Assembly (NCBI RefSeq): GCF_900215575.1
Contig: NZ_OBEJ01000003.1
Location: 124,001-188,000, forward strand
DNA length: 64,000 nt
Origin: Natronoarchaeum philippinense
GTDB taxonomy: Archaea; Halobacteriota; Halobacteria; Halobacteriales; Natronoarchaeaceae
Reading direction: 5' to 3'
Shown: piece by piece, positions 1 through 64,000 of the stretch
Position numbering within the stretch: position 1 is the first letter of the stretch
Layout of the letters: every line of letters begins with the position of its first letter
The notes under the pieces: generated by a model
Seen by the model: only the letters and a program-made list of their open reading frames with translations
The model's database searches: none
What the model was told of the DNA's origin: nothing
Made by a program: the position numbers and the translations under genes

Positions 1-1
1 C

Positions 2-706
2 GGGCGCCTGCGCCCCTTCGCCGGCAACATCGGCACGACGCCGCCGGTCGAACTGCCGGACTCGCACAACGCCGGCGACTTCGGCCAGTTCCTGATCGGC
101 GCCGACCACGAGTGGGGACTCGAAGACGAGGATGAACTGGCGGCACGCACCGACGGTCACATGGACATCTCCGAAGTCCGGGCCGGCGCGACGCTGCTCT
201 GTCCCGTCGCGGTCGACGGCGCCGGCGTCTACGTCGGCGACCTCCACGCGAATCAGGGCGACGGCGAACTCTCCTTGCACACGACCGACGTGAGCGGGCG
301 CACCGAGGTCGACGTGGAGGTGATCAAAGGCCTCGATATCGACGGCCCGATCCTGCTCCCCAACGAGGAGGATCTGCCCTTCATCAGCGCGCCCTACAGC
401 GACGAGGAACTCGACGACGGCCGCGAACTGGCCGAGCAGTACGACACCGACCTGACCGAGGAGATGGGACCGATCCAGGTGATCGGCTCGGGGGCGACAA
501 TCAACGACGCCACCGAGAACGCGTTCGACCGGGCCGGCAAACTGCTGGACATGACCGAGGGCGAGGTCCGGGGCCGATGCACGTTCACCGGCGGCGTCCA
601 GATCGGCCGGCTCCCCGGCGTCGTCCAGCTCGATATGTTGGCGCCGATGGAGAAGTTGGAGGAGCGCGGAATGGACCACCTCGTGCGCGATCAGTACGGG
701 CTCTGA
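2..706 (+). CDS. Acetamidase/formamidase family protein, C-terminal part (5'-truncated by window edge)
   Basis: The reading frame is open from the first bases and ends at a TGA at 704-706, so the N-terminus lies outside the window. The visible 234 residues contain PFAGNIGTTP near the edge and GDLHANQGDGELS further on. The latter matches the GDxHxxQGDGE segment of the FmdA/AmdA family, metal-dependent cytoplasmic enzymes that hydrolyse formamide or short amides to ammonia and the acid. The C-terminus (LPGVVQLDMLAPMEKL) also fits. An internal ATG at 161 lies in the conserved fold and is not the true start. The next gene is convergent, 19 bases away. Substrate cannot be told from sequence. Confidence 0.85.
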   Translation, partial: GRLRPFAGNIGTTPPVELPDSHNAGDFGQFLIGADHEWGLEDEDELAARTDGHMDISEVRAGATLLCPVAVDGAGVYVGDLHANQGDGELSLHTTDVSGRTEVDVEVIKGLDIDGPILLPNEEDLPFISAPYSDEELDDGRELAEQYDTDLTEEMGPIQVIGSGATINDATENAFDRAGKLLDMTEGEVRGRCTFTGGVQIGRLPGVVQLDMLAPMEKLEERGMDHLVRDQYGL

Positions 707-725
707 GGCGCCCAGTCCGTCCGCC

Positions 726-1967
726 TCAGTCGGCCTCGCTCGCCCGCTCGCCGAGGGTCGGGACGCCGCCGATGTCCAGTCGCAAGAACGCCGGAATCGT
801 CACGAGCGCGATCAGTATTTCCATGCCGCCCGCGACGAAGAAGGCGGTCAGATAGCCGTACGCGTCGGCGACGGTGCCGCCGACGAGAAAGCCGAGCAGG
901 AAGCCGACGCTCCCGAACATGTTGAACCCGCCCATGGCGACGCCGCGGTCGCCGTCGCGTGCGATGTCGGTCACGAGCGCCATCGTCGCCGGCGAGACGA
1001 GCGCGCCGAGCACGCCGACGGCCACCATCCCGACGCCCGCCAGCCGCAGCGTCGGCGCCAGTCCGACGCTGATCACGCCCAGCCCGTACAGCGCCGACCC
1101 GGCGACGATCGGGAGCGTCCGACCGATCCGATCCGAAAGCGCTCCCATCGGGTACTGCAACAGCGCGAACGGGGCGAAAAACAGCATCAGCACCAGCCCC
1201 GTCTCGCCGGGACCGATGCCGAACGCGTCCTGAAAGTACAGCGTCCCGACGAGCGCGAAAAAGCCCGCAGTCATCCGGTCGATCAGGCCGAAGGCGTAGG
1301 GGATCGAGAGCGTCGGCGTCGCGCGGATCGACGCCAGCGCGGCCCGGGCGCTGCGCCCGCCCGAGGGAGCGCGGTCCTCGACGAACCAGACCAGCACGCC
1401 CGCGACGACCAGCAGGGCGCAGGCGAGATACAGCGGCGCGAGCGCGTCGACCTCCGAGAGCTGGCCGCCAAGCGGCGCCCCGACGGCGGTCCCCGAACCG
1501 ATGGCGATGCCGGCGGCGCCCATGTTCTTGCCGTGCCCGCCGTCCAGATCCATCAGCATCGTCATCGCCAGCGAGAACGCGCCGATCGTCGCGGCGCCCT
1601 GCACGACCCGCAGTGCGAGCACGACGCCGAACGACACGTCGGTGATCGCGGGTAGGACGCCGAGGACGCCGTAGCCCGCTGCGCCCCCGAGCGCGCCGAC
1701 GGCGATGAAGGGCACGCGCTTGCCGGCGGCGTCGCTCAGCGCGCCCCAGACGCCGACGAAGGTGACGAACGCCCCGAACTCGGCGGCGAGAAACCACATG
1801 CCGGCGTCGAGCTCGGTTGTCGCACCGAGCGCCTGCACGAGCCCGCCGATTCCCGGGTAGAGGAGGACCTGTGCGAGCAGGACCGCGGCGACGACGGCGG
1901 CGAGTGCGAGCCGGTCGCGGTGGGTACTCACAGTTACTGGTCCTTCGGCATCGAGCGTGTTAACCAC
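726..1967 (-). CDS. MFS transporter, multidrug-efflux-like
   Basis: This 413-residue protein has about 12 hydrophobic segments in two halves. After TM2 it has GALSDAAGKRVPF, and in the second half GALSDRIGRTLPI; both are versions of the MFS loop 2-3 signature GxxxDRxGR. Such proteins are H+-coupled exporters or sugar/drug antiporters of the cytoplasmic membrane. The start at 1967 gives a short cytoplasmic N-terminus (VNTLDAEGPVTVSTHRDR) before TM1; a later start is possible. The gene is divergent from metY, with about 107 bases between the start codons, and converges on the amidase gene. Substrate unknown. Confidence 0.85.
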   Translation of the reverse strand: MVNTLDAEGPVTVSTHRDRLALAAVVAAVLLAQVLLYPGIGGLVQALGATTELDAGMWFLAAEFGAFVTFVGVWGALSDAAGKRVPFIAVGALGGAAGYGVLGVLPAITDVSFGVVLALRVVQGAATIGAFSLAMTMLMDLDGGHGKNMGAAGIAIGSGTAVGAPLGGQLSEVDALAPLYLACALLVVAGVLVWFVEDRAPSGGRSARAALASIRATPTLSIPYAFGLIDRMTAGFFALVGTLYFQDAFGIGPGETGLVLMLFFAPFALLQYPMGALSDRIGRTLPIVAGSALYGLGVISVGLAPTLRLAGVGMVAVGVLGALVSPATMALVTDIARDGDRGVAMGGFNMFGSVGFLLGFLVGGTVADAYGYLTAFFVAGGMEILIALVTIPAFLRLDIGGVPTLGERASEAD

Positions 1968-2028
1968 TGCTGAATCGGCTGGTCAGGTCGCGTTTCGTGC
2001 TAGCAGATAGCAATATTTGCGAATCTTG

Positions 2029-2045
2029 CCGTAACTGTCGGTTAT
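2029..2045 (+). promoter_or_regulatory. Operator-like 17-mer upstream of metY (shared with metX)
   Basis: The sequence CCGTAACTGTCGGTTAT lies 30 bases before the metY start and contains the dyad TAAC-N5-GTTA. The same sequence with one substitution lies before metX at 5266-5282. Its 3' end merges with an AT-rich TATA-like stretch (GGTTATTT, 2040-2047) placed about 27 bases before the metY ATG. That position suits a factor that competes with TBP/TFB or recruits them. Inference from repetition; the binding protein is unknown. Confidence 0.6.
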
Positions 2046-2074
2046 TTCCGAGTCGAGAGATATGCGTCGTACAC

Positions 2075-3361
2075 ATGACTGACTCGGACGAGCCGGAGTT
2101 CCGGACCCGGAGTCTCCACGCGGGCCAGGAGCCCGATCCGGCGACGGGTGCCCGGGCACCGCCGCTCTACCAGACAACGTCCTACGTTTTCGACGACGCC
2201 GACCACGCCGCTGACCTGTACGCGCTGGAGGCCGAGGGACACATCTACTCGCGGATGACCAACCCCACGGTGCAGATGCTAGAGGAACGCCTCACCGACC
2301 TCGAAGGCGGGGCCGGCGCCGTCGCCACCGGCAGCGGGATGGCCGCGCTCGACGCCGCGACGCTCGTCCTCGCAAGCGTCGGCGACAACGTCGTCTGCTC
2401 GACGGACACCTACGGCGGCACGACGGCCTATCTCTCTCACACCGCCAAGCGCCGCGGGATCGAGGCGCGCTTCGTCCCGACGCTGGATCTCGACGCCTAC
2501 GCCGAGGCGATCGACGAGGACACCGCCTACGTCCACCTCGAAACGATCGGCAACCCCTCGCTGGTGACGCCGGACTTCGAGGCGGTCGCCGAGATCGCCC
2601 ACGAGCGATCGGTTCCTGTCGTCGTCGACAACACCTTCGCGACGCCCGCGCTCTGTAACCCCTTAGAGCACGGCGCCGACGTGGTGTGGAACTCGACGAC
2701 CAAGTGGATCCACGGGTCGGGAACGACGATCGGCGGCATCCTCGTCGACGGCGGCGACTTCGACTGGGCGGCGGGCGGCTACGAGGAGGTCGCCGGCCCG
2801 AACCCGGCGTACCACGACACCGACTTCAGCGAGGACTTCGCCGACGCACCGTTCGCGGCGGCGGCACGATTTCGCTCGCTCCGGAGTCTCGGCAATCAAC
2901 AGCATCCCTTCGACGCGTGGCAGACCCTGCAGGGCATCGAGACGCTGCCGATCCGGATGGAGAAACACTGCGAGAACGCCGCCATCGTCGCGGAGTACAT
3001 GGCCGACCACGACGAGGTGGCGTGGGTGTCGTACCCGGGACTGGAGAGCCACGAAACCCACGAGCACGCCAGCCGGTATCTCGACGGCGGCTACGGCGGC
3101 ATGATCGCGTTCGGGCTGGAAGGCGGGTACGAGGCCGGCAAGCGCTTCTGCGAGGAGGCCGACCTCGCCAGCTTCCTCGCCAACATCGGCGACGCCAAGA
3201 CGCTGGTGATCCACCCCGCCAGCACGACTCACGGCCAGCTCACGCCCGAGGAGCAGGAAGAAGCCGGCGTGACGCCAGATCTCGTTCGGCTCTCCGTGGG
3301 GATCGAGGACCCCGCCGACATTCTGGCGGATATCGACCGGGCGATCGAGGCCGCGCAGTGA
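2075..3361 (+). CDS. metY: O-acetylhomoserine aminocarboxypropyltransferase (sulfhydrylase)
   Basis: A 428-residue PLP enzyme of the Cys/Met metabolism family, converting O-acetylhomoserine and sulfide into homocysteine. Visible features are YSRMTNPTV, the ATGSGMAALDA cofactor-phosphate segment, VVVDNTFATP, and STTKWIHGSG containing the Schiff-base lysine (about K210). The C-terminus GQLTPEEQEEAGVTPDLVRLSVGIED is the conserved substrate-carboxylate region. I chose ATG 2075 because the protein then begins MTDSDEPEFRTRSLHAGQ, as in homologues, and because a TATA-like stretch lies about 27 bases upstream. An upstream in-frame start at 1997 would put the promoter inside the gene. metX follows 2 kb downstream, beyond an ABC transporter pair, and carries the same operator-like sequence. 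Confidence 0.93.
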   Translation: MTDSDEPEFRTRSLHAGQEPDPATGARAPPLYQTTSYVFDDADHAADLYALEAEGHIYSRMTNPTVQMLEERLTDLEGGAGAVATGSGMAALDAATLVLASVGDNVVCSTDTYGGTTAYLSHTAKRRGIEARFVPTLDLDAYAEAIDEDTAYVHLETIGNPSLVTPDFEAVAEIAHERSVPVVVDNTFATPALCNPLEHGADVVWNSTTKWIHGSGTTIGGILVDGGDFDWAAGGYEEVAGPNPAYHDTDFSEDFADAPFAAAARFRSLRSLGNQQHPFDAWQTLQGIETLPIRMEKHCENAAIVAEYMADHDEVAWVSYPGLESHETHEHASRYLDGGYGGMIAFGLEGGYEAGKRFCEEADLASFLANIGDAKTLVIHPASTTHGQLTPEEQEEAGVTPDLVRLSVGIEDPADILADIDRAIEAAQ

Positions 3362-3417
3362 GGTTTGCGCGCTCCGAATAGAGTATTATCGAGCACGTCA
3401 GACGGCGTTTATATTCT

Positions 3418-3440
3418 GGAATGATATAGAAAACTATTCC
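3418..3440 (+). promoter_or_regulatory. Inverted repeat GGAAT-N13-ATTCC before the ABC exporter genes
   Basis: Perfect 5-base arms (3418-3422 and 3436-3440) flank an AT-rich spacer containing GATATAG, which could serve as the TATA box. It lies 25 bases before the ATG at 3465. A candidate operator for the ABC pair; five-base arms can occur by chance. Confidence 0.3.
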
Positions 3441-3464
3441 ATTGATAACTGATCAGAATGATGT

Positions 3465-3528
3465 ATGACTGCGATCCGTCTCGATAACATCTCTAAGCAG
3501 TTTGGAGATTTTCTGCACTTCAGAGGGT
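3465..3528 (+). other. Out-of-frame N-terminal segment of the ABC ATPase (probable 1-base deletion)
   Basis: ATG at 3465 opens a frame reading MTAIRLDNISKQFGDF, exactly what an ABC ATPase begins with (first beta strand plus the aromatic A-loop), then runs out of frame and stops at TGA 3528-3530. Adding one T to the TTTT run at 3509-3512 would join it to the main frame as FGDFSALQRVNLTVEEGE, a normal ABC N-terminus. The gene is therefore either frameshifted by a single-base loss, rescued by slippage on the T run, restarted at GTG 3527, or affected by a sequencing error. Confidence 0.7.
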
Positions 3529-4381
3529 GAACCTCACCGTCGAGGAAGGCGAGATTTTCGGCTTTCTTGGCCCCAACGGGGCTGGAAAGTCGACGACGAT
3601 CGACATCCTCCTCGACTTCGTCAGACCGTCCGGCGGCGAGGCCACCGTATTCGGACACGACTGCCAGACCGAGAGCAAGCGGGTCCGGGAAATGACGGGT
3701 GTGCTTCCCGACGGCTACGACGTGTACTCGCGGCTCACCGGCCGACAGCACGTCGACTACCGAATCGATGCCGAACAAGTCGACGAGGACCCAGATGCGA
3801 TCCTCGAACGCGTCGGGCTGGCTGATGCCGCCGACCGGAAAGCGGGCGAGTACTCCAAGGGAATGGCCCAGCGTCTCGTTCTGGGAATGGCGCTAGTCGG
3901 CGACCCCGAACTGCTGATTTTAGACGAACCGTCGACTGGGCTTGACCCGAACGGCACGCGGGAACTGCGTCGGATCGTCCGAGAAGAAAGCGAGCGCGGC
4001 CGAACGGTCTTCTTTTCGAGTCACAGTCTCTCACAGGTTGAAGCCGTCTGTGACCGTGTCGGAATTCTACAGGACGGCGAACTCGCCGCGGTCGACACCG
4101 TCGACGGGCTCAGAGATGCCGCTGGTCGTGAGTCGACACTTCAGATACGCGTCGATCGAGTGACAGAGCGTGTGACCGCTCGGGTAGAACAGATCGAGGG
4201 TGTGCGCGAAGTCGTCGCTGACTCCGCTGACGGAGAACTCTCGGTTCGGGCGGCAGACGAGGCGAAGCCGACGATCCTGAACGTGCTTCAAGACAACGGT
4301 GTCACTGTCGAGACGTTCTCGACCGACCAAACGTCGCTCGAAGATATCTTTGCGTCGTACACCGCGGAGGATTCCCGATGA
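3527..4381 (+). CDS. ABC transporter ATP-binding protein (N-terminus frameshifted)
   Basis: The intact frame encodes 284 residues from a GTG at 3527. It has Walker A GPNGAGKST, the ABC signature YSKGMAQR, Walker B LLILDEPSTGLDPNG and the switch histidine in FFSSHSLSQ. The C-terminal third (LQIRVDRVTERVTARVEQ onward) is the extra domain seen in exporter ATPases of the CcmA/NatA class. Lacking the segment at 3465-3510, the protein would have no A-loop aromatic residue. It is translationally coupled to the permease gene at 4378 (4-base ATGA overlap), so the pair is likely an ABC-2-type exporter. Both genes look less GC-rich than metY and metX on either side, suggesting insertion. Substrate unknown. 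Confidence 0.85.
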   Translation: MNLTVEEGEIFGFLGPNGAGKSTTIDILLDFVRPSGGEATVFGHDCQTESKRVREMTGVLPDGYDVYSRLTGRQHVDYRIDAEQVDEDPDAILERVGLADAADRKAGEYSKGMAQRLVLGMALVGDPELLILDEPSTGLDPNGTRELRRIVREESERGRTVFFSSHSLSQVEAVCDRVGILQDGELAAVDTVDGLRDAAGRESTLQIRVDRVTERVTARVEQIEGVREVVADSADGELSVRAADEAKPTILNVLQDNGVTVETFSTDQTSLEDIFASYTAEDSR

Positions 4382-5226
4382 CTCTCAGATCAGTCGCTCG
4401 GTTCGATTTTCAAGGCGCTGTCAGGTCGTGGTTGATTTGGATTCTCTCTGTGTTATTCGTGCTTGTTTGCGGGGCCGCTGCTTGGACCCTCCCGAACCGT
4501 CTTTCGGGCAATCCTACACTCCTCGCCGCGGATACGGCTGCTTTCGGCAATGACATGATCACGCCGACGGTGATGTTGGCGTCCTTGATCGCTGTTGTCG
4601 TCGCTCACAAGGCAATCGCCGGAGAGCGCGATTCGGGTCGTCTGAAACTCCTCTTGACATCGCCACACACGCGGCGAGATGTCGTTTTCGGAAAGTTCGT
4701 CAGTCGATCTCTTATCGTGCTTGCCCCTCTGTTTCTGGGTCTTTGTACTGCGGCTATCGTTGCTATCGTCAGGCACGATCAGTTCTCTGCTACGTCGTAC
4801 GTTTTGTTCAGCTCGCTCACGGTCCTGTTTGCCCTGTCGTTCGTTAGCTTGTCACTCGCAGTGTCGTCGCTCGCTGCTTCGGATCGGGAGGCTACAGTTG
4901 GTGCGTTCGGACTCTACTTCGCACTCGCTGCCGGCTGGGATCTCGTCACGGGGTTGGTGAAAGTTGCGAGAGATCTGCTCGTTGGGAGCGAACCGGTGGG
5001 ACAACCAAATCCTGACTGGTTCGTCCTGCTGGATATGCTCGGGCCGGCCGGAGCGTACGAGCGACTCGTGCTCGAACTGGTCTGGCGGCCTGATACCGGC
5101 CTGTTCGCGCTTCACGCTGACAAGCCTTGGTACTGGAGCGCGTGGCTCGCACTCGCAATCATCCTTTTCTGGGTTGTCGTACCGGTGATTGCCGGCTATC
5201 TCGGATTTCGAGCGACTGATCTCTGA
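4378..5226 (+). CDS. ABC-2-type transporter permease subunit (NosY-like)
   Basis: This 282-residue polytopic membrane protein has about six hydrophobic segments. After the second it carries HKAIAGERDSGRLKLLLTSPH followed by RRDVVFGKF, the cytoplasmic coupling segment (GERExGTLxLLLSxP) of archaeal ABC-2 permeases. It starts within the stop of the ATPase gene (ATGA overlap) and should form an exporter with it. Base composition is low for the window: I count 32 of 60 G+C in 4801-4860. No substrate-binding protein accompanies the pair, consistent with export of a small molecule, peptide or ion-linked substrate. Confidence 0.8.
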   Translation: MTLRSVARFDFQGAVRSWLIWILSVLFVLVCGAAAWTLPNRLSGNPTLLAADTAAFGNDMITPTVMLASLIAVVVAHKAIAGERDSGRLKLLLTSPHTRRDVVFGKFVSRSLIVLAPLFLGLCTAAIVAIVRHDQFSATSYVLFSSLTVLFALSFVSLSLAVSSLAASDREATVGAFGLYFALAAGWDLVTGLVKVARDLLVGSEPVGQPNPDWFVLLDMLGPAGAYERLVLELVWRPDTGLFALHADKPWYWSAWLALAIILFWVVVPVIAGYLGFRATDL

Positions 5227-5265
5227 CCGGAGTCGGTGTTACCCGCCGACTCCCTGCACAAATTA

Positions 5266-5282
5266 CCGTAACTGTTGGTTAT
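5266..5282 (+). promoter_or_regulatory. Operator-like 17-mer upstream of metX, overlapping a TATA box
   Basis: CCGTAACTGTTGGTTAT differs from the metY copy (2029-2045) at one position and has the same TAAC-N5-GTTA dyad. It runs directly into TTATATAG (5279-5286), the best TATA candidate for metX, so a bound protein would sit on the BRE/TATA region. Shared placement in two genes of one pathway argues for co-regulation. Confidence 0.6.
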
Positions 5283-5388
5283 ATAGCGTGCGAGAATAAT
5301 AATCGTAGCGTATGTGCGGACGGCCAGCTTCAGTGCCGCGTCGACGCCGGAGCGACGCGTTCACGTATCTGCAAGAGAGGGATCCTGT

Positions 5389-6621
5389 ATGAACGCGGAC
5401 GCCGGCGTCCTCGATCTGGGGGAGTTCGAGTTCGACTGCGGCGAGTCGATCCCCCGACTCGATGTCGCCTACGAGGCCTACGGCGAGTTTGACGGCGACA
5501 ACGCGGTGCTGGTCTGTCACGCCCTGACCGGCAGCGCCCACGTCGCCCACCGTCGACTCGACGAGGAGCCCGCCGACGCCCAGCCCACCGGCGGGCAGGC
5601 CTACGCGTGGTGGTCCGACATCGTCGGGCCGGGCAAGGCCATCGACACCAAGGAGTACTACGTGGTCTGTGTCAACATCCCCGGCTCGTGCTACGGAACG
5701 ACGGGCCCGGCCAGCGAGAACCCCGAGACGGGCGAGCCCTACGGCACGGAGTTCCCGCCCGTGACGGTCGCCGACTGGACCCGCGTCCAGCGCCGGGCGC
5801 TCGACGCGCTCGGTGTCGGTCGACTTCACGCCGTCGTCGGCGGCAGCGTCGGCGGGATGAACGCCCTCGACTGGGCGAAGCGCTACCCCGACGACGTGCG
5901 CCGGCTCGCCGCGATCGCCACCGCCGGCCGGCTCGATCCTCAGAGTCTCGCGCTCGACGCCATCGCCCGGCGGGCGATCCGCGCCGATCCGAACTGGAAC
6001 GGGGGTCACTACTACGGAGAGGAGCAGGAACCCCCCACCGAAGGGCTGGCGTTGGCCCGCCAGATCGGCCACGTGATGTACCTCTCGAAGGCGTCGATGT
6101 CCCAGAAGTTCGGCCGCCGGTCCGCGGGCAGAGACACCGGCGGCGAGCAGTTCCCGGCCGACGCCGCGGCGGCGTTTTTCCCCTATCGGGACGTGGAGTC
6201 GTATCTCGACTATCAGGCCGAGAAGTTCGTCGACCGGTTCGACGCCAACAGCTACCTCTACCTCACTCGCGCGATGGACAACTACGACCTCGCGGCGGGC
6301 TACGAGGACGACGCCGACGCGCTGGCAGCCTTCACCGGCGAGGCGCTGGTGACGAGTTTCACCGGCGACTGGCACTTCACGACCGAGCAGGCCGAGGCGC
6401 TTGCCGACGGGTTCCGGGACGCCGACGTACAGACTGCTCACCACGTGATCGAGTCCGACCACGGCCACGACGCCTTCCTCGTCGAACCGGACAACGTCGG
6501 CCCGCCGCTCGCGGACTTCCTCTCGACCGGCATCGACGGCAAGGCCGTCACCGACACCGACGAGGACCCCCGCGACGACACCGAGTTCGCGCCCGTCCAC
6601 ACGAGTCTGTTTTCGGACTGA
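5389..6621 (+). CDS. metX: Homoserine O-acetyltransferase
   Basis: A 410-residue alpha/beta-hydrolase that acetylates homoserine from acetyl-CoA, supplying the substrate of MetY. Visible are [22 protein letters not shown] (the MetX oxyanion region), the nucleophile motif GGSVGGMN (Ser about 153), FTGDWHF with the acid residue and [10 protein letters not shown] with the catalytic histidine. I chose ATG 5389 because it follows a purine-rich GAGAGGG element and gives the family N-terminus ([12 protein letters not shown]). A GTG at 5314 in frame would add 25 low-complexity residues. The gene has its own promoter with the metY-type operator. A T-rich stretch after the stop may terminate transcription. 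Confidence 0.94.
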
Positions 6622-6644
6622 GGCTTCCTCCGGGTTCGGATCGA

Positions 6645-6649
6645 TTTTT
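6645..6649 (+). terminator. T-tract after metX
   Basis: Five consecutive T follow metX by 23 bases in an otherwise GC-rich stretch. Archaeal RNA polymerase terminates at such T runs without a hairpin. Weak on length. Confidence 0.3.
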
Positions 6650-6773
6650 CTCAGGCGGACAAGTTGCTGTCACGCCACCGCTTCGGACCACGACCCCTCG
6701 GTATCTGCAATGGTGATCGGTATTTTCTAATATTTTGATGGAATCTTTGACAGTCGAATTTCTTATCCTGTCT

Positions 6774-6802
6774 CTAAATTATACTCTATATCATAGGATT
6801 AA
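6774..6802 (+). promoter_or_regulatory. AT-rich promoter of the giant secreted protein gene
   Basis: The 208 bases between metX and the next gene become very AT-rich at the end. TATA-like stretches (TTATACTC, CTATATCATA) lie 28-55 bases before the ATG at 6830. This is by far the least GC-rich promoter region so far in the window. No dyad operator was seen. Confidence 0.45.
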
Positions 6803-6829
6803 TATAGGATATGTTTGGTTACTAATTCA

Positions 6830-9800
6830 ATGAAAAGACGAATAGGTGACCGGTGGAAGGTCACCGTCGCGTGCAACGAAGTGGTAGCGATCGTTCTTGC
6901 GATTCTTCTGGTAGCCGGAACTGTGTCACCGGTGATGGCGGCCGGTATGTCTCGTTCGGACGCCGGGCTGTTTGCATCGTCCGGCATTGACGACCGCGAG
7001 TACGCCGAGTCCGTTCTCGGGAGCGAACGGGCCGAGACGTTACTCAACGACAGCCCGACACTCCAGCGAACGTGGGCCAGACTACTCGTTGCGAACCTTT
7101 CGCACTCGACAGGCGACGGTGACTATCGGCGGTCGCTCGAACATCTCAACGAGTCGCTCAAGTACGCCGCGGGCCCCGACCGCGTCTCCGATATTCGGGC
7201 GTTCGAGCGGGATCGCGCTGCGATCGAAGCGCTCTCGCTCGGCGACGACGCACGGACCGACGAGCTGACAGTACTGTCGGCCGAGCTGATCGCGTCGGCC
7301 GACAACGGCACCGCAAAACAGCGCATTGCCGACGCACGCTGGGCGCTCGACCACACCCGCGAGGAGCTTCACACCGGCACCCAGCGAAGCTCGGAAGCAC
7401 ACCTCCGGAACGCGGAACGCGCCTACGAGCGCGGTCGGGAGCGACTGAACGCCGCTGACTCGGACGATCTGGAAGCCCGCGCGAAAGCGGTCCAGCAGTT
7501 CCGGATCGCCTGGCAGCAGGCGACGAAAGCGCTCGACGCGGTCGACGCCGCTACCAAGCCCGAGGTGACGATCACGACTCGGGGCGATCCACAGCGGAAC
7601 GGTAGCGAACCGATCGAGGGACAGATCCGCGGGACCGTCTTCGACGTCCGGCCGCACGAACTGACGAACGCCACGGTCACCGTCGGTGACAACCGGACGG
7701 TGACGACGCCGCTCGACGCGACTGGCAGTCGCGCGAACGCCAGCTTCGCGGTGAACGTCACGCTCGAAGAGCGGATCACGTCGGTGACCGTCACGGTCGA
7801 GGAGGACGAGTCGGCGCGTGACGACGATGACGACGCCGAGGATAGAGAGGATTGGGGAGAAGATGATGAGGAGGAAGCTGGCGAAGACGGTGACGACGAA
7901 CGTTGGAACGAAGAGCGTGGTGACGAAGACCGCGACGACGAAGACCGTGAAGATTGGGAAGAAAACGACGACGAAGCAGATGAAGACGCAGACGACGAGG
8001 ATGGCGACGACGAGCGCCGCGGGCCGCCGTCGCACGCCGGTCCGTCCGGCCACGCGGGTCCGCCGTCACTCGTTGGCCCGTCCGCGACCGCAATCGCGGC
8101 CGCGAGTGCCGGTCCGCCCGACCACGCCGGTCCGCCGGATCACGCGGGCCCGCCGGACAGGCGCGGCGAGGACGGAAATCCGTGGGGGTCGGACGACGAT
8201 CGGGATGACCGCGAGCGTGACGACGATGAGGGCGACGAGGAGCACGAATGGGACGACGATGATGAACGTGACGACGATCGGAACGCTCCGAGCAACACCG
8301 ACACGGTCCTGTTCGACGGAGACGGGCTGCCGGACACGTTCGAGACCGAAGTGCTCGGCACCGATCCGCAGGACCCCGACAGCGACTCGCCGAAAGTCGA
8401 GGCCGACGTCGGCGATAACGGCGTCATCGACGGTCTTGAGGACTTCGACGCCGACAACGTCACTAACTACCACGAGGGCCGGTTCGGCTCCGATCCGTTC
8501 GCCGCCGACAGCGACGACGACGGACTCCCCGATCGGTTCGAGATTCAGTACTCGCAGCTCGACCAGACGAGCGCAGACACGAACGACGACGGCGTCCCCG
8601 ACGGCGAGTGGGACGCCGACGAGGACGGCCTGACGAACCGCGAGGAGTTCGCGGCCGGGACGAACCCCGTCGTGGCCGACGCGGACCGCGACGATCTCGA
8701 CGACGGGCGCGAACTCGAGGTCGGGACCGACCCGCAGGATCCCGACACGGACGACGACGGCATCCCTGACGGCGAGGAACTGCGCCTCGGCACCGACCCG
8801 CTGTCGCCCGACTCGGACGGTGACGGCGTCGTCGACGGCAACGCCTCGTACACGACGCACACGGCCAACGAATCGATCGGCGTGAACGTCTCGCTGACGG
8901 GCGCCGGCGACGTCGCCGACGGCGTCACGATCGAGAACGGCTCGCAGGAACGGTTCGACCGCGAACAAATCGCGGACGCGCAGGTGACCGAGTTCGTCAA
9001 CCTCGAATCGGAGCGCTCGTTCGACTCGGCGAACGTCTCGTTCACCTACGACGAGTCGCGGCTCGACGACACGAACGAGTCCGATCTGGTCGTGTTCCGG
9101 TACAACGAGTCGGTCGGGGTGTTCGAACCGCTGAACACGACCGTCGATCCGGAGACGAACACAGTCACCGGCGAGACCGACCAGTTCTCCCGATTTGTCG
9201 TCTTCGACGTGAAAAACTGGGCATCGAACTTCGTCGCCGAGCGCCCCGACGACGCTCCGGCGGAGTCGGAACTCCAGCCCATCGACGTCACGATGATCAT
9301 CGACTCGTCGGGCTCGATGAGTTGGAACGACCCACAGGAGTTCCGCAAGCAGGCCGCCAAGGAGTTCGTCGGCGCGCTCGTGGAGGACGATCGGGCCGGC
9401 GTCATTGACTTCGACGGCGACGCGCACGTCGCCCAGGAGCTGACGACCGACTTCGGGAAAGTCAACCTCTCGATCGAGCAGCTCGACGCCAGCGGCGGCA
9501 CCGACATCGGCGACGGCGTCCGGAAAGCCAACCAGCACTTCGCGGCGGCGAGCAACGACTCGCGCTCGCAGGTCGCAATCCTGCTGACCGACGGCCAGGG
9601 CGGCGGCGGGCGCGCCGAGGCGCGGACGGCCGCCGAGCGCGGGACGACCATCTACACGATCGGCTTCGGCGGCGCGAACGGGAACAAGCTCTCGGACATC
9701 GCCGACATCACGGGCGGGAACTACACCTACGTCGACGACGCGGCGGACCTCCCCGAGGTGTTCTCGCGGGTCTCCGAGGACGTCGGCGCGCAGGACACTG

Positions 9801-12499
9801 ACGGCGACGGCATCCCCGACGCCGTCGAGCGCCGCGGCGTCGTGACGCCCGAAACCGGCCTGATCACGACGGACCCCTACAGCGCGGACACCGACGGCGA
9901 CGGGCTCACGGACGGCGAGGAGCTCGGCGACGCCGCAACCGACGAAGAGATCGAATCCGATTACCGGGCCGACCAGCTCGTCGAGACGCTCGAACGGGCC
10001 GGGTACGACCGCGAGAACCTCTCCGGCGCGGTCTATCTGGAGCCGGTGAGCGATCCGACGCAGGTCCACACCGACTCCGACGGCGTCGACGACTACACCG
10101 AGGTGCGGTCGCCGACGACGGTCGCGTACACGCCCGACAAGCAGGCAACCGCGAACGTGCTCGAGAAGGGCGAACCGTCCACGGAGGTACTCGAAGCCAA
10201 CTACGAGACGCGCGAAGTGACCTCCGATCCGTGGCGGCCCGACTCCGACCTCGATGGGCTTGACGATGCGCGCGAACGCGAATTGGCGACGGACCCGACC
10301 GAACGGGACACCGACGGCGACGGTATCGAGGACGGGACCGAACTCGAAACGCGGAACGATCCGACGCTGTACGACACCAACCCGCCGGAGATAGATGTCA
10401 CGGCCTACGGGTACGAGATCCCCGAGATGAGCCTCGACACGACCTACTGGGTCGAGGCCGAGTTCCGCGACGAGGCCGGCGTCGACCGCGCGGTGCTGCT
10501 CAAGGACGGCACCGTCGAAGCCGAGGTCTCGTTCGGTGAAAGCGACTCCCGGTCCGGATACGGTCGCTACCGCGACACCACCGAAGTCGAACACAGACTG
10601 GAGTTCACTGACGAGTTCGTCTCCGCGGAGGGCGTCGACACCAGTTCGGTTAAGTCGACGTTCGTCTCGTTCGGAAGCTCGGTCCGCGACGCCGCGGGCG
10701 ATGTCACGGGCGCGGCGGGCGACGCCGCGCTGGGGACGACCATCTACGTGCGGGCGACCGACGAGAACGACAACAGCAAGCGCGCCGTGGGGGTCGAGCG
10801 GGCGAACTTCTACAGCTACATCGCGGGCGACCTCTACACGGGAACGCTGCTGGATTACGGCGTCGCCAATGAGTTCGGGAAGGTCTCGGGCTTCTCGGCG
10901 AGCATGGGAATCTTCCTGAAGGACCTCTCGGCGTTCATCGAGGACCCCACGGCGTTCGTCGACGGGATCAAGGCGCTGTTGAAGCTGCTGACCGAGGGTA
11001 ATGTCGACGTCCAGGCGATCATCGACGGGTACGTCCAGCAGTTCCAGCAGAAACAAGAACAAAACAATCCGTACGATCCGACGGATCCCGACGAGGAACA
11101 CCTCCACACCGCGTTCGAGGCGAGCTGGTACGAGGGGTACGCGGCCGGCTTCCTCGCGAAGTTCGTCATCAGCGTCGGCGTCGGAAAAGCCGCCAAGACG
11201 GCGATCAAACAGACCGACACGGCCGGCGACATCGCCAAGCGGCTCTCGGACACGGGCGCTGCGCGAGCGCTCTCGCGGATCGACAGCGCCAAAGGAGCGG
11301 GCACGGCCCGCGCGACGGCGCGGATTTTGTTGGCGGTCGATGGCAACGCCGCGGAAGCCCTACTGAGCCGGGCGGACACGGCGGGGCAGGCGTATCGGCT
11401 GTGGCGGTTGCAGCGCGGCATCGACGCCGACGTTGACGCGTTGTCGGAGACCAAGCAAGCGCGGTTGGGTGGCTACCTCGCGCGGACCGACAGCGACGGT
11501 GCTGATCTCGCCGATGCGATGGATCAAGAGACGCTAGACGATTTCCTCGGTATTCGCCGTACCGCGGTTCCGGACGGCGGTGACGGCCCCGACCTGACGC
11601 AGCAGTGGGACTCCGAGTTGACGCGGCTTCACAGACAGGACAAGATCGACGGCGACGATCTAGACAGGATTATCCGGAGGACCGATGGCGCAGAGGGTCC
11701 CAATTCGGATGCGCTCATGAGGACCGTCGCGGACGGCGGGGCAAACGGTGCGCGAGCCGTCGCAGATCTGAACGATCTATCCCCGCTGTATCGGCTCGTC
11801 GACGATACTGGCGTCGATGGACCTAAGCTCATCCGCCAATTCGACAACCCGCAGACGACTCGTCAGTTCTTCGAGATGGAGAACACCGACGGTTACAGCG
11901 ACTTCGATAGCTGGGACGAGTGGCGATCGAATTTGGCCCGATCAACATCCGATGCGGATCCGAGTGATATCAATCGATACGTCGAGAACGTCCGCAAGGC
12001 CGGTGAGAGTGATACTATCTCGGGCGAGCGAGGGCTCGTCGAGGAACTGGCCGATCCTGACCCGAAACTCTCGGACTTCAGGGGGCAACGTGGCGAGGCC
12101 GAAACCGTCATCCGTTATGATGAAAATATAGACGATGTGACTGGTTTGGAGGTCGAACCCGGTAACGGAGATTACGACCTTCGTGTCCAGAGAGACAACG
12201 GGAATGAATTCATAGAAGTAAAGACGCCTGCTGATGATCAGGAACTCGATTTTAACTGGTGGAGGACTCAATCAAGCGAGATGAACAAAAAGTACTCCAA
12301 TTCCCCAGATGTCTCAGCTGACCAAGCAATCCTAGAGGTGCCGGTAAAACGTCACACTACGGATATCGACTCAACTCAAAGCGAACTGCAGTCGCTGATC
12401 GAGACGCCACCAGCCGATGATTTCAGGGAGGTGCGGCTCCAAGTCAGAGGCGACAGCAGCGTGGAAGTACTGACGATTTCGGCAAAACCAGACTCATGA
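6830..12499 (+). CDS. Secreted polymorphic-toxin-like protein: TSP3 repeats, vWA domain, C-terminal PD-(D/E)xK nuclease-like domain
   Basis: About 1,889 residues. Sec signal peptide 1-35 (KRR start, hydrophobic core, SPVMA cleavage region). Helical segment about 36-245, beta domain 245-322, Asp/Glu-rich linkers about 324-395 and 445-487 around His-Ala-Gly-Pro-Pro repeats (400-443). Calcium-binding thrombospondin-type-3 repeats (DxDxDG) at 492-670 and 989-1187. vWA domain 819-987 with complete MIDAS (DSSGS 825-829, T891, D921). Beta domain 1187-1323, then a helical pre-toxin region with a hydrophobic stretch. The last ~155 residues contain E1756, D1783 (GDYDLRV) and E1796-x-K1798 (FIEVKT), the layout of a PD-(D/E)xK nuclease core. 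GC content falls sharply there. The start could also be TTG 6815, which would only lengthen the signal peptide. A 4-base overlap couples it to a putative immunity gene. Toxin role is inferred from architecture. Confidence 0.8.
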   Translation: MKRRIGDRWKVTVACNEVVAIVLAILLVAGTVSPVMAAGMSRSDAGLFASSGIDDREYAESVLGSERAETLLNDSPTLQRTWARLLVANLSHSTGDGDYRRSLEHLNESLKYAAGPDRVSDIRAFERDRAAIEALSLGDDARTDELTVLSAELIASADNGTAKQRIADARWALDHTREELHTGTQRSSEAHLRNAERAYERGRERLNAADSDDLEARAKAVQQFRIAWQQATKALDAVDAATKPEVTITTRGDPQRNGSEPIEGQIRGTVFDVRPHELTNATVTVGDNRTVTTPLDATGSRANASFAVNVTLEERITSVTVTVEEDESARDDDDDAEDREDWGEDDEEEAGEDGDDERWNEERGDEDRDDEDREDWEENDDEADEDADDEDGDDERRGPPSHAGPSGHAGPPSLVGPSATAIAAASAGPPDHAGPPDHAGPPDRRGEDGNPWGSDDDRDDRERDDDEGDEEHEWDDDDERDDDRNAPSNTDTVLFDGDGLPDTFETEVLGTDPQDPDSDSPKVEADVGDNGVIDGLEDFDADNVTNYHEGRFGSDPFAADSDDDGLPDRFEIQYSQLDQTSADTNDDGVPDGEWDADEDGLTNREEFAAGTNPVVADADRDDLDDGRELEVGTDPQDPDTDDDGIPDGEELRLGTDPLSPDSDGDGVVDGNASYTTHTANESIGVNVSLTGAGDVADGVTIENGSQERFDREQIADAQVTEFVNLESERSFDSANVSFTYDESRLDDTNESDLVVFRYNESVGVFEPLNTTVDPETNTVTGETDQFSRFVVFDVKNWASNFVAERPDDAPAESELQPIDVTMIIDSSGSMSWNDPQEFRKQAAKEFVGALVEDDRAGVIDFDGDAHVAQELTTDFGKVNLSIEQLDASGGTDIGDGVRKANQHFAAASNDSRSQVAILLTDGQGGGGRAEARTAAERGTTIYTIGFGGANGNKLSDIADITGGNYTYVDDAADLPEVFSRVSEDVGAQDTDGDGIPDAVERRGVVTPETGLITTDPYSADTDGDGLTDGEELGDAATDEEIESDYRADQLVETLERAGYDRENLSGAVYLEPVSDPTQVHTDSDGVDDYTEVRSPTTVAYTPDKQATANVLEKGEPSTEVLEANYETREVTSDPWRPDSDLDGLDDARERELATDPTERDTDGDGIEDGTELETRNDPTLYDTNPPEIDVTAYGYEIPEMSLDTTYWVEAEFRDEAGVDRAVLLKDGTVEAEVSFGESDSRSGYGRYRDTTEVEHRLEFTDEFVSAEGVDTSSVKSTFVSFGSSVRDAAGDVTGAAGDAALGTTIYVRATDENDNSKRAVGVERANFYSYIAGDLYTGTLLDYGVANEFGKVSGFSASMGIFLKDLSAFIEDPTAFVDGIKALLKLLTEGNVDVQAIIDGYVQQFQQKQEQNNPYDPTDPDEEHLHTAFEASWYEGYAAGFLAKFVISVGVGKAAKTAIKQTDTAGDIAKRLSDTGAARALSRIDSAKGAGTARATARILLAVDGNAAEALLSRADTAGQAYRLWRLQRGIDADVDALSETKQARLGGYLARTDSDGADLADAMDQETLDDFLGIRRTAVPDGGDGPDLTQQWDSELTRLHRQDKIDGDDLDRIIRRTDGAEGPNSDALMRTVADGGANGARAVADLNDLSPLYRLVDDTGVDGPKLIRQFDNPQTTRQFFEMENTDGYSDFDSWDEWRSNLARSTSDADPSDINRYVENVRKAGESDTISGERGLVEELADPDPKLSDFRGQRGEAETVIRYDENIDDVTGLEVEPGNGDYDLRVQRDNGNEFIEVKTPADDQELDFNWWRTQSSEMNKKYSNSPDVSADQAILEVPVKRHTTDIDSTQSELQSLIETPPADDFREVRLQVRGDSSVEVLTISAKPDS
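8029..8160 (+). repeat. In-frame His-Ala-Gly-Pro-Pro repeats
   Basis: Within the giant protein, the unit (S/D)-H-A-G-P-(P/S) recurs about five times: PSHAGPSGHAGPP, then DHAGPPDHAGPPD. The repeats sit between two Asp/Glu-rich linkers and probably form an extended proline-rich stalk. The underlying DNA is also repetitive. Confidence 0.7.
11264..11415 (+). repeat. Pre-toxin module, copy A (inside the toxin gene)
   Basis: Encodes RALSRIDSAKGAG, ARATARILLAVDG and LLSRADTAGQAYRL in the giant protein. A second copy is at 13394-13546 beyond the immunity gene. By hand alignment about 22 of 150 bases differ, plus one 3-base gap, so roughly 85% identity. Such a duplicated junction would allow homologous exchange of the C-terminal toxin. 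Confidence 0.85.
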
Positions 12500-13203
12500 A
12501 CGACGATTACGACCACGTCGCAGTACACACGGATCGTGGAACGATGTACTGGGCGTTAGTAGTCCCATCTGACGCCAAAACCTGCGAAGAGCAGACTCGT
12601 GAGATGACCGCGCTCTGCGAGCAACTCTTCGACACGTTCGGCGAGTTCCTCACGCCGACGGAGATCGAGTTTCACGTGCCGTGTTTCCCACCCGGACACG
12701 AACTCCCGGCGAGCAGGTCCGACGACGCGAAAATCAAAACGGCTCACCGAGAACTTCGTAGTTCGAGCGGAATCAGTGTCGACGACGTTCTGTCGGCGAC
12801 CCGTATCAACGATTGTCCGTCCCGGTGGCTCCCCCTGATTAGCTTCAACGGTGCCAAGGTACTGGTCGAACTTGAGGAGGGACCGGTCGTTGCCGACCGG
12901 AACAATCACACGGTCGAATACCGGAGGAAACGGTCCACGGATCAGATGCCAGCCCGTGATCCCCTCGAACTGGAACTACTTCACGGACCAAACAGCTGGA
13001 AGTCTGAAATCAAGTCCGAGTTTGTCACGAGCGTCATGGTACGAACAGTGAGCGACATCTGGTTCGACGACTCGGAGCTTGGGCAGGCAAACGCTCGCAA
13101 CCTCGCCGCGTTTCTAGAACGTATCGATCAAACCCTCTCTGTCCAGAAGATTAACCGGGCCTCGGACTGGCTGCCAGTTGAGCAGCTTCAAAATATATAT
13201 TAG
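12496..13203 (+). CDS. Putative immunity protein for the adjacent toxin domain
   Basis: A 235-residue soluble protein of no family I recognise. Its ATG overlaps the toxin stop (ATGA, 12496-12499), so the two are translationally coupled. It has no signal peptide or membrane segment, as expected for a cytoplasmic protector against a nuclease. Sequence features are an N-terminal DYDHVAVHTDRG segment, two clustered cysteines (CEEQ, ALCEQ) and acidic and basic patches. Its GC content is below the upstream part of the toxin gene and matches the toxin tip, so toxin tip and this gene probably moved together. The start MNDDYDHVAVHTDR resembles the start of a truncated frame at 13303 (MASKDYDYITYTDR), which hints at a related immunity gene in the decayed cassette. 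The role is inferred from position only. Confidence 0.6.
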   Translation: MNDDYDHVAVHTDRGTMYWALVVPSDAKTCEEQTREMTALCEQLFDTFGEFLTPTEIEFHVPCFPPGHELPASRSDDAKIKTAHRELRSSSGISVDDVLSATRINDCPSRWLPLISFNGAKVLVELEEGPVVADRNNHTVEYRRKRSTDQMPARDPLELELLHGPNSWKSEIKSEFVTSVMVRTVSDIWFDDSELGQANARNLAAFLERIDQTLSVQKINRASDWLPVEQLQNIY

Positions 13204-13205
13204 TT

Positions 13206-13283
13206 GATCAGTTGATCGCTGACTTTGTTTTCGATGGCCACGACGGCGATGTCGTCGACAGCGTCGAATTCTCTATCCGATAG
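13206..13283 (+). pseudogene. Possible C-terminal tail of a displaced toxin
   Basis: A 25-codon open stretch ends at TAG 13281-13283 and reads DQLIADFVFDGHDG then DVVDSVEFSIR. It has no start codon and is followed 19 bases later by an immunity-like start. The order toxin tail then immunity start mimics the intact pair upstream. The fragment is too short for a firm call. Confidence 0.3.
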
Positions 13284-13302
13284 GTCTACGAGGACGTAAA
13301 CG

Positions 13303-13660
13303 ATGGCGAGTAAGGATTACGACTACATCACGTACACCGATAGGGTGTTCAAAGCTCCAGCGCATCGGATCGACGCTCTCAGAGACGCGTGCGGTGCGAG
13401 CGCTCTCGCGGATCGAGAGCGTCAAACAAGCAGGCAAGGCCCGCGCGACGGCGCGGATTCTGCTGACGGTCGACGGCGCCGCGGAACCGGTGTTGAGCCG
13501 CGCCGACACGGCGGGGCAGGCGTACCGGCTCCGGCGCTTGCAGTCCGAGAATTTCTACGGTGCGGCGAGTAACTTCCGTACTGGCTTGTTCTGCCAAAAC
13601 AAAGCTACCCTGAATCGCCCGTTTCTACGAGTTTGTTTTCAGATTGACATATATTGAGGT
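13303..13660 (+). pseudogene. Decayed second toxin-immunity cassette (immunity start fused to pre-toxin module copy B)
   Basis: ATG 13303 opens MASKDYDYITYTDRVFK, similar to the start of the putative immunity protein at 12496. After about 20 codons the sequence switches to the pre-toxin module. The stretch CGCTCTCAGAGACGCG aligns with the toxin gene around 11244, then a 2-base deletion shifts frame. From 13394 the other frame reads RALSRIESVKQAG, ARATARILLTVDG and LSRADTAGQAYRLRRLQ, nearly identical to residues about 1480-1527 of the toxin. Homology stops at 13546 and an unrelated tail runs to TGA near 13660. No intact product is expected. This is a relic of an earlier cassette, or one half of a recombination junction. 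Confidence 0.75.
13394..13546 (+). repeat. Pre-toxin module, copy B (relic)
   Basis: Direct repeat of 11264-11415 at roughly 85% nucleotide identity, 2.1 kb downstream and in the same orientation. Identity is highest over the segment coding ARATARIL and DTAGQAYRL. Recombination between the copies would delete the present toxin tip and immunity gene together. Confidence 0.85.
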
Positions 13661-13861
13661 GGGAATCGTACCCCATCAACGGCGTCCCATCGCTCCCCGA
13701 TTTGAGGTCCGGTCGCAGCGGTCCAAGACTACACTGCACACAGTAGCAGACACTATCTCCATCTCGAGCATGATATATTTACTATATTTAGATGGTGTTT
13801 ATACGAAAGAGATAACGGAAATAAAGAAGTTTTATGTATCCTTTGTATATATGAATCTGAT
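13661..13861. other. AT-rich spacer after the toxin locus
   Basis: No supported gene. The last 90 bases are strongly AT-rich and include TGATATATTTACTATATTTAG and a TATA-like stretch about 25 bases before the ATG at 13862, implying a leaderless transcript for that gene. No terminal inverted repeats of a mobile element were recognised. Confidence 0.5.
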
Positions 13862-14593
13862 ATGTCTCAGGAGGAGGCACCCAACACAGCAGACGGAACA
13901 CGAGAAGTCGTATCGCAACAGCAAACTGAGAGTCTGGTCGACCAGCTCCCGCTCGGCGAGGGTGTGGTCGCTGGCTCCGGCGCGTTCCTGCTCGCGTACC
14001 TGTTTTACCATCAGGTCGTGACGTTCCTGACGACGTTCGGCAGTGCGTCGTCGGCCGGGCCGTCCGGGTGGGTCGTTTCGGGCTGGTACTTCTTCGCCAG
14101 CCACAACGTTCCGGTGCAGGCTGGTGGCGAGACTGCGGCGGTGTCGGTGCTCCCACGACTGGGAACGTCCGGGACGAACTTCTTCATCGGTGGCTGGCCG
14201 GTTCAGATGCTGCTCCTGTTCGCACCGGCATTCGGTCTAATCGGTGCCGGCTACCTCGTCGTGTCTTGGGAGGATCCGGACGAACTCGTTGATCTGGCCC
14301 TGTCGGTCGCCGCTGTCGCCATCCCGTACCTCGTCCTGTCGGTCGTGGCGGCGTTCCTGATGACCCATACGTACACGAACAGTGGCGCCATCGGCACGAT
14401 CATCAGCAACGTCGAGCCGCTGGCCCAGCAGTACAGTAACGGCCAGCCGCCGAGCAGCCTCAACGTCGGCGTTAGCATCACCAACGCCGCACTGTTCGCC
14501 GGGATCGTCTACCCCGTCGTCTTCGGCGGCCTCGGCGGCATCGCCGCGAAGAAAGACCTCGTCGTCGACGAGATCACGGCCCGGTTGAACTAA
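13862..14593 (+). CDS. Haloarchaeal polytopic membrane protein of unknown function
   Basis: This 243-residue protein has a soluble, Gln/Glu-rich N-terminus (about 35 residues) and five predicted hydrophobic segments: VVAGSGAFLLAYLFY, WPVQMLLLFAPAFGLIGAGY, LALSVAAVAIPYLVLSVVAA and a C-terminal pair (ITNAALFAGIVYPVVFGG). It resembles conserved haloarchaeal membrane proteins without known function. It has its own leaderless-type promoter, and a T6 tract follows 48 bases after the stop, so it is probably monocistronic. I see no catalytic motif. Confidence 0.75.
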   Translation: MSQEEAPNTADGTREVVSQQQTESLVDQLPLGEGVVAGSGAFLLAYLFYHQVVTFLTTFGSASSAGPSGWVVSGWYFFASHNVPVQAGGETAAVSVLPRLGTSGTNFFIGGWPVQMLLLFAPAFGLIGAGYLVVSWEDPDELVDLALSVAAVAIPYLVLSVVAAFLMTHTYTNSGAIGTIISNVEPLAQQYSNGQPPSSLNVGVSITNAALFAGIVYPVVFGGLGGIAAKKDLVVDEITARLN

Positions 14594-14640
14594 CGGCGTC
14601 CAGCGCTGATCCCCGCAGCGAGTGCCCCTCCACTCGTCGC

Positions 14641-14646
14641 TTTTTT
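14641..14646 (+). terminator. T6 tract after the membrane protein gene
   Basis: Six consecutive T in a GC-rich context, 48 bases after the stop at 14593 and before the next start at 14699. Suits archaeal intrinsic termination. Confidence 0.4.
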
Positions 14647-14698
14647 GGCTGCTCGATGCACCGAATCGGTTTTCACCCGCGGCCTCCACGTCGCCCAC

Positions 14699-15379
14699 AT
14701 GAGCGTACGCGAGGAGTTCGACGCGTGGGCCGCCGAAGGGCGGGACCGTGGAATGGAGGATCGACACTGGCACACCGCCAAGCACGTCCTGTCGCGGATG
14801 CCCGTCGAGGCGGGCGACGTAGTCCTCGATCTGGGCTGTGGCAGCGGCTACGCCGGCCGCGCGCTGCGCGAGGCCGCCGGTGCCGGGCGGGCCTACGGCC
14901 TCGATGGCTCGCCCGAGATGACGCGTAACGCCCGCACCTACACCGACGACGAATCGGTGGGCTACGTCGTCGGCGACTTCGGCTCGCTGCCGTTCGCCGA
15001 GAACAGCGTCGATCACGTCTTTTCGATGGAGGCGTTCTACTACGCTGCCGATCCCCGCGAGACGCTGCGCGAGATCCGGCGCGTGCTCCGGCCCGGCGGG
15101 ACGTTCTACTGCGCCGTGAACTACTACGAGGAGAACGTCCACTCCCACGAGTGGCAGGAGTTTATCGAGATCGAGATGACTCGCTGGAGCACCGAGCAGT
15201 ACCGCGAGGCGCTCCGCGACGTGGGGCTGCACGTCGCCGAGCAGGACAACATTCCGGACCGCGAGATCGAGATTCCGCCGGCAAGCGAGTTCCCCACCGA
15301 AGACTGGGAGACGCGCGAGGACATGGTCGAGCGCTACCGCGAGTTCGGGACGCTGCTGACCGTCGGCGTCGAGCCCTAA
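14699..15379 (+). CDS. Class I SAM-dependent methyltransferase
   Basis: A 226-residue Rossmann-fold methyltransferase. Motif I is VVLDLGCGSGYAGRAL, the acidic residue binding the SAM ribose lies in YGLDGSPEM, and motif post-I is VGDFGSLPFAENSVDHVFSMEAFYY. A UbiE/Methyltransf_11-like EIRRVLRPGG follows. The substrate is not evident; the family covers quinones, sterols and small metabolites. ATG 14699 gives a normal N-terminus (MSVREEFDAWAAEGRDRGMED). The upstream frame includes the T6 tract region and is unlikely to be translated. It converges with the DUF1684 gene. Confidence 0.88.
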   Translation: MSVREEFDAWAAEGRDRGMEDRHWHTAKHVLSRMPVEAGDVVLDLGCGSGYAGRALREAAGAGRAYGLDGSPEMTRNARTYTDDESVGYVVGDFGSLPFAENSVDHVFSMEAFYYAADPRETLREIRRVLRPGGTFYCAVNYYEENVHSHEWQEFIEIEMTRWSTEQYREALRDVGLHVAEQDNIPDREIEIPPASEFPTEDWETREDMVERYREFGTLLTVGVEP

Positions 15380-15467
15380 CTCCGGGTTCTCGTCGACACC
15401 ACATAGTTCAGCTCTTCGTCGGCGTCACGACGCCGCTGTGTGGACGCCGCTTTCGAGCTGCCGTCCC

Positions 15468-16022
15468 TCAGGGTGCCTTCTCGCCCGCTTTGATCTCCAC
15501 GTCGAGCCAGTTCTCCTCGGGCGGGAGCGGGCAGGCGAACGTCTCGCTGAACGCGCAAAACGGCGAGTACGCCAAGTTGAAATCCACGACGATCTCGTCG
15601 CCGTCCGAGAGCTCGCGGTCGGCATGGAGCTCCATGTATCGTCCCTCCCGGTAGCTCTGCTGGCCGGTCGTCTTGTCGCGGAACGGCACAAAGTACGCCT
15701 CGTCGCCCTCCTGTCGGTACGCGCCGAGGGTCTGCTCGGTCCCGCGGATCTCGAAGGTCAGCGTCGCTTCGCGCAAGTAGCGCACTTCGGGGCCGCCGCC
15801 GGTCGAGTCCATCGTGACGCCCTCGGGGTCGTCGTGGACGGTCACGTCGGCGTCGACGCGGTACTCGGGGTCTGGATCGAAGTACTCGAGGCCGTCGAAG
15901 CTATCGCGTTCTTCGGGCGGGATCGGCGACTGGCGATGCTCGGCGAAGAACTCGTCTTTCTCCTCGCGCTGTGCGGTCAGTTCGCGGCGCCACGTGTCGG
16001 CGTCGAAGGCGTCGTCGGTCAC
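15468..16022 (-). CDS. DUF1684 family protein
   Basis: A 184-residue soluble protein that matches the DUF1684 family. It has a WRRELTAQREEKDEFF start, a central beta region (GTEQTLGAYRQEG, AYFVPFRDKTTG, YREGRYMEL) and the hallmark DFNLAYSPFCAFSETFACPLPP then ENWLDVEI near the end. Function of the family is unknown; many members occur in bacteria and haloarchaea. I chose GTG at 16022 (VTDDAFDADTWRR). Longer starts up to 16157 add arginine-rich residues unlike the family and would overlap the small gene at 16151. Confidence 0.85.
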   Translation of the reverse strand: MTDDAFDADTWRRELTAQREEKDEFFAEHRQSPIPPEERDSFDGLEYFDPDPEYRVDADVTVHDDPEGVTMDSTGGGPEVRYLREATLTFEIRGTEQTLGAYRQEGDEAYFVPFRDKTTGQQSYREGRYMELHADRELSDGDEIVVDFNLAYSPFCAFSETFACPLPPEENWLDVEIKAGEKAP

Positions 16023-16150
16023 GGGCGTCCTACCCGCTCGACCGGTATAGGTCGTTTGCAACTGGCGAGCCGTTCTCAGCTCTCGTCGCACCCGGCGACT
16101 AAGACCGGCGTCGTGGTGGCTTCGAACGCCCGGCGACGGGCAAGAGACCC

Positions 16151-16312
16151 ATGGCACACGAGTTCCAGTGTATCGTCGACGGCTGTGACTTCATGGTCCG
16201 ATCGCCGGACGAAGACGAGGTCGTCGACATGGTCGAGGAGCACAGAGATCGACACCACTCCGATCTGGACGTCAGCGAGGACGAGATCCGCCAGCGGATG
16301 TCCACCACCTGA
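16151..16312 (+). CDS. Small DUF1059-like zinc-finger protein (53 residues)
   Basis: ATG 16151 opens a 53-residue frame starting MAHEFQCIVDGCDFMVRSP and containing VEEHRDRHH. C-x4-C plus a pair of spaced histidines gives a C2H2-like metal site, as in the small DUF1059 proteins common in haloarchaea. Protein composition is acidic and typical of coding DNA here. The gene is short and often missed. It diverges from the DUF1684 gene and is followed by a T5 tract. Role unknown; regulatory or stress functions are only guesses. Confidence 0.8.
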   Translation: MAHEFQCIVDGCDFMVRSPDEDEVVDMVEEHRDRHHSDLDVSEDEIRQRMSTT

Positions 16313-16319
16313 CTCGCAC

Positions 16320-16324
16320 TTTTT
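16320..16324 (+). terminator. T-tract after the DUF1059-like gene
   Basis: T5 immediately downstream of the stop (16310-16312). A short archaeal termination candidate. Confidence 0.3.
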
Positions 16325-16356
16325 CGTTGCTGTCGATTCGTTCTGCAGATCCGGCT

Positions 16357-16599
16357 TCAGCTCACCAACGCCAGCAGCATCGGTAGCGTGACCGTCACGC
16401 CGACGGCGACGCCGGAGAGTCCCGACAGGGAGCCAATCCCGGCGAGCTGGCCCACCGCAGCGCCGATGACCCCCACGCCGACGACCAGCGCGCCGAACGT
16501 CAGCGCGACGAGACGGGGCATCTCGAACTCGTACCGGAGCAGTATCCAGACGAGTCCGAACAGCACCACGAACCCGACAGCCCCGATATACGCGCCCAT
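16357..16599 (-). CDS. Small haloarchaeal membrane protein (80 residues)
   Basis: An 80-residue protein made of three hydrophobic segments: IGAVGFVVLFGLVWILL, LVALTFGALVVGVGVIGAAVG and VAVGVTVTLPMLLALV. A charged loop (RYEFEMPR) separates the first two. Its start at 16599 is followed upstream by an AT-rich region (TTGTAATTTAACCGCTTTT on the opposite strand) that can hold the promoter. No family with known function is recognised. It is divergent from the helicase gene. Confidence 0.7.
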   Translation of the reverse strand: MGAYIGAVGFVVLFGLVWILLRYEFEMPRLVALTFGALVVGVGVIGAAVGQLAGIGSLSGLSGVAVGVTVTLPMLLALVS

Positions 16600-16767
16600 A
16601 TTGGTTGTAATTTAACCGCTTTTCTACTTAATACTTTCATAGATCTAGAATCGTATATATCCGTCTGTGGGGATGTCTGTGCGACATTCCGGTGACGGCG
16701 TCGAGACGCCGCCGTCGACCTCGCCATCCGACAACCCTAAACGGGGAGACGGGCCAAAGACGGGTAG

Positions 16768-19092
16768 ATGGCTGGCTCTTGGCGCGACGTGTTCGGACAC
16801 GAATCCCCCTACGAGGAGCAGGTCGACGGCGTCGAGACGGCGATCGACGCCGCGCGCGACGGCGGCTTCCTCGCGTTGGAGGGCGCCTGTGGCACCGGCA
16901 AGACCATGCTGGCGCTCTCGGCCGGCCTGCATCTCGTGCGCGACCCCGACAGCCGATTCGAGCGCGTGCTGGCGCTGACCAGCGTCAAGCAACAGCTCCG
17001 CCAGTTCGAGGCCGACGTAGAGCGGATCAACGACGAGTTGCCCGAGGACTGGCGGCCCTTTTCGGCGCTGACGCTGGTCGGGAAAGCCGACGTGTGTCCC
17101 TACAGCCGCGAGGAGGCGGCCGGCATCGACGATACGAACGTCTACGACCGCTGCGAGGAACTGCGCGACACGACGCGAGCGCTGACCGGTGACGGTCCCG
17201 CCAGCGCCGGCGCTCTCGTCGACGACGCCCGGAGCCAGCAGATCGGACTGGCCGATTCGGGTGCCGACGGCGGGGCCGACTACCTCGAAACCGCCGGCGA
17301 GCCCACGCCGTATCCGACGGGGATGCCGACGCGTGAAGACGCCGAGTACTGCCCGTTTTACGCGCGCTACCTCGACGATAAGCCCGAGGACGGCGACGGC
17401 GATCCCGCCGAGGCCGTCCCCTTCGATTTCACCGACGCCGGATTGATCGACCCCGACGAACTGGTTCGTCGATCGGCCGGCGCTGGCACTTGCCCGCACT
17501 CGATGATGGGCGCAATCTTGCCCCACGCCGAACTCGTACTTGGCAACTACTACCACGCGTTCGATCCGATGACGACCGGCTCGTTTACCGGCGCCTTGCT
17601 CGACGAGTCGACGTTCGTGATCTGCGACGAGGCCCACATGCTCGAACCTCGCGTGCGCGATCTGGTCAGCGACACCGCCGCCGATCGGTCGCTGCGGGAC
17701 GCCGAATCCGAGCTGACGCGAGTTCTGCAGGCGCTGCAGTTCGACGGCAAGGAGGGGACCAGCAGTGCGGACGCCGACCTCGTGCGGGCCGAACTCGAAG
17801 AGGCCGAGGTCGCCGAGCGCGAACTCGAAACGCTGCGCTCGTTCATCCGGGACCTCCGCGAGGAACTCGACCGCCGGGTCACCGCTCATCTCGAACGCGA
17901 ACACCGCGGCTGGAAGAGCGACCTCAACAGCCTTCCAGACGAGGAAATTCCCCTGCGGGATCCCGAGACGCCGGAGGTCGACGCGATCACGGAGTGGGCC
18001 GAGCGCTTGGGCTACGACGACCGGGCGTGGAGTCGCGCCGAGACGGTCGGCGCCGTCGTCAAGCGCATCCTCGACGAGGCCGACGACGACGCGAAACAGC
18101 GCGCCGTCCCCGGCGTCGGGCGCGTGCTCGGCCGCTGGTACCGCGCCGATCACGAACGCCACTTCCGAGAGATCGAACTCGACCGAACGTGGGACGACAC
18201 CGAGCCGCCCGACAGCTGGCGCCGGGCGTACAACGCCCGGCTGGCGATCCACAACTGCGTGCCCGGCGACGTGATCGGCGAGCGCCTCGCTGACTTTGGC
18301 GGCGGCGTCCTGATGAGCGCAACGCTGGAGCCGCTCGACGTGTTCGCCGAAGTCACAGGACTGGACCACCTCGAACACGAGGAGGACCGACCCGTAGTCA
18401 CCCGGACCTACGGCCTGACGTTCCCCGAGGCAAACCGCGAGAGCTTCGCGGTCGACGCCCCGAAGTTCACCTACGACAACCGGGGCGGGCCCCACGAAGA
18501 GAATCCGACACGCCGGGCCTACGCCGACGCGATCCGGGAGGTCGCCGAAAGCCCGGGCAACGTGCTCGTCGGGATGCCGAGCTACCGCGAGGCCGAGTGG
18601 GCCGCCGACCAACTGCGCGACGCCGTCGACAAGCCCGTGTTGATCGACGAGTCCAGCGGCGACGACGCGACGGAGGATCTCAAGAGCGACTTCTTCGCCG
18701 GCGACGGGAAGGTGTTGGTCACGAGCCTACGCGGAACGCTCACCGAGGGCGTCGACTACCGCGGCGACCGGCTTTCCGCGGCGGTGATCTGTGGCGTCCC
18801 GATCGTCGACACCACGTCCCCGCGAACGCGGGCGATCCGGACGGCCTACGACGAGGCCTTCGGCGATGGGTTCGAGTACTCGCTGACCGTCCCCGCCGTC
18901 CGCAAGGCCCGGCAGGCGATCGGTCGGGTAATCCGTAGCCCCGATGAAGTCGGCGTCCGCGTGTTCGTCGACGCCCGGTACGCCCGCGAGTCGTGGGACA
19001 GCGTCCGTGAGTACATCCCCGCCGAGGAGTTTCAACCTGTGAGCCCGGACATGCTCTCGTTCGGATTAGACCGGTTCTGGTCGGACAAGTGA
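16768..19092 (+). CDS. XPD/DinG-type ATP-dependent DNA helicase (Rad3-related)
   Basis: A 774-residue superfamily-2 helicase. Walker A GACGTGKT is at 39-46 and the DEAH box (VICDEAHML) at 287-290. Between them, C110, C129, C195 and C242 are placed like the four ligands of the XPD/DinG iron-sulfur cluster. Motifs of the second RecA domain follow: GGVLMSATLEPLDVF, GNVLVGMPSYREA, VTSLRGTLTEGVDYRGD, and KARQAIGRVIRSPDEVGVRVFVDARY. The family unwinds DNA 5' to 3' in repair or R-loop removal. The sequence MAGSWRDVFGHESPYEEQVDG fits the usual N-terminus. It converges with halorhodopsin, 17 bases away. Confidence 0.92.
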   Translation: MAGSWRDVFGHESPYEEQVDGVETAIDAARDGGFLALEGACGTGKTMLALSAGLHLVRDPDSRFERVLALTSVKQQLRQFEADVERINDELPEDWRPFSALTLVGKADVCPYSREEAAGIDDTNVYDRCEELRDTTRALTGDGPASAGALVDDARSQQIGLADSGADGGADYLETAGEPTPYPTGMPTREDAEYCPFYARYLDDKPEDGDGDPAEAVPFDFTDAGLIDPDELVRRSAGAGTCPHSMMGAILPHAELVLGNYYHAFDPMTTGSFTGALLDESTFVICDEAHMLEPRVRDLVSDTAADRSLRDAESELTRVLQALQFDGKEGTSSADADLVRAELEEAEVAERELETLRSFIRDLREELDRRVTAHLEREHRGWKSDLNSLPDEEIPLRDPETPEVDAITEWAERLGYDDRAWSRAETVGAVVKRILDEADDDAKQRAVPGVGRVLGRWYRADHERHFREIELDRTWDDTEPPDSWRRAYNARLAIHNCVPGDVIGERLADFGGGVLMSATLEPLDVFAEVTGLDHLEHEEDRPVVTRTYGLTFPEANRESFAVDAPKFTYDNRGGPHEENPTRRAYADAIREVAESPGNVLVGMPSYREAEWAADQLRDAVDKPVLIDESSGDDATEDLKSDFFAGDGKVLVTSLRGTLTEGVDYRGDRLSAAVICGVPIVDTTSPRTRAIRTAYDEAFGDGFEYSLTVPAVRKARQAIGRVIRSPDEVGVRVFVDARYARESWDSVREYIPAEEFQPVSPDMLSFGLDRFWSDK

Positions 19093-19109
19093 TCGTTCAT
19101 TTGCGCTGG

Positions 19110-19931
19110 TCAGTCCTCGGCCGGTGACCCTGTCCTTGCGGTCTGTTGTCCGGTCACCGACGCGGGCTCGTCGGCGAGGAATCTGAGCAACAGGACGGCG
19201 AAGACGAACTTCGCGCCGACGTCCAGCAGGCTGTAGGCCCACGACGTGATCGCCGTCGCGCCGACGCCGGTTCCCATCACCGCCAGCCCCTCGGTGCCGA
19301 GCGCCCACACGATCGGGTAGCCGAACCACAACACGACGGTCAGCGTTCGTAGCAGTCCGAACAGATCCACGACATCCTCACCCTGCGCGGCGGCGTCTCG
19401 CGGCCACTCGACGAGCAGGACGTAGACCACGACGAGGAAGAACGCCGAACTGATGCCGAACCAGACCCAGCGCATCCAGATTGCCTGCCGGGTCAGCGCG
19501 GCCGCTAGTCCGGTCACACACATCCCGATATCGAAGGCAATCGCTGCGAATAGCGTCGGGCGATCCGAGCCCACGAGCAGGCCGAGCGCCAGCAGGATCA
19601 ACGGCGTCGAGAACGTCCACGTGAGATAGCGGCCCCACATGGTGACGACCTCGCCCCGGCCCGCGATGTCGACGACGCCGATCGTGAGGCCGGTTGCGAG
19701 CCCGAAGTAACTGGACAGCGACACCGCTGGAATGCCGATCGTGGCGACGTAGATCATTTTCACGCGCGGGTCGTCGACGGCGCGACCCATGTAGACAAAC
19801 AGTATCGTTGCGACACCCATCAGCGCGATCATGACCCACAGCGAACTGGCCATCACCGGGTTCGACAGCGTCTCTTCGACCAGCGGGTCGATCTGAGCCG
19901 GACTGACTGCAGACACTGGTTGGGCGATCAC
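19110..19931 (-). CDS. hop: Halorhodopsin, light-driven inward chloride pump
   Basis: A 273-residue seven-helix retinal protein. Helix C reads RYLTWTFSTP: Arg 101 is conserved, Thr 104 replaces the proton acceptor Asp of bacteriorhodopsin, and Ala 115 replaces the proton donor Asp. This TSA-type pattern identifies a chloride pump. Helix G has WAYSLLDVGAKFVFA with Lys 241 as the retinal Schiff-base lysine. Family markers IAFDIGMCVTGLAAALT and LWFGYPIVWALGTEGL are also present. It imports Cl- on light absorption, helping osmotic balance and membrane potential. No bop, bat or retinal-synthesis gene is in the window. The ~295 bases upstream (19932-20226) hold no gene. Confidence 0.97.
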   Translation of the reverse strand: MIAQPVSAVSPAQIDPLVEETLSNPVMASSLWVMIALMGVATILFVYMGRAVDDPRVKMIYVATIGIPAVSLSSYFGLATGLTIGVVDIAGRGEVVTMWGRYLTWTFSTPLILLALGLLVGSDRPTLFAAIAFDIGMCVTGLAAALTRQAIWMRWVWFGISSAFFLVVVYVLLVEWPRDAAAQGEDVVDLFGLLRTLTVVLWFGYPIVWALGTEGLAVMGTGVGATAITSWAYSLLDVGAKFVFAVLLLRFLADEPASVTGQQTARTGSPAED

Positions 19932-20226
19932 ACTGTCAGTTCAATCCGACCGAAATAGTCCATATTCGCCAACTACTTGCCGGGCACCTGACAGCCGTAG
20001 CCGTTTGTCTCGGGTCGTACAACGGTCGTATCGATTGTTTGCCCCGGCTAGTGTGAACGAACGCGATCGAATCTGCTCGATACTCCGAACCGGTGTTGTT
20101 TTATACGCTCACTTCCGAGTTGGATTCCACTGCGGATCGTCCGAGTGATCTTCTCGGACGGCGATCGATACCGAACCCCTTTGTTTCAACTGGAGATCAC
20201 GGCGACGGCGCCGGGATGCTCTCTCA

Positions 20227-21300
20227 CTACTTCGTCACAGCCCCGACCTCGGCGCCCGACCCGACGACGTGCACGTCGTCCGGATCGAACGCGACGGTCA
20301 CGGTCTCGGCGTCGGGCGCGTCCTCGAAGTGCGCAACGATCGTTCGGTCGCGCCACCGGAGGCCGGCGCGGACGGCGCCGCCGAGAAACTCCGTCGTGAC
20401 GACATCGGTCCGCAAGCGATTGGCGTCGACACCGCTCTCGCCGTCGCCGAGCAGTCGGACCGCCTCGGGCCGGACACAGACCGTCGCGCGGTCGGCGTCG
20501 ACGCGGGGAATCCGGAACTCGCGGCCGTCGATGTCGAGCGTCGACCGTCCATTGTCGGCCGCGGTTATGGCTCCCTCGAACACGTTGTTGTCGCCCAGAA
20601 AGTCCGCGACAAAGCGCGTTTCGGGGCGTCGGTACACGTCCCGCGGCGTCCCGACCTGCTCGACGCGTCCGCGGTTCATCACCGCCAATCGGTCGCTGAT
20701 CGCCAGCGCCTCGGACTGGTCGTGGGTGACGTAGATCGTCGTGACGCCGAGATCGGACTGGATCGCCTGTACCTGTCGCCGGAGACGCTTGCGGAGGCGC
20801 GCGTCGAGCGCGCTCATCGGCTCGTCGAGCAAGAGCAGATCGGGACCCGGCGCCAGCGCGCGAGCCAGTGCGACACGCTGGCGCTGGCCGCCCGAGAGTT
20901 CGTCGGGGTCCCGGTCCTCGAACCCTTCCAGATCGACCAGCGAGAGCAACTCGGCGACCCGTTCGTCGCGGGACGCGCCGCCCGGCGGATCGCTAAAGCG
21001 CAGTCCGTAGGCGACGTTCTCGGCGACGCTCATGTGGGGAAACAGCGCGTAGTTCTGGAAGACGACGCCGATATCCCGATCTTCCGGCCGGACGCCCGCC
21101 GCCGACTTATCACCGATCAAGACCTCGCCCGCGTCGGGCTCCTCGAAGCCGGCGATCGTCCGCAGCGTCGTCGTTTTGCCACAGCCAGACGGGCCGACGA
21201 GCGTGAAGAACTCGCCGTCCTCGACCGTGAGATCGACCGTGTCGAGCACCGTCGTCCCGCCGTAGGCCTTCGTCACGCCGCGCAGTTCGAGGTCGCTCAT
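20227..21300 (-). CDS. ABC transporter ATP-binding protein, thiamine/spermidine/iron type (ThiQ-like)
   Basis: A 357-residue importer ATPase with Walker A GPSGCGKTTTL, Q-loop FQNYALFPHM, signature LSGGQRQRVALARAL and Walker B LLLLDEPMSALDARL. The switch region is VTHDQSEALA, and a C-terminal TOBE-like regulatory domain (about 240-357) follows. It lies last in an operon with the permease (4-base overlap, 21297-21300) and the binding protein, which points to thiamine or a thiamine phosphate as substrate. It energises the fused permease at the inner face of the membrane. Confidence 0.85.
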   Translation of the reverse strand: MSDLELRGVTKAYGGTTVLDTVDLTVEDGEFFTLVGPSGCGKTTTLRTIAGFEEPDAGEVLIGDKSAAGVRPEDRDIGVVFQNYALFPHMSVAENVAYGLRFSDPPGGASRDERVAELLSLVDLEGFEDRDPDELSGGQRQRVALARALAPGPDLLLLDEPMSALDARLRKRLRRQVQAIQSDLGVTTIYVTHDQSEALAISDRLAVMNRGRVEQVGTPRDVYRRPETRFVADFLGDNNVFEGAITAADNGRSTLDIDGREFRIPRVDADRATVCVRPEAVRLLGDGESGVDANRLRTDVVTTEFLGGAVRAGLRWRDRTIVAHFEDAPDAETVTVAFDPDDVHVVGSGAEVGAVTK

Positions 21301-23153
21301 CGGTACTCACCGCCGCCGACGCGCTCGATCACCACGAAACTGGCGCTCGTCACCGCGAGCAGGACGGTGCCCATCGCGGTTGCGGGGCCGAGCGTCCGAT
21401 CACCGAGGTAGCGTTCGACGGCGACCGGCATCGTGTAGGCGTCGCCGCCGGCCGCGAGGATCACCGTCGAGTTGAACTCGCCGATGCTGATCGCGGCGGC
21501 GAAGGCGGCGCCGGCGACGACGCCGGTCACCGCGAGTGGGAGTTCGACATCGAGCAGCGCTCGCGCCCGCGAGGCGCCCAGCGCTCGCGCCGACTCGACG
21601 AGCGATCGGTCGACGCCGCCGATCGCCGGCGCGGCGTTGCGCACGACGAAGGGGTACGCCGCGGCGGCGTGGGCGGCGACGATTGCGGCGGCGCCGGTGA
21701 CTCGGAGGCGGTAGTCGCCCGGCAGCGGGACGCCGAAGACGAGCCCTCGGAGTAGCCCGACGCCCAGCACGATCCCGCTGACCGCCAGCGGCGCCGTCGC
21801 CAAGGCGTCGAGCACGAGGCCGCCGCGCCCGCCGCGGACGCGCCGCACCGCGACGACGACGCCGGTCGGCACGGCGACGGCGAGCGTCGCGCCCGCAAAG
21901 AGCAGCGAGTTGCGCACCGCGGGCCACGGCTTCACTTGGAACGCCGCGCCCTCGGCCTGCCGGTCGAGCAAGAACGCGTAGTGGCGAAGCGTCAGCCCGT
22001 TCGGGCCGGTGACGCTTTCGAGGACCATGCTTGCGATCGGCCCGACGAACACGACCGCGACGACGAGCCCGTACGCGAGGATCGCAAGCCTGCTCGGACG
22101 GACGAGCGCCCGCAGCGAGGGAACAAGCGGCGTGCGCTCGCTCGGGTCCGGCGTCCGGCCGGTGCCGTAGCGCCGTCCCTCGAACCGGAGGTAGATCGCC
22201 AGCACAGCGACCGAGAGTCCCGTCTCGACGATCGCCAGCGCCGCCGCGCCCGCGAGATCGAGCTGGCGAATCCGGCTGTAGATCCACACCTCGACGGTCG
22301 CCAGATCCAACCCGCCGAGCGCGAGCACGATCGGGAAGGTTCGGAACGTGAACACGAATGTGAGGACGGCGCCGGCCAGCACCGCTGGCGCGAGCTGGGG
22401 CACGATCACGTCGAGGAACGCGCGGCGTCGGCTCGCGCCGAGGCTCCGGGCCGTTTCCACGGTTCGAGTGTCGACGCTCTCCCACGCCGCGGTCGTCAGC
22501 CGGGCGACCAGCGGCGCGTTGTAGAACGCGTGGGCGAGCACGATCACCTCCAGCGAGAACAGGATATCGACCGGGCCGAGTCCGACGAGGCCGAGCAACT
22601 GGTTGAACGGCCCGGCGGTGCTGAACATCGCAAAGAAGCCGACGGCGACCATGATGCCGGGCAGCACGAACGGCAGAATCGTCAGCGAGCGCAGCACGTC
22701 TCGACCGGGGAACTCGAAGCGCGCGAGGACGTACGCGCCGGGCAGGCCGAGCGCGACGCTGGCGACCGTCGACAGCAGCGCCTGATACGCTGTGAAGCCG
22801 ATCAGCCCGAAGGTCGGGACGGGGAAGCCGCGCTCGGCCCAGCTAGCTATCCCGCGCAGATGCTCGCCGAAAGCGAGCGGCTCGGCGAACACGTCCGCGA
22901 GGGCCCCGACGTAGAACGGGTCCGTGAGGACGCCGCGGATCGGCGCCGCCGACGGGGCGCCGTCGACCACCAGCGCCTCGACGAACACGACCGCCGCGGG
23001 GAGCACGAACACGACCGCGAGCACCACGACCGCGACGCCGGTGGCCAGCCCCAGCGTATGCCGTACTAGCCACTGACGCGCCCGACGGAGTGCTCTAGGC
23101 AGGCCGTCCCGGGCTGTGGCGTCCGACCGTGCGTTACTCCCGCCGCTCGCCAT
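21297..23153 (-). CDS. thiP: ABC transporter permease, two fused domains (ThiP-like)
   Basis: A 618-residue protein with about 12 membrane segments in two repeats of the binding-protein-dependent permease domain. Each repeat has an EAA loop: ESVDTRTVETARSLGASRRRAFLDV in half one and DRSLVESARALGASRARALLDV in half two (quoted in parts: ETARSLGASRRRAF and ESARALGASRARAL). Fused halves are typical of ThiP and the iron-importer FbpB/SfuB type. It begins 1 base after the stop of the binding-protein gene and overlaps the ATPase gene by 4 bases, so it is the middle gene of a three-gene operon. Thiamine specificity is taken from the binding protein. Confidence 0.87.
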   Translation of the reverse strand: MASGGSNARSDATARDGLPRALRRARQWLVRHTLGLATGVAVVVLAVVFVLPAAVVFVEALVVDGAPSAAPIRGVLTDPFYVGALADVFAEPLAFGEHLRGIASWAERGFPVPTFGLIGFTAYQALLSTVASVALGLPGAYVLARFEFPGRDVLRSLTILPFVLPGIMVAVGFFAMFSTAGPFNQLLGLVGLGPVDILFSLEVIVLAHAFYNAPLVARLTTAAWESVDTRTVETARSLGASRRRAFLDVIVPQLAPAVLAGAVLTFVFTFRTFPIVLALGGLDLATVEVWIYSRIRQLDLAGAAALAIVETGLSVAVLAIYLRFEGRRYGTGRTPDPSERTPLVPSLRALVRPSRLAILAYGLVVAVVFVGPIASMVLESVTGPNGLTLRHYAFLLDRQAEGAAFQVKPWPAVRNSLLFAGATLAVAVPTGVVVAVRRVRGGRGGLVLDALATAPLAVSGIVLGVGLLRGLVFGVPLPGDYRLRVTGAAAIVAAHAAAAYPFVVRNAAPAIGGVDRSLVESARALGASRARALLDVELPLAVTGVVAGAAFAAAISIGEFNSTVILAAGGDAYTMPVAVERYLGDRTLGPATAMGTVLLAVTSASFVVIERVGGGEYR

Positions 23154-23154
23154 G

Positions 23155-24237
23155 CTATCCGGCGATCTCCCGTGCCCAGTCTTCGACCCAGCCGTCGAGG
23201 TTCCCCTGCAGGTCTTCGTAGTCGTAGAAGACGGTTTCCGGCGGCTCGTGGGCGTACTGGTCGAACTCCTCGTTGAGGTCGGCGTCCGTGGTCGCGGGGA
23301 ACTGGACGTTCAGCGTGGCGATCTGGCCCTGTGCGTCCGGCGAAAGCACGAACTCGAAGAAGTCCTGTGCCAGTTCGGTCTTCTCGGAACCGGCGAACAC
23401 GCCCATACCCTCGGGGTTGGCGTACCCCTGATCCTCGAGGAAGCCGAGCTGGTGGCGCGACATGTCTTGGTCGGCGCGGTTCGCGTACACCTGATCGGTC
23501 GAGTACGAGACGACCATCGGTCGCTCGCCCTCGGAGTAGGCGCTGTAGGAGTCCCACCACGAGCCGAGGATCTGCACGTCGTTGTCCTGCAGGGCGCGCC
23601 AGTAGTCCAGATAGCCGTCCTCGCCGAACTGGTCGATCGTCCACAGCAGGAACGCCCGTCCGGGGTCGCTCTGCTGGGCGTTCTGGGCGAGCAGGGCTCC
23701 CTCGTAGGCCGGTTCGGTCAGCCGGTCGAACGTCGCCGGTTCGTCGACCGCTCCCTCGTCGTACACCAGACTGATGTAGCCGGTGTCGTAGGGCATCACG
23801 CGCCCGTCGGGATCGAACTCCAACTCCGACTTGATCGCGTCGGTGTTTCCGACGCTCCCCCAGTCGAGTTCCTGAAACAGCGAGTCGTCGAGGCGCTCGT
23901 CGGCACGGATGAGGTCGTCAACGTTGACGCCGAGGTAGGCGTCGGCGTCCAGATCGATCCCCTGACCGTGACGCTGGACGTAGTGGTTCAGCCCGTTGTC
24001 GGGGTTCACCCACTCGATCGTCACGTCCTCGTGCTCGCTCTCGAACTGCTCTTTGAGCCACGTCGCGGGCGCGTCGAGCGAACTCTGGTCTTCGACGAAC
24101 GAGTCGTAGGTAGCGATCGTGAGCGTTCCGTCATCGTCGTTGCCGGAGCTGGGACTCCCGGGCTGGCTGACACAGCCCGCCAGCCCCGCACCCGCCGCAC
24201 CGCCGACCGCTGCGAGAAACTTCCGTCGGTTCATCAC
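23155..24237 (-). CDS. thiB: Thiamine-type ABC transporter substrate-binding lipoprotein
   Basis: A 360-residue exported binding protein. The N-terminus MMNRRKFLAAVGGAAGAG carries a Tat motif (RRKFL) and is followed by the lipobox LAGC, so it is a Tat-exported lipoprotein, usual in haloarchaea. The mature part has TLTIATYDSFV, DAYLGVNVDDLIRA and MPYDTGYISLVYDEG, matching the ThiB family that captures thiamine, TMP or TPP. VQFPATTDADLNEEF near the end also fits. First gene of the thiBPQ-like operon. I see no THI-box (TPP riboswitch) in the 120 bases upstream. Confidence 0.87.
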   Translation of the reverse strand: MMNRRKFLAAVGGAAGAGLAGCVSQPGSPSSGNDDDGTLTIATYDSFVEDQSSLDAPATWLKEQFESEHEDVTIEWVNPDNGLNHYVQRHGQGIDLDADAYLGVNVDDLIRADERLDDSLFQELDWGSVGNTDAIKSELEFDPDGRVMPYDTGYISLVYDEGAVDEPATFDRLTEPAYEGALLAQNAQQSDPGRAFLLWTIDQFGEDGYLDYWRALQDNDVQILGSWWDSYSAYSEGERPMVVSYSTDQVYANRADQDMSRHQLGFLEDQGYANPEGMGVFAGSEKTELAQDFFEFVLSPDAQGQIATLNVQFPATTDADLNEEFDQYAHEPPETVFYDYEDLQGNLDGWVEDWAREIAG

Positions 24238-24359
24238 CCGGTGTTTTCACTGGGTGGTGATAAGGCGACCGGTCCACAGCGGCGTCGAGCATCGGCCGCT
24301 CTCCGGCGTCTCGACGCCGCTGCTCCCCCGTCTCTCGACGCCGGTTTCCCGTACTCCGA

Positions 24360-25142
24360 TCAGGCGGTCTCGCTCGTCTCTATCTTCCCACCCTCATCCG
24401 TCCACTCGGTGAAGCTTCCCTCGTAGAACTCGACCGTTTCGTAGCCGAGATGCGAGAGCACGGCGTAGGTGTGGCTGATCCGCCGAGCGGTGTTGCAGTA
24501 CAGCACGATCCGTCGGTCGGCCGTGATGCCCCGGTCGTCCAGAATCTCACGGATCTCTGACTCGGGCTTGAGCCCGCGGCTCTCGTCGTCGACGAGTTCC
24601 TTCCAGTCCAGCCGGACCGCGCCGGGGAGGTGGCCCTCGGCGTACTCCTCGGCGCGTCGGGTGTCGACGATCACCGCGTCGGGGTCGTCGAGCGCGGCCT
24701 CGACGGTCGCCATGTCGACCAGCGGCGTCGCGTCGGGCTCGCGCACCTCGTAGGTCGTCGGCTCGATGTCGGGCGTCTCGCCGGTCGTCTCGTGCTCGCG
24801 GTTCCACGCGCTGTAGTCGCCGTCGAGCAGGTACAGCTCGTCGTGGCCGTAACACAGCGCGGTGACCAGAAAGCGCGCGGCGAACACGCCGTGTGTGTCG
24901 TCGTAGGCGACGATCGGGTCGTCAGCGGCGATGCCGGCCTCGCCGAGCAGTTCCGCGAACGCCTCGGCGCCGGGAAGCATCCCCTCGTCGGCGTCGTCGT
25001 CGCTCCGGAACGACTCGAATGGGATGCTCGCAGCGCCCGGCACGTGGCCGATGCCGTCGTACTCCCAGCCGTCTCGTACGTCGACGATCCGCACCTCGTC
25101 GGCGTGGTCGTCGAGCCACGCCGGCGACACGAGTTCGATCAT
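24360..25142 (-). CDS. Two-domain rhodanese, thiosulfate/3-mercaptopyruvate sulfurtransferase
   Basis: A 260-residue protein with two rhodanese domains. Domain 1 (about 1-120) has VDVRDGWEYDGIGHVPGA but no active-site cysteine. Domain 2 (about 140-255) has VDTRRAEEYAEGHLPGAVRLDW and the persulfide loop YCNTARRI with Cys 216. It transfers sulfane sulfur from thiosulfate or mercaptopyruvate to cyanide, thiols or biosynthetic acceptors. I chose ATG 25142 (MIELVSPAWLDDH); an extension to 25226 is not rhodanese-like. A second rhodanese gene is divergent 261 bases away, and thiBPQ lies just downstream on the same strand. Confidence 0.9.
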   Translation of the reverse strand: MIELVSPAWLDDHADEVRIVDVRDGWEYDGIGHVPGAASIPFESFRSDDDADEGMLPGAEAFAELLGEAGIAADDPIVAYDDTHGVFAARFLVTALCYGHDELYLLDGDYSAWNREHETTGETPDIEPTTYEVREPDATPLVDMATVEAALDDPDAVIVDTRRAEEYAEGHLPGAVRLDWKELVDDESRGLKPESEIREILDDRGITADRRIVLYCNTARRISHTYAVLSHLGYETVEFYEGSFTEWTDEGGKIETSETA

Positions 25143-25403
25143 GGCGGCGCTTGTGGACGGACCCGCATTAAGACGCTGATGCCGGCCCCGTCCGACGCGG
25201 CTCGTCGATAGCGGCCACATTTGCAACTACTTCTGTCGGCGTCCGTGCGCTGCGGGCGCTGTGGCGTCGTGCTGTCGGCCGTCGCTGTACGTCCTGACTG
25301 TTGGTTCGACACTGCTGGCAAAAATTGTCGGTGGTCGCCACGAAAGGCCGTTACTGCCGGGGCTGAAGCCTCTTTAACGGTGGGGTGCATACGAGAGCAG
25401 TGT

Positions 25404-26258
25404 ATGACTGACTACGCGAAGGACGTGCTCGTCTCGGCCGACTGGGCCGAAGAGCACCTCGACGAGTTCCAGAGCGACGACCCCGAGTATCGACTGGTAG
25501 AAGTCGACGTTGACACGGAAGCCTACGACGAGGCTCACGCCCCCGGCGCCATCGGCTTCAACTGGGAGACCCAGCTTCAGGACCAGACCACGCGCGACAT
25601 CCTCGACAAAGACGAGTTCGAGGACCTGCTCGGCAGCCACGGTATCTCCGAGGACTCCACGGTCGTTCTGTACGGCGACAACTCCAACTGGTTCGCCGCC
25701 TACACCTACTGGCAGTTCAAGTACTACGGCCACGACGACGTGAAGCTGCTCGACGGCGGCCGCGAGTACTGGCTCGAGAACGACTACGAGACGACCGACG
25801 AGGTTCCCGACTTTTCGGAAGTCGACTACGAGGCGTCCGGTCCGCGCGAGTCCATCCGCGCCTACCGCGACGACGTCGAGAACGCCATCGACAAAGGCCT
25901 GCCGCTCGTCGACGTTCGCTCGCCCGAGGAGTACTCCGGCGAGGTTCTCGCGCCCCCGGGACTCCAAGAGACCGCCCAGCGCGGCGGCCACATCCCCGGC
26001 GCCGAGAACATCTCGTGGGCCGCCGTGACCAACGCCGACGGGACGTTCAAGGACGCCGAGGAACTCGAAGAGCTCTACGGCGAGTACGACATCGACGGCG
26101 ACTCGACGACCGTCGCGTACTGCCGCATCGGCGAGCGCTCCTCGGTCGCTTGGTTCGCGCTCCACGAACTGCTCGGCTACGACGACGCCGTCAACTACGA
26201 CGGCTCGTGGACCGAGTGGGGCAACCTCGTTGGCGTGCCGATCGAGAAGGGCGAGTAA
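25404..26258 (+). CDS. Two-domain rhodanese, thiosulfate sulfurtransferase
   Basis: A 284-residue protein with tandem rhodanese domains. The inactive N-domain has VEVDVDTEAYDEAHAPGAIGFNW. The active C-domain has VDVRSPEEYSG, GHIPGAENISWA and the loop AYCRIGERSSVAW with Cys 240. The CRIGERS loop is typical of thiosulfate-preferring enzymes, and its sequence differs clearly from that of the rhodanese upstream, so the two are not a recent duplication. ATG 25404 gives MTDYAKDVLVSADWAEEH. A TATA-like CTTTAACG lies about 32 bases upstream. A T6 tract follows the stop. Confidence 0.93.
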   Translation: MTDYAKDVLVSADWAEEHLDEFQSDDPEYRLVEVDVDTEAYDEAHAPGAIGFNWETQLQDQTTRDILDKDEFEDLLGSHGISEDSTVVLYGDNSNWFAAYTYWQFKYYGHDDVKLLDGGREYWLENDYETTDEVPDFSEVDYEASGPRESIRAYRDDVENAIDKGLPLVDVRSPEEYSGEVLAPPGLQETAQRGGHIPGAENISWAAVTNADGTFKDAEELEELYGEYDIDGDSTTVAYCRIGERSSVAWFALHELLGYDDAVNYDGSWTEWGNLVGVPIEKGE

Positions 26259-26275
26259 GTCGTTCAGACTCCCGA

Positions 26276-26281
26276 TTTTTT
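26276..26281 (+). terminator. T6 tract after the rhodanese gene
   Basis: Six T in GC-rich context, 17 bases after the stop at 26258. A good archaeal terminator candidate. Confidence 0.4.
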
Positions 26282-26472
26282 GCGGTCGCGTACTGATCGG
26301 CCTGTAGGTATCTCCTCTGTTCACGCGAGTAGTGTCAACGCTGATAGCCGGAAGCCATCCCCGTTCAGTCCCACCCATCCCAATGGTCGGAGTGTAGAAT
26401 CACGTCCTACGACGACCGGTCGCGTCCCAAACGCAGGGCTTTTTGAGACTACGACGACTCGTCATCGAGCAG

Positions 26473-26895
26473 ATGCAACGAGAGGTTCCGGTTCCGCTCG
26501 TGCCGAGGTGGGCGCGCTGGGCGCTCGTCGTCGCCGCCGCTACGGTGATCTTCTACGCGTCGGTGCTGGCGGCGCCGCCCGCGGGTCCCGAGACGGGGCC
26601 GATCGGGTTCGATAAGTTCTACCACGCCGGCGGCTACTTCGGGCTCGGACTGGCAGTCGCGTACGCCGTTCTCGACGCCGAGCGGCCGCTCGCGGTGCGG
26701 CTCGCCGTCGTGTTCGCGGTGCCGGTGGCCTACGGCGTCGGCATCGAGGTGGCACAGGGGTTCGTCCCCGAGCGCGCGCTCGATCCGATCGACGCGCTGG
26801 CGAACGCGGTCGGCGGCGCCGCGGCGTGTGCGCTGTACGCCGCCGTCGACCGCCTGTCGGTGCTTCGGCCGGTGGCGATCACCGGCGATCGGTAG
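26473..26895 (+). CDS. VanZ-like membrane protein
   Basis: A 140-residue membrane protein with about four TM segments. FDKFYHAGGYFGLGLAVAYAV and GIEVAQGFVPERALDPIDALANAVGG match the VanZ domain (conserved D/K-x-x-H near the second segment, and E-x-x-Q plus DxxxNxxG later). Function of VanZ proteins in archaea is unknown. The start at ATG 26473 follows a T-rich stretch at 26439-26443 and gives MQREVPVPLVPRWARW. It converges with the SpoOM-like gene. Confidence 0.82.
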   Translation: MQREVPVPLVPRWARWALVVAAATVIFYASVLAAPPAGPETGPIGFDKFYHAGGYFGLGLAVAYAVLDAERPLAVRLAVVFAVPVAYGVGIEVAQGFVPERALDPIDALANAVGGAAACALYAAVDRLSVLRPVAITGDR

Positions 26896-26922
26896 GCGAC
26901 CGGCAGCGATGTCTCGCGGGCC

Positions 26923-27657
26923 TCAGCTGTGGCGCTCGATCTCCCGCTTCAGATCGTCGCGTACCTGCGCCACGTCGGTCGACGTGACCGAGAGCCGAGT
27001 CTTGCTTTCGTCGGTGTCGGCCATCTCGCTGAGGAGGCCGCCGCGGCGGTCGATTTCGACGAATAGATCGAGCTGGTCGGGGCCGGGCTGGGCGACGATT
27101 TCGACCTCGTCGAGGGCGTCCCGGAACGGGCCGGTCTGAGCGCGGAACTCGAACTCTTGGATGAACGAACTACCAGTGTAGCGCCCGTAGGGGTCGGCCT
27201 CGCACTCGGCCGTCCGGAACGAAAAGCCGAGGTCGTCCATGGCGTCGAACACCGCCTGAAGCCGTGGGGTCGGCTGCACGTCGAGGTAATCCTTGTCTTC
27301 GGGGTCGACCGCGAGGTCGATGTCAAGTTCCGTCTCGATCCACACGTCGATGCCGCCGACCGTCACCGGCGTCCCGTAGGGGATGTCGATCGAGACTTCC
27401 CGCGTCTCTTCCTGATCGGGTTCGATCGTGAGCCCGTCTGCGAGCGTGAACCGGTCGATGTCGACCTCTCGGTAGCCGTCGTCGGTGCGATAGCGCGTCT
27501 CGACTTCGAACCGGATCGTTCCGACCTCCTGTTCTGCGTTGCCGCCCGTGATGTGGACGTCTGCGTCGACCGTTTCGCCGGGCCGGACCGTTTCGGAGGG
27601 GAGGACCGTGTCTACGCTTGCGTTGCCGATACCGATGCTTGCGAGGACGTTTTTCAT
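26923..27657 (-). CDS. SpoOM family (Spo0M-like) arrestin-fold protein
   Basis: A 244-residue soluble acidic protein. It begins MKNVLASIGIGNASVDTVL, followed by ETVRPGETVDADVHITGGNAEQ (VRPGETVDADVHITGG) and IDIPYGTPVTVGGIDVWIETELDID (IPYGTPVTVGG), the repeated beta-sandwich signature of Spo0M/arrestin-like proteins. In Bacillus Spo0M affects sporulation control; the archaeal role is unknown. I chose ATG 27657, as the upstream 25 residues are unlike the family. A very AT-rich region precedes the gene. Confidence 0.85.
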   Translation of the reverse strand: MKNVLASIGIGNASVDTVLPSETVRPGETVDADVHITGGNAEQEVGTIRFEVETRYRTDDGYREVDIDRFTLADGLTIEPDQEETREVSIDIPYGTPVTVGGIDVWIETELDIDLAVDPEDKDYLDVQPTPRLQAVFDAMDDLGFSFRTAECEADPYGRYTGSSFIQEFEFRAQTGPFRDALDEVEIVAQPGPDQLDLFVEIDRRGGLLSEMADTDESKTRLSVTSTDVAQVRDDLKREIERHS

Positions 27658-28078
27658 CGCACCAAGTACTGCTCTTCGATGATTGATATAACTGTGGTTG
27701 TATGATATCCCCGAACATACAGCGGCTGCCACGACGGTACATTATAATACAAATATTCTATATTTCTTAGAAGACATTGATTTTCTGACTAAGATTTGCG
27801 GGCGTGTTTCACTCGCGCTGGTTGGTTCTGTGCGATATGAGATCTAAAAAATTCTATTATAAAATAAACGGAGTTTAAATAATAACGCCTTTTATTATCT
27901 GTGTCTTATCTATAATCTCGGTATCTTAATTTTCTTCTGCCTCGCCGCAGCTTCGCTTCGGGCGATGGATTTCTCGAATATCTACAAACTCATAATTTGT
28001 CTTTCTATAATTGTATTTTGACTATTCGGTCTATCGGCGCGGACGTACACGTCGTGACGTTTCGCTTCCGGCGTTCGC
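27658..28078. other. AT-rich intergenic region, no gene seen
   Basis: This is 421 bases, strongly AT-rich between about 27,735 and 28,030 (for example TAAATAATAACG and many TATA-like stretches). Convincing frames are absent on both strands. It can hold the promoter of the SpoOM-like gene at its left end. The right part follows the stop of the mutarotase gene. The composition contrast suggests a site of past insertion, but no element ends were recognised. Confidence 0.6.
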
Positions 28079-28381
28079 TCAGATCATCCGATAGACCTCG
28101 TCCATCCACGGGTCGTCTTCGTCGACGAGGATCGGCTCCATCACCTCGTCCCAGTCGGCTTGGGCCTCGCTTTCGGCCATGACTGCTCTGATGGCGTCGG
28201 GATCTTCGGCCTCCATGTAGCCGAACACGTGGCCGTCTTTCTCGAAGACGCTGTAGGTTTCCAGCTCTGCGCCGGAGTCGAGGTACGCTTCCTCCAGCGC
28301 GGCCGGAACGTCTTCGTGCTCGGTGCGGTAGGCCTCGCGCTGGCCGTCTGCTATCCGGAGGTGGAATGCGATCCGTTCCAT
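28079..28381 (-). CDS. rhaM: L-rhamnose mutarotase family protein
   Basis: A 100-residue dimeric ferredoxin-like-fold protein. MERIAFHLRIADGQREAYRTEH, GAELETYSVFEKDGHVFGYME and the C-terminal DEDDPWMDEVYRMI match the RhaM/DUF718 family, which interconverts alpha and beta anomers of L-rhamnose (or fucose). The conserved histidine in the first strand and the Trp near the C-terminus are present. It is divergent from the lactonase gene with 78 bases between, at the left end of a deoxysugar gene region, which supports a sugar role. Confidence 0.88.
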   Translation of the reverse strand: MERIAFHLRIADGQREAYRTEHEDVPAALEEAYLDSGAELETYSVFEKDGHVFGYMEAEDPDAIRAVMAESEAQADWDEVMEPILVDEDDPWMDEVYRMI

Positions 28382-28459
28382 ACGACACTCGCTTGCACGG
28401 CACCGGGCTTAGTTCTTCTGCGGGCGCAGTTTTAAGGGGTATCGCACGACGGTTAGAGT

Positions 28460-29326
28460 ATGCTCGATAGCCACACCCACGCGTGGGGGCCGGCCAGTGC
28501 GGCACACCCGTGGACGAACGGTCCGCTGCTCGATCTCGTTGACGACTTCGACGTTCACACCGTCTACACGGCCGATCGGCTGCTGGCCGACATGGATCGC
28601 AACGGCGTCGACGAGGCCGTCGTCGTCGGGTATCCGATCTGCGACTGGACGGACAACTGGTACACGCTCGACGCCGCCGCGGGGCACGACCGACTCTACG
28701 GCATCGTCATGATCGACCCCTTCGCCGACGACGCGGCCGAGCAACTTCGGCGCTGCATGGCGACCGACGGCGTGCTGGGCGTTCGCCTCGGTGCAGCGTG
28801 TCCGTACGACCGGATGTGGGAGACGTTCGACCCCAGCGTCACGTGGCTCCGGGACGCCATCGAGGAGACCGAGTTCTGGGACGCCGCCGTCGAGACCGAC
28901 GCCGCGGTGCAGATCCTCTGTGACCACGGCCAGCTCGATCAGGCGCTCGAACTCGTCGAAGCCTACCCTGAACTCACGTACCTGTTCGACCACTTCGCAC
29001 ACGCCGGCCCCGAGACGCCGACGGACGAGACATTCGGGCAGTTCGCCGACCTCGCAGAGTATGACTCAGTCGCCGTGAAAGTCTCCGAAATCGTCCACAT
29101 GTCCGATTCGGCGTTCCCCTACGCGGATATGTACGAGCACGTCAGGTGGCTTCTGGAGACGTTCGGCCGCGAACGGGTGATCTGGGGGTCAGACTACCCC
29201 AACGTCAGCGACGCCGCAAGCTACGCCGAGGCGATCAACTGGCTCGGACAGGTCGATTCGCTGTCCGACGCCGACCGCGAGTGGCTCACAGGCCGATCCT
29301 TCCGACGCCACGTCGGCCTCGACTGA
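28460..29326 (+). CDS. Amidohydrolase-family lactonase (candidate L-rhamnono-1,4-lactonase)
   Basis: A 288-residue amidohydrolase_2 TIM barrel. It starts MLDSHTHAWG with the HxH metal motif; further ligands lie in ILCDHGQ, FDHFAHAG and WGSDYPNVSDAASY. The family includes lactonases acting on sugar lactones and decarboxylases. Position beside rhaM and within a cluster containing L-rhamnonate dehydratase makes hydrolysis of L-rhamnonolactone the best guess. A TATA-like GTTTTAAGG lies about 24-32 bases before the ATG, giving a leaderless-type transcript. Confidence 0.8.
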   Translation: MLDSHTHAWGPASAAHPWTNGPLLDLVDDFDVHTVYTADRLLADMDRNGVDEAVVVGYPICDWTDNWYTLDAAAGHDRLYGIVMIDPFADDAAEQLRRCMATDGVLGVRLGAACPYDRMWETFDPSVTWLRDAIEETEFWDAAVETDAAVQILCDHGQLDQALELVEAYPELTYLFDHFAHAGPETPTDETFGQFADLAEYDSVAVKVSEIVHMSDSAFPYADMYEHVRWLLETFGRERVIWGSDYPNVSDAASYAEAINWLGQVDSLSDADREWLTGRSFRRHVGLD

Positions 29327-29353
29327 GACGCCGCTTTCGGCCGGTCAGCCCTG

Positions 29354-31687
29354 TCAGTCTCGGACTGATTCGAGCAGACACCGTTGCTCGACGCGCATTA
29401 CCGTCCGCTGGGCGTCCTCGACTGCGTCGATGTTCGCCGAGATCGAGGTTGCGCCTTCGGTGACGAGATAGCGGATCATCTCCGGATCGGAGCCGGCCTG
29501 TCCGCAGATGCTCGTCGCAACGTCGTGCTCGCGGCACGTCTCGATCACCCGCCCGATGAGTTCGAGCACCGCCGGGTGAAGTTCGTCGAAGCGGTCGGCT
29601 ACCTGCTCGTTGTTCCGATCGACCGCGAGCGTGTGCTGGGTCAGGTCGTTCGTGCCAAAGGAGACGAAATCGAGGCCCGTCTCGCAGAGCCCTTCGATGG
29701 AGAGCGCGCTCGCGGGCGTCTCGACCATCGCGCCCCACGAGCGCTTGTCGGGATCGATCCCTGCCGCTCGCAGGCGATCCTTCGCTCGCAGCGCGTCCTC
29801 GGCGTCGTTGACCATCGGAAACATGATCTCGACGTTGTCGTAGCCCATCTCGTAGAGCCGGGCGAACGCCGCCAGTTCGTGCTCGAAGAGTTCGGGCTTG
29901 TCGAGCGAGCGTCTGATCCCGCGGTAGCCGAGCATCGGATTGTGCTCGGTCGGCTCGCCGTCGCCGCCCTGCAGTCTGCGGAACTCGTCGGTCGGCGCGT
30001 CGAGCGTCCGGACGCGCACCGGCCGCGGGTAGAACGCGTCGGCGACCGTCTGGATCCCGTCGGCGAGCTCGCGCACGTACGCGTCGGCGCCGTGGTCCGC
30101 GACGTACCGCTCGGGCGTCTTGTCCGTCGAGAGGATCAAGTGCTCGGTCCGGAGCAGGCCGACGCCATCGGCACCCGTGTTCGCGGCGCGTTCGGCGGCG
30201 TCGGGGATCGAGATGTTCACCTTGACTTCGGTCGCCGTCATCGGCTTCGGCTGGGCCTGCACCGGCTCTGCGGGCTGCTCGTCTCGGCCGGCCGCCGCCG
30301 CCGAGTCCGGAGTGCTCTCGTCGATCGGCTCCTCGACGGGCCCGCTTCTGACCTGTCCTTTCTCTCCGTCGACGTGAATCCGATCTCCATCGGCGATCTC
30401 GGCAGTTCCCGATTCGGTCCCGACGACGGCCGGTACTTCCAATTCGCGTGAGACGATCGCGGCGTGGGAAGTCATCCCGCCCTCGTCGGTGACCAGTCCG
30501 GCGGCTCGTTTCATCGCAGTCACCATGTCCGGCGTCGTCATCTCGGTGACCAGCACGTCGCCCTCCTCGACTTTGTCGAGGTGATCGAGCCGGTCGACGA
30601 TGCGGGCCCGCCCCGTCGCCGTTCCCGGACTAGCGCCGAGGCCCTGCACGAGCAACTCTTGGCTGTCGGTGCCTGTGCTGGCGCCGGACGACGCCTGCGC
30701 GCTCGCCCCGCCGTCGGCGGTCGCTCCCGCCGCGTCGGCGTCGTCGCTCTCGATCGTCGTGATCGGCCGCGATTGGAGCAGGTAGATTTCGTCGCCCTCG
30801 ATCGCCCACTCGACGTCCTGCGGCCCGTCGTAGAGCGCCTCGACGCGCTCGCCGATTGCGACCAGCCGGTCGAGTTCGTCGGCCGAAAGGACGCGCTCGG
30901 TTCGCCGGTCGTCCGGCACTGCGGTTTCGACGGTCTCGCCCGTCTCCGGGTCGCGGACGTGCATCACCGTCTTCTCGGCGACGGTCGCGTCGAGGACAGC
31001 GCGTCCGTCCCGATCGACGACGTAGTTGTCCGGCGTCACGACGCCCGAGACGACGGCTTCGCCGAGCCCCCACGCGGCTTCGATCACCGACTGGGCCGCG
31101 CCGGTCGAGGGGTGGCTCGTGAACATGACGCCGCTCTTGTCGGCGGCGACCATCTCTTGGACGACGACGGCCATGTCCACGTCCGTGTGCGAGAAGCCCT
31201 GCTCTTGCCGGTAGTAGATCGCACGCTCGGTGAACAGCGACGCCCAGCACTGCCGGACGCGATCGACGAGCGCCTCGCCGGTTACGTTCAGGAACGTCTC
31301 TTGCTGGCCCGCGAAGGACGCGTCGGGGAGGTCCTCGGCGGTCGCCGACGATCGGACGGCCACCGGCGTCCCCGCACCGATCGTCTCGTAGGCGTCGAGA
31401 ATCTCCTCGCGGACCGCTTCGGGCACCGCAGTCTCCTCGATGAGCGTTCGCACCCGGTCTTTCGCCGCGGCGAGCTGTGTAGAGTCCTCCACGTCGATGT
31501 CGAGCGCGGCCTCGATATCGTCTTCGAGGCCGGCTTCCCGGACGAATCGCCGATACGTTCCCGCGGTGACGACAAAGCCCGGCGGGACCGGGAGGTCGTT
31601 TACGGTGAGTTCCCCGAGCGACGCCGCTTTCCCGCCGACTTCCTCAAGGCTGTCCGCCGAGATGTCTCCCAGCCACAGGATGGCCAT
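29354..31687 (-). CDS. ppsA: Phosphoenolpyruvate synthase (pyruvate, water dikinase)
   Basis: A 777-residue three-domain enzyme converting pyruvate and ATP to PEP, AMP and phosphate. The N-terminal ATP-grasp domain begins LGDISADSLEEVGGKAASLGEL. The phospho-histidine domain has the signature GGMTSHAAIVSRELEVPAVVG (in parts GGMTSHAAIVSREL). The C-terminal PEP-binding domain has GVGLLRTEHLIL, FGTNDLTQHTLAVDR and CGQAGSDP. A low-complexity Ala/Asp/Ser linker (about 315-340) sits before the swivelling domain. It lies among rhamnose genes whose products are pyruvate and lactate, so it likely opens gluconeogenesis from them. Confidence 0.95.
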   Translation of the reverse strand: MAILWLGDISADSLEEVGGKAASLGELTVNDLPVPPGFVVTAGTYRRFVREAGLEDDIEAALDIDVEDSTQLAAAKDRVRTLIEETAVPEAVREEILDAYETIGAGTPVAVRSSATAEDLPDASFAGQQETFLNVTGEALVDRVRQCWASLFTERAIYYRQEQGFSHTDVDMAVVVQEMVAADKSGVMFTSHPSTGAAQSVIEAAWGLGEAVVSGVVTPDNYVVDRDGRAVLDATVAEKTVMHVRDPETGETVETAVPDDRRTERVLSADELDRLVAIGERVEALYDGPQDVEWAIEGDEIYLLQSRPITTIESDDADAAGATADGGASAQASSGASTGTDSQELLVQGLGASPGTATGRARIVDRLDHLDKVEEGDVLVTEMTTPDMVTAMKRAAGLVTDEGGMTSHAAIVSRELEVPAVVGTESGTAEIADGDRIHVDGEKGQVRSGPVEEPIDESTPDSAAAAGRDEQPAEPVQAQPKPMTATEVKVNISIPDAAERAANTGADGVGLLRTEHLILSTDKTPERYVADHGADAYVRELADGIQTVADAFYPRPVRVRTLDAPTDEFRRLQGGDGEPTEHNPMLGYRGIRRSLDKPELFEHELAAFARLYEMGYDNVEIMFPMVNDAEDALRAKDRLRAAGIDPDKRSWGAMVETPASALSIEGLCETGLDFVSFGTNDLTQHTLAVDRNNEQVADRFDELHPAVLELIGRVIETCREHDVATSICGQAGSDPEMIRYLVTEGATSISANIDAVEDAQRTVMRVEQRCLLESVRD

Positions 31688-31820
31688 TGTGTGTTAGACA
31701 CTGGGCATGTTCTATTAATATCTTCCGGCGGACTCCGACAGCACCGGACGTTTTGCGGCGAAGCGAGCGCTCACGGTGCCGTTTTCGGGAATTCGACTGG
31801 TTCGATTCCGGGCGGCCGAG

Positions 31821-32663
31821 CTACTCGTCGACTTCCTCGACGGTGTTGACGAGCGTGCCGACGCCCTCGACTTCGACCTCGACGGTTTCTCCGGGATGGA
31901 GCTGGATGTCTTGGAAGGTTCCGACGCCTTCGGGCGTCCCCGTGGCGATCACGTCGCCCGGTTCGAGGCGAACCCGCGAGGAGACGAAGGCAACGAGGTC
32001 GGCGACCGTCCGGATCATCATGCCGGTGTTGTCGTCCTGCATCGTCTCGCCGTCGACGCGGGAGGCGATGTCTAGGTCCTGCGGGTCGTCGATCTCGTCG
32101 ACGGCGACGTAGGGGCCGACTGGCGTCGTCCGCTCCATCGCCTTGCCCGAGAACCAGTCGAGTAAGTCATCGTCGCCGACCTGCAGACCGAGCTGGAGGT
32201 CCCGCGCGGACGTGTCGTTGAGGATCGTGTACCCGGCGACGTGATCGAGCGCGTCCTCGGCGTCGACGTGGCGTGCCGGCTCGCCGATCACCGCCGCCAG
32301 TTCGGCTTCGTAGTCGATCTCCTCGGTCACGCGGGTGTGATACGAGATCGGCTCGCCGTGGCCGACGAGCGTGCGTGGGAGCTTCATGAACACCAGCGGC
32401 CACTCGGGCACCTCGATGTCGGACTCCTCGGCGTGGGCCTCGTAGTTCAGTGCCGCACAGAACACCGTGTTCTCCCGGGTCGTCGGCGGTAGGTGCGTGA
32501 TCGAATCGCGGTCGAACGTCTCGCCGTCGGCGTCGGCGGCGTCTTCGGGCCGCGAGAGGGCGTCCTGAAAGCCGTCGAACTCCTCGGTGACATCCCGGAC
32601 CGTGCCGTCCTCGAACACTCCGATACGTGCCTCCCCATCCGCTTGGAATCGTCCAATACGCAT
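31821..32663 (-). CDS. FAH-family hydrolase (candidate 2,4-diketo-3-deoxy-L-rhamnonate hydrolase)
   Basis: A 280-residue fumarylacetoacetate-hydrolase-fold protein. Metal ligands lie in EEIDYEAELAAVIG. It also has GYTILNDTSARDLQ, KAMERTTPVGPYV and the C-terminal GDVIATGTPEGVG, all classic for the family. In the diketo-hydrolase route this enzyme splits 2,4-diketo-3-deoxyrhamnonate into pyruvate and L-lactate. The SDR dehydrogenase gene lies 90 bases upstream on the same strand and would supply the substrate. L-lactate oxidation genes are 2.4 kb away, consistent with the product. Other FAH reactions cannot be excluded by sequence alone. Confidence 0.85.
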   Translation of the reverse strand: MRIGRFQADGEARIGVFEDGTVRDVTEEFDGFQDALSRPEDAADADGETFDRDSITHLPPTTRENTVFCAALNYEAHAEESDIEVPEWPLVFMKLPRTLVGHGEPISYHTRVTEEIDYEAELAAVIGEPARHVDAEDALDHVAGYTILNDTSARDLQLGLQVGDDDLLDWFSGKAMERTTPVGPYVAVDEIDDPQDLDIASRVDGETMQDDNTGMMIRTVADLVAFVSSRVRLEPGDVIATGTPEGVGTFQDIQLHPGETVEVEVEGVGTLVNTVEEVDE

Positions 32664-32752
32664 GTTCGTCTACTCTCTGCCCCGTACCTTTAGATTTTCG
32701 CTCACCGGTTCGTCGGCGTCGTCTGGCCCTCTTGCGGGTGCCCGCCGCCGTC

Positions 32753-33550
32753 TCAGCCCCTGAGATAGCCGCCGTCGACGGCGATCGACTCGCCGGTGAT
32801 CCACTCGCCCTCTTCGGAGAGCAACAACACCGCGGCGTGGCCGATCTCCTCGGGCGTGCCGATCCGGTCGAGCACGTGCTCGTCGATCGTCTCGGCCAGT
32901 AGCTCTTCTTCGGTGGCGTCTGACTGTGCGGCGCGCTCTTCGAGCCACTGCTGGACCATCGGCGTGTCGATCGTCCCCGGCTTGATCGAGTTGGCAGTGA
33001 TGCCGTGCTCGGCCAACTCCTTTGCGAGGACGGTCGTGAACGTCACGACGGCAGCCTTGGAGGCGCCGTAGGCGCCCTGTCCTTTGAATGGCCGCTCGGC
33101 GCCGACCGAGGCGACGTTGACGATGCTCCCGGCCGTTTCGGTCTCGATCATCCGCTCTGCGACGTGCTTCGAGACGAGGAACGTCCCCTTGGCGTTGACG
33201 CCGAAGTGTCGATCCCAATCCTCCTCGGTCGTCTCCAGAATCGAGATTGCTTGTTGGACGCCGGCGTTGTTCACCAGTCCGTCGATCGGCCCCAGTTCGG
33301 ATTCGGCCCCTTCGACGGCGTCGGCGACGGCGTCCGCGTCGGTGACATCCACCTTCCATACTGTCGCTGCGCCGCCGATATCGCGGACTTCGTCGGCCGT
33401 TTCCTCGGCAACGTCCGGCCGCAGGTCAAATATCGAGATGTCCGCACCGGAGCGGGCACACCGCCGCGCGATGCCGCGGCCGATGCCTCTTGCCCCGCCT
33501 GTCACGACGACGTGGCGTCCGGCCAGTCGGCTGTCCACTAACTCGCTCAT
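32753..33550 (-). CDS. SDR-family dehydrogenase (candidate 2-keto-3-deoxy-L-rhamnonate 4-dehydrogenase)
   Basis: A 265-residue classical SDR. It has TGGARGIGRGIA (TGxxxGxG cofactor loop), Asp 42 after the second strand (ISIFDLRP), which favours NAD+, and GLVNNAGVQQ. The catalytic serine lies in VNVASVGAE and YGASK supplies the Tyr/Lys pair. The C-terminus is GESIAVDGGYLRG. Position directly upstream of the FAH-type hydrolase suggests it oxidises KDR at C4. I chose ATG 33550 (MSELVDSRLAGRHVVVTGG); the upstream extension to 33871 is arginine-rich and overlaps the IclR gene. Confidence 0.88.
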   Translation of the reverse strand: MSELVDSRLAGRHVVVTGGARGIGRGIARRCARSGADISIFDLRPDVAEETADEVRDIGGAATVWKVDVTDADAVADAVEGAESELGPIDGLVNNAGVQQAISILETTEEDWDRHFGVNAKGTFLVSKHVAERMIETETAGSIVNVASVGAERPFKGQGAYGASKAAVVTFTTVLAKELAEHGITANSIKPGTIDTPMVQQWLEERAAQSDATEEELLAETIDEHVLDRIGTPEEIGHAAVLLLSEEGEWITGESIAVDGGYLRG

Positions 33551-33708
33551 TTGTCTCGGCCTCCCGTCGTTCCTCGAACCCCCGTCGGCCCAGTTGCTTC
33601 TGCGTCGGCGTCGCCAACGAATGATCCGACCGCTGCGCGGCTCTGGCCGTGCTGAACACGTTGCATCGGTGGATACTGACGGTCGCTGCAACCTAACTGT
33701 TTCCCCGT

Positions 33709-34467
33709 TCAGGCGTGCGAGAGATTCACCTCGATCACGTTTGCGCTCCGCAGGAGCAACTCCGGAATCTCCTCGCGGAACGTCTCGCCGCGCATGCGGC
33801 TCTTCGGCCCCGAAACGCTGATCGCGGCGATAGCCCGACCCTCCTCGTTCGTGATCGGGGCGGCGACACACCGCATCCCCTTGACGCGCTCCTCGTCGTC
33901 GTAGGCGAATCTTCGTTCCCGTATCTGATCGAGCTCGTCGAACAGTTCTCCCCTGTCGCTGATCGTCTTCTCGGTGACGGCCGGCAGGCCGTGGCGATCG
34001 ATGATCGACTCGACTTCCTCTCGGGGACGGAACGCGAGGATCGACTTCCCCAGCGAGGTGGTCTGCAGGTGGACGCGCATGCCGGCGTGCGTGTCCAACT
34101 GGACCGCATCGGGCCCTCGGGCTTTGTAGAGGAAAATGCCTTTTCCGTGTTCCTCGATCATCAGGTTCGTGTGCTCGCCGGTCTGCTCGGCCAGTGTATC
34201 GAGTTCCTCGCTGGCGATGGGATACACTTTGTACCGCGAGCGCGCCTGCTCGCCGACGCCGAGAAATCGGGTGCCGACGTAGTATTCTCCGTCTTTCTTG
34301 ACGAGATACTCCTCGTTTTCGAGCGTCCGGAGGTGATCGTGGATCGTACTCGTCGGTTTGTCGATCTTGTCGGCTAACTCGGAGACGCCGGCGCCCTGTA
34401 GCTCCCGGAGCGTGTTGATGATCTCGAAGGAGGTTTTCGCCGCCTTCACCGGGACTTCCTCTGTCAT
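33709..34467 (-). CDS. IclR-family transcriptional regulator
   Basis: A 252-residue regulator. The N-terminal winged helix-turn-helix reads TSFEIINTLRELQGAGVSELADKIDKPTSTIHDHLRTL (core GAGVSELADKIDKPTSTIHD). The C-terminal effector domain has DTHAGMRVHLQTTSLGKSILAF and VAAPITNEEGRAIAAISVSGP, normal for IclR. ATG 34467 is chosen; MVRS at 34479 is an alternative. It lies amid the rhamnose genes and is the obvious candidate regulator, effector likely a pathway sugar acid. The 595 bases upstream contain three dyads that may be its targets or those of another factor. Confidence 0.92.
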   Translation of the reverse strand: MTEEVPVKAAKTSFEIINTLRELQGAGVSELADKIDKPTSTIHDHLRTLENEEYLVKKDGEYYVGTRFLGVGEQARSRYKVYPIASEELDTLAEQTGEHTNLMIEEHGKGIFLYKARGPDAVQLDTHAGMRVHLQTTSLGKSILAFRPREEVESIIDRHGLPAVTEKTISDRGELFDELDQIRERRFAYDDEERVKGMRCVAAPITNEEGRAIAAISVSGPKSRMRGETFREEIPELLLRSANVIEVNLSHA

Positions 34468-34694
34468 ACTTCGTACCATGTCACATAAACCCAAAAATCT
34501 TCCGCCATCACCGGACGGCTGGACGGACGACGACCGCTCCACTCGAGGTGTGCTCCGCGACGGATCACCGCTGCGCTCTCGCTCTGGGGTCAGTTGTGGT
34601 AGGTTCTGACCGCTTTTGTCTCGCCTGTGCACCTCTCTGACTCGTTGTACCGCCTCGGAACGCCCGGCGAGTGTGCCAACTCGACTGCCAATTT

Positions 34695-34709
34695 TCCGGT
34701 ATCACCGGA
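34695..34709. promoter_or_regulatory. Perfect dyad TCCGGT-ATC-ACCGGA
   Basis: Six-base arms around a 3-base centre, about 230 bases upstream of the IclR start. Could be an operator or a small hairpin. Confidence 0.35.
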
Positions 34710-34750
34710 CAGATATCCGCGCCGAACTCGCTCTTTTCGGCCATGGGGAA

Positions 34751-34770
34751 TTACACCACTATGTCTGTAA
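34751..34770. promoter_or_regulatory. Dyad TTACA-N10-TGTAA, copy 1
   Basis: Perfect 5-base arms with 10-base spacer, preceded by A and followed by AAT. Copy 2 lies exactly 60 bases downstream, shares the central TATG, and has the same flanks, so about 18 of 26 positions are identical. The spacing equals about six helical turns, which would place both on one DNA face. Candidate paired operator. Confidence 0.45.
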
Positions 34771-34810
34771 AATCATCTGCGAGTACGCCGATGGCCGGCG
34801 TCGCGGAGTA

Positions 34811-34830
34811 TTACAAAGATATGGGTGTAA
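34811..34830. promoter_or_regulatory. Dyad TTACA-N10-TGTAA, copy 2
   Basis: Same layout as copy 1 (34751-34770), with spacer AAGATATGGG. The repetition of arms, spacer length and AAAAT-type flank makes chance less likely. Regulated gene not certain; the nearest start downstream of either orientation is the IclR gene. Confidence 0.45.
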
Positions 34831-35062
34831 AATACAGCCTGCGGTGGGTATTCCCTTCCAGTTTGCTCTCGTGGATCGTCCGATCAGCGCCGCCGCCGAA
34901 CGGCGTTTCGACCGTTGAACCCCCTCCGAACTGGCCGTCCGGCATTGCCGGATACTGGCGACGATGTGCAGACTGTTGTACGCCGGCACGCTCTCAGTAT
35001 GCTCGGCGCTCGCGCTGCCGGCTTCGACTCGATCTCAAGCAGAAAGCGGGTCGGTGCGGGGC

Positions 35063-37243
35063 TTACTCCGCTACCAGTTCGATCGGGTGCCGAGGCTGGC
35101 GCTCCAGCAGGGCGTCGATCTGTTCGAGACAGGAGGTGCCGCTGGCGACGACCGGACGCTCGCGGACGCCGTCGGCCTCCAGTTGGTCGCGCAGTCGGTC
35201 GCCGACATCCATGCTCAGCTCGTAGTACTCGGACTTGTAGCCGAAGCTCCCGGCCATCCCGCAGCACTCGACCTCCGAGGTCGTCACGTCGTAGCCACAC
35301 TCCTCCAGCACCGCGACCGTGTGGGCCTCCAGTCCGAGGGTACGCTGCTGACAGTGACTGTGATACGCGATCGCCTCGTCGTCGACCGTCGACAGCGCCG
35401 CGGCGTCGGCGCCGTTGTCGAGGAGGCCGTAGACGTACTCCAACAGTTCGTAGCTCCCCTCGGCGAGATCGGTGAACCGCTCTTCGTCGAGTAACTTCTC
35501 GTACTCGCGCTGGAACATCGCGTAGTCGCTCGGCTCGATCACGACCACGTCGCGGCCGTCTGCGACGTGTGGCGCGAGCGTCTCGGCGACGCGTTCGGCG
35601 TGGTCCGTCGCGGTGGCGACCATCCCTTGTGAGAGTGGCGCGCGCCCGCTGGAAGCCGTCGGCGGAATCACCACGTCGACGCCGAGCGCTTCGAGCGCTT
35701 TGACGGCCGCTTTACCTCGATCGACTTGGACGTGGTTCGTGTAGAGATCGGGGTAGAGAACGGCTCGTCGCGTCGGATCGCTCACCGTCGAGTCGCGGTC
35801 GGCAAACCACTCGACGAGCGTCTCGCGCTCGAACGACGGCAGTTCGCGGCGCGGGTCGATATCGAGCACGCGACCCATGAGTCGACGGGAAACGCTCGTT
35901 TCGGCCAGCCAGTTCGACACTGGCGCCGTCGCGCTGGCAAGCTTGGCGACCGCCTCGAAGTTACCGAAAAAACGCTTCTGGAGTGGCGCGCCGTCGTCTT
36001 CGGCGTCCGGCGTCAGCCCGTCGACGAGCCACTCGGCGGGCTCGTCGTGCTCGCGGTTAACGCGATCTCGGACGACGGTGTTGATCCACGGAATGTCGAT
36101 CCCGACCGGGCAGGCGTTTACGCACCGGCTACAGCCCGTACAGAGGTCGTTGAACTCCCCGGCGACATCCAGCCCTTCGATGCCGGCCTCCCAGCCGGTG
36201 GCGATGCCGCCCGAGTACGTCTCGCCGCCGAAGGCGTGGCCCCCGACCGACTGGAAGTTCGCACAGGAGTTCGAGCACGCCGAGCATCGGATACAGTACA
36301 GCGTCTCGCGCAGGTGTTCGTCCTCGCGCATCTCCAGTCGGCCGTTGTCGACGAGCACGAGGTGGAAGTCCCGATCGGCCTCGAACGCCGACAGCGGCGT
36401 CTCGTCGTCGTCGAAGTCGACGACCGGCGTGTCGACCGGCGGCGTCAGCAAGGAGACGTACGACGTGATGTCTTGGCCGGTCCCCGAACGGCCGATCAGC
36501 TCGATGAACGGATGGAGGTCCTCGACGGCGGGCACGATCTTCTCGACGCCGGCGACGGTGATCTGGGTGTCCGTCGCAGCGACGGTCTTGCGGGCGTTGC
36601 CCTCGCTGGTGACCAGCGCCATCGTACCCGTGTCGGCGGTGAGGAAGTTCGCGCCGGTCATCCCCACCTCGGCGTCGACGATCTGCTCGCCCAGCTTCTC
36701 GCGCGCGAAGTGGGTCAGCTCCTCGGCGGTCTCCAGCGGTACGTCTGGGTCGAACCGCTCGTTGAACAGCTCGGCGATGCCCTCGCGGGACTTGTGGATC
36801 GCCGGCGCGACGATGTGGGAGGGCGCCTCGTCGGCGACCTGCAGCACCCACTCGCCAAGGTCAGTCTCGACCACGTCGACCCCGTCGCCTTCGAGCGCGT
36901 CGTTGACTTCCAACTCCTCGCTAGTCATTGACTTGCTCTTGACGACGCGCTCGGCGTCCCGGTCGTCGACGATCGACCGGACGTACTCGTTCGCGTCGGC
37001 GGCGTCGTCGGCGACGTACACCGTGCCGCCGTTCGCTTCGACGGTCTCGGTCAACTGCTCGACGAGTTCTGGAAGCCGTTCGATGGCGTCTTCCTTGATT
37101 GCGCGGGCCTCGCGCTTGAGGTCTTCGTAGTCTTCGAGGTCGGCGACCGACTCGTACCGGCCGTCGTTGAACGCCTGCGTATTCTCCGCGACCGCCGCGC
37201 CCTCGGTTCGCATCAGTTCCCGGATTTCGTCTGCGGTGGCCAT
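35063..37243 (-). CDS. Fused LutB-LutA: LUD / 4Fe-4S / cysteine-rich (CCG) lactate oxidation protein
   Basis: A 726-residue protein joining two normally separate subunits. Residues about 60-300 are the LUD domain (MTGANFLTADTGTMALVTSEGN). C317-C320-C323-C327 and C368-C371-C374-C378 form two 4Fe-4S sites (CIRCSACSNSC, CTGCSRCVNACP). After a linker, residues about 480-726 are a LutA/GlpC-like CCG region, with AIAYHSHCQQRT and VECCGMAGSFGYKSE. Bacterial LutABC oxidises L-lactate to pyruvate. It starts 2 bases after the LutC gene. In this region its natural substrate would be the L-lactate released by the rhamnose hydrolase; glycolate is a less likely alternative. Confidence 0.88.
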   Translation of the reverse strand: MATADEIRELMRTEGAAVAENTQAFNDGRYESVADLEDYEDLKREARAIKEDAIERLPELVEQLTETVEANGGTVYVADDAADANEYVRSIVDDRDAERVVKSKSMTSEELEVNDALEGDGVDVVETDLGEWVLQVADEAPSHIVAPAIHKSREGIAELFNERFDPDVPLETAEELTHFAREKLGEQIVDAEVGMTGANFLTADTGTMALVTSEGNARKTVAATDTQITVAGVEKIVPAVEDLHPFIELIGRSGTGQDITSYVSLLTPPVDTPVVDFDDDETPLSAFEADRDFHLVLVDNGRLEMREDEHLRETLYCIRCSACSNSCANFQSVGGHAFGGETYSGGIATGWEAGIEGLDVAGEFNDLCTGCSRCVNACPVGIDIPWINTVVRDRVNREHDEPAEWLVDGLTPDAEDDGAPLQKRFFGNFEAVAKLASATAPVSNWLAETSVSRRLMGRVLDIDPRRELPSFERETLVEWFADRDSTVSDPTRRAVLYPDLYTNHVQVDRGKAAVKALEALGVDVVIPPTASSGRAPLSQGMVATATDHAERVAETLAPHVADGRDVVVIEPSDYAMFQREYEKLLDEERFTDLAEGSYELLEYVYGLLDNGADAAALSTVDDEAIAYHSHCQQRTLGLEAHTVAVLEECGYDVTTSEVECCGMAGSFGYKSEYYELSMDVGDRLRDQLEADGVRERPVVASGTSCLEQIDALLERQPRHPIELVAE

Positions 37244-37245
37244 CG

Positions 37246-37767
37246 TCAGGGCCCCTCCTCGACGACGATAACGTGCACGTCTTTCGGTCCGTGCGCGCCC
37301 TTGACGAGCGCGCCCATGTCCGCGGTCGCGCTCGGCCCGGTCGCCAGAATCGCGCTCCCGCCCTCGTCGTTGAACGTCTCGTGGAGATCCTCGACTGCGG
37401 CGTCCATGTCCGCGACGATGTCGGCTGCCCGAACGACGGCGACGTGGCGCTCGACGAACAGGCTCACCAGTTCGCTCGCCCGGTCGGTCAGCGTCAGCGC
37501 GAGCGATCCGTAATCGGCGACGCCGAGGCTCGCCCCCGTCACGCCGGTCGTCGCCGCTCGAAGCGACGCCGGCGTCGGATCGACCTCGACTGCGGCGGCA
37601 TCGAGCGACAGATCCGGCTCGTCGAACGCTCGATCCAGCGAGACGCCGACGGCGGCCTCGACGATCACGTCATCGAGCCGGTCGCCGAACGCCTCGGCAG
37701 TGGTGTTCGTTACCGATACTCCCAGTTCGTCGAGTGACGACTCGAACGTCGAGAGTGCGCTTGCCAT
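37246..37767 (-). CDS. lutC: LutC-like LUD domain protein
   Basis: A 173-residue LUD-domain protein, the third component of the L-lactate oxidation complex. Visible are ASLGVADYGSLALTLTDRASEL, the family core, and LPERHVAVV-like FVERHVAVVRAADIV. ATGPSATADMGALVKGAHGPKDVHVIVVEE closes the protein (core GPSATADMGALVKGAHGP). It is the first gene of the lutC-lutBA operon. The start at ATG 37767 gives MASALSTFESSLDELG, normal for the family. Its promoter would lie in the 248-base gap shared with the divergent sugar importer operon. Confidence 0.88.
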   Translation of the reverse strand: MASALSTFESSLDELGVSVTNTTAEAFGDRLDDVIVEAAVGVSLDRAFDEPDLSLDAAAVEVDPTPASLRAATTGVTGASLGVADYGSLALTLTDRASELVSLFVERHVAVVRAADIVADMDAAVEDLHETFNDEGGSAILATGPSATADMGALVKGAHGPKDVHVIVVEEGP

Positions 37768-37962
37768 CAGTACGCACAGACTGGTGCTACACCATCATTT
37801 AGCTTTGGTTGGGCTGTCTCTGTGCGCACCTCCTCGATAGCCTTGCTGTGCCTGTTTACCGGTGCGAGCGTCTTCGTCGCGCCCATACACGACCCCACGA
37901 CGATCACGCTCCGGCCGCCAAAGTTATTGAATGGCTGTTATTTACGGCCGCTTGCGCTCCCC

Positions 37963-37977
37963 ATGTAGCCGGTACAT
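37963..37977 (+). promoter_or_regulatory. Dyad ATGTA-GCCGG-TACAT at the sugar importer promoter
   Basis: Five-base perfect arms, immediately followed by a TATA-like CATTTATG 33-41 bases before the importer ATG. It also lies between the divergent lutC and importer promoters. Suits a repressor or activator site, perhaps for the IclR protein; unproven. Confidence 0.4.
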
Positions 37978-38015
37978 TTATGCTACCTCACTCTCCACAT
38001 CTCTCATAGAGTACC

Positions 38016-39392
38016 ATGACAGATAACGGCACGTCGATTGGACTCAATAGGCGACAGTACCTAACTGGTCTCGGGTCGGCAGCGGCCGCCGGCCTCGCCG
38101 GCTGTACTGGTGGCAATGGTTCAAGCGGACTCGACTTCTGGCTGTTCGGTGGCATCCCCGCCGAGCGCGAGTACATCAGCAGCCACTACCAGGAGTACGA
38201 CGGTGATGTCAGCTACCAGCACCAAGAGTGGGGGCAGAAGTACCAGATCATCGCCTCTGCGGCGGCCAACCAGAACCTTCCGGACGTGATGGCCGGCCAG
38301 TGTCAGCAGATCCCCGACTACGTGGGCGCTCAGGCGATCCAACCGCTCGACCAAGACGACTACCAAGATCAGCTCGACGAGCTCAACAGCAACTTCATTC
38401 AGGCCAATATTGACACGCTGATGTACGAGGGCCTAGGCGACACCAGCGGTGAACGCCAGTGGGCTCTGCCGGGCGGCTACGCCGACCTCGGCCCCTTCGT
38501 CGACATCCGAACCGACTACCTCGAACAGACGAGCTTCGACGAACCGCCGCGCACGTGGCCCGAACTCATCCAACTCGGCCAAGAGATGCAAGAGATCGAC
38601 GGTGTATCGGCGGCCATCACGGCTCCCGGCACCGACTTCGGGCTGACGACGGGCTATTTCATCGGCTTCGTCTACGCGAACGGCGGCCGGTACTTCGATC
38701 CCGAAACGATGGAGGCGACGGTCGACCAGCCCGGTTTCGTCGACGCCGTCAGGCTCTATCAGGACATTGCGGAGGCGGGACTGTTCCCCGATTCGATGGC
38801 CGAGAACAACCACATCGCGGCGGGTCGGCTCCTCCGTGAGGGCGAGTCCGGAATCCTCATCACGTACTCCCACGCCAACGCGATCTACCAGACGACCGGC
38901 GCACCCCAGCCGTGGCTCGACGGCGAAGGCCACACGGTGACCCGCGCGCCGCTCCCGCAAAACCCGTCCGGCAACTTCGAGCCCCAGGACCTGCTGATGC
39001 AGAACGCCCAAGGGTTCATGATGGGCAACGACACGCAGGACGCGTTCGACTTCGCCAGTTGGTGGAACGAGCCCGAACAGCTCGCGCCGTGGACGTACTC
39101 TGCGGACGCCGATGTCGGCATCCGCGGGCGCGTTCCCACGCTCCAAAGCGCCTTCGAGGAACCGTCGGACCTGTTCCGGAGTCAGTTCGGCGACCTCATC
39201 ACGCTGTACGAGAACGACGACCTGTTCAACAGAACGTCCCGATTCCCGTCGTTCTCGGGGCTCGCCTCGATCCAGAGCATCATCAACACGCAGGTCATCC
39301 AGCCAGTCGTGCTCGGTGAGGCGACAGCGGAGGAGGCCTGCGCCAACGCGAACTCGGAGGTCCAGTCCGTCGTCGACGAGGAAATTGCCTGA
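38016..39392 (+). CDS. CUT1-type sugar ABC transporter substrate-binding lipoprotein
   Basis: A 458-residue binding protein. NRRQYLTGLGSAAAAGLAGC gives a Tat motif followed by a lipobox, so it is a Tat-exported lipid-anchored protein. The mature part starts LDFWLFGGIPAEREYI and has the SBP_bac_1 layout (QKYQIIASAAANQNLPDVMAG, then hinge segments). First gene of a four-gene importer operon inside the rhamnose region, so rhamnose or a rhamnoside is the likely ligand. The family also takes maltose, glycerol-phosphate and oligosaccharides. Confidence 0.9.
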   Translation: MTDNGTSIGLNRRQYLTGLGSAAAAGLAGCTGGNGSSGLDFWLFGGIPAEREYISSHYQEYDGDVSYQHQEWGQKYQIIASAAANQNLPDVMAGQCQQIPDYVGAQAIQPLDQDDYQDQLDELNSNFIQANIDTLMYEGLGDTSGERQWALPGGYADLGPFVDIRTDYLEQTSFDEPPRTWPELIQLGQEMQEIDGVSAAITAPGTDFGLTTGYFIGFVYANGGRYFDPETMEATVDQPGFVDAVRLYQDIAEAGLFPDSMAENNHIAAGRLLREGESGILITYSHANAIYQTTGAPQPWLDGEGHTVTRAPLPQNPSGNFEPQDLLMQNAQGFMMGNDTQDAFDFASWWNEPEQLAPWTYSADADVGIRGRVPTLQSAFEEPSDLFRSQFGDLITLYENDDLFNRTSRFPSFSGLASIQSIINTQVIQPVVLGEATAEEACANANSEVQSVVDEEIA

Positions 39393-39452
39393 TCGCGCGT
39401 AGAAATACTTTTGTCGGCAGGTCATGAAGCGTTTGCCATACGATCATAAACA

Positions 39453-40379
39453 ATGAGTTACGTAGACCAAGCACAGTCGTCGTACGAGAGTGCGACCAGT
39501 AGAATTCCGGAGAGCCTCCGGGTGTACCTACCGATCCTCCCGGTGATGGCTCTCGTAGGGGTGTTCATCCTCTACCCAATCGCACAGGCGATCTACTCCA
39601 GTTTCTTCCGCAAGAGCCTCCTCTCTCCCGGAGAAGCGGAGTTCGTCGGCGCGGCGAACTACGCCGAGATCTGGAGCAACCCCGACATCCATCAGGTGCT
39701 CTGGAACACGGCAATCTGGGTGACGGTCGGCAGCGTCGCCGCGATCATCCTTGGATTCCTGATGGGTTGGCTGCTCCACGAGAAGCTACCGTACACGAGC
39801 GTTGCGAGCGCGATCGTCCTGATTCCGTGGGTTCTCCCGCGCGTCGTGGGCGCGTCGATCTGGCGATTCATGTTTAACGGCTCGCAGGGAGTCGTCAACG
39901 AGCTGTTGGTATCAGCGGGGTTGATCGACGACTACATCGTCATGCTCGGATCGACCGAACTGTCGCTGTGGCCGCCGATCGTCGGGATGATCTGGCGGTT
40001 GGCGCCACTGTTCGCGCTCCTGACGTTGACATCCCTGCAGGGCATCGACGAACACCTCTTCGAGGCCGCCCGGATGGACGGCGCGACGCCGTGGGAGCGG
40101 TTCCGGTACATCACCATCCCGATGATGCGGTACAACCTAGCGATCGGGTTCCTCTTGATGCTCATCTACAACATCAGGAACTTCTCGATGGTCTGGGTGA
40201 TGACCAAGGGCGGCCCCGGCGTCTCCAGTAGCACGCTTCCGGTGATGATCTACCGGTCGGCGTTCATCGACTTCGAGGTCGGCTTCGCCTCGGCTCTGTC
40301 GGTGTTGCTGTTCGTCGTGCTGCTGGTGTTCTCGTACTACTACATCAAGTTCTACGACAAGATGCGAGGTGGACTCTAA
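39453..40379 (+). CDS. CUT1 sugar ABC transporter permease (MalF/UgpA-like)
   Basis: A 308-residue membrane protein with six hydrophobic segments. The EAA loop is DEHLFEAARMDGATPWERFRYITIP (core EAARMDGATPWERF), the contact site for the ATPase. PILPVMALVGVFILYPIAQAIYSSF is the first TM. Its stop overlaps the next start by one base (TAATG), coupling translation with the second permease. Confidence 0.92.
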   Translation: MSYVDQAQSSYESATSRIPESLRVYLPILPVMALVGVFILYPIAQAIYSSFFRKSLLSPGEAEFVGAANYAEIWSNPDIHQVLWNTAIWVTVGSVAAIILGFLMGWLLHEKLPYTSVASAIVLIPWVLPRVVGASIWRFMFNGSQGVVNELLVSAGLIDDYIVMLGSTELSLWPPIVGMIWRLAPLFALLTLTSLQGIDEHLFEAARMDGATPWERFRYITIPMMRYNLAIGFLLMLIYNIRNFSMVWVMTKGGPGVSSSTLPVMIYRSAFIDFEVGFASALSVLLFVVLLVFSYYYIKFYDKMRGGL

Positions 40380-41344
40380 TGGCGACAGACAACACAGATC
40401 CGACGGCGGAGTTCCGCAGGAATCAATCGTGGTTGTACGACTCGAAGGCGGGCGGGTACGTCAGGAAGACCGCCGTCGGTCTGTTGATCCTGATAATTGC
40501 TGCATTCGTCCTGTTCCCGCTGTACTGGATGATCGTGACCGCGCTAAAATCGACCGCGGAGATCCAGCAGATCCCGCCGACGCTGTTCCCCGAGCAGTTC
40601 TCGCTCGAAGGGTTCCGGCTCGTCGTCGAATCGTCGCTCGAATCCAGCGGCTACGACGGGTTCGTCGAGAGCACCTTCGGTGTCGAGATCTCCTCGGCGA
40701 TCAACATCGATATCCTCGGGATGATCGTCAACAGCCTGAAGGTCGCCATCGGCGCCGGCGTGCTCGCGGTCGTCCTCGGCACCGGCGCCTCCTACGTCCT
40801 CTCGCGACGGGAGTTCCGCGGAAAGACCGTGCTGATGAGCCTGCTGCTGGCGTCGCTGATGTTCCCCGGCACCGCGATTATGGTGCCCGAGTGGGAGCTG
40901 ATCTCGACGCTCGGTCTGTTCAACACGCATCTGGCGCTGATCCTCATCTACGGCGCGATGACGGCGCCCTTCGTCGTCTGGCTGATGAAGGGCTTCTTCG
41001 ACGACTTCCCGGATTCGATCGTCGAGGCGTCGCGGATCGACCAGTGTACGTCCTTCGAGACGTTCTGGTACGTCATCGTCCCGATGGCGCGCAACTCGCT
41101 GATCGCGTCGTTCATCTTCGCGTTCCTGCTGGCGTGGAACGAGCTGGTGTTCGCACTGACGCTGCTCGACAACCAGAACAGCACGGTTCCTCCGGGCCTG
41201 CTGACCTTCGTGCAGGGCTTTAACACGCAGTGGAACGTCGTCGCGGCGGCGTCGATCATCGTCTCGGTCCCGGTGCTGATCGGTCTGGCCTACATCCAGC
41301 GCTACTTCGTGCAGGGGCTGACCGGCGGCGCCATCAAGGGCTAA
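40379..41344 (+). CDS. CUT1 sugar ABC transporter permease (MalG/UgpE-like)
   Basis: A 321-residue membrane protein. The EAA-type loop is DSIVEASRIDQCTSFETFWYVIVP (core EASRIDQCTSFETF). LFPLYWMIVTALKSTAEIQ after TM1 is typical of the MalG family. It has an insertion of about 30 residues (ESSLESSGYDGFVESTFG) in the first periplasmic loop compared with the usual ~275-residue length. Forms the heterodimeric channel with the preceding gene. Confidence 0.92.
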   Translation: MATDNTDPTAEFRRNQSWLYDSKAGGYVRKTAVGLLILIIAAFVLFPLYWMIVTALKSTAEIQQIPPTLFPEQFSLEGFRLVVESSLESSGYDGFVESTFGVEISSAINIDILGMIVNSLKVAIGAGVLAVVLGTGASYVLSRREFRGKTVLMSLLLASLMFPGTAIMVPEWELISTLGLFNTHLALILIYGAMTAPFVVWLMKGFFDDFPDSIVEASRIDQCTSFETFWYVIVPMARNSLIASFIFAFLLAWNELVFALTLLDNQNSTVPPGLLTFVQGFNTQWNVVAAASIIVSVPVLIGLAYIQRYFVQGLTGGAIKG

Positions 41345-41395
41345 CTGCCCTCCGGGTCAGTAGCTTTAATATCCGTTAGACGGTACCGATTTACA

Positions 41396-42562
41396 ATGAC
41401 ACACTTGGAGTTAGACGGTGTCACGAAGATATTCGGTGATCCGAACAAAGACGGCGTCGTCGCGGTAAACGACCTCGATATAGACGTTCCCGACGGGGAC
41501 TTTCTCGTCCTGCTCGGCCCCAGTGGCTGTGGCAAGACGACGACGCTTCGCATGATCGGCGGCCTCGAAGAGCCCAGCGAGGGCGAGGTCAGGTTCGACG
41601 ACACCGTCGTCAACGACGTCAAGGCGCGCAACCGCGACATCGCCATGGTGTTCCAAGACTTCGCGCTGTATCCCCACATGACGGTCAGCGAGAACCTCGG
41701 CTTCGGACTCCGGCGCGAGGACAACGGCATGGACGACGACGACATCGAGGCTCGCGTCACCGAGACCGCCGAGATGCTCGAAATCGAGAGCCTCCTCAAC
41801 AACAAGCCCGCACAGCTCTCGGGCGGGCAGAAACAGCGCGTCGCGCTCGGCCGGGCGATCATCCGCGAACCGCGGCTGTTCCTGTTCGACGAGCCGCTGG
41901 CCAACCTCGACGCCCAACTGCGCAAGACGATGCGGACCGAGATCGACGAACTCCAGTCCGAAGTCGGCATCACGTCGGCCTACGTCACGCACAATCAGGA
42001 GGAGGCGATGACGATCGCCGACAAGATCGCCGTCCTCGACGCTGGCGAACTCCAGCAGCTCGGGACGCCAGATCAGGTGTTCAACGAACCGGCGAACCTC
42101 TTCGTCGCGCAGTTCGTCGGCAGCCCCGACATGAACCTCTTCGACGCGACGTTGACCGAGACCGCAGACGCCTACGGCATCGAGATGGACGGCGCGTCGT
42201 TCGACCTCCCGAAACGACTCGTCGACGCCGAAATCACGACCGACGAGGTGCTCGTCGGCTTCCGGCCGCAGGACTTCTATCAGACCCGCCGCCGCGCGCT
42301 CGACGGGCCCGAGTTCGACGCTGACGTTCGTGTCGTCGAACCGGTCGGCACCGAAGCCGTCGTCCACGGCGACTCGGCGCCCGGGGATGTCACTGCGAAA
42401 GTCGGCGGCTTTCACGATATCTCGTCGGGTGAACGGCTGTCGCTCACGATCGCGCCCGAACACGTCTACCTGTTCGACGCCGAAACGGAGGAACTGCTCA
42501 AAGGTCGTCTCGTCGCCGAGCACGCCGACGGACAGGCATCCCCGGACGAGGTGGAAGCCTGA
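41396..42562 (+). CDS. Sugar ABC transporter ATP-binding protein (MsmK/UgpC/MalK-like)
   Basis: A 388-residue ATPase. Walker A GPSGCGKTTTLRM, Q-loop FQDFALYPHM, signature LSGGQKQRVALGRAI, Walker B LFLFDEPLANLDAQL and switch VTHNQEEAMT are present. The C-terminal OB/TOBE regulatory domain spans about 240-388. It begins 51 bases after the second permease. A TATA-like CTTTAATATCC lies 27-37 bases upstream, so it may also be expressed from its own promoter, letting one ATPase serve several importers. Confidence 0.92.
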   Translation: MTHLELDGVTKIFGDPNKDGVVAVNDLDIDVPDGDFLVLLGPSGCGKTTTLRMIGGLEEPSEGEVRFDDTVVNDVKARNRDIAMVFQDFALYPHMTVSENLGFGLRREDNGMDDDDIEARVTETAEMLEIESLLNNKPAQLSGGQKQRVALGRAIIREPRLFLFDEPLANLDAQLRKTMRTEIDELQSEVGITSAYVTHNQEEAMTIADKIAVLDAGELQQLGTPDQVFNEPANLFVAQFVGSPDMNLFDATLTETADAYGIEMDGASFDLPKRLVDAEITTDEVLVGFRPQDFYQTRRRALDGPEFDADVRVVEPVGTEAVVHGDSAPGDVTAKVGGFHDISSGERLSLTIAPEHVYLFDAETEELLKGRLVAEHADGQASPDEVEA

Positions 42563-42686
42563 CACCTGTCGTTCGGCTCCGGCGACGCCGTCGCCGCGGG
42601 GCCTCGCTTTGGAGCACCCAAAGCTATTAGCCGACGTACCGACACTAGCACAGTGACTCAGGTAGACAGACAACCACTAGCAAACT

Positions 42687-43718
42687 ATGAAAGCGATTGT
42701 CCAGACGGGCCCTCGTTCCATCGAGACACAGGAGCGAGAGCGGCCCGAGCCAGACGACGACGAGGTCTTAGTACAGGTCCACACGGCGGGATTGTGTGGA
42801 AGCGACGCCCACGCGTACAAGTACGACGGCGGGTACGAGTGGATTCCGATCCCCCGGGTTATGGGCCACGAGTACTCCGGCGAGGTCGCCGCGGTCGGCG
42901 ACGCCGTCGAGGACTTTGCGGTCGGTGACAAGGTCATCGAGGAGCCGATCCACGACTGCGGGCACTGTTTCCAGTGCAAGAACGGCCAACCCAACGTCTG
43001 CCAGAACTTCTCGATCACCGGGATGCACCGCGACGGCGCGTACGCCGAGTACGTCACGGTCGAGCCACAACACCTGCACGCCGTCCCCGAGAGCGTCCCG
43101 CTGCGCCACGCGGCGATCACCGAGCCGACGAGCATCGCCACGCGCGCCGTCCTCGAACAGTCCGAGACGACGCCCGGCGACAACGTCCTCGTCGAAGGTC
43201 CGGGCCCCATCGGCGTGCTCGTCGCCGCCGTCGCCGACTCGCTGGGTGCGAACGTCGTCGTCTCCGGGTTGGAGCAGGACGCCGCGTATCGGCTGCCGCT
43301 GGTCGACGACCTCGGGATCGACACGATCAACGTCCAATCCGAGGATCTGGAGACTCGCAGCGAGGACCTTACCGACGGCATCGGATTCGATGTCGTCTTC
43401 GATACGACGGGCCATCACACTGGAATCGGCACGGCCGCCGATCTCGTCCGCAAGGGCGGACAGGTCGTCGTCGTCGGCATCCCCAACGACGCCAGCGAGG
43501 TGACGCTCACGCCGGTCGTCCGCGGCGAGGTCGAGGTCAACACCTCCTACGGGTCGACGTGGACGAACTTCGAGCAGGCGCTTCGACTGATGGAACGCGG
43601 CGAGATCGCCGTCGACAAGATCCTCGACACCTCCTACAGCGCCGACGATCCGACCGGAGCGTTCGAGGCGTTCCTCGACTCCGAGACCTGCAAACCCGTC
43701 TTCCAGTTCACCGAGTGA
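42687..43718 (+). CDS. Zinc-dependent medium-chain sugar dehydrogenase (candidate L-rhamnose 1-dehydrogenase)
   Basis: A 343-residue MDR enzyme. Catalytic zinc ligands are Cys 37 (GLCGSDAHAY), His 61-Glu 62 (MGHEYSGEV) and a later Glu (EPTSIA). Structural zinc ligands are C91, C94, C97 and C105 (DCGHCFQCKNGQPNVC). The NAD(P) site is EGPGPIGVLVAAVADSLGA. Such enzymes oxidise polyols or sugars such as sorbitol, threonine, glucose or fucose. Placement between the importer and L-rhamnonate dehydratase makes it a candidate for oxidising the sugar to its lactone. An LLM flavoenzyme two genes on is the rival for that step. Confidence 0.85.
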   Translation: MKAIVQTGPRSIETQERERPEPDDDEVLVQVHTAGLCGSDAHAYKYDGGYEWIPIPRVMGHEYSGEVAAVGDAVEDFAVGDKVIEEPIHDCGHCFQCKNGQPNVCQNFSITGMHRDGAYAEYVTVEPQHLHAVPESVPLRHAAITEPTSIATRAVLEQSETTPGDNVLVEGPGPIGVLVAAVADSLGANVVVSGLEQDAAYRLPLVDDLGIDTINVQSEDLETRSEDLTDGIGFDVVFDTTGHHTGIGTAADLVRKGGQVVVVGIPNDASEVTLTPVVRGEVEVNTSYGSTWTNFEQALRLMERGEIAVDKILDTSYSADDPTGAFEAFLDSETCKPVFQFTE

Positions 43719-43831
43719 CGCCGATCCACGACCGATCGCGGCCGGCATAGAGACATCGCCGTCGCGCGGTCTCGGACGGATGCGACGGAAAGATTTTAAC
43801 CGCATACGCGGAATGATACACACACTGTACC

Positions 43832-45037
43832 ATGGAAATCACTGACGTTTCAGCAACGAAAATCAGCAACGAGTCGTGGGGCGAGTTCATCGAGTTCCCC
43901 CTCGTCACGATCATGTCGAAGTACGACGAGTACCGCAACGTCGACGGCGAGAATCCCCAAGCCCGCCGGAAGTGGATGGGTCCGGTTGGCGACGTCGTCG
44001 TCGAAATCGAAACGGACGCCGGCATCACCGGCGTCGGCGTCGGCAACTGGGGTTCCGGGGCCATCGCCACTGTCGTCGAGGAGACGCTCTCGAAGCTCGT
44101 GATCGGCGAGAACCCGATGCGCCGCGAGCACCTCTGGGAGCAGATGTACCGCGCGACGCTACCCTTCGGCCGCAAAGGTGTCGCCATCATGGCGATCAGT
44201 GCCGTCGATCAAGCGCTGTGGGACATCGCGGGCAAGGACGCTGGCAAGCCGGTGTACGAACTGCTCGGCGGCCCAACGAAAGACGAAATTCCCGCGTACG
44301 CGTCGAACCTCCATCCCGTCGACATGGAGAAATTAGAGCGTGAGGCCATCCAGTACGCCGAGGCGGGCTTCGACGCGGTGAAGCTCCGCTTCCTCCACGG
44401 CCCCGGCGACGGCCGCGCTGGCATGAAGAAAAACGAGGAGATCGTCAAGACGGTCCGCGACGCGGTCGGCGATGAACTCGAAATCGCGGGCGACGCCTAC
44501 ATGGGCTGGTCCGTCAAGTATGCGAAAAAGATGGTCGATCGCCTCGAACCGTACGACATGGCGTGGGTCGAGGAGCCGGTCATCGCCGACGACATCGACG
44601 GCTACGCCGAGGTCCGTGAGGCCGCGCCGATGCCGATCTCCGGCGGCGAGCACGAGTTCACCCGCTGGGGCCACGAGGATCTCCTCGAAGCGGGCGCTGT
44701 CGATATCCTCCAGCCCGACGTGGGCCGCGTCGGCGGCATCACGGAGATGAAGAAGGTCGCCGACATGGCCGAAGTCCACGACGTGCCCGTGATTCCCCAC
44801 GCCGGCACGAACCCGACGCTGCACGCCATCGCCGCCCACACCAACATGCCGATGGCGGAGTACTTCCCCACGCCCGAGTGGTTCGAGGAGCGTCAAGACG
44901 AGCAGGAGTCGACCTACGCCGACGCCATCTTCGAGAACCCGCCCTCGCCCGAGGACGGCTCGATCCCGCTGCCCGACGAGCCCGGCGTCAGCACCCAACT
45001 CAATCGCGAGGCGCTCGAACATTTCGCCGTGGAGTAA
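43832..45037 (+). CDS. rhmD: L-rhamnonate dehydratase (enolase superfamily)
   Basis: A 401-residue mandelate-racemase-subgroup enzyme. It matches rhamnonate dehydratases across its length: YRATLPFGRKGVAIMAISAVDQALWD (core LPFGRKGVAIMAISAVD), GKPVYELLGG, and FLHGPGDGRAGMKKNEEIV. Metal-binding and catalytic segments follow: IAGDAYMGW, WVEEPV, SGGEHE, DILQPDVGRVGGITEM and VIPHAGT. The C-terminal PGVSTQLNREALEHF is also family-like. It dehydrates L-rhamnonate to 2-keto-3-deoxyrhamnonate. A TATA-like ATTTTAACC is about 36-44 bases upstream. The next gene starts 3 bases after its stop, so the two are co-transcribed. Confidence 0.9.
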   Translation: MEITDVSATKISNESWGEFIEFPLVTIMSKYDEYRNVDGENPQARRKWMGPVGDVVVEIETDAGITGVGVGNWGSGAIATVVEETLSKLVIGENPMRREHLWEQMYRATLPFGRKGVAIMAISAVDQALWDIAGKDAGKPVYELLGGPTKDEIPAYASNLHPVDMEKLEREAIQYAEAGFDAVKLRFLHGPGDGRAGMKKNEEIVKTVRDAVGDELEIAGDAYMGWSVKYAKKMVDRLEPYDMAWVEEPVIADDIDGYAEVREAAPMPISGGEHEFTRWGHEDLLEAGAVDILQPDVGRVGGITEMKKVADMAEVHDVPVIPHAGTNPTLHAIAAHTNMPMAEYFPTPEWFEERQDEQESTYADAIFENPPSPEDGSIPLPDEPGVSTQLNREALEHFAVE

Positions 45038-45040
45038 CCC

Positions 45041-46072
45041 ATGTCCGAGAACATCTCGTTCGAGTACAACGTTCCCGTGTTCGCCGGTGCGCCCGATCAG
45101 GGCGGCGACGAGCCCGTCCACCGGGACACACCCACCTACGACGCGCTGGACTGGGAGACGACCAAGAACGGCATCCTCAAGGCTGAGGAACTCGGCTTCG
45201 ACGCCGCGTGGGCGCCCGACCACTTGATGCTCGGTCGCGACCGAGCCGAGTACGAGTGCTGGACGCTCCTCTCGGCGATGGCCGGCTTCACCGACGATAT
45301 CAACATCGGGTCACTGGTGCTGTGCAACGACTACCGGAACCCCGCGCTCGTCGCGAAGATGGCGGCGACGCTGGACGTGATCTCGGAGGGCCGCCTCGAA
45401 CTCGGGCTGGGCGCGGGCTGGCACGAACCGGAGTACGACGCCTACGACTGGGAGTACCGCGACGGGTTCGACCGGCTGATGCGCCTCGACGAGTCGATCC
45501 GCCTGATGAAGCGGATGTGGGATGCTGGCGGCGACGGCGCCAGCTTCGACGGCGACCACTACCAGATCGAGGACGCCCCTTGCGCCCCGGCGCCCGTACA
45601 GGACCCCCATCCCGACATCCTCGTCGGCGGGCAGGGCGAAAACGTGACGCTCAAGCTCGTCGCCAAGCACGCCGACGTCTGGAACACCGACGTGTTCAAC
45701 GGCGACGTGGAAACCTTAGAGCACAAGATCGGCGTCATCGAGGACCACTGCGAGACCGTCGGGCGCGACCCCGACGAGATCGAGTACTCGTGGGACGGCC
45801 ACATCGTCTGCACGCGCGACGAGGAGAAGCTCGACCGGATGCTCGACCTGATGACGCCGATCCAGTTCGAAGACGAGTACACCGACCAGCCCGACATCAC
45901 CCGGGAGAACGCCGACGACTACTTCATCGTCGGAACGCCCGAGGAGTGCGCCGCGGCGATCGAACGCCGGATCGACGCCGGCGTGACGAAGTTCATGGGC
46001 TGGTTCGTCGACTTCCCCGACCACGGCGGGATGGAACTGTTCGCCGACGAGGTGATGCCGGAGTTCCAGTAG
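45041..46072 (+). CDS. LLM-class, probably F420-dependent, flavoenzyme in the rhamnose operon
   Basis: A 343-residue luciferase-like TIM-barrel protein. The segments AAWAPDHLMLGRD (with the conserved His used in F420-dependent relatives), INIGSLVLCNDYRNPALVAKMAATLD, LELGLGAGWHEPEYDAYDW and DILVGGQGEN are typical of F420-dependent oxidoreductases, including F420-glucose-6-phosphate dehydrogenase. It follows the rhamnonate dehydratase gene after 3 bases, so it should act in the same pathway. Sugar 1-oxidation with F420 is a plausible role. A monooxygenase using reduced flavin is the alternative. Confidence 0.82.
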   Translation: MSENISFEYNVPVFAGAPDQGGDEPVHRDTPTYDALDWETTKNGILKAEELGFDAAWAPDHLMLGRDRAEYECWTLLSAMAGFTDDINIGSLVLCNDYRNPALVAKMAATLDVISEGRLELGLGAGWHEPEYDAYDWEYRDGFDRLMRLDESIRLMKRMWDAGGDGASFDGDHYQIEDAPCAPAPVQDPHPDILVGGQGENVTLKLVAKHADVWNTDVFNGDVETLEHKIGVIEDHCETVGRDPDEIEYSWDGHIVCTRDEEKLDRMLDLMTPIQFEDEYTDQPDITRENADDYFIVGTPEECAAAIERRIDAGVTKFMGWFVDFPDHGGMELFADEVMPEFQ

Positions 46073-46592
46073 CGCAAGCAGCAACCGCACTACTGTTTCT
46101 TTGACTTGTTTTGGAAGTATGACAAAGTAACATAATATATTTTATTTCCATGTATATCTCCTATTTGTGGTCGCAACTTGCTATAGGATTTATTGCCAGC
46201 GCTCGACTTCCCGACGAGATACAGGCCAGATACGGCGATTACCGGCACGTATCCTCGATATTGGCTGCCGGTGCTGTTAGTGTTTTTCACCGCCTCATAT
46301 CGGCCGTCTGGTGAGGTTTCAGCACGGTTCCGTGCTATTACACCTCCAAAATCGTCGATCTCGAGACGTATCGCTATTACAAGATAGAGGTGAAGATCCA
46401 ACGACGCCGGTCAACAGCAAAATATCAAAAATTTTTCTTTATGGGTTTCCTCTCGGTATTATTATTGTTGTGCCCTACCGAGGAAACAATGCACTTTACA
46501 TTTATTTGCTATTCGTCGAGGCTCAGCTGATGCGATCAGCCTCCGCTAAAACTTTCGCCCCGGCTTCAAGGGGAACCCTTACAAGCAAATAA
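46073..46592. other. AT-rich intergenic region, no supported gene
   Basis: 520 bases with several AT-rich tracts (TAACATAATATATTTTATTTC and a long A/T run near 46,420-46,450). Short frames exist on both strands, including a 103-codon minus-strand frame with a hydrophobic end. None has recognisable motifs or haloarchaeal codon bias. The right end is the promoter of the flavoprotein gene. Confidence 0.5.
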
Positions 46593-46608
46593 ATGAACGT
46601 TCGTTCAT
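46593..46608 (+). promoter_or_regulatory. TetR-type palindrome ATGAACGTTCGTTCAT over the start codon
   Basis: Perfect 7-base arms (ATGAACG / CGTTCAT) with a 2-base centre. It matches the general TGAAC-N-GTTCA form of TetR/AcrR-family operators. The right arm includes the first two bases of the ATG at 46607, so a bound repressor would cover the transcription start of a leaderless mRNA. No TetR gene is within the window. Confidence 0.65.
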
Positions 46609-47917
46609 GGCCGACGAATCACCGAACAGAGCGATGACGACGCCGGACGACGACCGGCACGACGTCGTCATCGCCGGGGCGGGTCCTGCCGGTGGGCAGT
46701 GCGCCCGCGACATCGCCGCACGAGGCTACGACGTCGTCGTTCTCGAAGCGGAGCAAGAAGACGGGTTCCCCGGCCCGAGTAACAAATCGACGGCCGGGAC
46801 GTTCCACTCGATGATGTCGGCGTTTCAGGTCCCCGACACGGTCGTTCAGAACTACACCGACAACGTCGTTCTCGAATCTCCGAACTCCTTTTACAACCGC
46901 GATCACGCCGGTGCGGTGCTCGATTTCGCGGCGTTCAAGCGCTGGCTCGTCGACGCCGCACGCGAGGAAGGCGCCGAAGTTCGCTTCGGCGCGCGCGTCT
47001 CGAAGCCGATCCTCGAAAACGGCGAGATCGTCGGCGTTCGGTACAACGGTGACGAGGAGATCTACGGCGACATCGTCGTCGACGCGACCGGCCCGAGCGC
47101 ACCGCTGGCCAAGGAACTCGACGTCAGCAACCTTCACCGGGAGACCCAAGCGATCGGCATCGACTACGAGGTCGAAGGCATCGACCTCGACCATCGCGGG
47201 TACGCCGATCTGACGGACTCGATGATGCTCCGACTGGATCACGACATCGCTCCCGGCGGCTACTCGTGGATCTTCCACACGGGCGGCGACACCGCGAAGG
47301 TCGGAGTCTGTTACATCCAGAACGACCGGCACCGCGAGCAGGCCGTCGACGGCATGCGCATCGACGACTACATGGATCGGTGGCTCGACGACGATCCGCG
47401 CTTCGAGGACGCCTATCGCCCCGATGACGGGAACGTCCTCCGTGGCTCCGCCCACATCCAGATGCCCGGCGAACTGCACACTGACAACTTCATGGCGATC
47501 GGCGACACCGTCCCGTCGATCGACCCGCTGTGGGGCGAAGGCATCCACAAGGGCATGAAGTCCGGTCGGGTCGCAGCGGTCGCCGCGGACTACTGTCTCG
47601 CTGGGTCGACGCCCGACACCTCTGCCGAAAACATCGGCGTCTACGATCAGCTCTGGCACAACGAGGTCGCGCCGAACATGCACTCGCGGCTCATGCTGAC
47701 CGAGCTCCTCTATCTCGCCCGGAACGAGCGCTACGACACGCTGATGAATGATCTGCGACGGGCAGACGGCGACGTGCTGGCGGGCGCGAACAAGGGCGGA
47801 AAACTGGACATGGCGAAACTGCTCCATCTCAGCGACGTGCCGCTCGTCGCCAAGTGGCTCAAGGGCCGACTCAAGGATCCGTCGGGTCGGTGGAACCCGA
47901 TGGCAGGACTCCGGTAA
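46607..47917 (+). CDS. Geranylgeranyl-reductase-family FAD-dependent oxidoreductase
   Basis: A 436-residue flavoprotein. The N-terminal Rossmann motif is DVVIAGAGPAGGQCARDIA with VVVLEAE closing the FAD site. DATGPSAPLAK, then FMAIGDTVPSIDPLWGEGIHKGMKSG (core GDTVPSIDPLWGEGIHKGM) is the second FAD-binding GD motif, as in digeranylgeranylglycerophospholipid reductases. These saturate isoprenoid lipids or quinone tails; related halogenase and hydroxylase functions exist. It carries no close operon partner and appears to be under a TetR-type operator, suggesting induction by a hydrophobic ligand rather than housekeeping lipid synthesis. Confidence 0.85.
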   Translation: MADESPNRAMTTPDDDRHDVVIAGAGPAGGQCARDIAARGYDVVVLEAEQEDGFPGPSNKSTAGTFHSMMSAFQVPDTVVQNYTDNVVLESPNSFYNRDHAGAVLDFAAFKRWLVDAAREEGAEVRFGARVSKPILENGEIVGVRYNGDEEIYGDIVVDATGPSAPLAKELDVSNLHRETQAIGIDYEVEGIDLDHRGYADLTDSMMLRLDHDIAPGGYSWIFHTGGDTAKVGVCYIQNDRHREQAVDGMRIDDYMDRWLDDDPRFEDAYRPDDGNVLRGSAHIQMPGELHTDNFMAIGDTVPSIDPLWGEGIHKGMKSGRVAAVAADYCLAGSTPDTSAENIGVYDQLWHNEVAPNMHSRLMLTELLYLARNERYDTLMNDLRRADGDVLAGANKGGKLDMAKLLHLSDVPLVAKWLKGRLKDPSGRWNPMAGLR

Positions 47918-47941
47918 GTCGCTTCTATCCTCTCGGGCGCG

Positions 47942-49741
47942 CTATTCGACGGTGACGCTCTTTGCGAGATGCCGCGGTTTGTCGATCGGCCGGCCGAGTC
48001 TCGCGGCGATCCAGTAGGCCAGCAGCTGCAACTGGACGTTTGCGAGCAGCGGCGCGAGCGTCGGGTCGGTCTCGGGCACCGTCAGGACGTGGTTCGCGTA
48101 CTGCTCGACGTCGAGTCGCCCGTCCGTGACCGCGATCACCGGCGCCCCGCGCGATTGGACCTCCTTGACGTTGTTGAGCGTCTTCCGGGCGCGCTCGCCG
48201 TCGCCGGTCACCAGCGCGATCACGGGCGCGTCGTCTTCCATCAGCGCCAGCGGGCCGTGCTTTAGCTCGCCCGCCGGGAAGCCCTCGGCGTGCTCGTAGG
48301 TGATCTCCTTGAGCTTCAGCGCGCCTTCGAGCGCGACGGGGTGGTTGTGGCCGCGGCCGATGAAGAAAAACGCCGAGGAATCGGCGTACTCCGCGGCGAT
48401 CGACTCCACGTCGGCGTCGTCCAGCACCGACTGGACCTGATCGGGCAAGGACCGTAACGCGTCGATTCGTTCGGGATCGATCGAGTCGGCCGAGTGCCAC
48501 AGCGCGAAGGCGTGCAGTGCGAGCTGTTGGCTGGCGAACGTCTTGGTCGCGGCGACGCCGATCTCCGGCCCTGCCCGGACGTACAGCGCCTGATCGCACT
48601 CGCGGGCCGCCGTCGAACCGACGGTGTTTGTCACCGCGAGCGTCTCGGCGCCAGCCGCGCGGGCCGTCCGGAGCGCCCCCAGCGTGTCGGCGGTCTCGCC
48701 GCTCTGGGTCACGCCGATCACCAGCGGCGTCTCGCCCGCGAGGGTCGTCCGGTCGTACTCGCTTGCGACGAACGCTTGGGCCGGGACGCCGCGCTCTCTG
48801 AGCACCTGCGCGCCGTACAGCGCGGCGTGATAGCTCGTTCCGCAGGCCACGAGGTGGATCCGGTCGGCGTCGTCGAGCCGGTCGAGATCGAGGTCGACAC
48901 TCCCGTCGATCCCGTCGACGCGCTCGCGGAGGCACTTCCGCAACGCCCGCGGTTGCTCGTGGATCTCCTTGAGCATGTAGTGGTCGTAGCCGCTCTTGCC
49001 GGCGTCTTCGGCGTCCCACTCGACAGTTGAAAGGGATGTCTCGACCGGCTTGCCGTCGGCGTCGGTGACCGACATCGTCTCGGCGTCGATCCGGGCGAAC
49101 TGACCGTCCTCCAGATAGCAGACGCGGTCAGTGTAGTCGATGAACGCGGGCACGTCGCTGGCGAGATAGTAGCCGTCGTCGCCGACGCCGATCACGAGCG
49201 GGGAGTCCTGTCTGGCGGCGAACACCGTCTCGTCGTCCTCGAACACGGCGGCGATCGCGTAGCTTCCCTCCAGACGGTCGATCGCATCTCGAAACGCGGC
49301 GTCGCGGTCGGCGCCCGCTTCGAGCGCTTCCTCGATCAGGTGGGGAACGACCTCAGTGTCGGTCCCGCTCTCGAACTCGTGGCCGCCTTCGCGGAGCTCG
49401 GCGCGCAACTGATCGTAGTTCTCGATGATGCCGTTGTGAACGACCGCGACCTCGCCCGTGCAGTCGGTGTGGGGGTGTGCGTTCTCGTCCGACGGCTCGC
49501 CGTGGGTCGACCAGCGCGTGTGGCCGATCCCGACCGGCGCCGAACTCGGCGCGCGCTCGTCGAGTGCGCCGACGAGTTCGTCGACCTCGCCTTCGCGTTT
49601 GACGACGGTGACATCGCCGTTTGCGAGGGCGACGCCGGCCGAGTCGTACCCCCGGTATTCGAGATTCGAGAGCCCGCCGACCAGCACGTCGCGGGCGTCC
49701 TGCTGGCGTTCGCGGCCGACGTAGCCGACGATGCCACACAT
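47942..49741 (-). CDS. glmS: Glutamine-fructose-6-phosphate aminotransferase (isomerizing)
   Basis: A 599-residue enzyme making glucosamine-6-phosphate. The N-terminal glutamine amidotransferase begins MCGIVGYVGR with Cys 2 as nucleophile, then NLEYRGYDSAGVAL, TRWSTHGEPSDENAHPH and HNGIIENYDQLR. The C-terminal part has two SIS domains (ACGTSYHAALYGAQ; GVTQSGETADTLGAL; GRGHNHPVALEGALKLKEITYEHAEGF in part as GRGHNHPVALEGALKLKE). The C-terminus DKPRHLAKSVTVE is conserved. I chose the ATG at 49741 since Cys 2 must follow it. It overlaps the GlmU-like gene stop by one base (TGATG), forming an amino-sugar operon. Confidence 0.96.
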   Translation of the reverse strand: MCGIVGYVGRERQQDARDVLVGGLSNLEYRGYDSAGVALANGDVTVVKREGEVDELVGALDERAPSSAPVGIGHTRWSTHGEPSDENAHPHTDCTGEVAVVHNGIIENYDQLRAELREGGHEFESGTDTEVVPHLIEEALEAGADRDAAFRDAIDRLEGSYAIAAVFEDDETVFAARQDSPLVIGVGDDGYYLASDVPAFIDYTDRVCYLEDGQFARIDAETMSVTDADGKPVETSLSTVEWDAEDAGKSGYDHYMLKEIHEQPRALRKCLRERVDGIDGSVDLDLDRLDDADRIHLVACGTSYHAALYGAQVLRERGVPAQAFVASEYDRTTLAGETPLVIGVTQSGETADTLGALRTARAAGAETLAVTNTVGSTAARECDQALYVRAGPEIGVAATKTFASQQLALHAFALWHSADSIDPERIDALRSLPDQVQSVLDDADVESIAAEYADSSAFFFIGRGHNHPVALEGALKLKEITYEHAEGFPAGELKHGPLALMEDDAPVIALVTGDGERARKTLNNVKEVQSRGAPVIAVTDGRLDVEQYANHVLTVPETDPTLAPLLANVQLQLLAYWIAARLGRPIDKPRHLAKSVTVE

Positions 49742-50937
49742 CAGCGGCGCACCTCCGCGTCGGCTGGCACGTTCGCGTCGAGCGTCACGCCGGCCCCGAC
49801 TTGTGCTTCGGGGCCGATCAGCGTCCCCGGTGCGATCGTGACGCCGCCGCCGAGTTCGGCTCGATCGGCGACGACGGCGCCGAGCCGCTGGTCGGTGAGC
49901 ACACGCTCGTCGATCCGAACGTCGGCCGGTCCGCCCGCGGCGATCGTTCCCGGACCGAGGCGGGCGCCCTGCCCGAGCATACAGTCCGCAAGCGTTGCGT
50001 TCGCGCCGACCCGAGCGTCGGCGTCCAGCACCGTGTTTTCGAGCACCGTGTTCGCCCCAACCGTTGCGTTCTGCCCGACGCAGACGTGTGGCCCGAGCAC
50101 CGCGCCAGCCTCGACGACGGCGTCCTCGGCGACGACGACCGGGGATTTGAGAACGGCGTCGTCGTGGACGCGCGCGGACGGTGCGATCCCCATCGCGGGG
50201 TCGTCGGCGCCCGGCAGGACGCCGTGGTCGAACAGCTCGCGGGCGAGTCCAAGCACGTCCCACGGGTAGTTGGCGTCCGCCCAGAGTCCTTCCGTCCGGA
50301 CCGCAGCGACGTTTTCGTCCCGGTCGACGAGCGTCTGCAGGCCGCTGGTCAGCGGCAAGTCGCCGTTCTCGGGACCGGTCGAACGCAGGGCGTCAAAGAT
50401 CGATTGCTCCAGCCCGTAGACGCCGGCGTTGAGCCGGTACTTGGCTTCGTCGTCCGGGTTCTCTGCGAACTCGGTCGCGCGGCCGTCGTCCACGACGACG
50501 CCGCCGTACCGCGAGAGTCCGCCCCGATCGAGCGCGCCGACCGTCGCCGCGGCGTCGCCGGCGTCCCGATGGGCGTCGAGCACGTCCCGGACGATGGCCG
50601 AGTCGATGACTTGATCGCCGTTCAACACGAGCAGCGGGCCGTCGACCGCCGACTCGGCCTGCAAGAGCGCGTGACCGCTCCCTAACTGCGAGTCCTGTGT
50701 GACATAGCGGACCGTGGCGCCGTCGTGCGTCGACCCGACGTAGTCCTGCACGCGCGAGCGCTTGTGACCGACCACGAGAACGATGTCGTCGACGCCGACG
50801 CTCGTGAGCGTGTCCAGCGCGTGTTCGAGAATCGGCGACGAGCCTGCCGGGAGCAGCGGCTTTGGCCGATTGCGGGTGAGCGGCCGAAGACGGACGCCCT
50901 CCCCCGCGGCTAAAACGACCGCCGTCGGTGCTGTCAT
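49741..50937 (-). CDS. glmU: GlmU-like sugar-1-phosphate nucleotidyltransferase with hexapeptide domain
   Basis: A 398-residue bifunctional-type protein. The nucleotidyltransferase domain has VVLAAGEGVRLRPLTRNRPKPLLP, given here as AAGEGVRLRPLTRNRPKP, and LLVLNGDQV as the metal-binding site. The last 150 residues are left-handed beta-helix hexapeptide repeats (VGQNATVGANTVLENTVL, LGGGVTIAPGTLIGPEAQVG). This combination makes UDP-GlcNAc from GlcN-1-P in archaea, acetylating then uridylylating. Coupling with glmS supports that role; a dTDP-glucose or GDP-mannose role is less likely. Confidence 0.87.
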   Translation of the reverse strand: MTAPTAVVLAAGEGVRLRPLTRNRPKPLLPAGSSPILEHALDTLTSVGVDDIVLVVGHKRSRVQDYVGSTHDGATVRYVTQDSQLGSGHALLQAESAVDGPLLVLNGDQVIDSAIVRDVLDAHRDAGDAAATVGALDRGGLSRYGGVVVDDGRATEFAENPDDEAKYRLNAGVYGLEQSIFDALRSTGPENGDLPLTSGLQTLVDRDENVAAVRTEGLWADANYPWDVLGLARELFDHGVLPGADDPAMGIAPSARVHDDAVLKSPVVVAEDAVVEAGAVLGPHVCVGQNATVGANTVLENTVLDADARVGANATLADCMLGQGARLGPGTIAAGGPADVRIDERVLTDQRLGAVVADRAELGGGVTIAPGTLIGPEAQVGAGVTLDANVPADAEVRR

Positions 50938-51043
50938 GATGCTCAGTTATTCCCAGTAAGCCTCCGTTAACCTTTTCGTTTCCCAACTTTTTGCTGCGCT
51001 TCGGATCGCACCTGTTTTGGGGTGGCTTTGCAAACAGCCGGGC

Positions 51044-51868
51044 ATGGATCTCCCCGAGCTTCTCGTTGCCTTCCTCGCCGGCGTCCTGCAGGGAATCTTG
51101 GAGTGGTTGCCCGTTTCCAGCCAAGGCAACCTGTCGCTGTTTCTGACCGCTGTCGGCACTGCACCCGAGATCGCCGTCCAGCTTTCACTCTTTTTGCAGG
51201 TCGGGACCACAGTCTCGGCCGCACTCTACTATCGATCGGACATCGCGGCGGCGCTGGCCGACGCACCGAAGTGGCGTCCCCGATCGGCGTTCGAGCGCCC
51301 GACCGCCGAGCTCTCGTTCGTCGTGCTGGCGACGGCTATGACGGGGCTCGTCGGCGTCCCGCTGTACGCCACCGTACTTGACGCCGCGAGTGAACTCGCC
51401 GGCGGCGCCTTCGTCGCGCTGATCGGCGCGCTGCTCGTACTCACCGGGCTGTTCCAGCAGACCAGCGAGTCCGTCGGCCTCGGCGAGCGCGACCTGCCGA
51501 ACTGGCTCGACGCCGTGATCGTCGGGGCGCTGCAGGGGCTCGCGGTGCTTCCCGGCGTCTCCCGGTCGGGGACGACCGCCAGCGGCCTGCTCGTCCGCGG
51601 CCACGACGGCGCTTCGGCATTTCGGCTCTCCTTTCTCATGTCGATCCCGGCCGGGCTCGGCGCCGCCGCGCTGACGATGGCCGACGCCGGCGGGCTGCCC
51701 GGCGTCTCGCCCGACTCCGCCGTGGTAGCGCTGCTGGCGAGCGTCGTCGTCGGCTACGCCGCGATCGACGCCTTGCTCCGGATCGTCGAACGCGTGCCCT
51801 TCTGGGCGGTCTGTTACGGCCTCGGCGGGCTGGCGATCCTCGGCGGCGCGCTGGCGACGGTCGTGTGA
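51044..51868 (+). CDS. uppP: UppP/BacA-like polyprenyl-diphosphate phosphatase
   Basis: A 274-residue membrane protein with about eight hydrophobic segments. The catalytic signature LQGILEWLPVSSQGNL (E20) and, in the second half, PGVSRSGTTASGLLVRG match UppP. The enzyme dephosphorylates a polyprenyl diphosphate carrier. Archaea have no peptidoglycan, so the substrate should be a dolichyl-type carrier used for glycoprotein glycans. It is divergent from the amino-sugar operon, which fits a surface glycan link. ATG 51044 gives the family N-terminus MDLPELLVAFLAGVLQG. Confidence 0.88.
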   Translation: MDLPELLVAFLAGVLQGILEWLPVSSQGNLSLFLTAVGTAPEIAVQLSLFLQVGTTVSAALYYRSDIAAALADAPKWRPRSAFERPTAELSFVVLATAMTGLVGVPLYATVLDAASELAGGAFVALIGALLVLTGLFQQTSESVGLGERDLPNWLDAVIVGALQGLAVLPGVSRSGTTASGLLVRGHDGASAFRLSFLMSIPAGLGAAALTMADAGGLPGVSPDSAVVALLASVVVGYAAIDALLRIVERVPFWAVCYGLGGLAILGGALATVV

Positions 51869-51936
51869 GTGTCGGCTCGGAAACACCAATAGCCGGTAAC
51901 CGTGTCGCTGATTGCCGTCGGTCTCCCACCACGGAT

Positions 51937-52392
51937 ATGACCGCACCCCCGTACGGCGTCGCAATGACTGACGAGGAAATCGCTGCGTTCCTCGAACGAC
52001 AGGGCCACGGCGTCCTCTCGTTCGGCGGCGAGACGCCGTACGGACTCCCGATCTCGTTCGGGTACGACGTCATCGACAACCGGTGTATCTTCCAGCTCGT
52101 CTCCGGCGACACCAGCAAGAAACAGGACTACATCGACGCGTCCCCGGCGGTGACGCTCGTGAGCTACGACTGGGGCAGCATCGATAACTGGCACAGTGTC
52201 ATAATTGACGGAGAAATGGTAGAAATCCCGGACGATTCGCCCGAAGCGGTCGACGCCGCAGACATCTTCGCGGAGTCGGCGACGGCCGTCGGCCTCTCGG
52301 TTTTCGAGGGATCGTTCGACGATCTCGAGCCGAGCTGGTACACACTCCAGATCGAGGAGATGTCGGGCCGTCGAGCCCCCGACCTCGAGTGA
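51937..52392 (+). CDS. Pyridoxamine 5'-phosphate oxidase-like (split-barrel) FMN protein
   Basis: A 151-residue protein with MTDEEIAAFLERQGHGVLSFGGE, GLPISFGYDVIDNRCIFQL, SKKQDYIDASPAVTLVSYDW and WHSVIIDGEMVEIPDD, the strand pattern of small flavin-binding split barrels common in haloarchaea. Typical roles are FMN- or F420-linked reduction or haem-related functions; none is assigned. ATG 51937 is preferred; ATG 51964 is another choice and equals the usual start of the domain. Confidence 0.8.
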   Translation: MTAPPYGVAMTDEEIAAFLERQGHGVLSFGGETPYGLPISFGYDVIDNRCIFQLVSGDTSKKQDYIDASPAVTLVSYDWGSIDNWHSVIIDGEMVEIPDDSPEAVDAADIFAESATAVGLSVFEGSFDDLEPSWYTLQIEEMSGRRAPDLE

Positions 52393-52408
52393 GAGTTCGT
52401 CCACTCGG

Positions 52409-54178
52409 TCAGCCCGCCAGCGGCAACTCGACGCCGAACACCGCTCCCTCGGGATCGTTGTCCTCGACCCATACCTCGCCGCCGTAGTGTTCGACGAGCG
52501 TCTGGACGAGATACAGCCCAATCCCCGTTCCTTCGCTTTCGAGTCCCTTCTCACCTTTGCCGAAGATTTCGTCTTTTTGTGCGTCCGGGATTCCCGGTCC
52601 GTTGTCCGCGACTCGAACCGTCGCCGTCTCCTCGTCAGTGGTCGCTGTCACGGTGACTTCCGGTTGGTCAGAATTGTTGTGCTTGATCGCGTTCGTCAGG
52701 AGATTCCGGAACACCGACCCGAGCATATCGTTTGCCAGCACCGTCGCCGACGGGAGCGACTCCCGGCGTTCGATCTCGGCCTCCGGGTGCTCGTCGCGCG
52801 TCTCCTCGAGCTTGGTGACAAGTGCCCTCCGGAGGTCGACTTCGCGTCGGGTGTCCTCCGCCGAGAGCATCACGTCGGCCATGTCTCGTGCCGTTCGAGT
52901 GAGTTCGATGGCGTTTGCCGCGCTCGTCCGAATCGTCGCCAACTGCTCCTCGCCAGCCTCGTCGACGTGCTCGTCGAGCATTTCGGCGTAGGCGCTCACC
53001 AACTGGAGATCGTTGCGGATGTCGTGCCGGAGAATCTGATTGAGGATGTCGAGGTTGTCGCGCTGCTCTTTGATGCGGCGCTCGTACTCCTTCCGGGTCG
53101 TGATGTCCTGGACGACTTTGTGGATGTGTTCGTTCCCGCCGTCGTCTTCGGTGAGCAGTGCGGTGATCAGCACCTCCTTGGTGTCGCCGGTCATCGTCTC
53201 CACGGTCGTTTCGTGTTGCACCGGCGTGTCGGTCTCGGCGAGGTCATCGATGAGGTCGGCGCGCTCGGACGGCGTCTCGTAGAACTCGGCGACGCGGTGC
53301 TCTCGGAGCTGGTCGCTGGACTCCGCATCCAGCAGCGAGACGAGTGCGGGATTCGCGTACTCGAAGGTTCCGTCGGCCGACGGTGTCGTCCGCAAGACGC
53401 CGCTGGGAACCGTTTCGAGGAGATTGTACGCGAGCTCCAGTTCCTGTTCGTACTCCTTTCGTTCGGTGATGTCCTCCTGAAAGCCGACGTAGTTGCTAAT
53501 CTCGCCGTCGGCGTCTTCGACGGGGGCGATCGTCACGCGATTCCAGAACATCGCCCCGTCTTTCCGGTAGTTTCTGAGTTCGACCGACGTGGCCTCGTTC
53601 GCCTCGACCGCATCACGCATCGTCGCCACCGGCTCTCCGCTCGTTTCGTCGCCCTGCAAGAATCGACAGTTCTGTCCGACGACGCTGCTTTTCGAGTAGC
53701 CGGTCAGCCGCTGGAACCCCTCGTTGGCGTAGATCAGGGCGTTGTCTTCGTCATCGAGGTCGCTGATCGTGATGCCGATCGGCGCCTCGTCCATCGCCCG
53801 CGTCTTCCGCTCTAGCTCCTGTAGCTGGGCTTGCTCCGGCGCCGCGACGGCTCGCATCACCACTCTCTCGTTCCCACCGCCATCGAGTGTCGATGTTCGT
53901 ACTGCGACTGACCGATCCGTTTCCTCGTCAGTCCGTATTCTATAGGCCGTTTCTCCCTCTGTCTCTTGGAGTTCACCGACGAGGTCGCCGTCCGCGGCTG
54001 TCGGTGACGCCAGCACCGTCGAGATCGCTCGCCCCTCCAGTTGCTCGCTGGTCGTATCAACGAGCTCGGCAAACCGCGCGTTGCACTCGTGGATGCGGCC
54101 GGTCTCCGGACCGAGAACCGCCATCCCGTCCGGATGCTCTTCGAAGATGTCCCGATACGCGGCCGCCGACAGTGTCAT
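52409..54178 (-). CDS. PAS-LOV-PAS sensor histidine kinase (probable blue-light sensor)
   Basis: A 589-residue soluble kinase without membrane segments. PAS1 is about 8-112. The second PAS domain (about 128-238) carries the LOV signature GQNCRFLQG with the photoadduct Cys 171. It also has Asn in YANEGF, RNYRKDGAMFWN and Gln 234 (VGFQ), the residues that bind and sense FMN. PAS3 is about 250-360. The kinase core has the phospho-acceptor His 385 (LRHDIRNDL), an N-box NLLTNAIKHN and G-boxes DNGPGIP and GTGIGLYLV. It likely autophosphorylates on blue light or redox change; no partner response regulator is adjacent, usual in haloarchaea. Confidence 0.9.
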   Translation of the reverse strand: MTLSAAAYRDIFEEHPDGMAVLGPETGRIHECNARFAELVDTTSEQLEGRAISTVLASPTAADGDLVGELQETEGETAYRIRTDEETDRSVAVRTSTLDGGGNERVVMRAVAAPEQAQLQELERKTRAMDEAPIGITISDLDDEDNALIYANEGFQRLTGYSKSSVVGQNCRFLQGDETSGEPVATMRDAVEANEATSVELRNYRKDGAMFWNRVTIAPVEDADGEISNYVGFQEDITERKEYEQELELAYNLLETVPSGVLRTTPSADGTFEYANPALVSLLDAESSDQLREHRVAEFYETPSERADLIDDLAETDTPVQHETTVETMTGDTKEVLITALLTEDDGGNEHIHKVVQDITTRKEYERRIKEQRDNLDILNQILRHDIRNDLQLVSAYAEMLDEHVDEAGEEQLATIRTSAANAIELTRTARDMADVMLSAEDTRREVDLRRALVTKLEETRDEHPEAEIERRESLPSATVLANDMLGSVFRNLLTNAIKHNNSDQPEVTVTATTDEETATVRVADNGPGIPDAQKDEIFGKGEKGLESEGTGIGLYLVQTLVEHYGGEVWVEDNDPEGAVFGVELPLAG

Positions 54179-54254
54179 GACGAGTCCTATACACGCATTC
54201 GATTAGTCACTTTGGGCGCTCTGTCCAGCGTTCGATGGCGTCGTCGAGCTCCGT

Positions 54255-55004
54255 TCAAAACACGAACGGGCCTTGGTGCTGGATCGGCTCGTCGTGCGGT
54301 CGGCCCGCGACGGCGACAACGCGAAGCGATCCTTCGGCGTCGAGTTCGACTTCACGGGCCTCGGTCAGATGGAGCACGTCACCCTGTTCGAACGCCTCGC
54401 CGTCGACCGTTCCCTCGCCGCCGACGCCGTAGAGAAAGCCCGCCCAGCCTTCTGGGGGCGACCACGTCCACGCGTCGGTCACGTCGATATCGTGGTACTC
54501 CATCGGCGTGTGAAGCTCGATCGGCGAGCCCTCTCCGACGACGGTCGTGACGGTCGCGCCGTCACGGTCTTCGGTCGGCAACTCGTCGGGCGACGCGTCG
54601 GCGTAGGACGGCTCGGCGTCTTTGTCTTCTCGGGGGAGGTTGATCCATAGCTGGAGGCCGGTACACGCCGCGCCATCGGCGGCGAGTTCGGCGTGCTCGA
54701 TCCCGCTTCCCGTCGTGATCTGCATCGCGTCGCCGCCGTAGGCGGTGTGCTCGACGCCCAGCGAGTCCTCGTGGTCCATCCCGCCATCGAGCATGTAGGT
54801 CACGATCTCGAACCCCTTGTGGGGGTGCATCGGGAAGCCTTTCTCGGGGTCGATGTAGAAGCGCTCGAACAGCACGAACGGGTCGAGATGCGACGGGTAG
54901 CTGTTGGTCGGAAACGCCCGATTCGCCGTCACGCCGGGGCCGTGTCTCACCGTCCCGCCGGGAACCGGCTCGTTGCCGTTTCGATCGGCGTCGTCAGCTG
55001 TCAT
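54255..55004 (-). CDS. Pirin family protein
   Basis: A 249-residue bicupin. The metal-binding N-cupin has FPMHPHKGFEIVTYMLDG and MDHEDSLG with TGSGIEHAE, giving the three His and one Glu of pirins. The C-cupin (about 160-249) has the conserved WAGFLYGVGGEGTVDGE. Functions proposed for pirins include quercetinase activity and redox-sensitive cofactor roles. It is divergent from superoxide dismutase with 202 bases between, which is compatible with an oxidative stress link but not proof. Confidence 0.9.
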   Translation of the reverse strand: MTADDADRNGNEPVPGGTVRHGPGVTANRAFPTNSYPSHLDPFVLFERFYIDPEKGFPMHPHKGFEIVTYMLDGGMDHEDSLGVEHTAYGGDAMQITTGSGIEHAELAADGAACTGLQLWINLPREDKDAEPSYADASPDELPTEDRDGATVTTVVGEGSPIELHTPMEYHDIDVTDAWTWSPPEGWAGFLYGVGGEGTVDGEAFEQGDVLHLTEAREVELDAEGSLRVVAVAGRPHDEPIQHQGPFVF

Positions 55005-55206
55005 GTGCGAGCCGAAGCGATTGGGATTGATAAGCTTCGTGCCCCCGGAAGCAAATAGCTGTCGTAGATGTTACTCTTATTCAGAATTCTGGAGTATGAT
55101 CTGGCTTTGCTGCCTCTCTATAGGGAATCTGTTCTTACTCTTGAGTTACTAAAACGCCCTACAGAGAACCTTCATATTGTTGCCGACTATATACGGTGAT
55201 GTAGAC

Positions 55207-55809
55207 ATGAGCGATTACGAACTTCCGCCGCTTCCGTACGACTACGACGCGCTCGAACCGCACATCTCCGAGCAGGTACTGACCTGGCATCACGACACCC
55301 ACCATCAGGGCTACGTCAACGGCTGGAACTCCGCCGAGGAGACCCTCGCCGAGAACCGCGAGGAGGGCGACTTCTCGTCGTCTGCCGGCGCCATCCGCGA
55401 CGTGACCCACAACGGCAGCGGGCACGTCCTTCACGACCTCTTCTGGCAGTCGATGAGCCCCGAGGGCGGCGACGCGCCCGAGGGCGACCTCGCCGACCGC
55501 ATCGAGGAGGACTTCGGCTCCTACGAGGCGTGGAAGGGCGAGTTCGAGGCCGCAGCCTCTGCAGCCGGCGGCTGGGCGCTGCTGGTCTACGACTCCCACA
55601 GCAACCAGCTTCGCAACGTCGTCGTCGACAAGCACGACCAAGGCGCTCTCTGGGGCAGCCACCCGATTCTGGCGCTCGACGTCTGGGAGCACTCCTACTA
55701 CCACGACTACGGCCCGGCCCGCGGCGAGTTCGTCGACAACTTCTTCGAGGTCGTCGACTGGGACGAGCCCTCGGCTCGCTACGAGCAGGCCGTCGAGCAG
55801 TTCGAGTAG
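55207..55809 (+). CDS. sod: Superoxide dismutase, Mn/Fe family
   Basis: A 200-residue enzyme converting superoxide to peroxide and oxygen. Metal-ligand segments are LTWHHDTHHQGYV (first His about 28), GHVLHDLFW, and DVWEHSYYHDYG (Asp and His). NGSGHVLHDLFWQSM and AAGGWALLVYD are family markers. Haloarchaeal SODs mostly use Mn. ATG 55207 gives MSDYELPPLPYDYDALEPHI, the conserved start. TATA-like TTCATATTG lies about 28-36 bases upstream. Confidence 0.97.
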   Translation: MSDYELPPLPYDYDALEPHISEQVLTWHHDTHHQGYVNGWNSAEETLAENREEGDFSSSAGAIRDVTHNGSGHVLHDLFWQSMSPEGGDAPEGDLADRIEEDFGSYEAWKGEFEAAASAAGGWALLVYDSHSNQLRNVVVDKHDQGALWGSHPILALDVWEHSYYHDYGPARGEFVDNFFEVVDWDEPSARYEQAVEQFE

Positions 55810-56030
55810 AGCGCTCCGACCGGAGGTATTCTACCGCAGCTCATTTTTCAGCCTCAGGCTGTTGCCGAACAACTCCGGAGCATCGAATACTGCGTCGATC
55901 GATCTGGAGAATTCCCATTCAGGACCCTCATTTGCAAATAGCCGCACCATACGTCGACACCGCGTGCGTTGGCCAACTGCACGACAACGACCGGATTTGG
56001 GACGTGTGGCTCAGTATGCTCTCTTCCAGT

Positions 56031-56059
56031 CGTTGCATCCAGTGGTACTGAATGCAAAC
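56031..56059. repeat. Dyad GTTGCAT-N13-ATGCAAAC, unit 1
   Basis: The arms TTGCAT/ATGCAA are perfect complements over six bases. The unit is repeated imperfectly 51 bases downstream (CGTTGCAT and ACTGAATGCA are shared). In a convergent gap it may act in termination, bind a protein, or be a relic of a repeat element. Confidence 0.45.
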
Positions 56060-56081
56060 AGTGGCCTCAAAGAGGGGTATT

Positions 56082-56109
56082 CGTTGCATTCTCTCGACTG
56101 AATGCACAC
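56082..56109. repeat. Dyad GTTGCAT-N12-ATGCACAC, unit 2
   Basis: Second copy of the unit at 56031-56059, with spacer shorter by one base and one arm mismatch. Five arm bases (TGCAT/ATGCA) pair. Confidence 0.45.
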
Positions 56110-56115
56110 CTGTGC

Positions 56116-57048
56116 TCACTCGTGCACGGCTGTCTCGACCACGGACACGGAGTCGTCGATACGCACTTCCAGTTCGTCGCCGCTGCAGGGGATCGCCACC
56201 TCGACTCGAAGCGGGTCCTCCGAAACGACGGTCGTCCGGTGATCGCTCACGCACCAGTCGAAGTTCCAGAACGGCTCGGTGTTCAGGTCGACGCCGCGGT
56301 TGGCGTGAAAGACGAGCGTTTCGGCGTGGTCTAACAGCGTGACGCCGACGGTCGATTGCAGTCGGTACTGGCAGCGCTGGCAGACGTGTTCGACGGCGAC
56401 ATCCAAGTCTTCCTCGTCGGGGTCGCGCACGAGGCTTGTCTCGATTGCGCCCGTACACTCCGGGCAGACGCCGTCGGCGGCCAGACAGTAGTGATGGCGA
56501 ACGTAGTGGTGGAACGCTTCGAGCAGGTCGTCGGTCGTTCGGTCGTCGAGCCCGCCCGAGGGGAACGGGTAGCTCACCTGTACGGCGCCGCAGTCGGTAC
56601 AGCCGATCGTGAGCGTGTCGTCGACGTACCAGCCGTGGAGGTCGCCCTCGCAGTCGTAGCACGCGCCGTCGACGGGGAAGAATCCCAGTTGCGTGCGCTC
56701 GGTCAGCGTGCCCGTGAAGATCGAGCTGACGACCTTCCGGCCGGGGTATCGGAACTCGTAGCCGGCGTCGCTTTGCTTGATGAAGTGGCCGGTGAGCTGT
56801 CGGAGGTGGTAGCTGAAGTTCGCGCTGTCCTCGACATCGACCTGCTCGAAGAGGTCGGTGAAGCTGACCGGGCGCTCGTCGGCATCGAGTTCGAGCAGCC
56901 CGCGGAGGATGTCGACGCGCGTGTCGTTCCCGAGAATCGAAAAGACCTCGGCGGGCAGCAGTTCGGACTCGGTCCGGGCGGCGGGCGCTGCCTCGTCGTC
57001 CGACTCCACGTCCGGCTCGGCGCTGGCGGCCCGATCGAACTGACTCAT
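56116..57048 (-). CDS. ArsR-type winged-helix regulator with zinc-ribbon C-terminal region
   Basis: A 310-residue haloarchaeal protein. The N-terminal HTH reads EVFSILGNDTRVDILRGL, SFTDLFEQVDVEDSANFSYHL and RQLTGHFIKQSDAGYEFRYPG (given in parts). The central and C-terminal region has three cysteine pairs: CYDCEGDLHGWYVDD, IGCTDCGAV, CPECTG and HVCQRCQY, so it probably binds zinc or another metal. It may sense metal, redox state or act structurally. It converges on sod. Effector unknown. Confidence 0.82.
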   Translation of the reverse strand: MSQFDRAASAEPDVESDDEAAPAARTESELLPAEVFSILGNDTRVDILRGLLELDADERPVSFTDLFEQVDVEDSANFSYHLRQLTGHFIKQSDAGYEFRYPGRKVVSSIFTGTLTERTQLGFFPVDGACYDCEGDLHGWYVDDTLTIGCTDCGAVQVSYPFPSGGLDDRTTDDLLEAFHHYVRHHYCLAADGVCPECTGAIETSLVRDPDEEDLDVAVEHVCQRCQYRLQSTVGVTLLDHAETLVFHANRGVDLNTEPFWNFDWCVSDHRTTVVSEDPLRVEVAIPCSGDELEVRIDDSVSVVETAVHE

Positions 57049-57203
57049 ACTACTGGTACTGTCGCTTTGCGGGTAAAACCTGTCGGAGGATCGCTTTCGA
57101 GGTCGGCTCGTCGACGCCGCTGTCGGGCCGAGCGCCGCGACTGATCGGCGTCCTCTGGCTCACGAATCGGCGGCCTCAGGTTCACCTCTCGGTGTCGTCG
57201 GAC

Positions 57204-58592
57204 TCACGCGTCGGCGTCGCCTCGCTCCGCCGCGGCGGCGAGTTCGAGCACGAAGCTCGACGCCGACACGACATCGCCGATTCCGACCGTCCCCGCGGGC
57301 TCGTCGACGACGCGATTCGGACAGGCCACCACCGAGGGGGTACAGAGCGTCCCGTCGTCGACCGTCTCGTCGAGGTGGTCCGCGAGACGTTCGATCGCCG
57401 CTGCGCCGGCGTCCGATCGGTCGTACTGCAGCCCGGCGTCGAGGTCGTCGGGCGCTGTGATGTCGCCGTGATGGGCCTTGGCCGCGGCGTTGACGGCGGC
57501 GAACTCCAGTCCGCGCCTGACCGCCGCCGGCGTGAGATATGAGTCCAGCACGGCGAGGTGGTACTCCATCGCGTGGACCCGAATGCACTCGACGCCCAGT
57601 TCCTCGCGGAGCGCGGCGAGCATCCGGTAGTGGGCGAGTATCTCGCCGGTCTCGAACGGCGTCTCCTCGGTCGGCTCGTCGTCGGCGAGGTCGAGGTCGG
57701 CGTCGTCACACAGGAGCGCGAGTTCGCGCGTGTCCGTTCCGACGACGTTGGCTTCGGGGAGAATCCACTCGTAGATGCTCGCCCGAAGGTCGTCGTCGTG
57801 CGTGGTCGCGTACTCGATGTGGACTTTCGGGTCGTCACCCGAACGGAATCGCCGGAGTACGTCGCGGGCGTGGCGAAGCCGCTCGTCGTAGCTCCCCTCG
57901 ACGTGATCCGGCGTGAGGTTGTGATACCCCGCCAGCAAAGCTCCCTCGACCACCTCGCCGACCTGATCGACGTGGGCGTCGAGGTCGCCGGCCGTCAGGT
58001 CGAACTCCGGCGGTCTCGACGCCGCGATGAAGCGAGTGTCCTCGCTGGCGCGCACTCCGAAAAGTTGGTCGCCGGCCCCGAACTCGAACACCCAGTTCAG
58101 CTTCGTGCGATCGGCGACCGGGGCCTCGCGCAGGGGAACGAACTGCACTGCTCCGTCCTCGACGGCCGGATACCGGATCGCCTCGGGGTGCTCGAACAGC
58201 GCGCGCTGGCGCTCGGATAGCAGGTACGTGTACGCGATCGGCGCGGCGCCCAGCGCGGCGACGAGGTTCGTCATGATCCCCGTCTGCCCGCCTAGCTGTT
58301 GGCTGTCGGGTTCGAGGTCGGCTTCGAGCGCCGCGGCGAACGCGTCGGTCATGGCGACTTCGTCGCCCTGCCCGGTCGCCATCGTGTGCGTGATCGCGGT
58401 GGCGAGATCCCGCTTCGACGCCAACCGACTCGGCGGTGCGCGCTCTCCGGGTTCTGTCGGACGGTCGAGCGCTGCCCCCAGTTCGGCGTCGACACGCACG
58501 ATCCCGTCGACGTTCGCGTTGTACGCCACGAATACGGGAAGTCCGGCAAGCGCTTTCACGTCGGCGTCCAGCCGTGAGCGATTGTATGCCAC
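57204..58592 (-). CDS. ADP-dependent glucokinase/phosphofructokinase family protein
   Basis: A 462-residue kinase of the archaeal ADP-dependent family (ribokinase-like fold). It has VFVAYNANVDGIVRVD at the N-terminus, the substrate/ADP segment QQLGGQTGIMTNLVAALGA and NWVFEFGAG. Near the end, TVGIGDVVSASSF is the GxGD motif with the catalytic Asp. Family members phosphorylate glucose or fructose-6-phosphate with ADP. Haloarchaea lack a classical Embden-Meyerhof flux, so its role is unclear. The TreT-like gene upstream on the same strand suggests glucose from trehalose as substrate. Confidence 0.88.
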   Translation of the reverse strand: MAYNRSRLDADVKALAGLPVFVAYNANVDGIVRVDAELGAALDRPTEPGERAPPSRLASKRDLATAITHTMATGQGDEVAMTDAFAAALEADLEPDSQQLGGQTGIMTNLVAALGAAPIAYTYLLSERQRALFEHPEAIRYPAVEDGAVQFVPLREAPVADRTKLNWVFEFGAGDQLFGVRASEDTRFIAASRPPEFDLTAGDLDAHVDQVGEVVEGALLAGYHNLTPDHVEGSYDERLRHARDVLRRFRSGDDPKVHIEYATTHDDDLRASIYEWILPEANVVGTDTRELALLCDDADLDLADDEPTEETPFETGEILAHYRMLAALREELGVECIRVHAMEYHLAVLDSYLTPAAVRRGLEFAAVNAAAKAHHGDITAPDDLDAGLQYDRSDAGAAAIERLADHLDETVDDGTLCTPSVVACPNRVVDEPAGTVGIGDVVSASSFVLELAAAAERGDADA

Positions 58593-58668
58593 TGTGTGTC
58601 GTAGTTCGTCGGCCGCCGTCCTAACGCTGTGTGTGGCTGGCTATCGGCGCGACGTTCCTCGGCTCCGC

Positions 58669-59562
58669 TCAGGGCGGCGCGGCGCTCACGGGGACACAGA
58701 GCACCGGCACGTCGGTCTGTCGGACGACGTTCTCGGTGACGCTACCGAGAAACCACTGGCCGACGCCCGTCCGGCCGTGGGTTCCCATGACGATCAGATC
58801 CACGTCGCGGTCGCTCGCCGCATCGGGAATCACTTCGACGGGCGACCCGGCCGCAGTCGATCCGGAGCTATCGATGCCGGCGTCGCCGGCGCGCTCTCTG
58901 ACCCCCTCGATCGCCGCCTGTCCGCGCTCTTCGAGCACGTCGGGGAGCTCGCCGGGCGCTTGCTCTCCGAGGAACGGAACGGTGTCGACGGAATACAGCG
59001 CGTGGACCGACGCTTCGAGCCGGGCCGCCAGCGCGATCCCCCACTCGATGGCGATCGCCGCGCCCTCGCTCCCGTCGGTCGGCAACAGAAAGCGCTCGAA
59101 CGTCACGTCGCCGATCGCGGCGTCTGCCTCCGGCGGAACGGCCAGCACGGGCGTCCGTGCGGTCCGGAGGACGTTTTCGGTGACGCTCCCGAGCAACACC
59201 TCTTCGAGCCCTCTACGCCCTTTCGTCCCCATGGCGATGGCGTCGACCCCGCGCCGATGGGCGTACTCACGAATCGTCTGAAACGGCGTCCCGCTCCTGA
59301 CGGCCGTGGTCACCTCGATCGTCTCGTCGAACTCGCGTGCCATCTCCGCGACCGTCTCGACCGCGGCTTCAGCGTGAGCTTCGAGCGCTGGGAGGTCGGC
59401 GTCCGTCTCGACCGCGTTCGTTGCGGCCGCCCCTTCCTCGACGGAGAGAACGTGCACGTCCGCGCCGGTCAGCGACGCGAGCGCGATCCCGTGTTTCGCA
59501 CCCGTGAGAGCGTCCTCGCTGCCGTCTGTCGGTAGCAGCATCGAGTCGATGACCCGGCTCAT
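58669..59562 (-). CDS. Tandem universal stress protein (two UspA domains)
   Basis: A 297-residue protein of two repeats. Domain 1 has MLLPTDGSEDALTGAKHGIALA and ends VDAIAMGTKGRRGLEEVLLGSVTENVLR (core GTKGRRGLEEVLLGSVTENV). Domain 2 has FLLPTDGSEGAAIAIEWGIALA and GTHGRTGVGQWFLGSVTENVV. Both keep the G-x2-G-x9-G-S/T ATP-binding pattern. Cytoplasmic; stress-linked signalling or metabolite sensing. It sits between the ADP-dependent kinase and the TreT-like gene on the same strand. Confidence 0.94.
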   Translation of the reverse strand: MSRVIDSMLLPTDGSEDALTGAKHGIALASLTGADVHVLSVEEGAAATNAVETDADLPALEAHAEAAVETVAEMAREFDETIEVTTAVRSGTPFQTIREYAHRRGVDAIAMGTKGRRGLEEVLLGSVTENVLRTARTPVLAVPPEADAAIGDVTFERFLLPTDGSEGAAIAIEWGIALAARLEASVHALYSVDTVPFLGEQAPGELPDVLEERGQAAIEGVRERAGDAGIDSSGSTAAGSPVEVIPDAASDRDVDLIVMGTHGRTGVGQWFLGSVTENVVRQTDVPVLCVPVSAAPP

Positions 59563-59648
59563 GGGACGACTGCAGTTTCACCGTCGCGGCAGATAGTCGT
59601 GTGGGGATGGCTGGGGCCGTTCTCCCCTCTGGCAGGATGTTCTGGCGC

Positions 59649-60890
59649 TCACCGATCGCTCTCCAGCACGTCGAGGAAAATGTCGAACAGTTCCGTGAGC
59701 TGTCGTGGCAGGAGAAACCGCTCGCGGACGCGCTCCCGGGCGTTCGTCCCGAACCTCGCCCGGCGCTCGTCGTCGCCGAGGAGGTCGACGATGCGCGCGC
59801 CGGCGGCCTGCGCGTCGTCGGGGGCGACGAGATACCCAGTTTTCCCGTCCTCGATCTGCAGCGGGATGCCGCCGACCGTCGAGCCCACGACCGGCGTGCG
59901 CTTCCAGAGCGCTTCCGAGACGACCAGTCCGAACCCCTCCCGGAGGGACTTCTGGACGACGACATCAGCACCGCGTTGCAGCGCGTTGATCGTCGTGTCG
60001 GGCAGATCGGTCAGCACGTGGATGTCCGGGTCGCCGAGGGCGTCTCTGGCCACCTGTTCGTAGACCGCCAGCCCTTCGGGGTCGTCGCCGGCCATCCCGC
60101 CGGCCAGCGCCAACTGGAGGTCCGGCACCTCCTCGCGGGCCCGTCGAAACGCCGCCAGCGTGCCGAACTGATCCTTCCACGGGTCGAACCGGGAGACCTG
60201 CGCGACGACCGGCGCGTCGAAGGAGAGGGGGTACAGCCGGTCGTGCTCGGCGGCGATCGTCGCCTCGTCGAGCGCCCGGTTCTTCTCGCTCAGCGGGTCG
60301 ATCGAGGGGTAGACGACGCTCGTTGGCACGTCGACCACGCCCGCGTAGTCCGATCGGCTGACGATCGCGTGATCGACCCTGCTCGCGTACTCGGCGACGA
60401 ACCCGAGGTGGTCGGGCGAGGGCTCGGTGAGGTCGATGTGACAGCGCCAGACGATCGGCGCATCCGGCAGTCGCTCTCTGAGTCGATCGAGCATCCCCAG
60501 CGGCTGGGGGTCGTGGAGCACGACGAGGTCGTACTCGCCGTCGAGTTCGGCCGCGTTTCGCTCGGTCACAGCGCGATAGGTCGCTTGCATCGCATCGGTC
60601 AGCGCGGCGTCGTCGCCCTGCAGCCCGTTGTGCATCGCTTTGGTGACCTCGAAAAACTCGTCGTCGGCGTCGAGCACGAGCCACTCCGTCTCGACGCCGA
60701 GGTCGGTACAGAGCGGGACGATCGACCGGAGCAACTCGGCGACGCCGCCGCCGGTCGCCGTCGAGTTGACGTGCAGAATTCGAGCATCCCCGAGCGCGTC
60801 GGCGCGCGATCGAAGTCGCTCGATGCGGTCGCTCTCGACCACGCCGGCGTACGCGGCTACCGATCGGTCCGGGAGCGCTGGGGCGTGCAT
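59649..60890 (-). CDS. treT: GT4 glycosyltransferase, trehalose synthase TreT-like
   Basis: A 413-residue retaining glycosyltransferase. HVNSTATGGGVAELLRSIVP, VLHDPQPLGM, WRCHIDLTEPS and YPSIDPLSEKN match TreT, which reversibly makes trehalose from a nucleoside-diphosphate glucose and glucose. The C-domain has VSRFDPWKDQFG and the donor site REGFGLVVSEALWKRTPVVG with the E-x7-E motif. Trehalose is a compatible solute, so this fits a halophile. A universal stress gene and an ADP-dependent kinase follow on the same strand. Sucrose-phosphate-type activity cannot be excluded. Confidence 0.85.
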   Translation of the reverse strand: MHAPALPDRSVAAYAGVVESDRIERLRSRADALGDARILHVNSTATGGGVAELLRSIVPLCTDLGVETEWLVLDADDEFFEVTKAMHNGLQGDDAALTDAMQATYRAVTERNAAELDGEYDLVVLHDPQPLGMLDRLRERLPDAPIVWRCHIDLTEPSPDHLGFVAEYASRVDHAIVSRSDYAGVVDVPTSVVYPSIDPLSEKNRALDEATIAAEHDRLYPLSFDAPVVAQVSRFDPWKDQFGTLAAFRRAREEVPDLQLALAGGMAGDDPEGLAVYEQVARDALGDPDIHVLTDLPDTTINALQRGADVVVQKSLREGFGLVVSEALWKRTPVVGSTVGGIPLQIEDGKTGYLVAPDDAQAAGARIVDLLGDDERRARFGTNARERVRERFLLPRQLTELFDIFLDVLESDR

Positions 60891-60995
60891 GGCCGTACGC
60901 TCGATAGCACGGCCGCCGAGGTAGCCATTGGGGGTGGCGATATTCTGCTGTGGGTGGTCTTCTGGTGAGACTGCCGCTCACCGCGAGCCCCTCAC

Positions 60996-61952
60996 TCAGA
61001 ACACGCCGGCGATGAAGCCAACGCCCATGATGATGAGAACGGCGGCGGAAAACGCCGGGAGATACGGCGTGTACCGCTCGACCGTCTCCTCGGAGTGCTG
61101 ATAACCCGCAATCAACAACATCGTCAGCCCGACGATCCCCGCGATGACGGTGAGGGCGTACGCGCTCATCAGTTCGAGGCAGTAGTTCGATCCGGCACAG
61201 AGCGCGATGATCTCGAACTCCTCCTCGTGGGCGAACCCGAGGACGAACGCGAACCACGCGATTCCGAGGAGGCCGCGGTCGGCGGTCGCTTCGGGCCCCT
61301 CGTGTGAGTGCGAGTGTCCACCGACGAAGGGGACGAACCGTTTCAGACGAGAAAACAGCCCCTCATCATCGTGGTCGTGCGAATGGCTGTGGCCGTGGCT
61401 GTCGTCGTGGTCGTGCGAATGGCTGTCGTCGTAGTCGTGCGAATGGCTGTGGCCGTCGCCGTGTGACTGCTCTCGTTCGTGGGCATGGCCGTGATACTTG
61501 TCCACGTCGTGTTGGTGGCCGTCCGGGTGTTCGTGGCTGTGCTGTTCGGAGTGGTTGCTCTCGTCGTGGTCGTCGTGGGAATGGCCGTCGCCGTGACTGC
61601 CGTGGGAATGGCCGTGAGTGTATTCACGGACTCCGAGCGCGATAAGCAGGACACCGGCAACGAGGCTGACCGGCCCGCCGATCTGGACGCCGCCGAGGAC
61701 CGTCAGCGGCTCGTTGACCTGCGTGAGATCGAAGTAGTCCTTCGCGTAGAAGAACACCCCAACCATCGCGATACTACTGATGAGATGGCCGAGGCCGAGA
61801 ATGAAACTCGCCGCGAATCCGTACACCCACTTGTTCGTCTGGTCGAGCGCGTAGGAGGCCGCAACGGGCCAGCCGTGGCCCGGTTCGATGCCGTGAACGG
61901 CACCGAGAGCGACCGCCCCGAGGAAAAGACCGAGTGCGTCGCCGTGTAACAT
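60996..61952 (-). CDS. Nickel/cobalt transporter (NicO/RcnA-like) with His-rich loop
   Basis: A 318-residue membrane protein with about six TM segments. The signature HGIEPGHGWPVAASYAL matches the HxxEPGHG motif of NicO/RcnA. A cytoplasmic loop of about 90 residues (about 112-200) is made of His, Asp, Gly and Ser repeats such as HSHDHDDSHGHSHSHDHDD (metal-chelating). FAHEEEFEII after it also carries metal ligands. RcnA-like proteins export Ni2+/Co2+; some relatives import. A NikR gene is divergent 102 bases away and likely controls it. Confidence 0.87.
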   Translation of the reverse strand: MLHGDALGLFLGAVALGAVHGIEPGHGWPVAASYALDQTNKWVYGFAASFILGLGHLISSIAMVGVFFYAKDYFDLTQVNEPLTVLGGVQIGGPVSLVAGVLLIALGVREYTHGHSHGSHGDGHSHDDHDESNHSEQHSHEHPDGHQHDVDKYHGHAHEREQSHGDGHSHSHDYDDSHSHDHDDSHGHSHSHDHDDEGLFSRLKRFVPFVGGHSHSHEGPEATADRGLLGIAWFAFVLGFAHEEEFEIIALCAGSNYCLELMSAYALTVIAGIVGLTMLLIAGYQHSEETVERYTPYLPAFSAAVLIIMGVGFIAGVF

Positions 61953-61981
61953 CCTGTCCGGGAATCAGACACCGCCGTGAA

Positions 61982-61993
61982 TAACGGTTGTTA
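61982..61993. promoter_or_regulatory. Dyad TAAC-GGTT-GTTA between the nickel genes
   Basis: A perfect 4-base-arm dyad 29 bases from the transporter start and 61 bases from the NikR start. Candidate NikR operator or part of a promoter. The classical enterobacterial NikR box (GTATGA-N16-TCATAC) is not present, although one TCATAC half-site lies at about 62,013-62,019. Short, so uncertain. Confidence 0.3.
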
Positions 61994-62054
61994 CTACCGA
62001 ATTGGGGGAATCGTCATACGAGATTTCTTGTGGCGTCACGACGACCCAGCGACT

Positions 62055-62450
62055 ATGCGAACGAGTTTCAACATCCCCGACGACGTAGTCGAAGAGTTCG
62101 ACCGGGTCTGGCAAGAGCAGGACATCGACAACCGGTCGCGGGCCGTCAGAGAGGCGATGTTGGAGTATATCGAAGCCCACTCCCGTCTCGAAGCGACGAG
62201 CGGCACCGTCGTCGCGCTCCTCGCGTTCGATTATCGCCACCACGACGTGATTCGAGACCTCCACGCCATCCAGCACGAGTTTCAGGACGTGATCCTCAAC
62301 ACCAGTCACACACACCAAGGCGAGTGGTGTCTCGAATCGCTGTTCTGTCGGGGACCAGCCGAGCACGTCCGAGAACTCACGTATCAACTCCGGGACTTCG
62401 ACGGCGTTCGCCGGGTCACGGTGATGGTCATCCGGGACGGCGAAGGATGA
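62055..62450 (+). CDS. nikR: NikR-like nickel-responsive regulator
   Basis: A 131-residue protein. The ribbon-helix-helix N-domain (1-45) is MRTSFNIPDDVVEEFDRVW then NRSRAVREAMLEYI. The ACT-like C-domain has His 74 (AIQHEF), His 85 and His 87 (SHTH) and Cys 92 (EWCLES), which correspond to the four Ni(II) ligands H76, H87, H89 and C95 of E. coli NikR. Acts as a tetramer repressing or activating nickel transport genes when nickel is bound. ATG 62055 is chosen; upstream residues are not RHH-like. Divergent from the nickel/cobalt transporter gene. Confidence 0.93.
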   Translation: MRTSFNIPDDVVEEFDRVWQEQDIDNRSRAVREAMLEYIEAHSRLEATSGTVVALLAFDYRHHDVIRDLHAIQHEFQDVILNTSHTHQGEWCLESLFCRGPAEHVRELTYQLRDFDGVRRVTVMVIRDGEG

Positions 62451-62465
62451 GAAGCGGCCGTCCGC

Positions 62466-63815
62466 TCACATCGACTCGTGGGGCCACTGAAGCAGTTGCT
62501 CGTAGTTGCCCGGAACGACGGGACCGTCGAGCAGCGGGTCGTCGGTTTCGACCATCCACTCGTGTAACTGCCGCGACAGCGCCGCCCGGGCGTCCTGATA
62601 CCGCGGCTCCGAAACCACGTTCTCGTCTTCTTGGGGCGTCTCCCGCAGGTCGTACAGTTCTTCGTACCGCCTCGTCGGGACGCCGTAGGTCTCCCGGACC
62701 TCCCGGCCGGACTCGCTGGCGAAGATATCGCGCGGGAGATACACCTTCGGCAGGCGCCAGAAACTCCGGACGTACTTGTATCGCTCCGTGCGGATCGCCC
62801 GGACCGGGTTGTACATGTCGTGCCACGTCATCTCGGCGAACACGCGCTCGCGGGGCTCGTACTCCCCGCCAGTCAGCAACCCGAGAAAACTCCGTCCCTC
62901 GACACGCTCCGGAACGTCGATGTCGAGTAGATCAAGCAGCGTCGGCAACACGTCGACGTTGCTCAGGAGCTCGTCGTAGCGCCGTCCGTCGTCGGCGACG
63001 CCGGGCACGCGCATCACCAGCGCGGCTTCGAGTCCGGCGTCGTAGCAGTTCCCTTTCGCCCGGGGGAACGCGATGCCGTGCTCGGTCGTGAAGACGACGA
63101 CCGTCTCGTCGGCGAGGCCGGCGTCGTCGATGGCGTCGAGAATCGTCCCGACGGCGTCGTCGATGGCGTCAACCATCCCCCGCATCTCGGCGAGGTCGTG
63201 TCTGATACCGGGTCTGTCGGGCAGGTACGGCAGCGGCTGGATGTCCTCGGGGTCGTCGGTGTCGTACTGATCGCCGTGAAAACCAAAGCGGCCGGCTTTC
63301 TCCTCAACGCGGTGGCACTCGAAGAAGCCCACCGACGCGAAAAACGGCGCGTCGAACGCCCCACGCTCCAGAAACGAGTCGACGACCGATGCGACGCTCT
63401 CGGCCCGGTTGGCTTGATGAACTGACGGCGCAACGCCGGGATAGAGGTTGCCCTCAGAGTGGATCTGGTCGTAGCGGAGCCGGTCGGTGTCCTGACTGAT
63501 GTGCTGGAGCCCGAACAGGTGGGTTTCGTACCCGGCGTCGCTGAGATAGTGCGGCAGAATTAGCTCGTCGTCGTGTAGCTCCCAACTCCCGTGTGCCAGC
63601 CCCATCAGCCCGTTGACGTGCGGGTGGCGCCCGGTCATGAAACTGCCGCGACTCGGCGAGCACTGCGGTGCGGTGACGAAGTGGTTCTCGAAGAGCGCTC
63701 CGCCGGCCGCGAGGCGTTCGATCGCCGGCGTCTCGATGTCCCGACCGTAGCACCCGAGATACCGACCGAGGTCGTGGGCGTGGATCAACACCACGTTCGG
63801 TGCCGAGGCGGTCAT
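62466..63815 (-). CDS. Sulfatase (formylglycine type, alkaline-phosphatase superfamily)
   Basis: A 449-residue hydrolase. NVVLIHAHDLG supplies metal-binding residues, and QCSPSRGSFMTGRHPHVNG contains the CxPSR signature, in which Cys 52 must be oxidised to formylglycine. VVVFTTEHGIAFPRAKGN and LLSNVDVLPTLLDLLDI are further family segments. It would cleave sulfate esters, perhaps from sulfated sugars of algal or archaeal origin. No signal peptide is seen, so it is probably cytoplasmic. No formylglycine-generating enzyme or sulfatase cluster is in the window. Confidence 0.92.
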   Translation of the reverse strand: MTASAPNVVLIHAHDLGRYLGCYGRDIETPAIERLAAGGALFENHFVTAPQCSPSRGSFMTGRHPHVNGLMGLAHGSWELHDDELILPHYLSDAGYETHLFGLQHISQDTDRLRYDQIHSEGNLYPGVAPSVHQANRAESVASVVDSFLERGAFDAPFFASVGFFECHRVEEKAGRFGFHGDQYDTDDPEDIQPLPYLPDRPGIRHDLAEMRGMVDAIDDAVGTILDAIDDAGLADETVVVFTTEHGIAFPRAKGNCYDAGLEAALVMRVPGVADDGRRYDELLSNVDVLPTLLDLLDIDVPERVEGRSFLGLLTGGEYEPRERVFAEMTWHDMYNPVRAIRTERYKYVRSFWRLPKVYLPRDIFASESGREVRETYGVPTRRYEELYDLRETPQEDENVVSEPRYQDARAALSRQLHEWMVETDDPLLDGPVVPGNYEQLLQWPHESM

Positions 63816-63948
63816 GCGGTTACCGATACGATAGCCCCACGGATAGTCGTTCGATCCCCGGTATCGGCGTCGACCGCGTCAGGACGATCCAGCAGGTCCG
63901 ACGATTCGCAGGAAATGTTTATCTGTTAGATAATCGTAGTTTCTCCCC

Positions 63949-64000
63949 GTGTCACCGATTGGTTCCCCCTTCGACGACTTGAGCGATACGTGGCGGTTCG
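63949..64000 (+). CDS. Possible start of a gene running off the window
   Basis: GTG 63949 opens a frame VSPIGSPFDDLSDTWRF to the window edge. A TATA-like GTTTATCTG lies about 25-33 bases upstream, the spacing of a leaderless start. Only 17 residues are visible, so neither identity nor reality is certain. Confidence 0.3.
   Translation, partial: MSPIGSPFDDLSDTWRF

Follow-up and report, generated by a model that had tools for sequence, protein, structure and literature searches.

Gene content of the rhamnose locus

The window, a stretch of 64,000 nucleotides from Natronoarchaeum philippinense, codes at 45041-46072 (+ strand) for a luciferase-like (LLM) oxidoreductase of 343 aa, whose open reading frame opens with an ATG. 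Exactly 3 bases separate it from the end, at 45037, of the open reading frame of a dehydratase, in agreement with the spacing given in an earlier note on this DNA, and a GGAG motif lies just 5' of the start codon, which puts it within the last bases of the dehydratase (GTGGAGTAACCCATG). The protein belongs to the luciferase-like superfamily (PF00296, 174.2 bits, above the Pfam gathering cut-off of 27.9). Its best NCBIfam model, TIGR03560, carries the label "F420-dependent" and scores 223.8-225 bits against a cut-off of 231.4, which leaves the window protein 7.6 bits short. The letters PDHL and GAGWHEPEYDAY, quoted in the earlier note, are present in the translation. A structure model, built on a shallow alignment, had a mean pLDDT of 50, a quality insufficient to search for similar folds or to fit a cofactor. 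No relatives were found in the viral contigs searched, and scans for sigma-70-type promoters and for terminators, both unsuited to archaea, gave nothing above chance.

Together with its neighbors (28079-46072), the LLM gene lies in a complete haloarchaeal L-rhamnose diketo-hydrolase cluster. The enolase-superfamily dehydratase (43832-45037, +) is the L-rhamnonate dehydratase of step 3, RhcD: its best model is that of L-rhamnonate dehydratase, PRK15440, at 265.6 bits and under the cut-off of 393, and its orthologs (88-94% identity) are named rhcD in RefSeq. Next to it is a zinc (MDR) dehydrogenase (42687-43718, +; ADH_N/ADH_zinc_N), which the earlier note had seen as competing for the first step. 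Its orthologs in Haloarcula (82-85%) are named rhcE, the enzyme of step 4, and it was rejected as a rhamnose dehydrogenase. The same strand carries a CUT1-type ABC sugar importer at 38016-42562, consisting of a binding protein (SBP_bac_1), two permeases (both BPD_transp_1) and an ATPase (ABC_tran with a MalK-type OB domain), and an amidohydrolase at 28460-29326 (Amidohydro_2), the L-rhamnono-lactonase of step 2, which has an ortholog named rhcC and a weak match to L-fucono-1,5-lactonase.

On the opposite strand are found an L-rhamnose mutarotase of the RhaM family (28079-28381; PF05336, 53.9 bits; TIGR02625, E 9e-7), a PEP synthase (PpsA, 29354-31687) recognized from the sequence of its open frame, which would convert pyruvate to PEP and is annotated also near the Haloarcula marina cluster, and an FAH-family 2,4-diketo-3-deoxy-L-rhamnonate hydrolase for step 5, of rhcF type and divergent subtype (31821-32663; PF01557, 225.5 bits; NF053535, 172.5 bits). 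They are followed by an SDR dehydrogenase (32753-33547; PF13561), which is a rival candidate for step 1, and by an IclR-family, RhcR-like regulator (33709-34476; PF01614/PF09339), a recurrent neighbor. Finally, two LUD proteins are encoded there, an LdhH/LutB-like iron-sulfur L-lactate dehydrogenase (35063-37243; LUD_dom, 130.5 bits; NF045670, 453 bits and under the cut-off) and a LutC-like protein (37246-37767; LUD_dom, 63.3 bits). The haloarchaeal rhc set of mutarotase, lactonase, rhcD, rhcE, rhcF-type hydrolase, lactate oxidation, ABC importer and IclR regulator is found in full at 28079-45037.

Haloferax volcanii has the same gene set, with the RefSeq names rhcC, rhcD, rhcE and rhcF, and its L-rhamnose pathway was reportedly described by Reinhardt et al. 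in 2019. The orthologous cluster of Haloarcula pelagica likewise has genes named rhcC, rhcD, rhcE and rhcF and an L-rhamnose mutarotase, and its LLM is annotated just as "LLM class flavin-dependent oxidoreductase". The clusters of Halopiger and Halostagnicola are surrounded by genes for rhamnogalacturonan lyase, GH28, GH78 or GH88; given these surroundings and the rhc gene names, the substrate is most likely L-rhamnose from pectin. A sulfonated sugar, which the earlier note had offered as another substrate, (an SsuD/SmoC-like role) was rejected on gene context, since the mutarotase, the lactonase, rhcD, rhcF, the LUD lactate dehydrogenase and the nearby pectin and rhamnogalacturonan enzymes indicate L-rhamnose; similarity to 7oh2/7olf is weak. 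L-fucose was also considered as a substrate: other RhaM-family clusters, which resemble a fucose route, have no close LLM ortholog and contain a distant dehydratase (~30%), SDRs and genes that are fucosidase-like by sequence. In H. volcanii rhamnose is reportedly degraded to pyruvate and lactate, and a strain deleted for LudBC grows less well on this sugar (PMC8305020). HVO_B0113 appears in the same review among the LLM proteins whose annotation is still to be settled; this protein is probably the LLM ortholog of the H. volcanii rhc cluster.

Conservation of the rhcD-LLM pair in Halobacteriales

Among 293 Halobacteriales genomes, LLM (at least 78% identity) was found in 31 and rhcD (at least 72%) in 30. 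In every rhcD genome (30 of 30) the two genes are adjacent on the same strand with LLM directly downstream, and 5-18 bases lie between their aligned ends (Fisher p 4e-40, a value that overstates the number of independent events because the genomes are related). The genome with the 31st LLM is 66% complete. At the orthologous loci examined, a few bases separate the stop codon of the dehydratase from the start of LLM; the exception is the metagenome locus L011, where LLM adjoins the mutarotase instead of the dehydratase. The pairing is more regular than can be seen from a single sequence, and it bears out the tight coupling to an L-rhamnonate dehydratase of a deoxysugar pathway that had been proposed from the window; from the spacing and its conservation, the two genes are predicted to be co-transcribed. 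RhcE is encoded within 10 kb of LLM in 29 of the 31 genomes, occurs also in 13 genomes without LLM and varies in orientation relative to the pair, which leaves rhcD-LLM as the invariant unit. The mutarotase is present in 28 of the 31 and directly adjoins LLM (~70-210 bases) in seven genomes, one of them without rhcD beside LLM; several Natrialbaceae have the order rhcD-LLM-mutarotase. The LLM protein is thus very probably a member of the haloarchaeal L-rhamnose pathway. Beyond the orthologs, one relative reaches 60% identity and the others at most 49%. By comparison, the three bacterial clusters examined that have an annotated L-rhamnonate dehydratase (42-46% identical), in Variovorax, Paraburkholderia and Qingshengfaniella, have no adjoining LLM, but harbor PdxA and mostly DHDPS-type genes instead.

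Some variation was observed in and around these clusters. Two subtypes of rhcD (~88-97% and 71-79% identity to the window gene) track neither LLM nor genus, as though one had been swapped for the other next to an unchanged LLM. The window FAH hydrolase at 31821-32663 shares ~45% identity with the rhcF found in most orthologous clusters and 84% with the one at locus L053; on these identities, two rhcF subtypes appear to be exchanged between clusters. The 60% LLM relative (L072, genome G028) is found with a lactonase, a Gfo/Idh-like protein and an FAH protein, with no rhcD nearby. Moreover, LLM proteins of another subfamily (TIGR03619-like, ~29% to the window LLM) turn up repeatedly no more than 10 kb from rhcD-LLM clusters (L006, 20109-21029; L010, 19025-19966; L067), once beside a gene resembling GH88/GH105 by sequence. 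On plasmid pHTUR01 of Haloterrigena turkmenica (L124, 21502-25203), the mycofactocin genes mftA, B2, C, E and F lie ~7 kb from the rhamnose cluster.

Pathway step and cofactor of the LLM enzyme

The rhamnose pathway has two oxidations before cleavage, at C1 of rhamnose and at C4 of 2-keto-3-deoxyrhamnonate. The MDR enzyme is named for the C4 step (the references of PMC10444878 also include Bae et al. 2015, for an MDR enzyme at this step), and the zinc enzyme of the window, being RhcE, does not fill step 1, so that C1 is the vacant slot. The surroundings of LLM (~10 kb) were scanned with a limited query set for homologs of SDR, MDR, AKR, Gfo/Idh and ALDH enzymes and of hydroxyacid dehydrogenases; in many SDR-less clusters (including those of G273, G229, G192, G169, G103, G245, G213 and G189) just the RhcE and LLM proteins were detected. 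In nine SDR-less LLM genomes the top SDR hits of a less stringent search were 38-41% or absent, which corresponds to background. The annotated H. turkmenica cluster contains RhcE, LLM, LUD and one hydroxyacid dehydrogenase. The many clusters without another step-1 candidate, the pathway context and the invariant pairing with rhcD make LLM a candidate for step 1. Its links to the mutarotase and the lactonase, which act right before and right after C1 oxidation, favor this role. Two facts count against it: the closest partner of LLM is the step-3 enzyme and not the lactonase, and in one genome (G065) LLM and rhcD occur with neither rhcE nor mutarotase. On balance, L-rhamnose 1-dehydrogenase is the likeliest single role for LLM, at somewhat less than even odds, whatever its cofactor, and we assign both the step and the substrate tentatively.

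In 5 of 30 cases an LLM paralog (~40-48%) is at most 4 kb away from a RhaM-family mutarotase. At L074, L113, L114, L115, L136 and L138 such a paralog occurs together with a second RhaM-family mutarotase; the clusters examined in full also encode an SMP-30 lactonase, a protein resembling mannonate dehydratase and an ABC importer for sugars. From their gene content these clusters appear to be a second sugar pathway with an LLM enzyme. They support a sugar as substrate but, as SDR and AKR genes are also present in them, leave the step unproven.

Regarding the cofactor, the relevant comparison is with the LLM dehydrogenases FGD and FSD, which oxidize C1 of an aldose with F420 (PMC6279831, PMC5352752). 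The window protein shares the fold family of FGD, FSD, Adf and fHMAD and the conserved catalytic-type His of the DH motif, but differs from them in lacking the active-site Trp and Glu and in forming a separate clade. The motifs DH(F/L)xPW and GxGExxNE of FGD, Adf and fHMAD read DHLMLG and GAGWHEPE in LLM, with PDHLMLG and GAGWHEPE replacing SDHFQPW and GTGEALNE, and of the FGD trio His40-Trp44-Glu109 only the His is kept, no Trp being found at Trp44 and a Trp standing opposite Glu109. A tree of 26 proteins was built with a small choice of references, several of them represented just by the aligned stretch of a PDB chain. It unites the known F420 enzymes (support 95/91) and places LLM with TIGR03560-like haloarchaeal and actinobacterial proteins (94-95% bootstrap). 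Joining the LLM/TIGR03560 set to the known F420 dehydrogenases (FGD/FSD/Adf/fHMAD) is rejected (p-AU 0.025), while a single clade of this set with all F420 enzymes is not (p 0.215). TIGR03560 (Rv1855c-like) is also the curated family that scores highest for LLM and gives its name to the Halocatena orthologs in RefSeq; no member with a tested function was found in this analysis. The window genome encodes CofD (346.7 bits) and NpdG (269.4 bits), as a host that makes and recycles F420 should, and the nearest bacterial relatives of LLM are from actinobacteria, a group known for F420. The PF01613 flavin reductase is absent from 15 of 30 LLM genomes, including that of the window, and is not found near LLM in any. 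F420 is favored by CofD and NpdG, by the actinobacterial relatives and by the half of the LLM genomes without PF01613, and is somewhat more likely than not the cofactor of LLM. The label "F420-type" in the earlier note thus agrees with the TIGR03560 name and with the genes of the host, but not with the signature of the F420 dehydrogenases, and the tree does not decide between F420 and FMN.

An FMN enzyme would call for a different function, namely a two-component monooxygenase that strips off a substituent, be it methyl, sulfonate or another, or oxidizes a by-product, and so feeds a modified rhamnose into the pathway. This would fit the best tree, where the TIGR03560 group is placed weakly beside the FMN enzymes RutA and SsuD (81/80), the closest solved structure, 3rao, a putative luciferase-like monooxygenase, and the label "flavin-dependent" that most orthologs bear in RefSeq. 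However, such an enzyme needs a flavin reductase partner. The PF01613 search (SsuE-type PF03358 lay outside it) found none in half of the LLM genomes and none near LLM in the others, and none is annotated in seven RefSeq rhc clusters. The actinobacterial affinity and the lack of annotated sulfur genes in the rhc clusters examined point the same way, and we consider an FMN monooxygenase fairly unlikely.

The SDR gene offers a rival for step 1. The window and 10 other genomes also carry it, so that in these genomes the first step could depend on NAD(P). All 11 SDR genomes among the 293 have LLM, and in Haloarcula the SDR adjoins the mutarotase and the lactonase, the natural site of a step-1 enzyme. 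LLM could then be an accessory protein that repairs or detoxifies a reactive intermediate, or an isoenzyme with another electron carrier; nonetheless, LLM is present in every rhcD genome and the SDR in about a third (20 of the 31 LLM genomes have no SDR ortholog), the reverse of what an accessory protein should show, and this explanation seems rather improbable. LLM might also act on the RhcD product, as a second, F420-linked 2-keto-3-deoxy-L-rhamnonate 4-dehydrogenase backing up or replacing RhcE. It adjoins rhcD whatever other genes move, a 97% complete genome (G065, locus L068) has the lactonase, rhcD and LLM with no rhcE or mutarotase found, and the F420 LLM enzymes Adf and fHMAD oxidize secondary alcohols (PMC6279831). 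On the other hand, RhcE is so regularly close to LLM that the C4 step is already served, the links to mutarotase and lactonase indicate a free sugar, and the Adf/fHMAD signature is not kept, all of which makes a second C4 enzyme quite unlikely.

Proposed role and implications

In the proposed C1 role, LLM would be made together with RhcD and would receive the L-rhamnose anomer supplied by the mutarotase. It would take the hydride off C1 to give L-rhamnono-lactone, the likeliest acceptor being F420, which NpdG would re-oxidize with NADP+. The lactone would be opened by RhcC and the product dehydrated by RhcD, followed by C4 oxidation by RhcE, cleavage to pyruvate and L-lactate by RhcF, and oxidation of L-lactate by the LUD proteins. 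In its full form, in which free L-rhamnose is oxidized at C1 by an F420-dependent LLM of a clade apart from the known F420 sugar dehydrogenases, and the paralogs found with mutarotase and lactonase do likewise for other sugars, the proposal is a speculative one and somewhat unlikely to hold throughout. To our knowledge, no one has shown an F420-dependent first oxidation of L-rhamnose in haloarchaea.

LLM belongs to the core of the rhc pathway and has no assigned function, and it exposes a gap in a rhamnose pathway that looks complete on paper. Halophilic archaea make F420, whose role there is undetermined, with one F420-dependent reaction reported (reviews PMC8305020, PMC8498797). Here a named gene always accompanies a well-defined pathway whose growth phenotype is simple, and the role of F420 in haloarchaea thereby becomes testable. 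If the proposal is true, F420 would gain a role in haloarchaeal carbon metabolism, in the C1 oxidation of free L-rhamnose.
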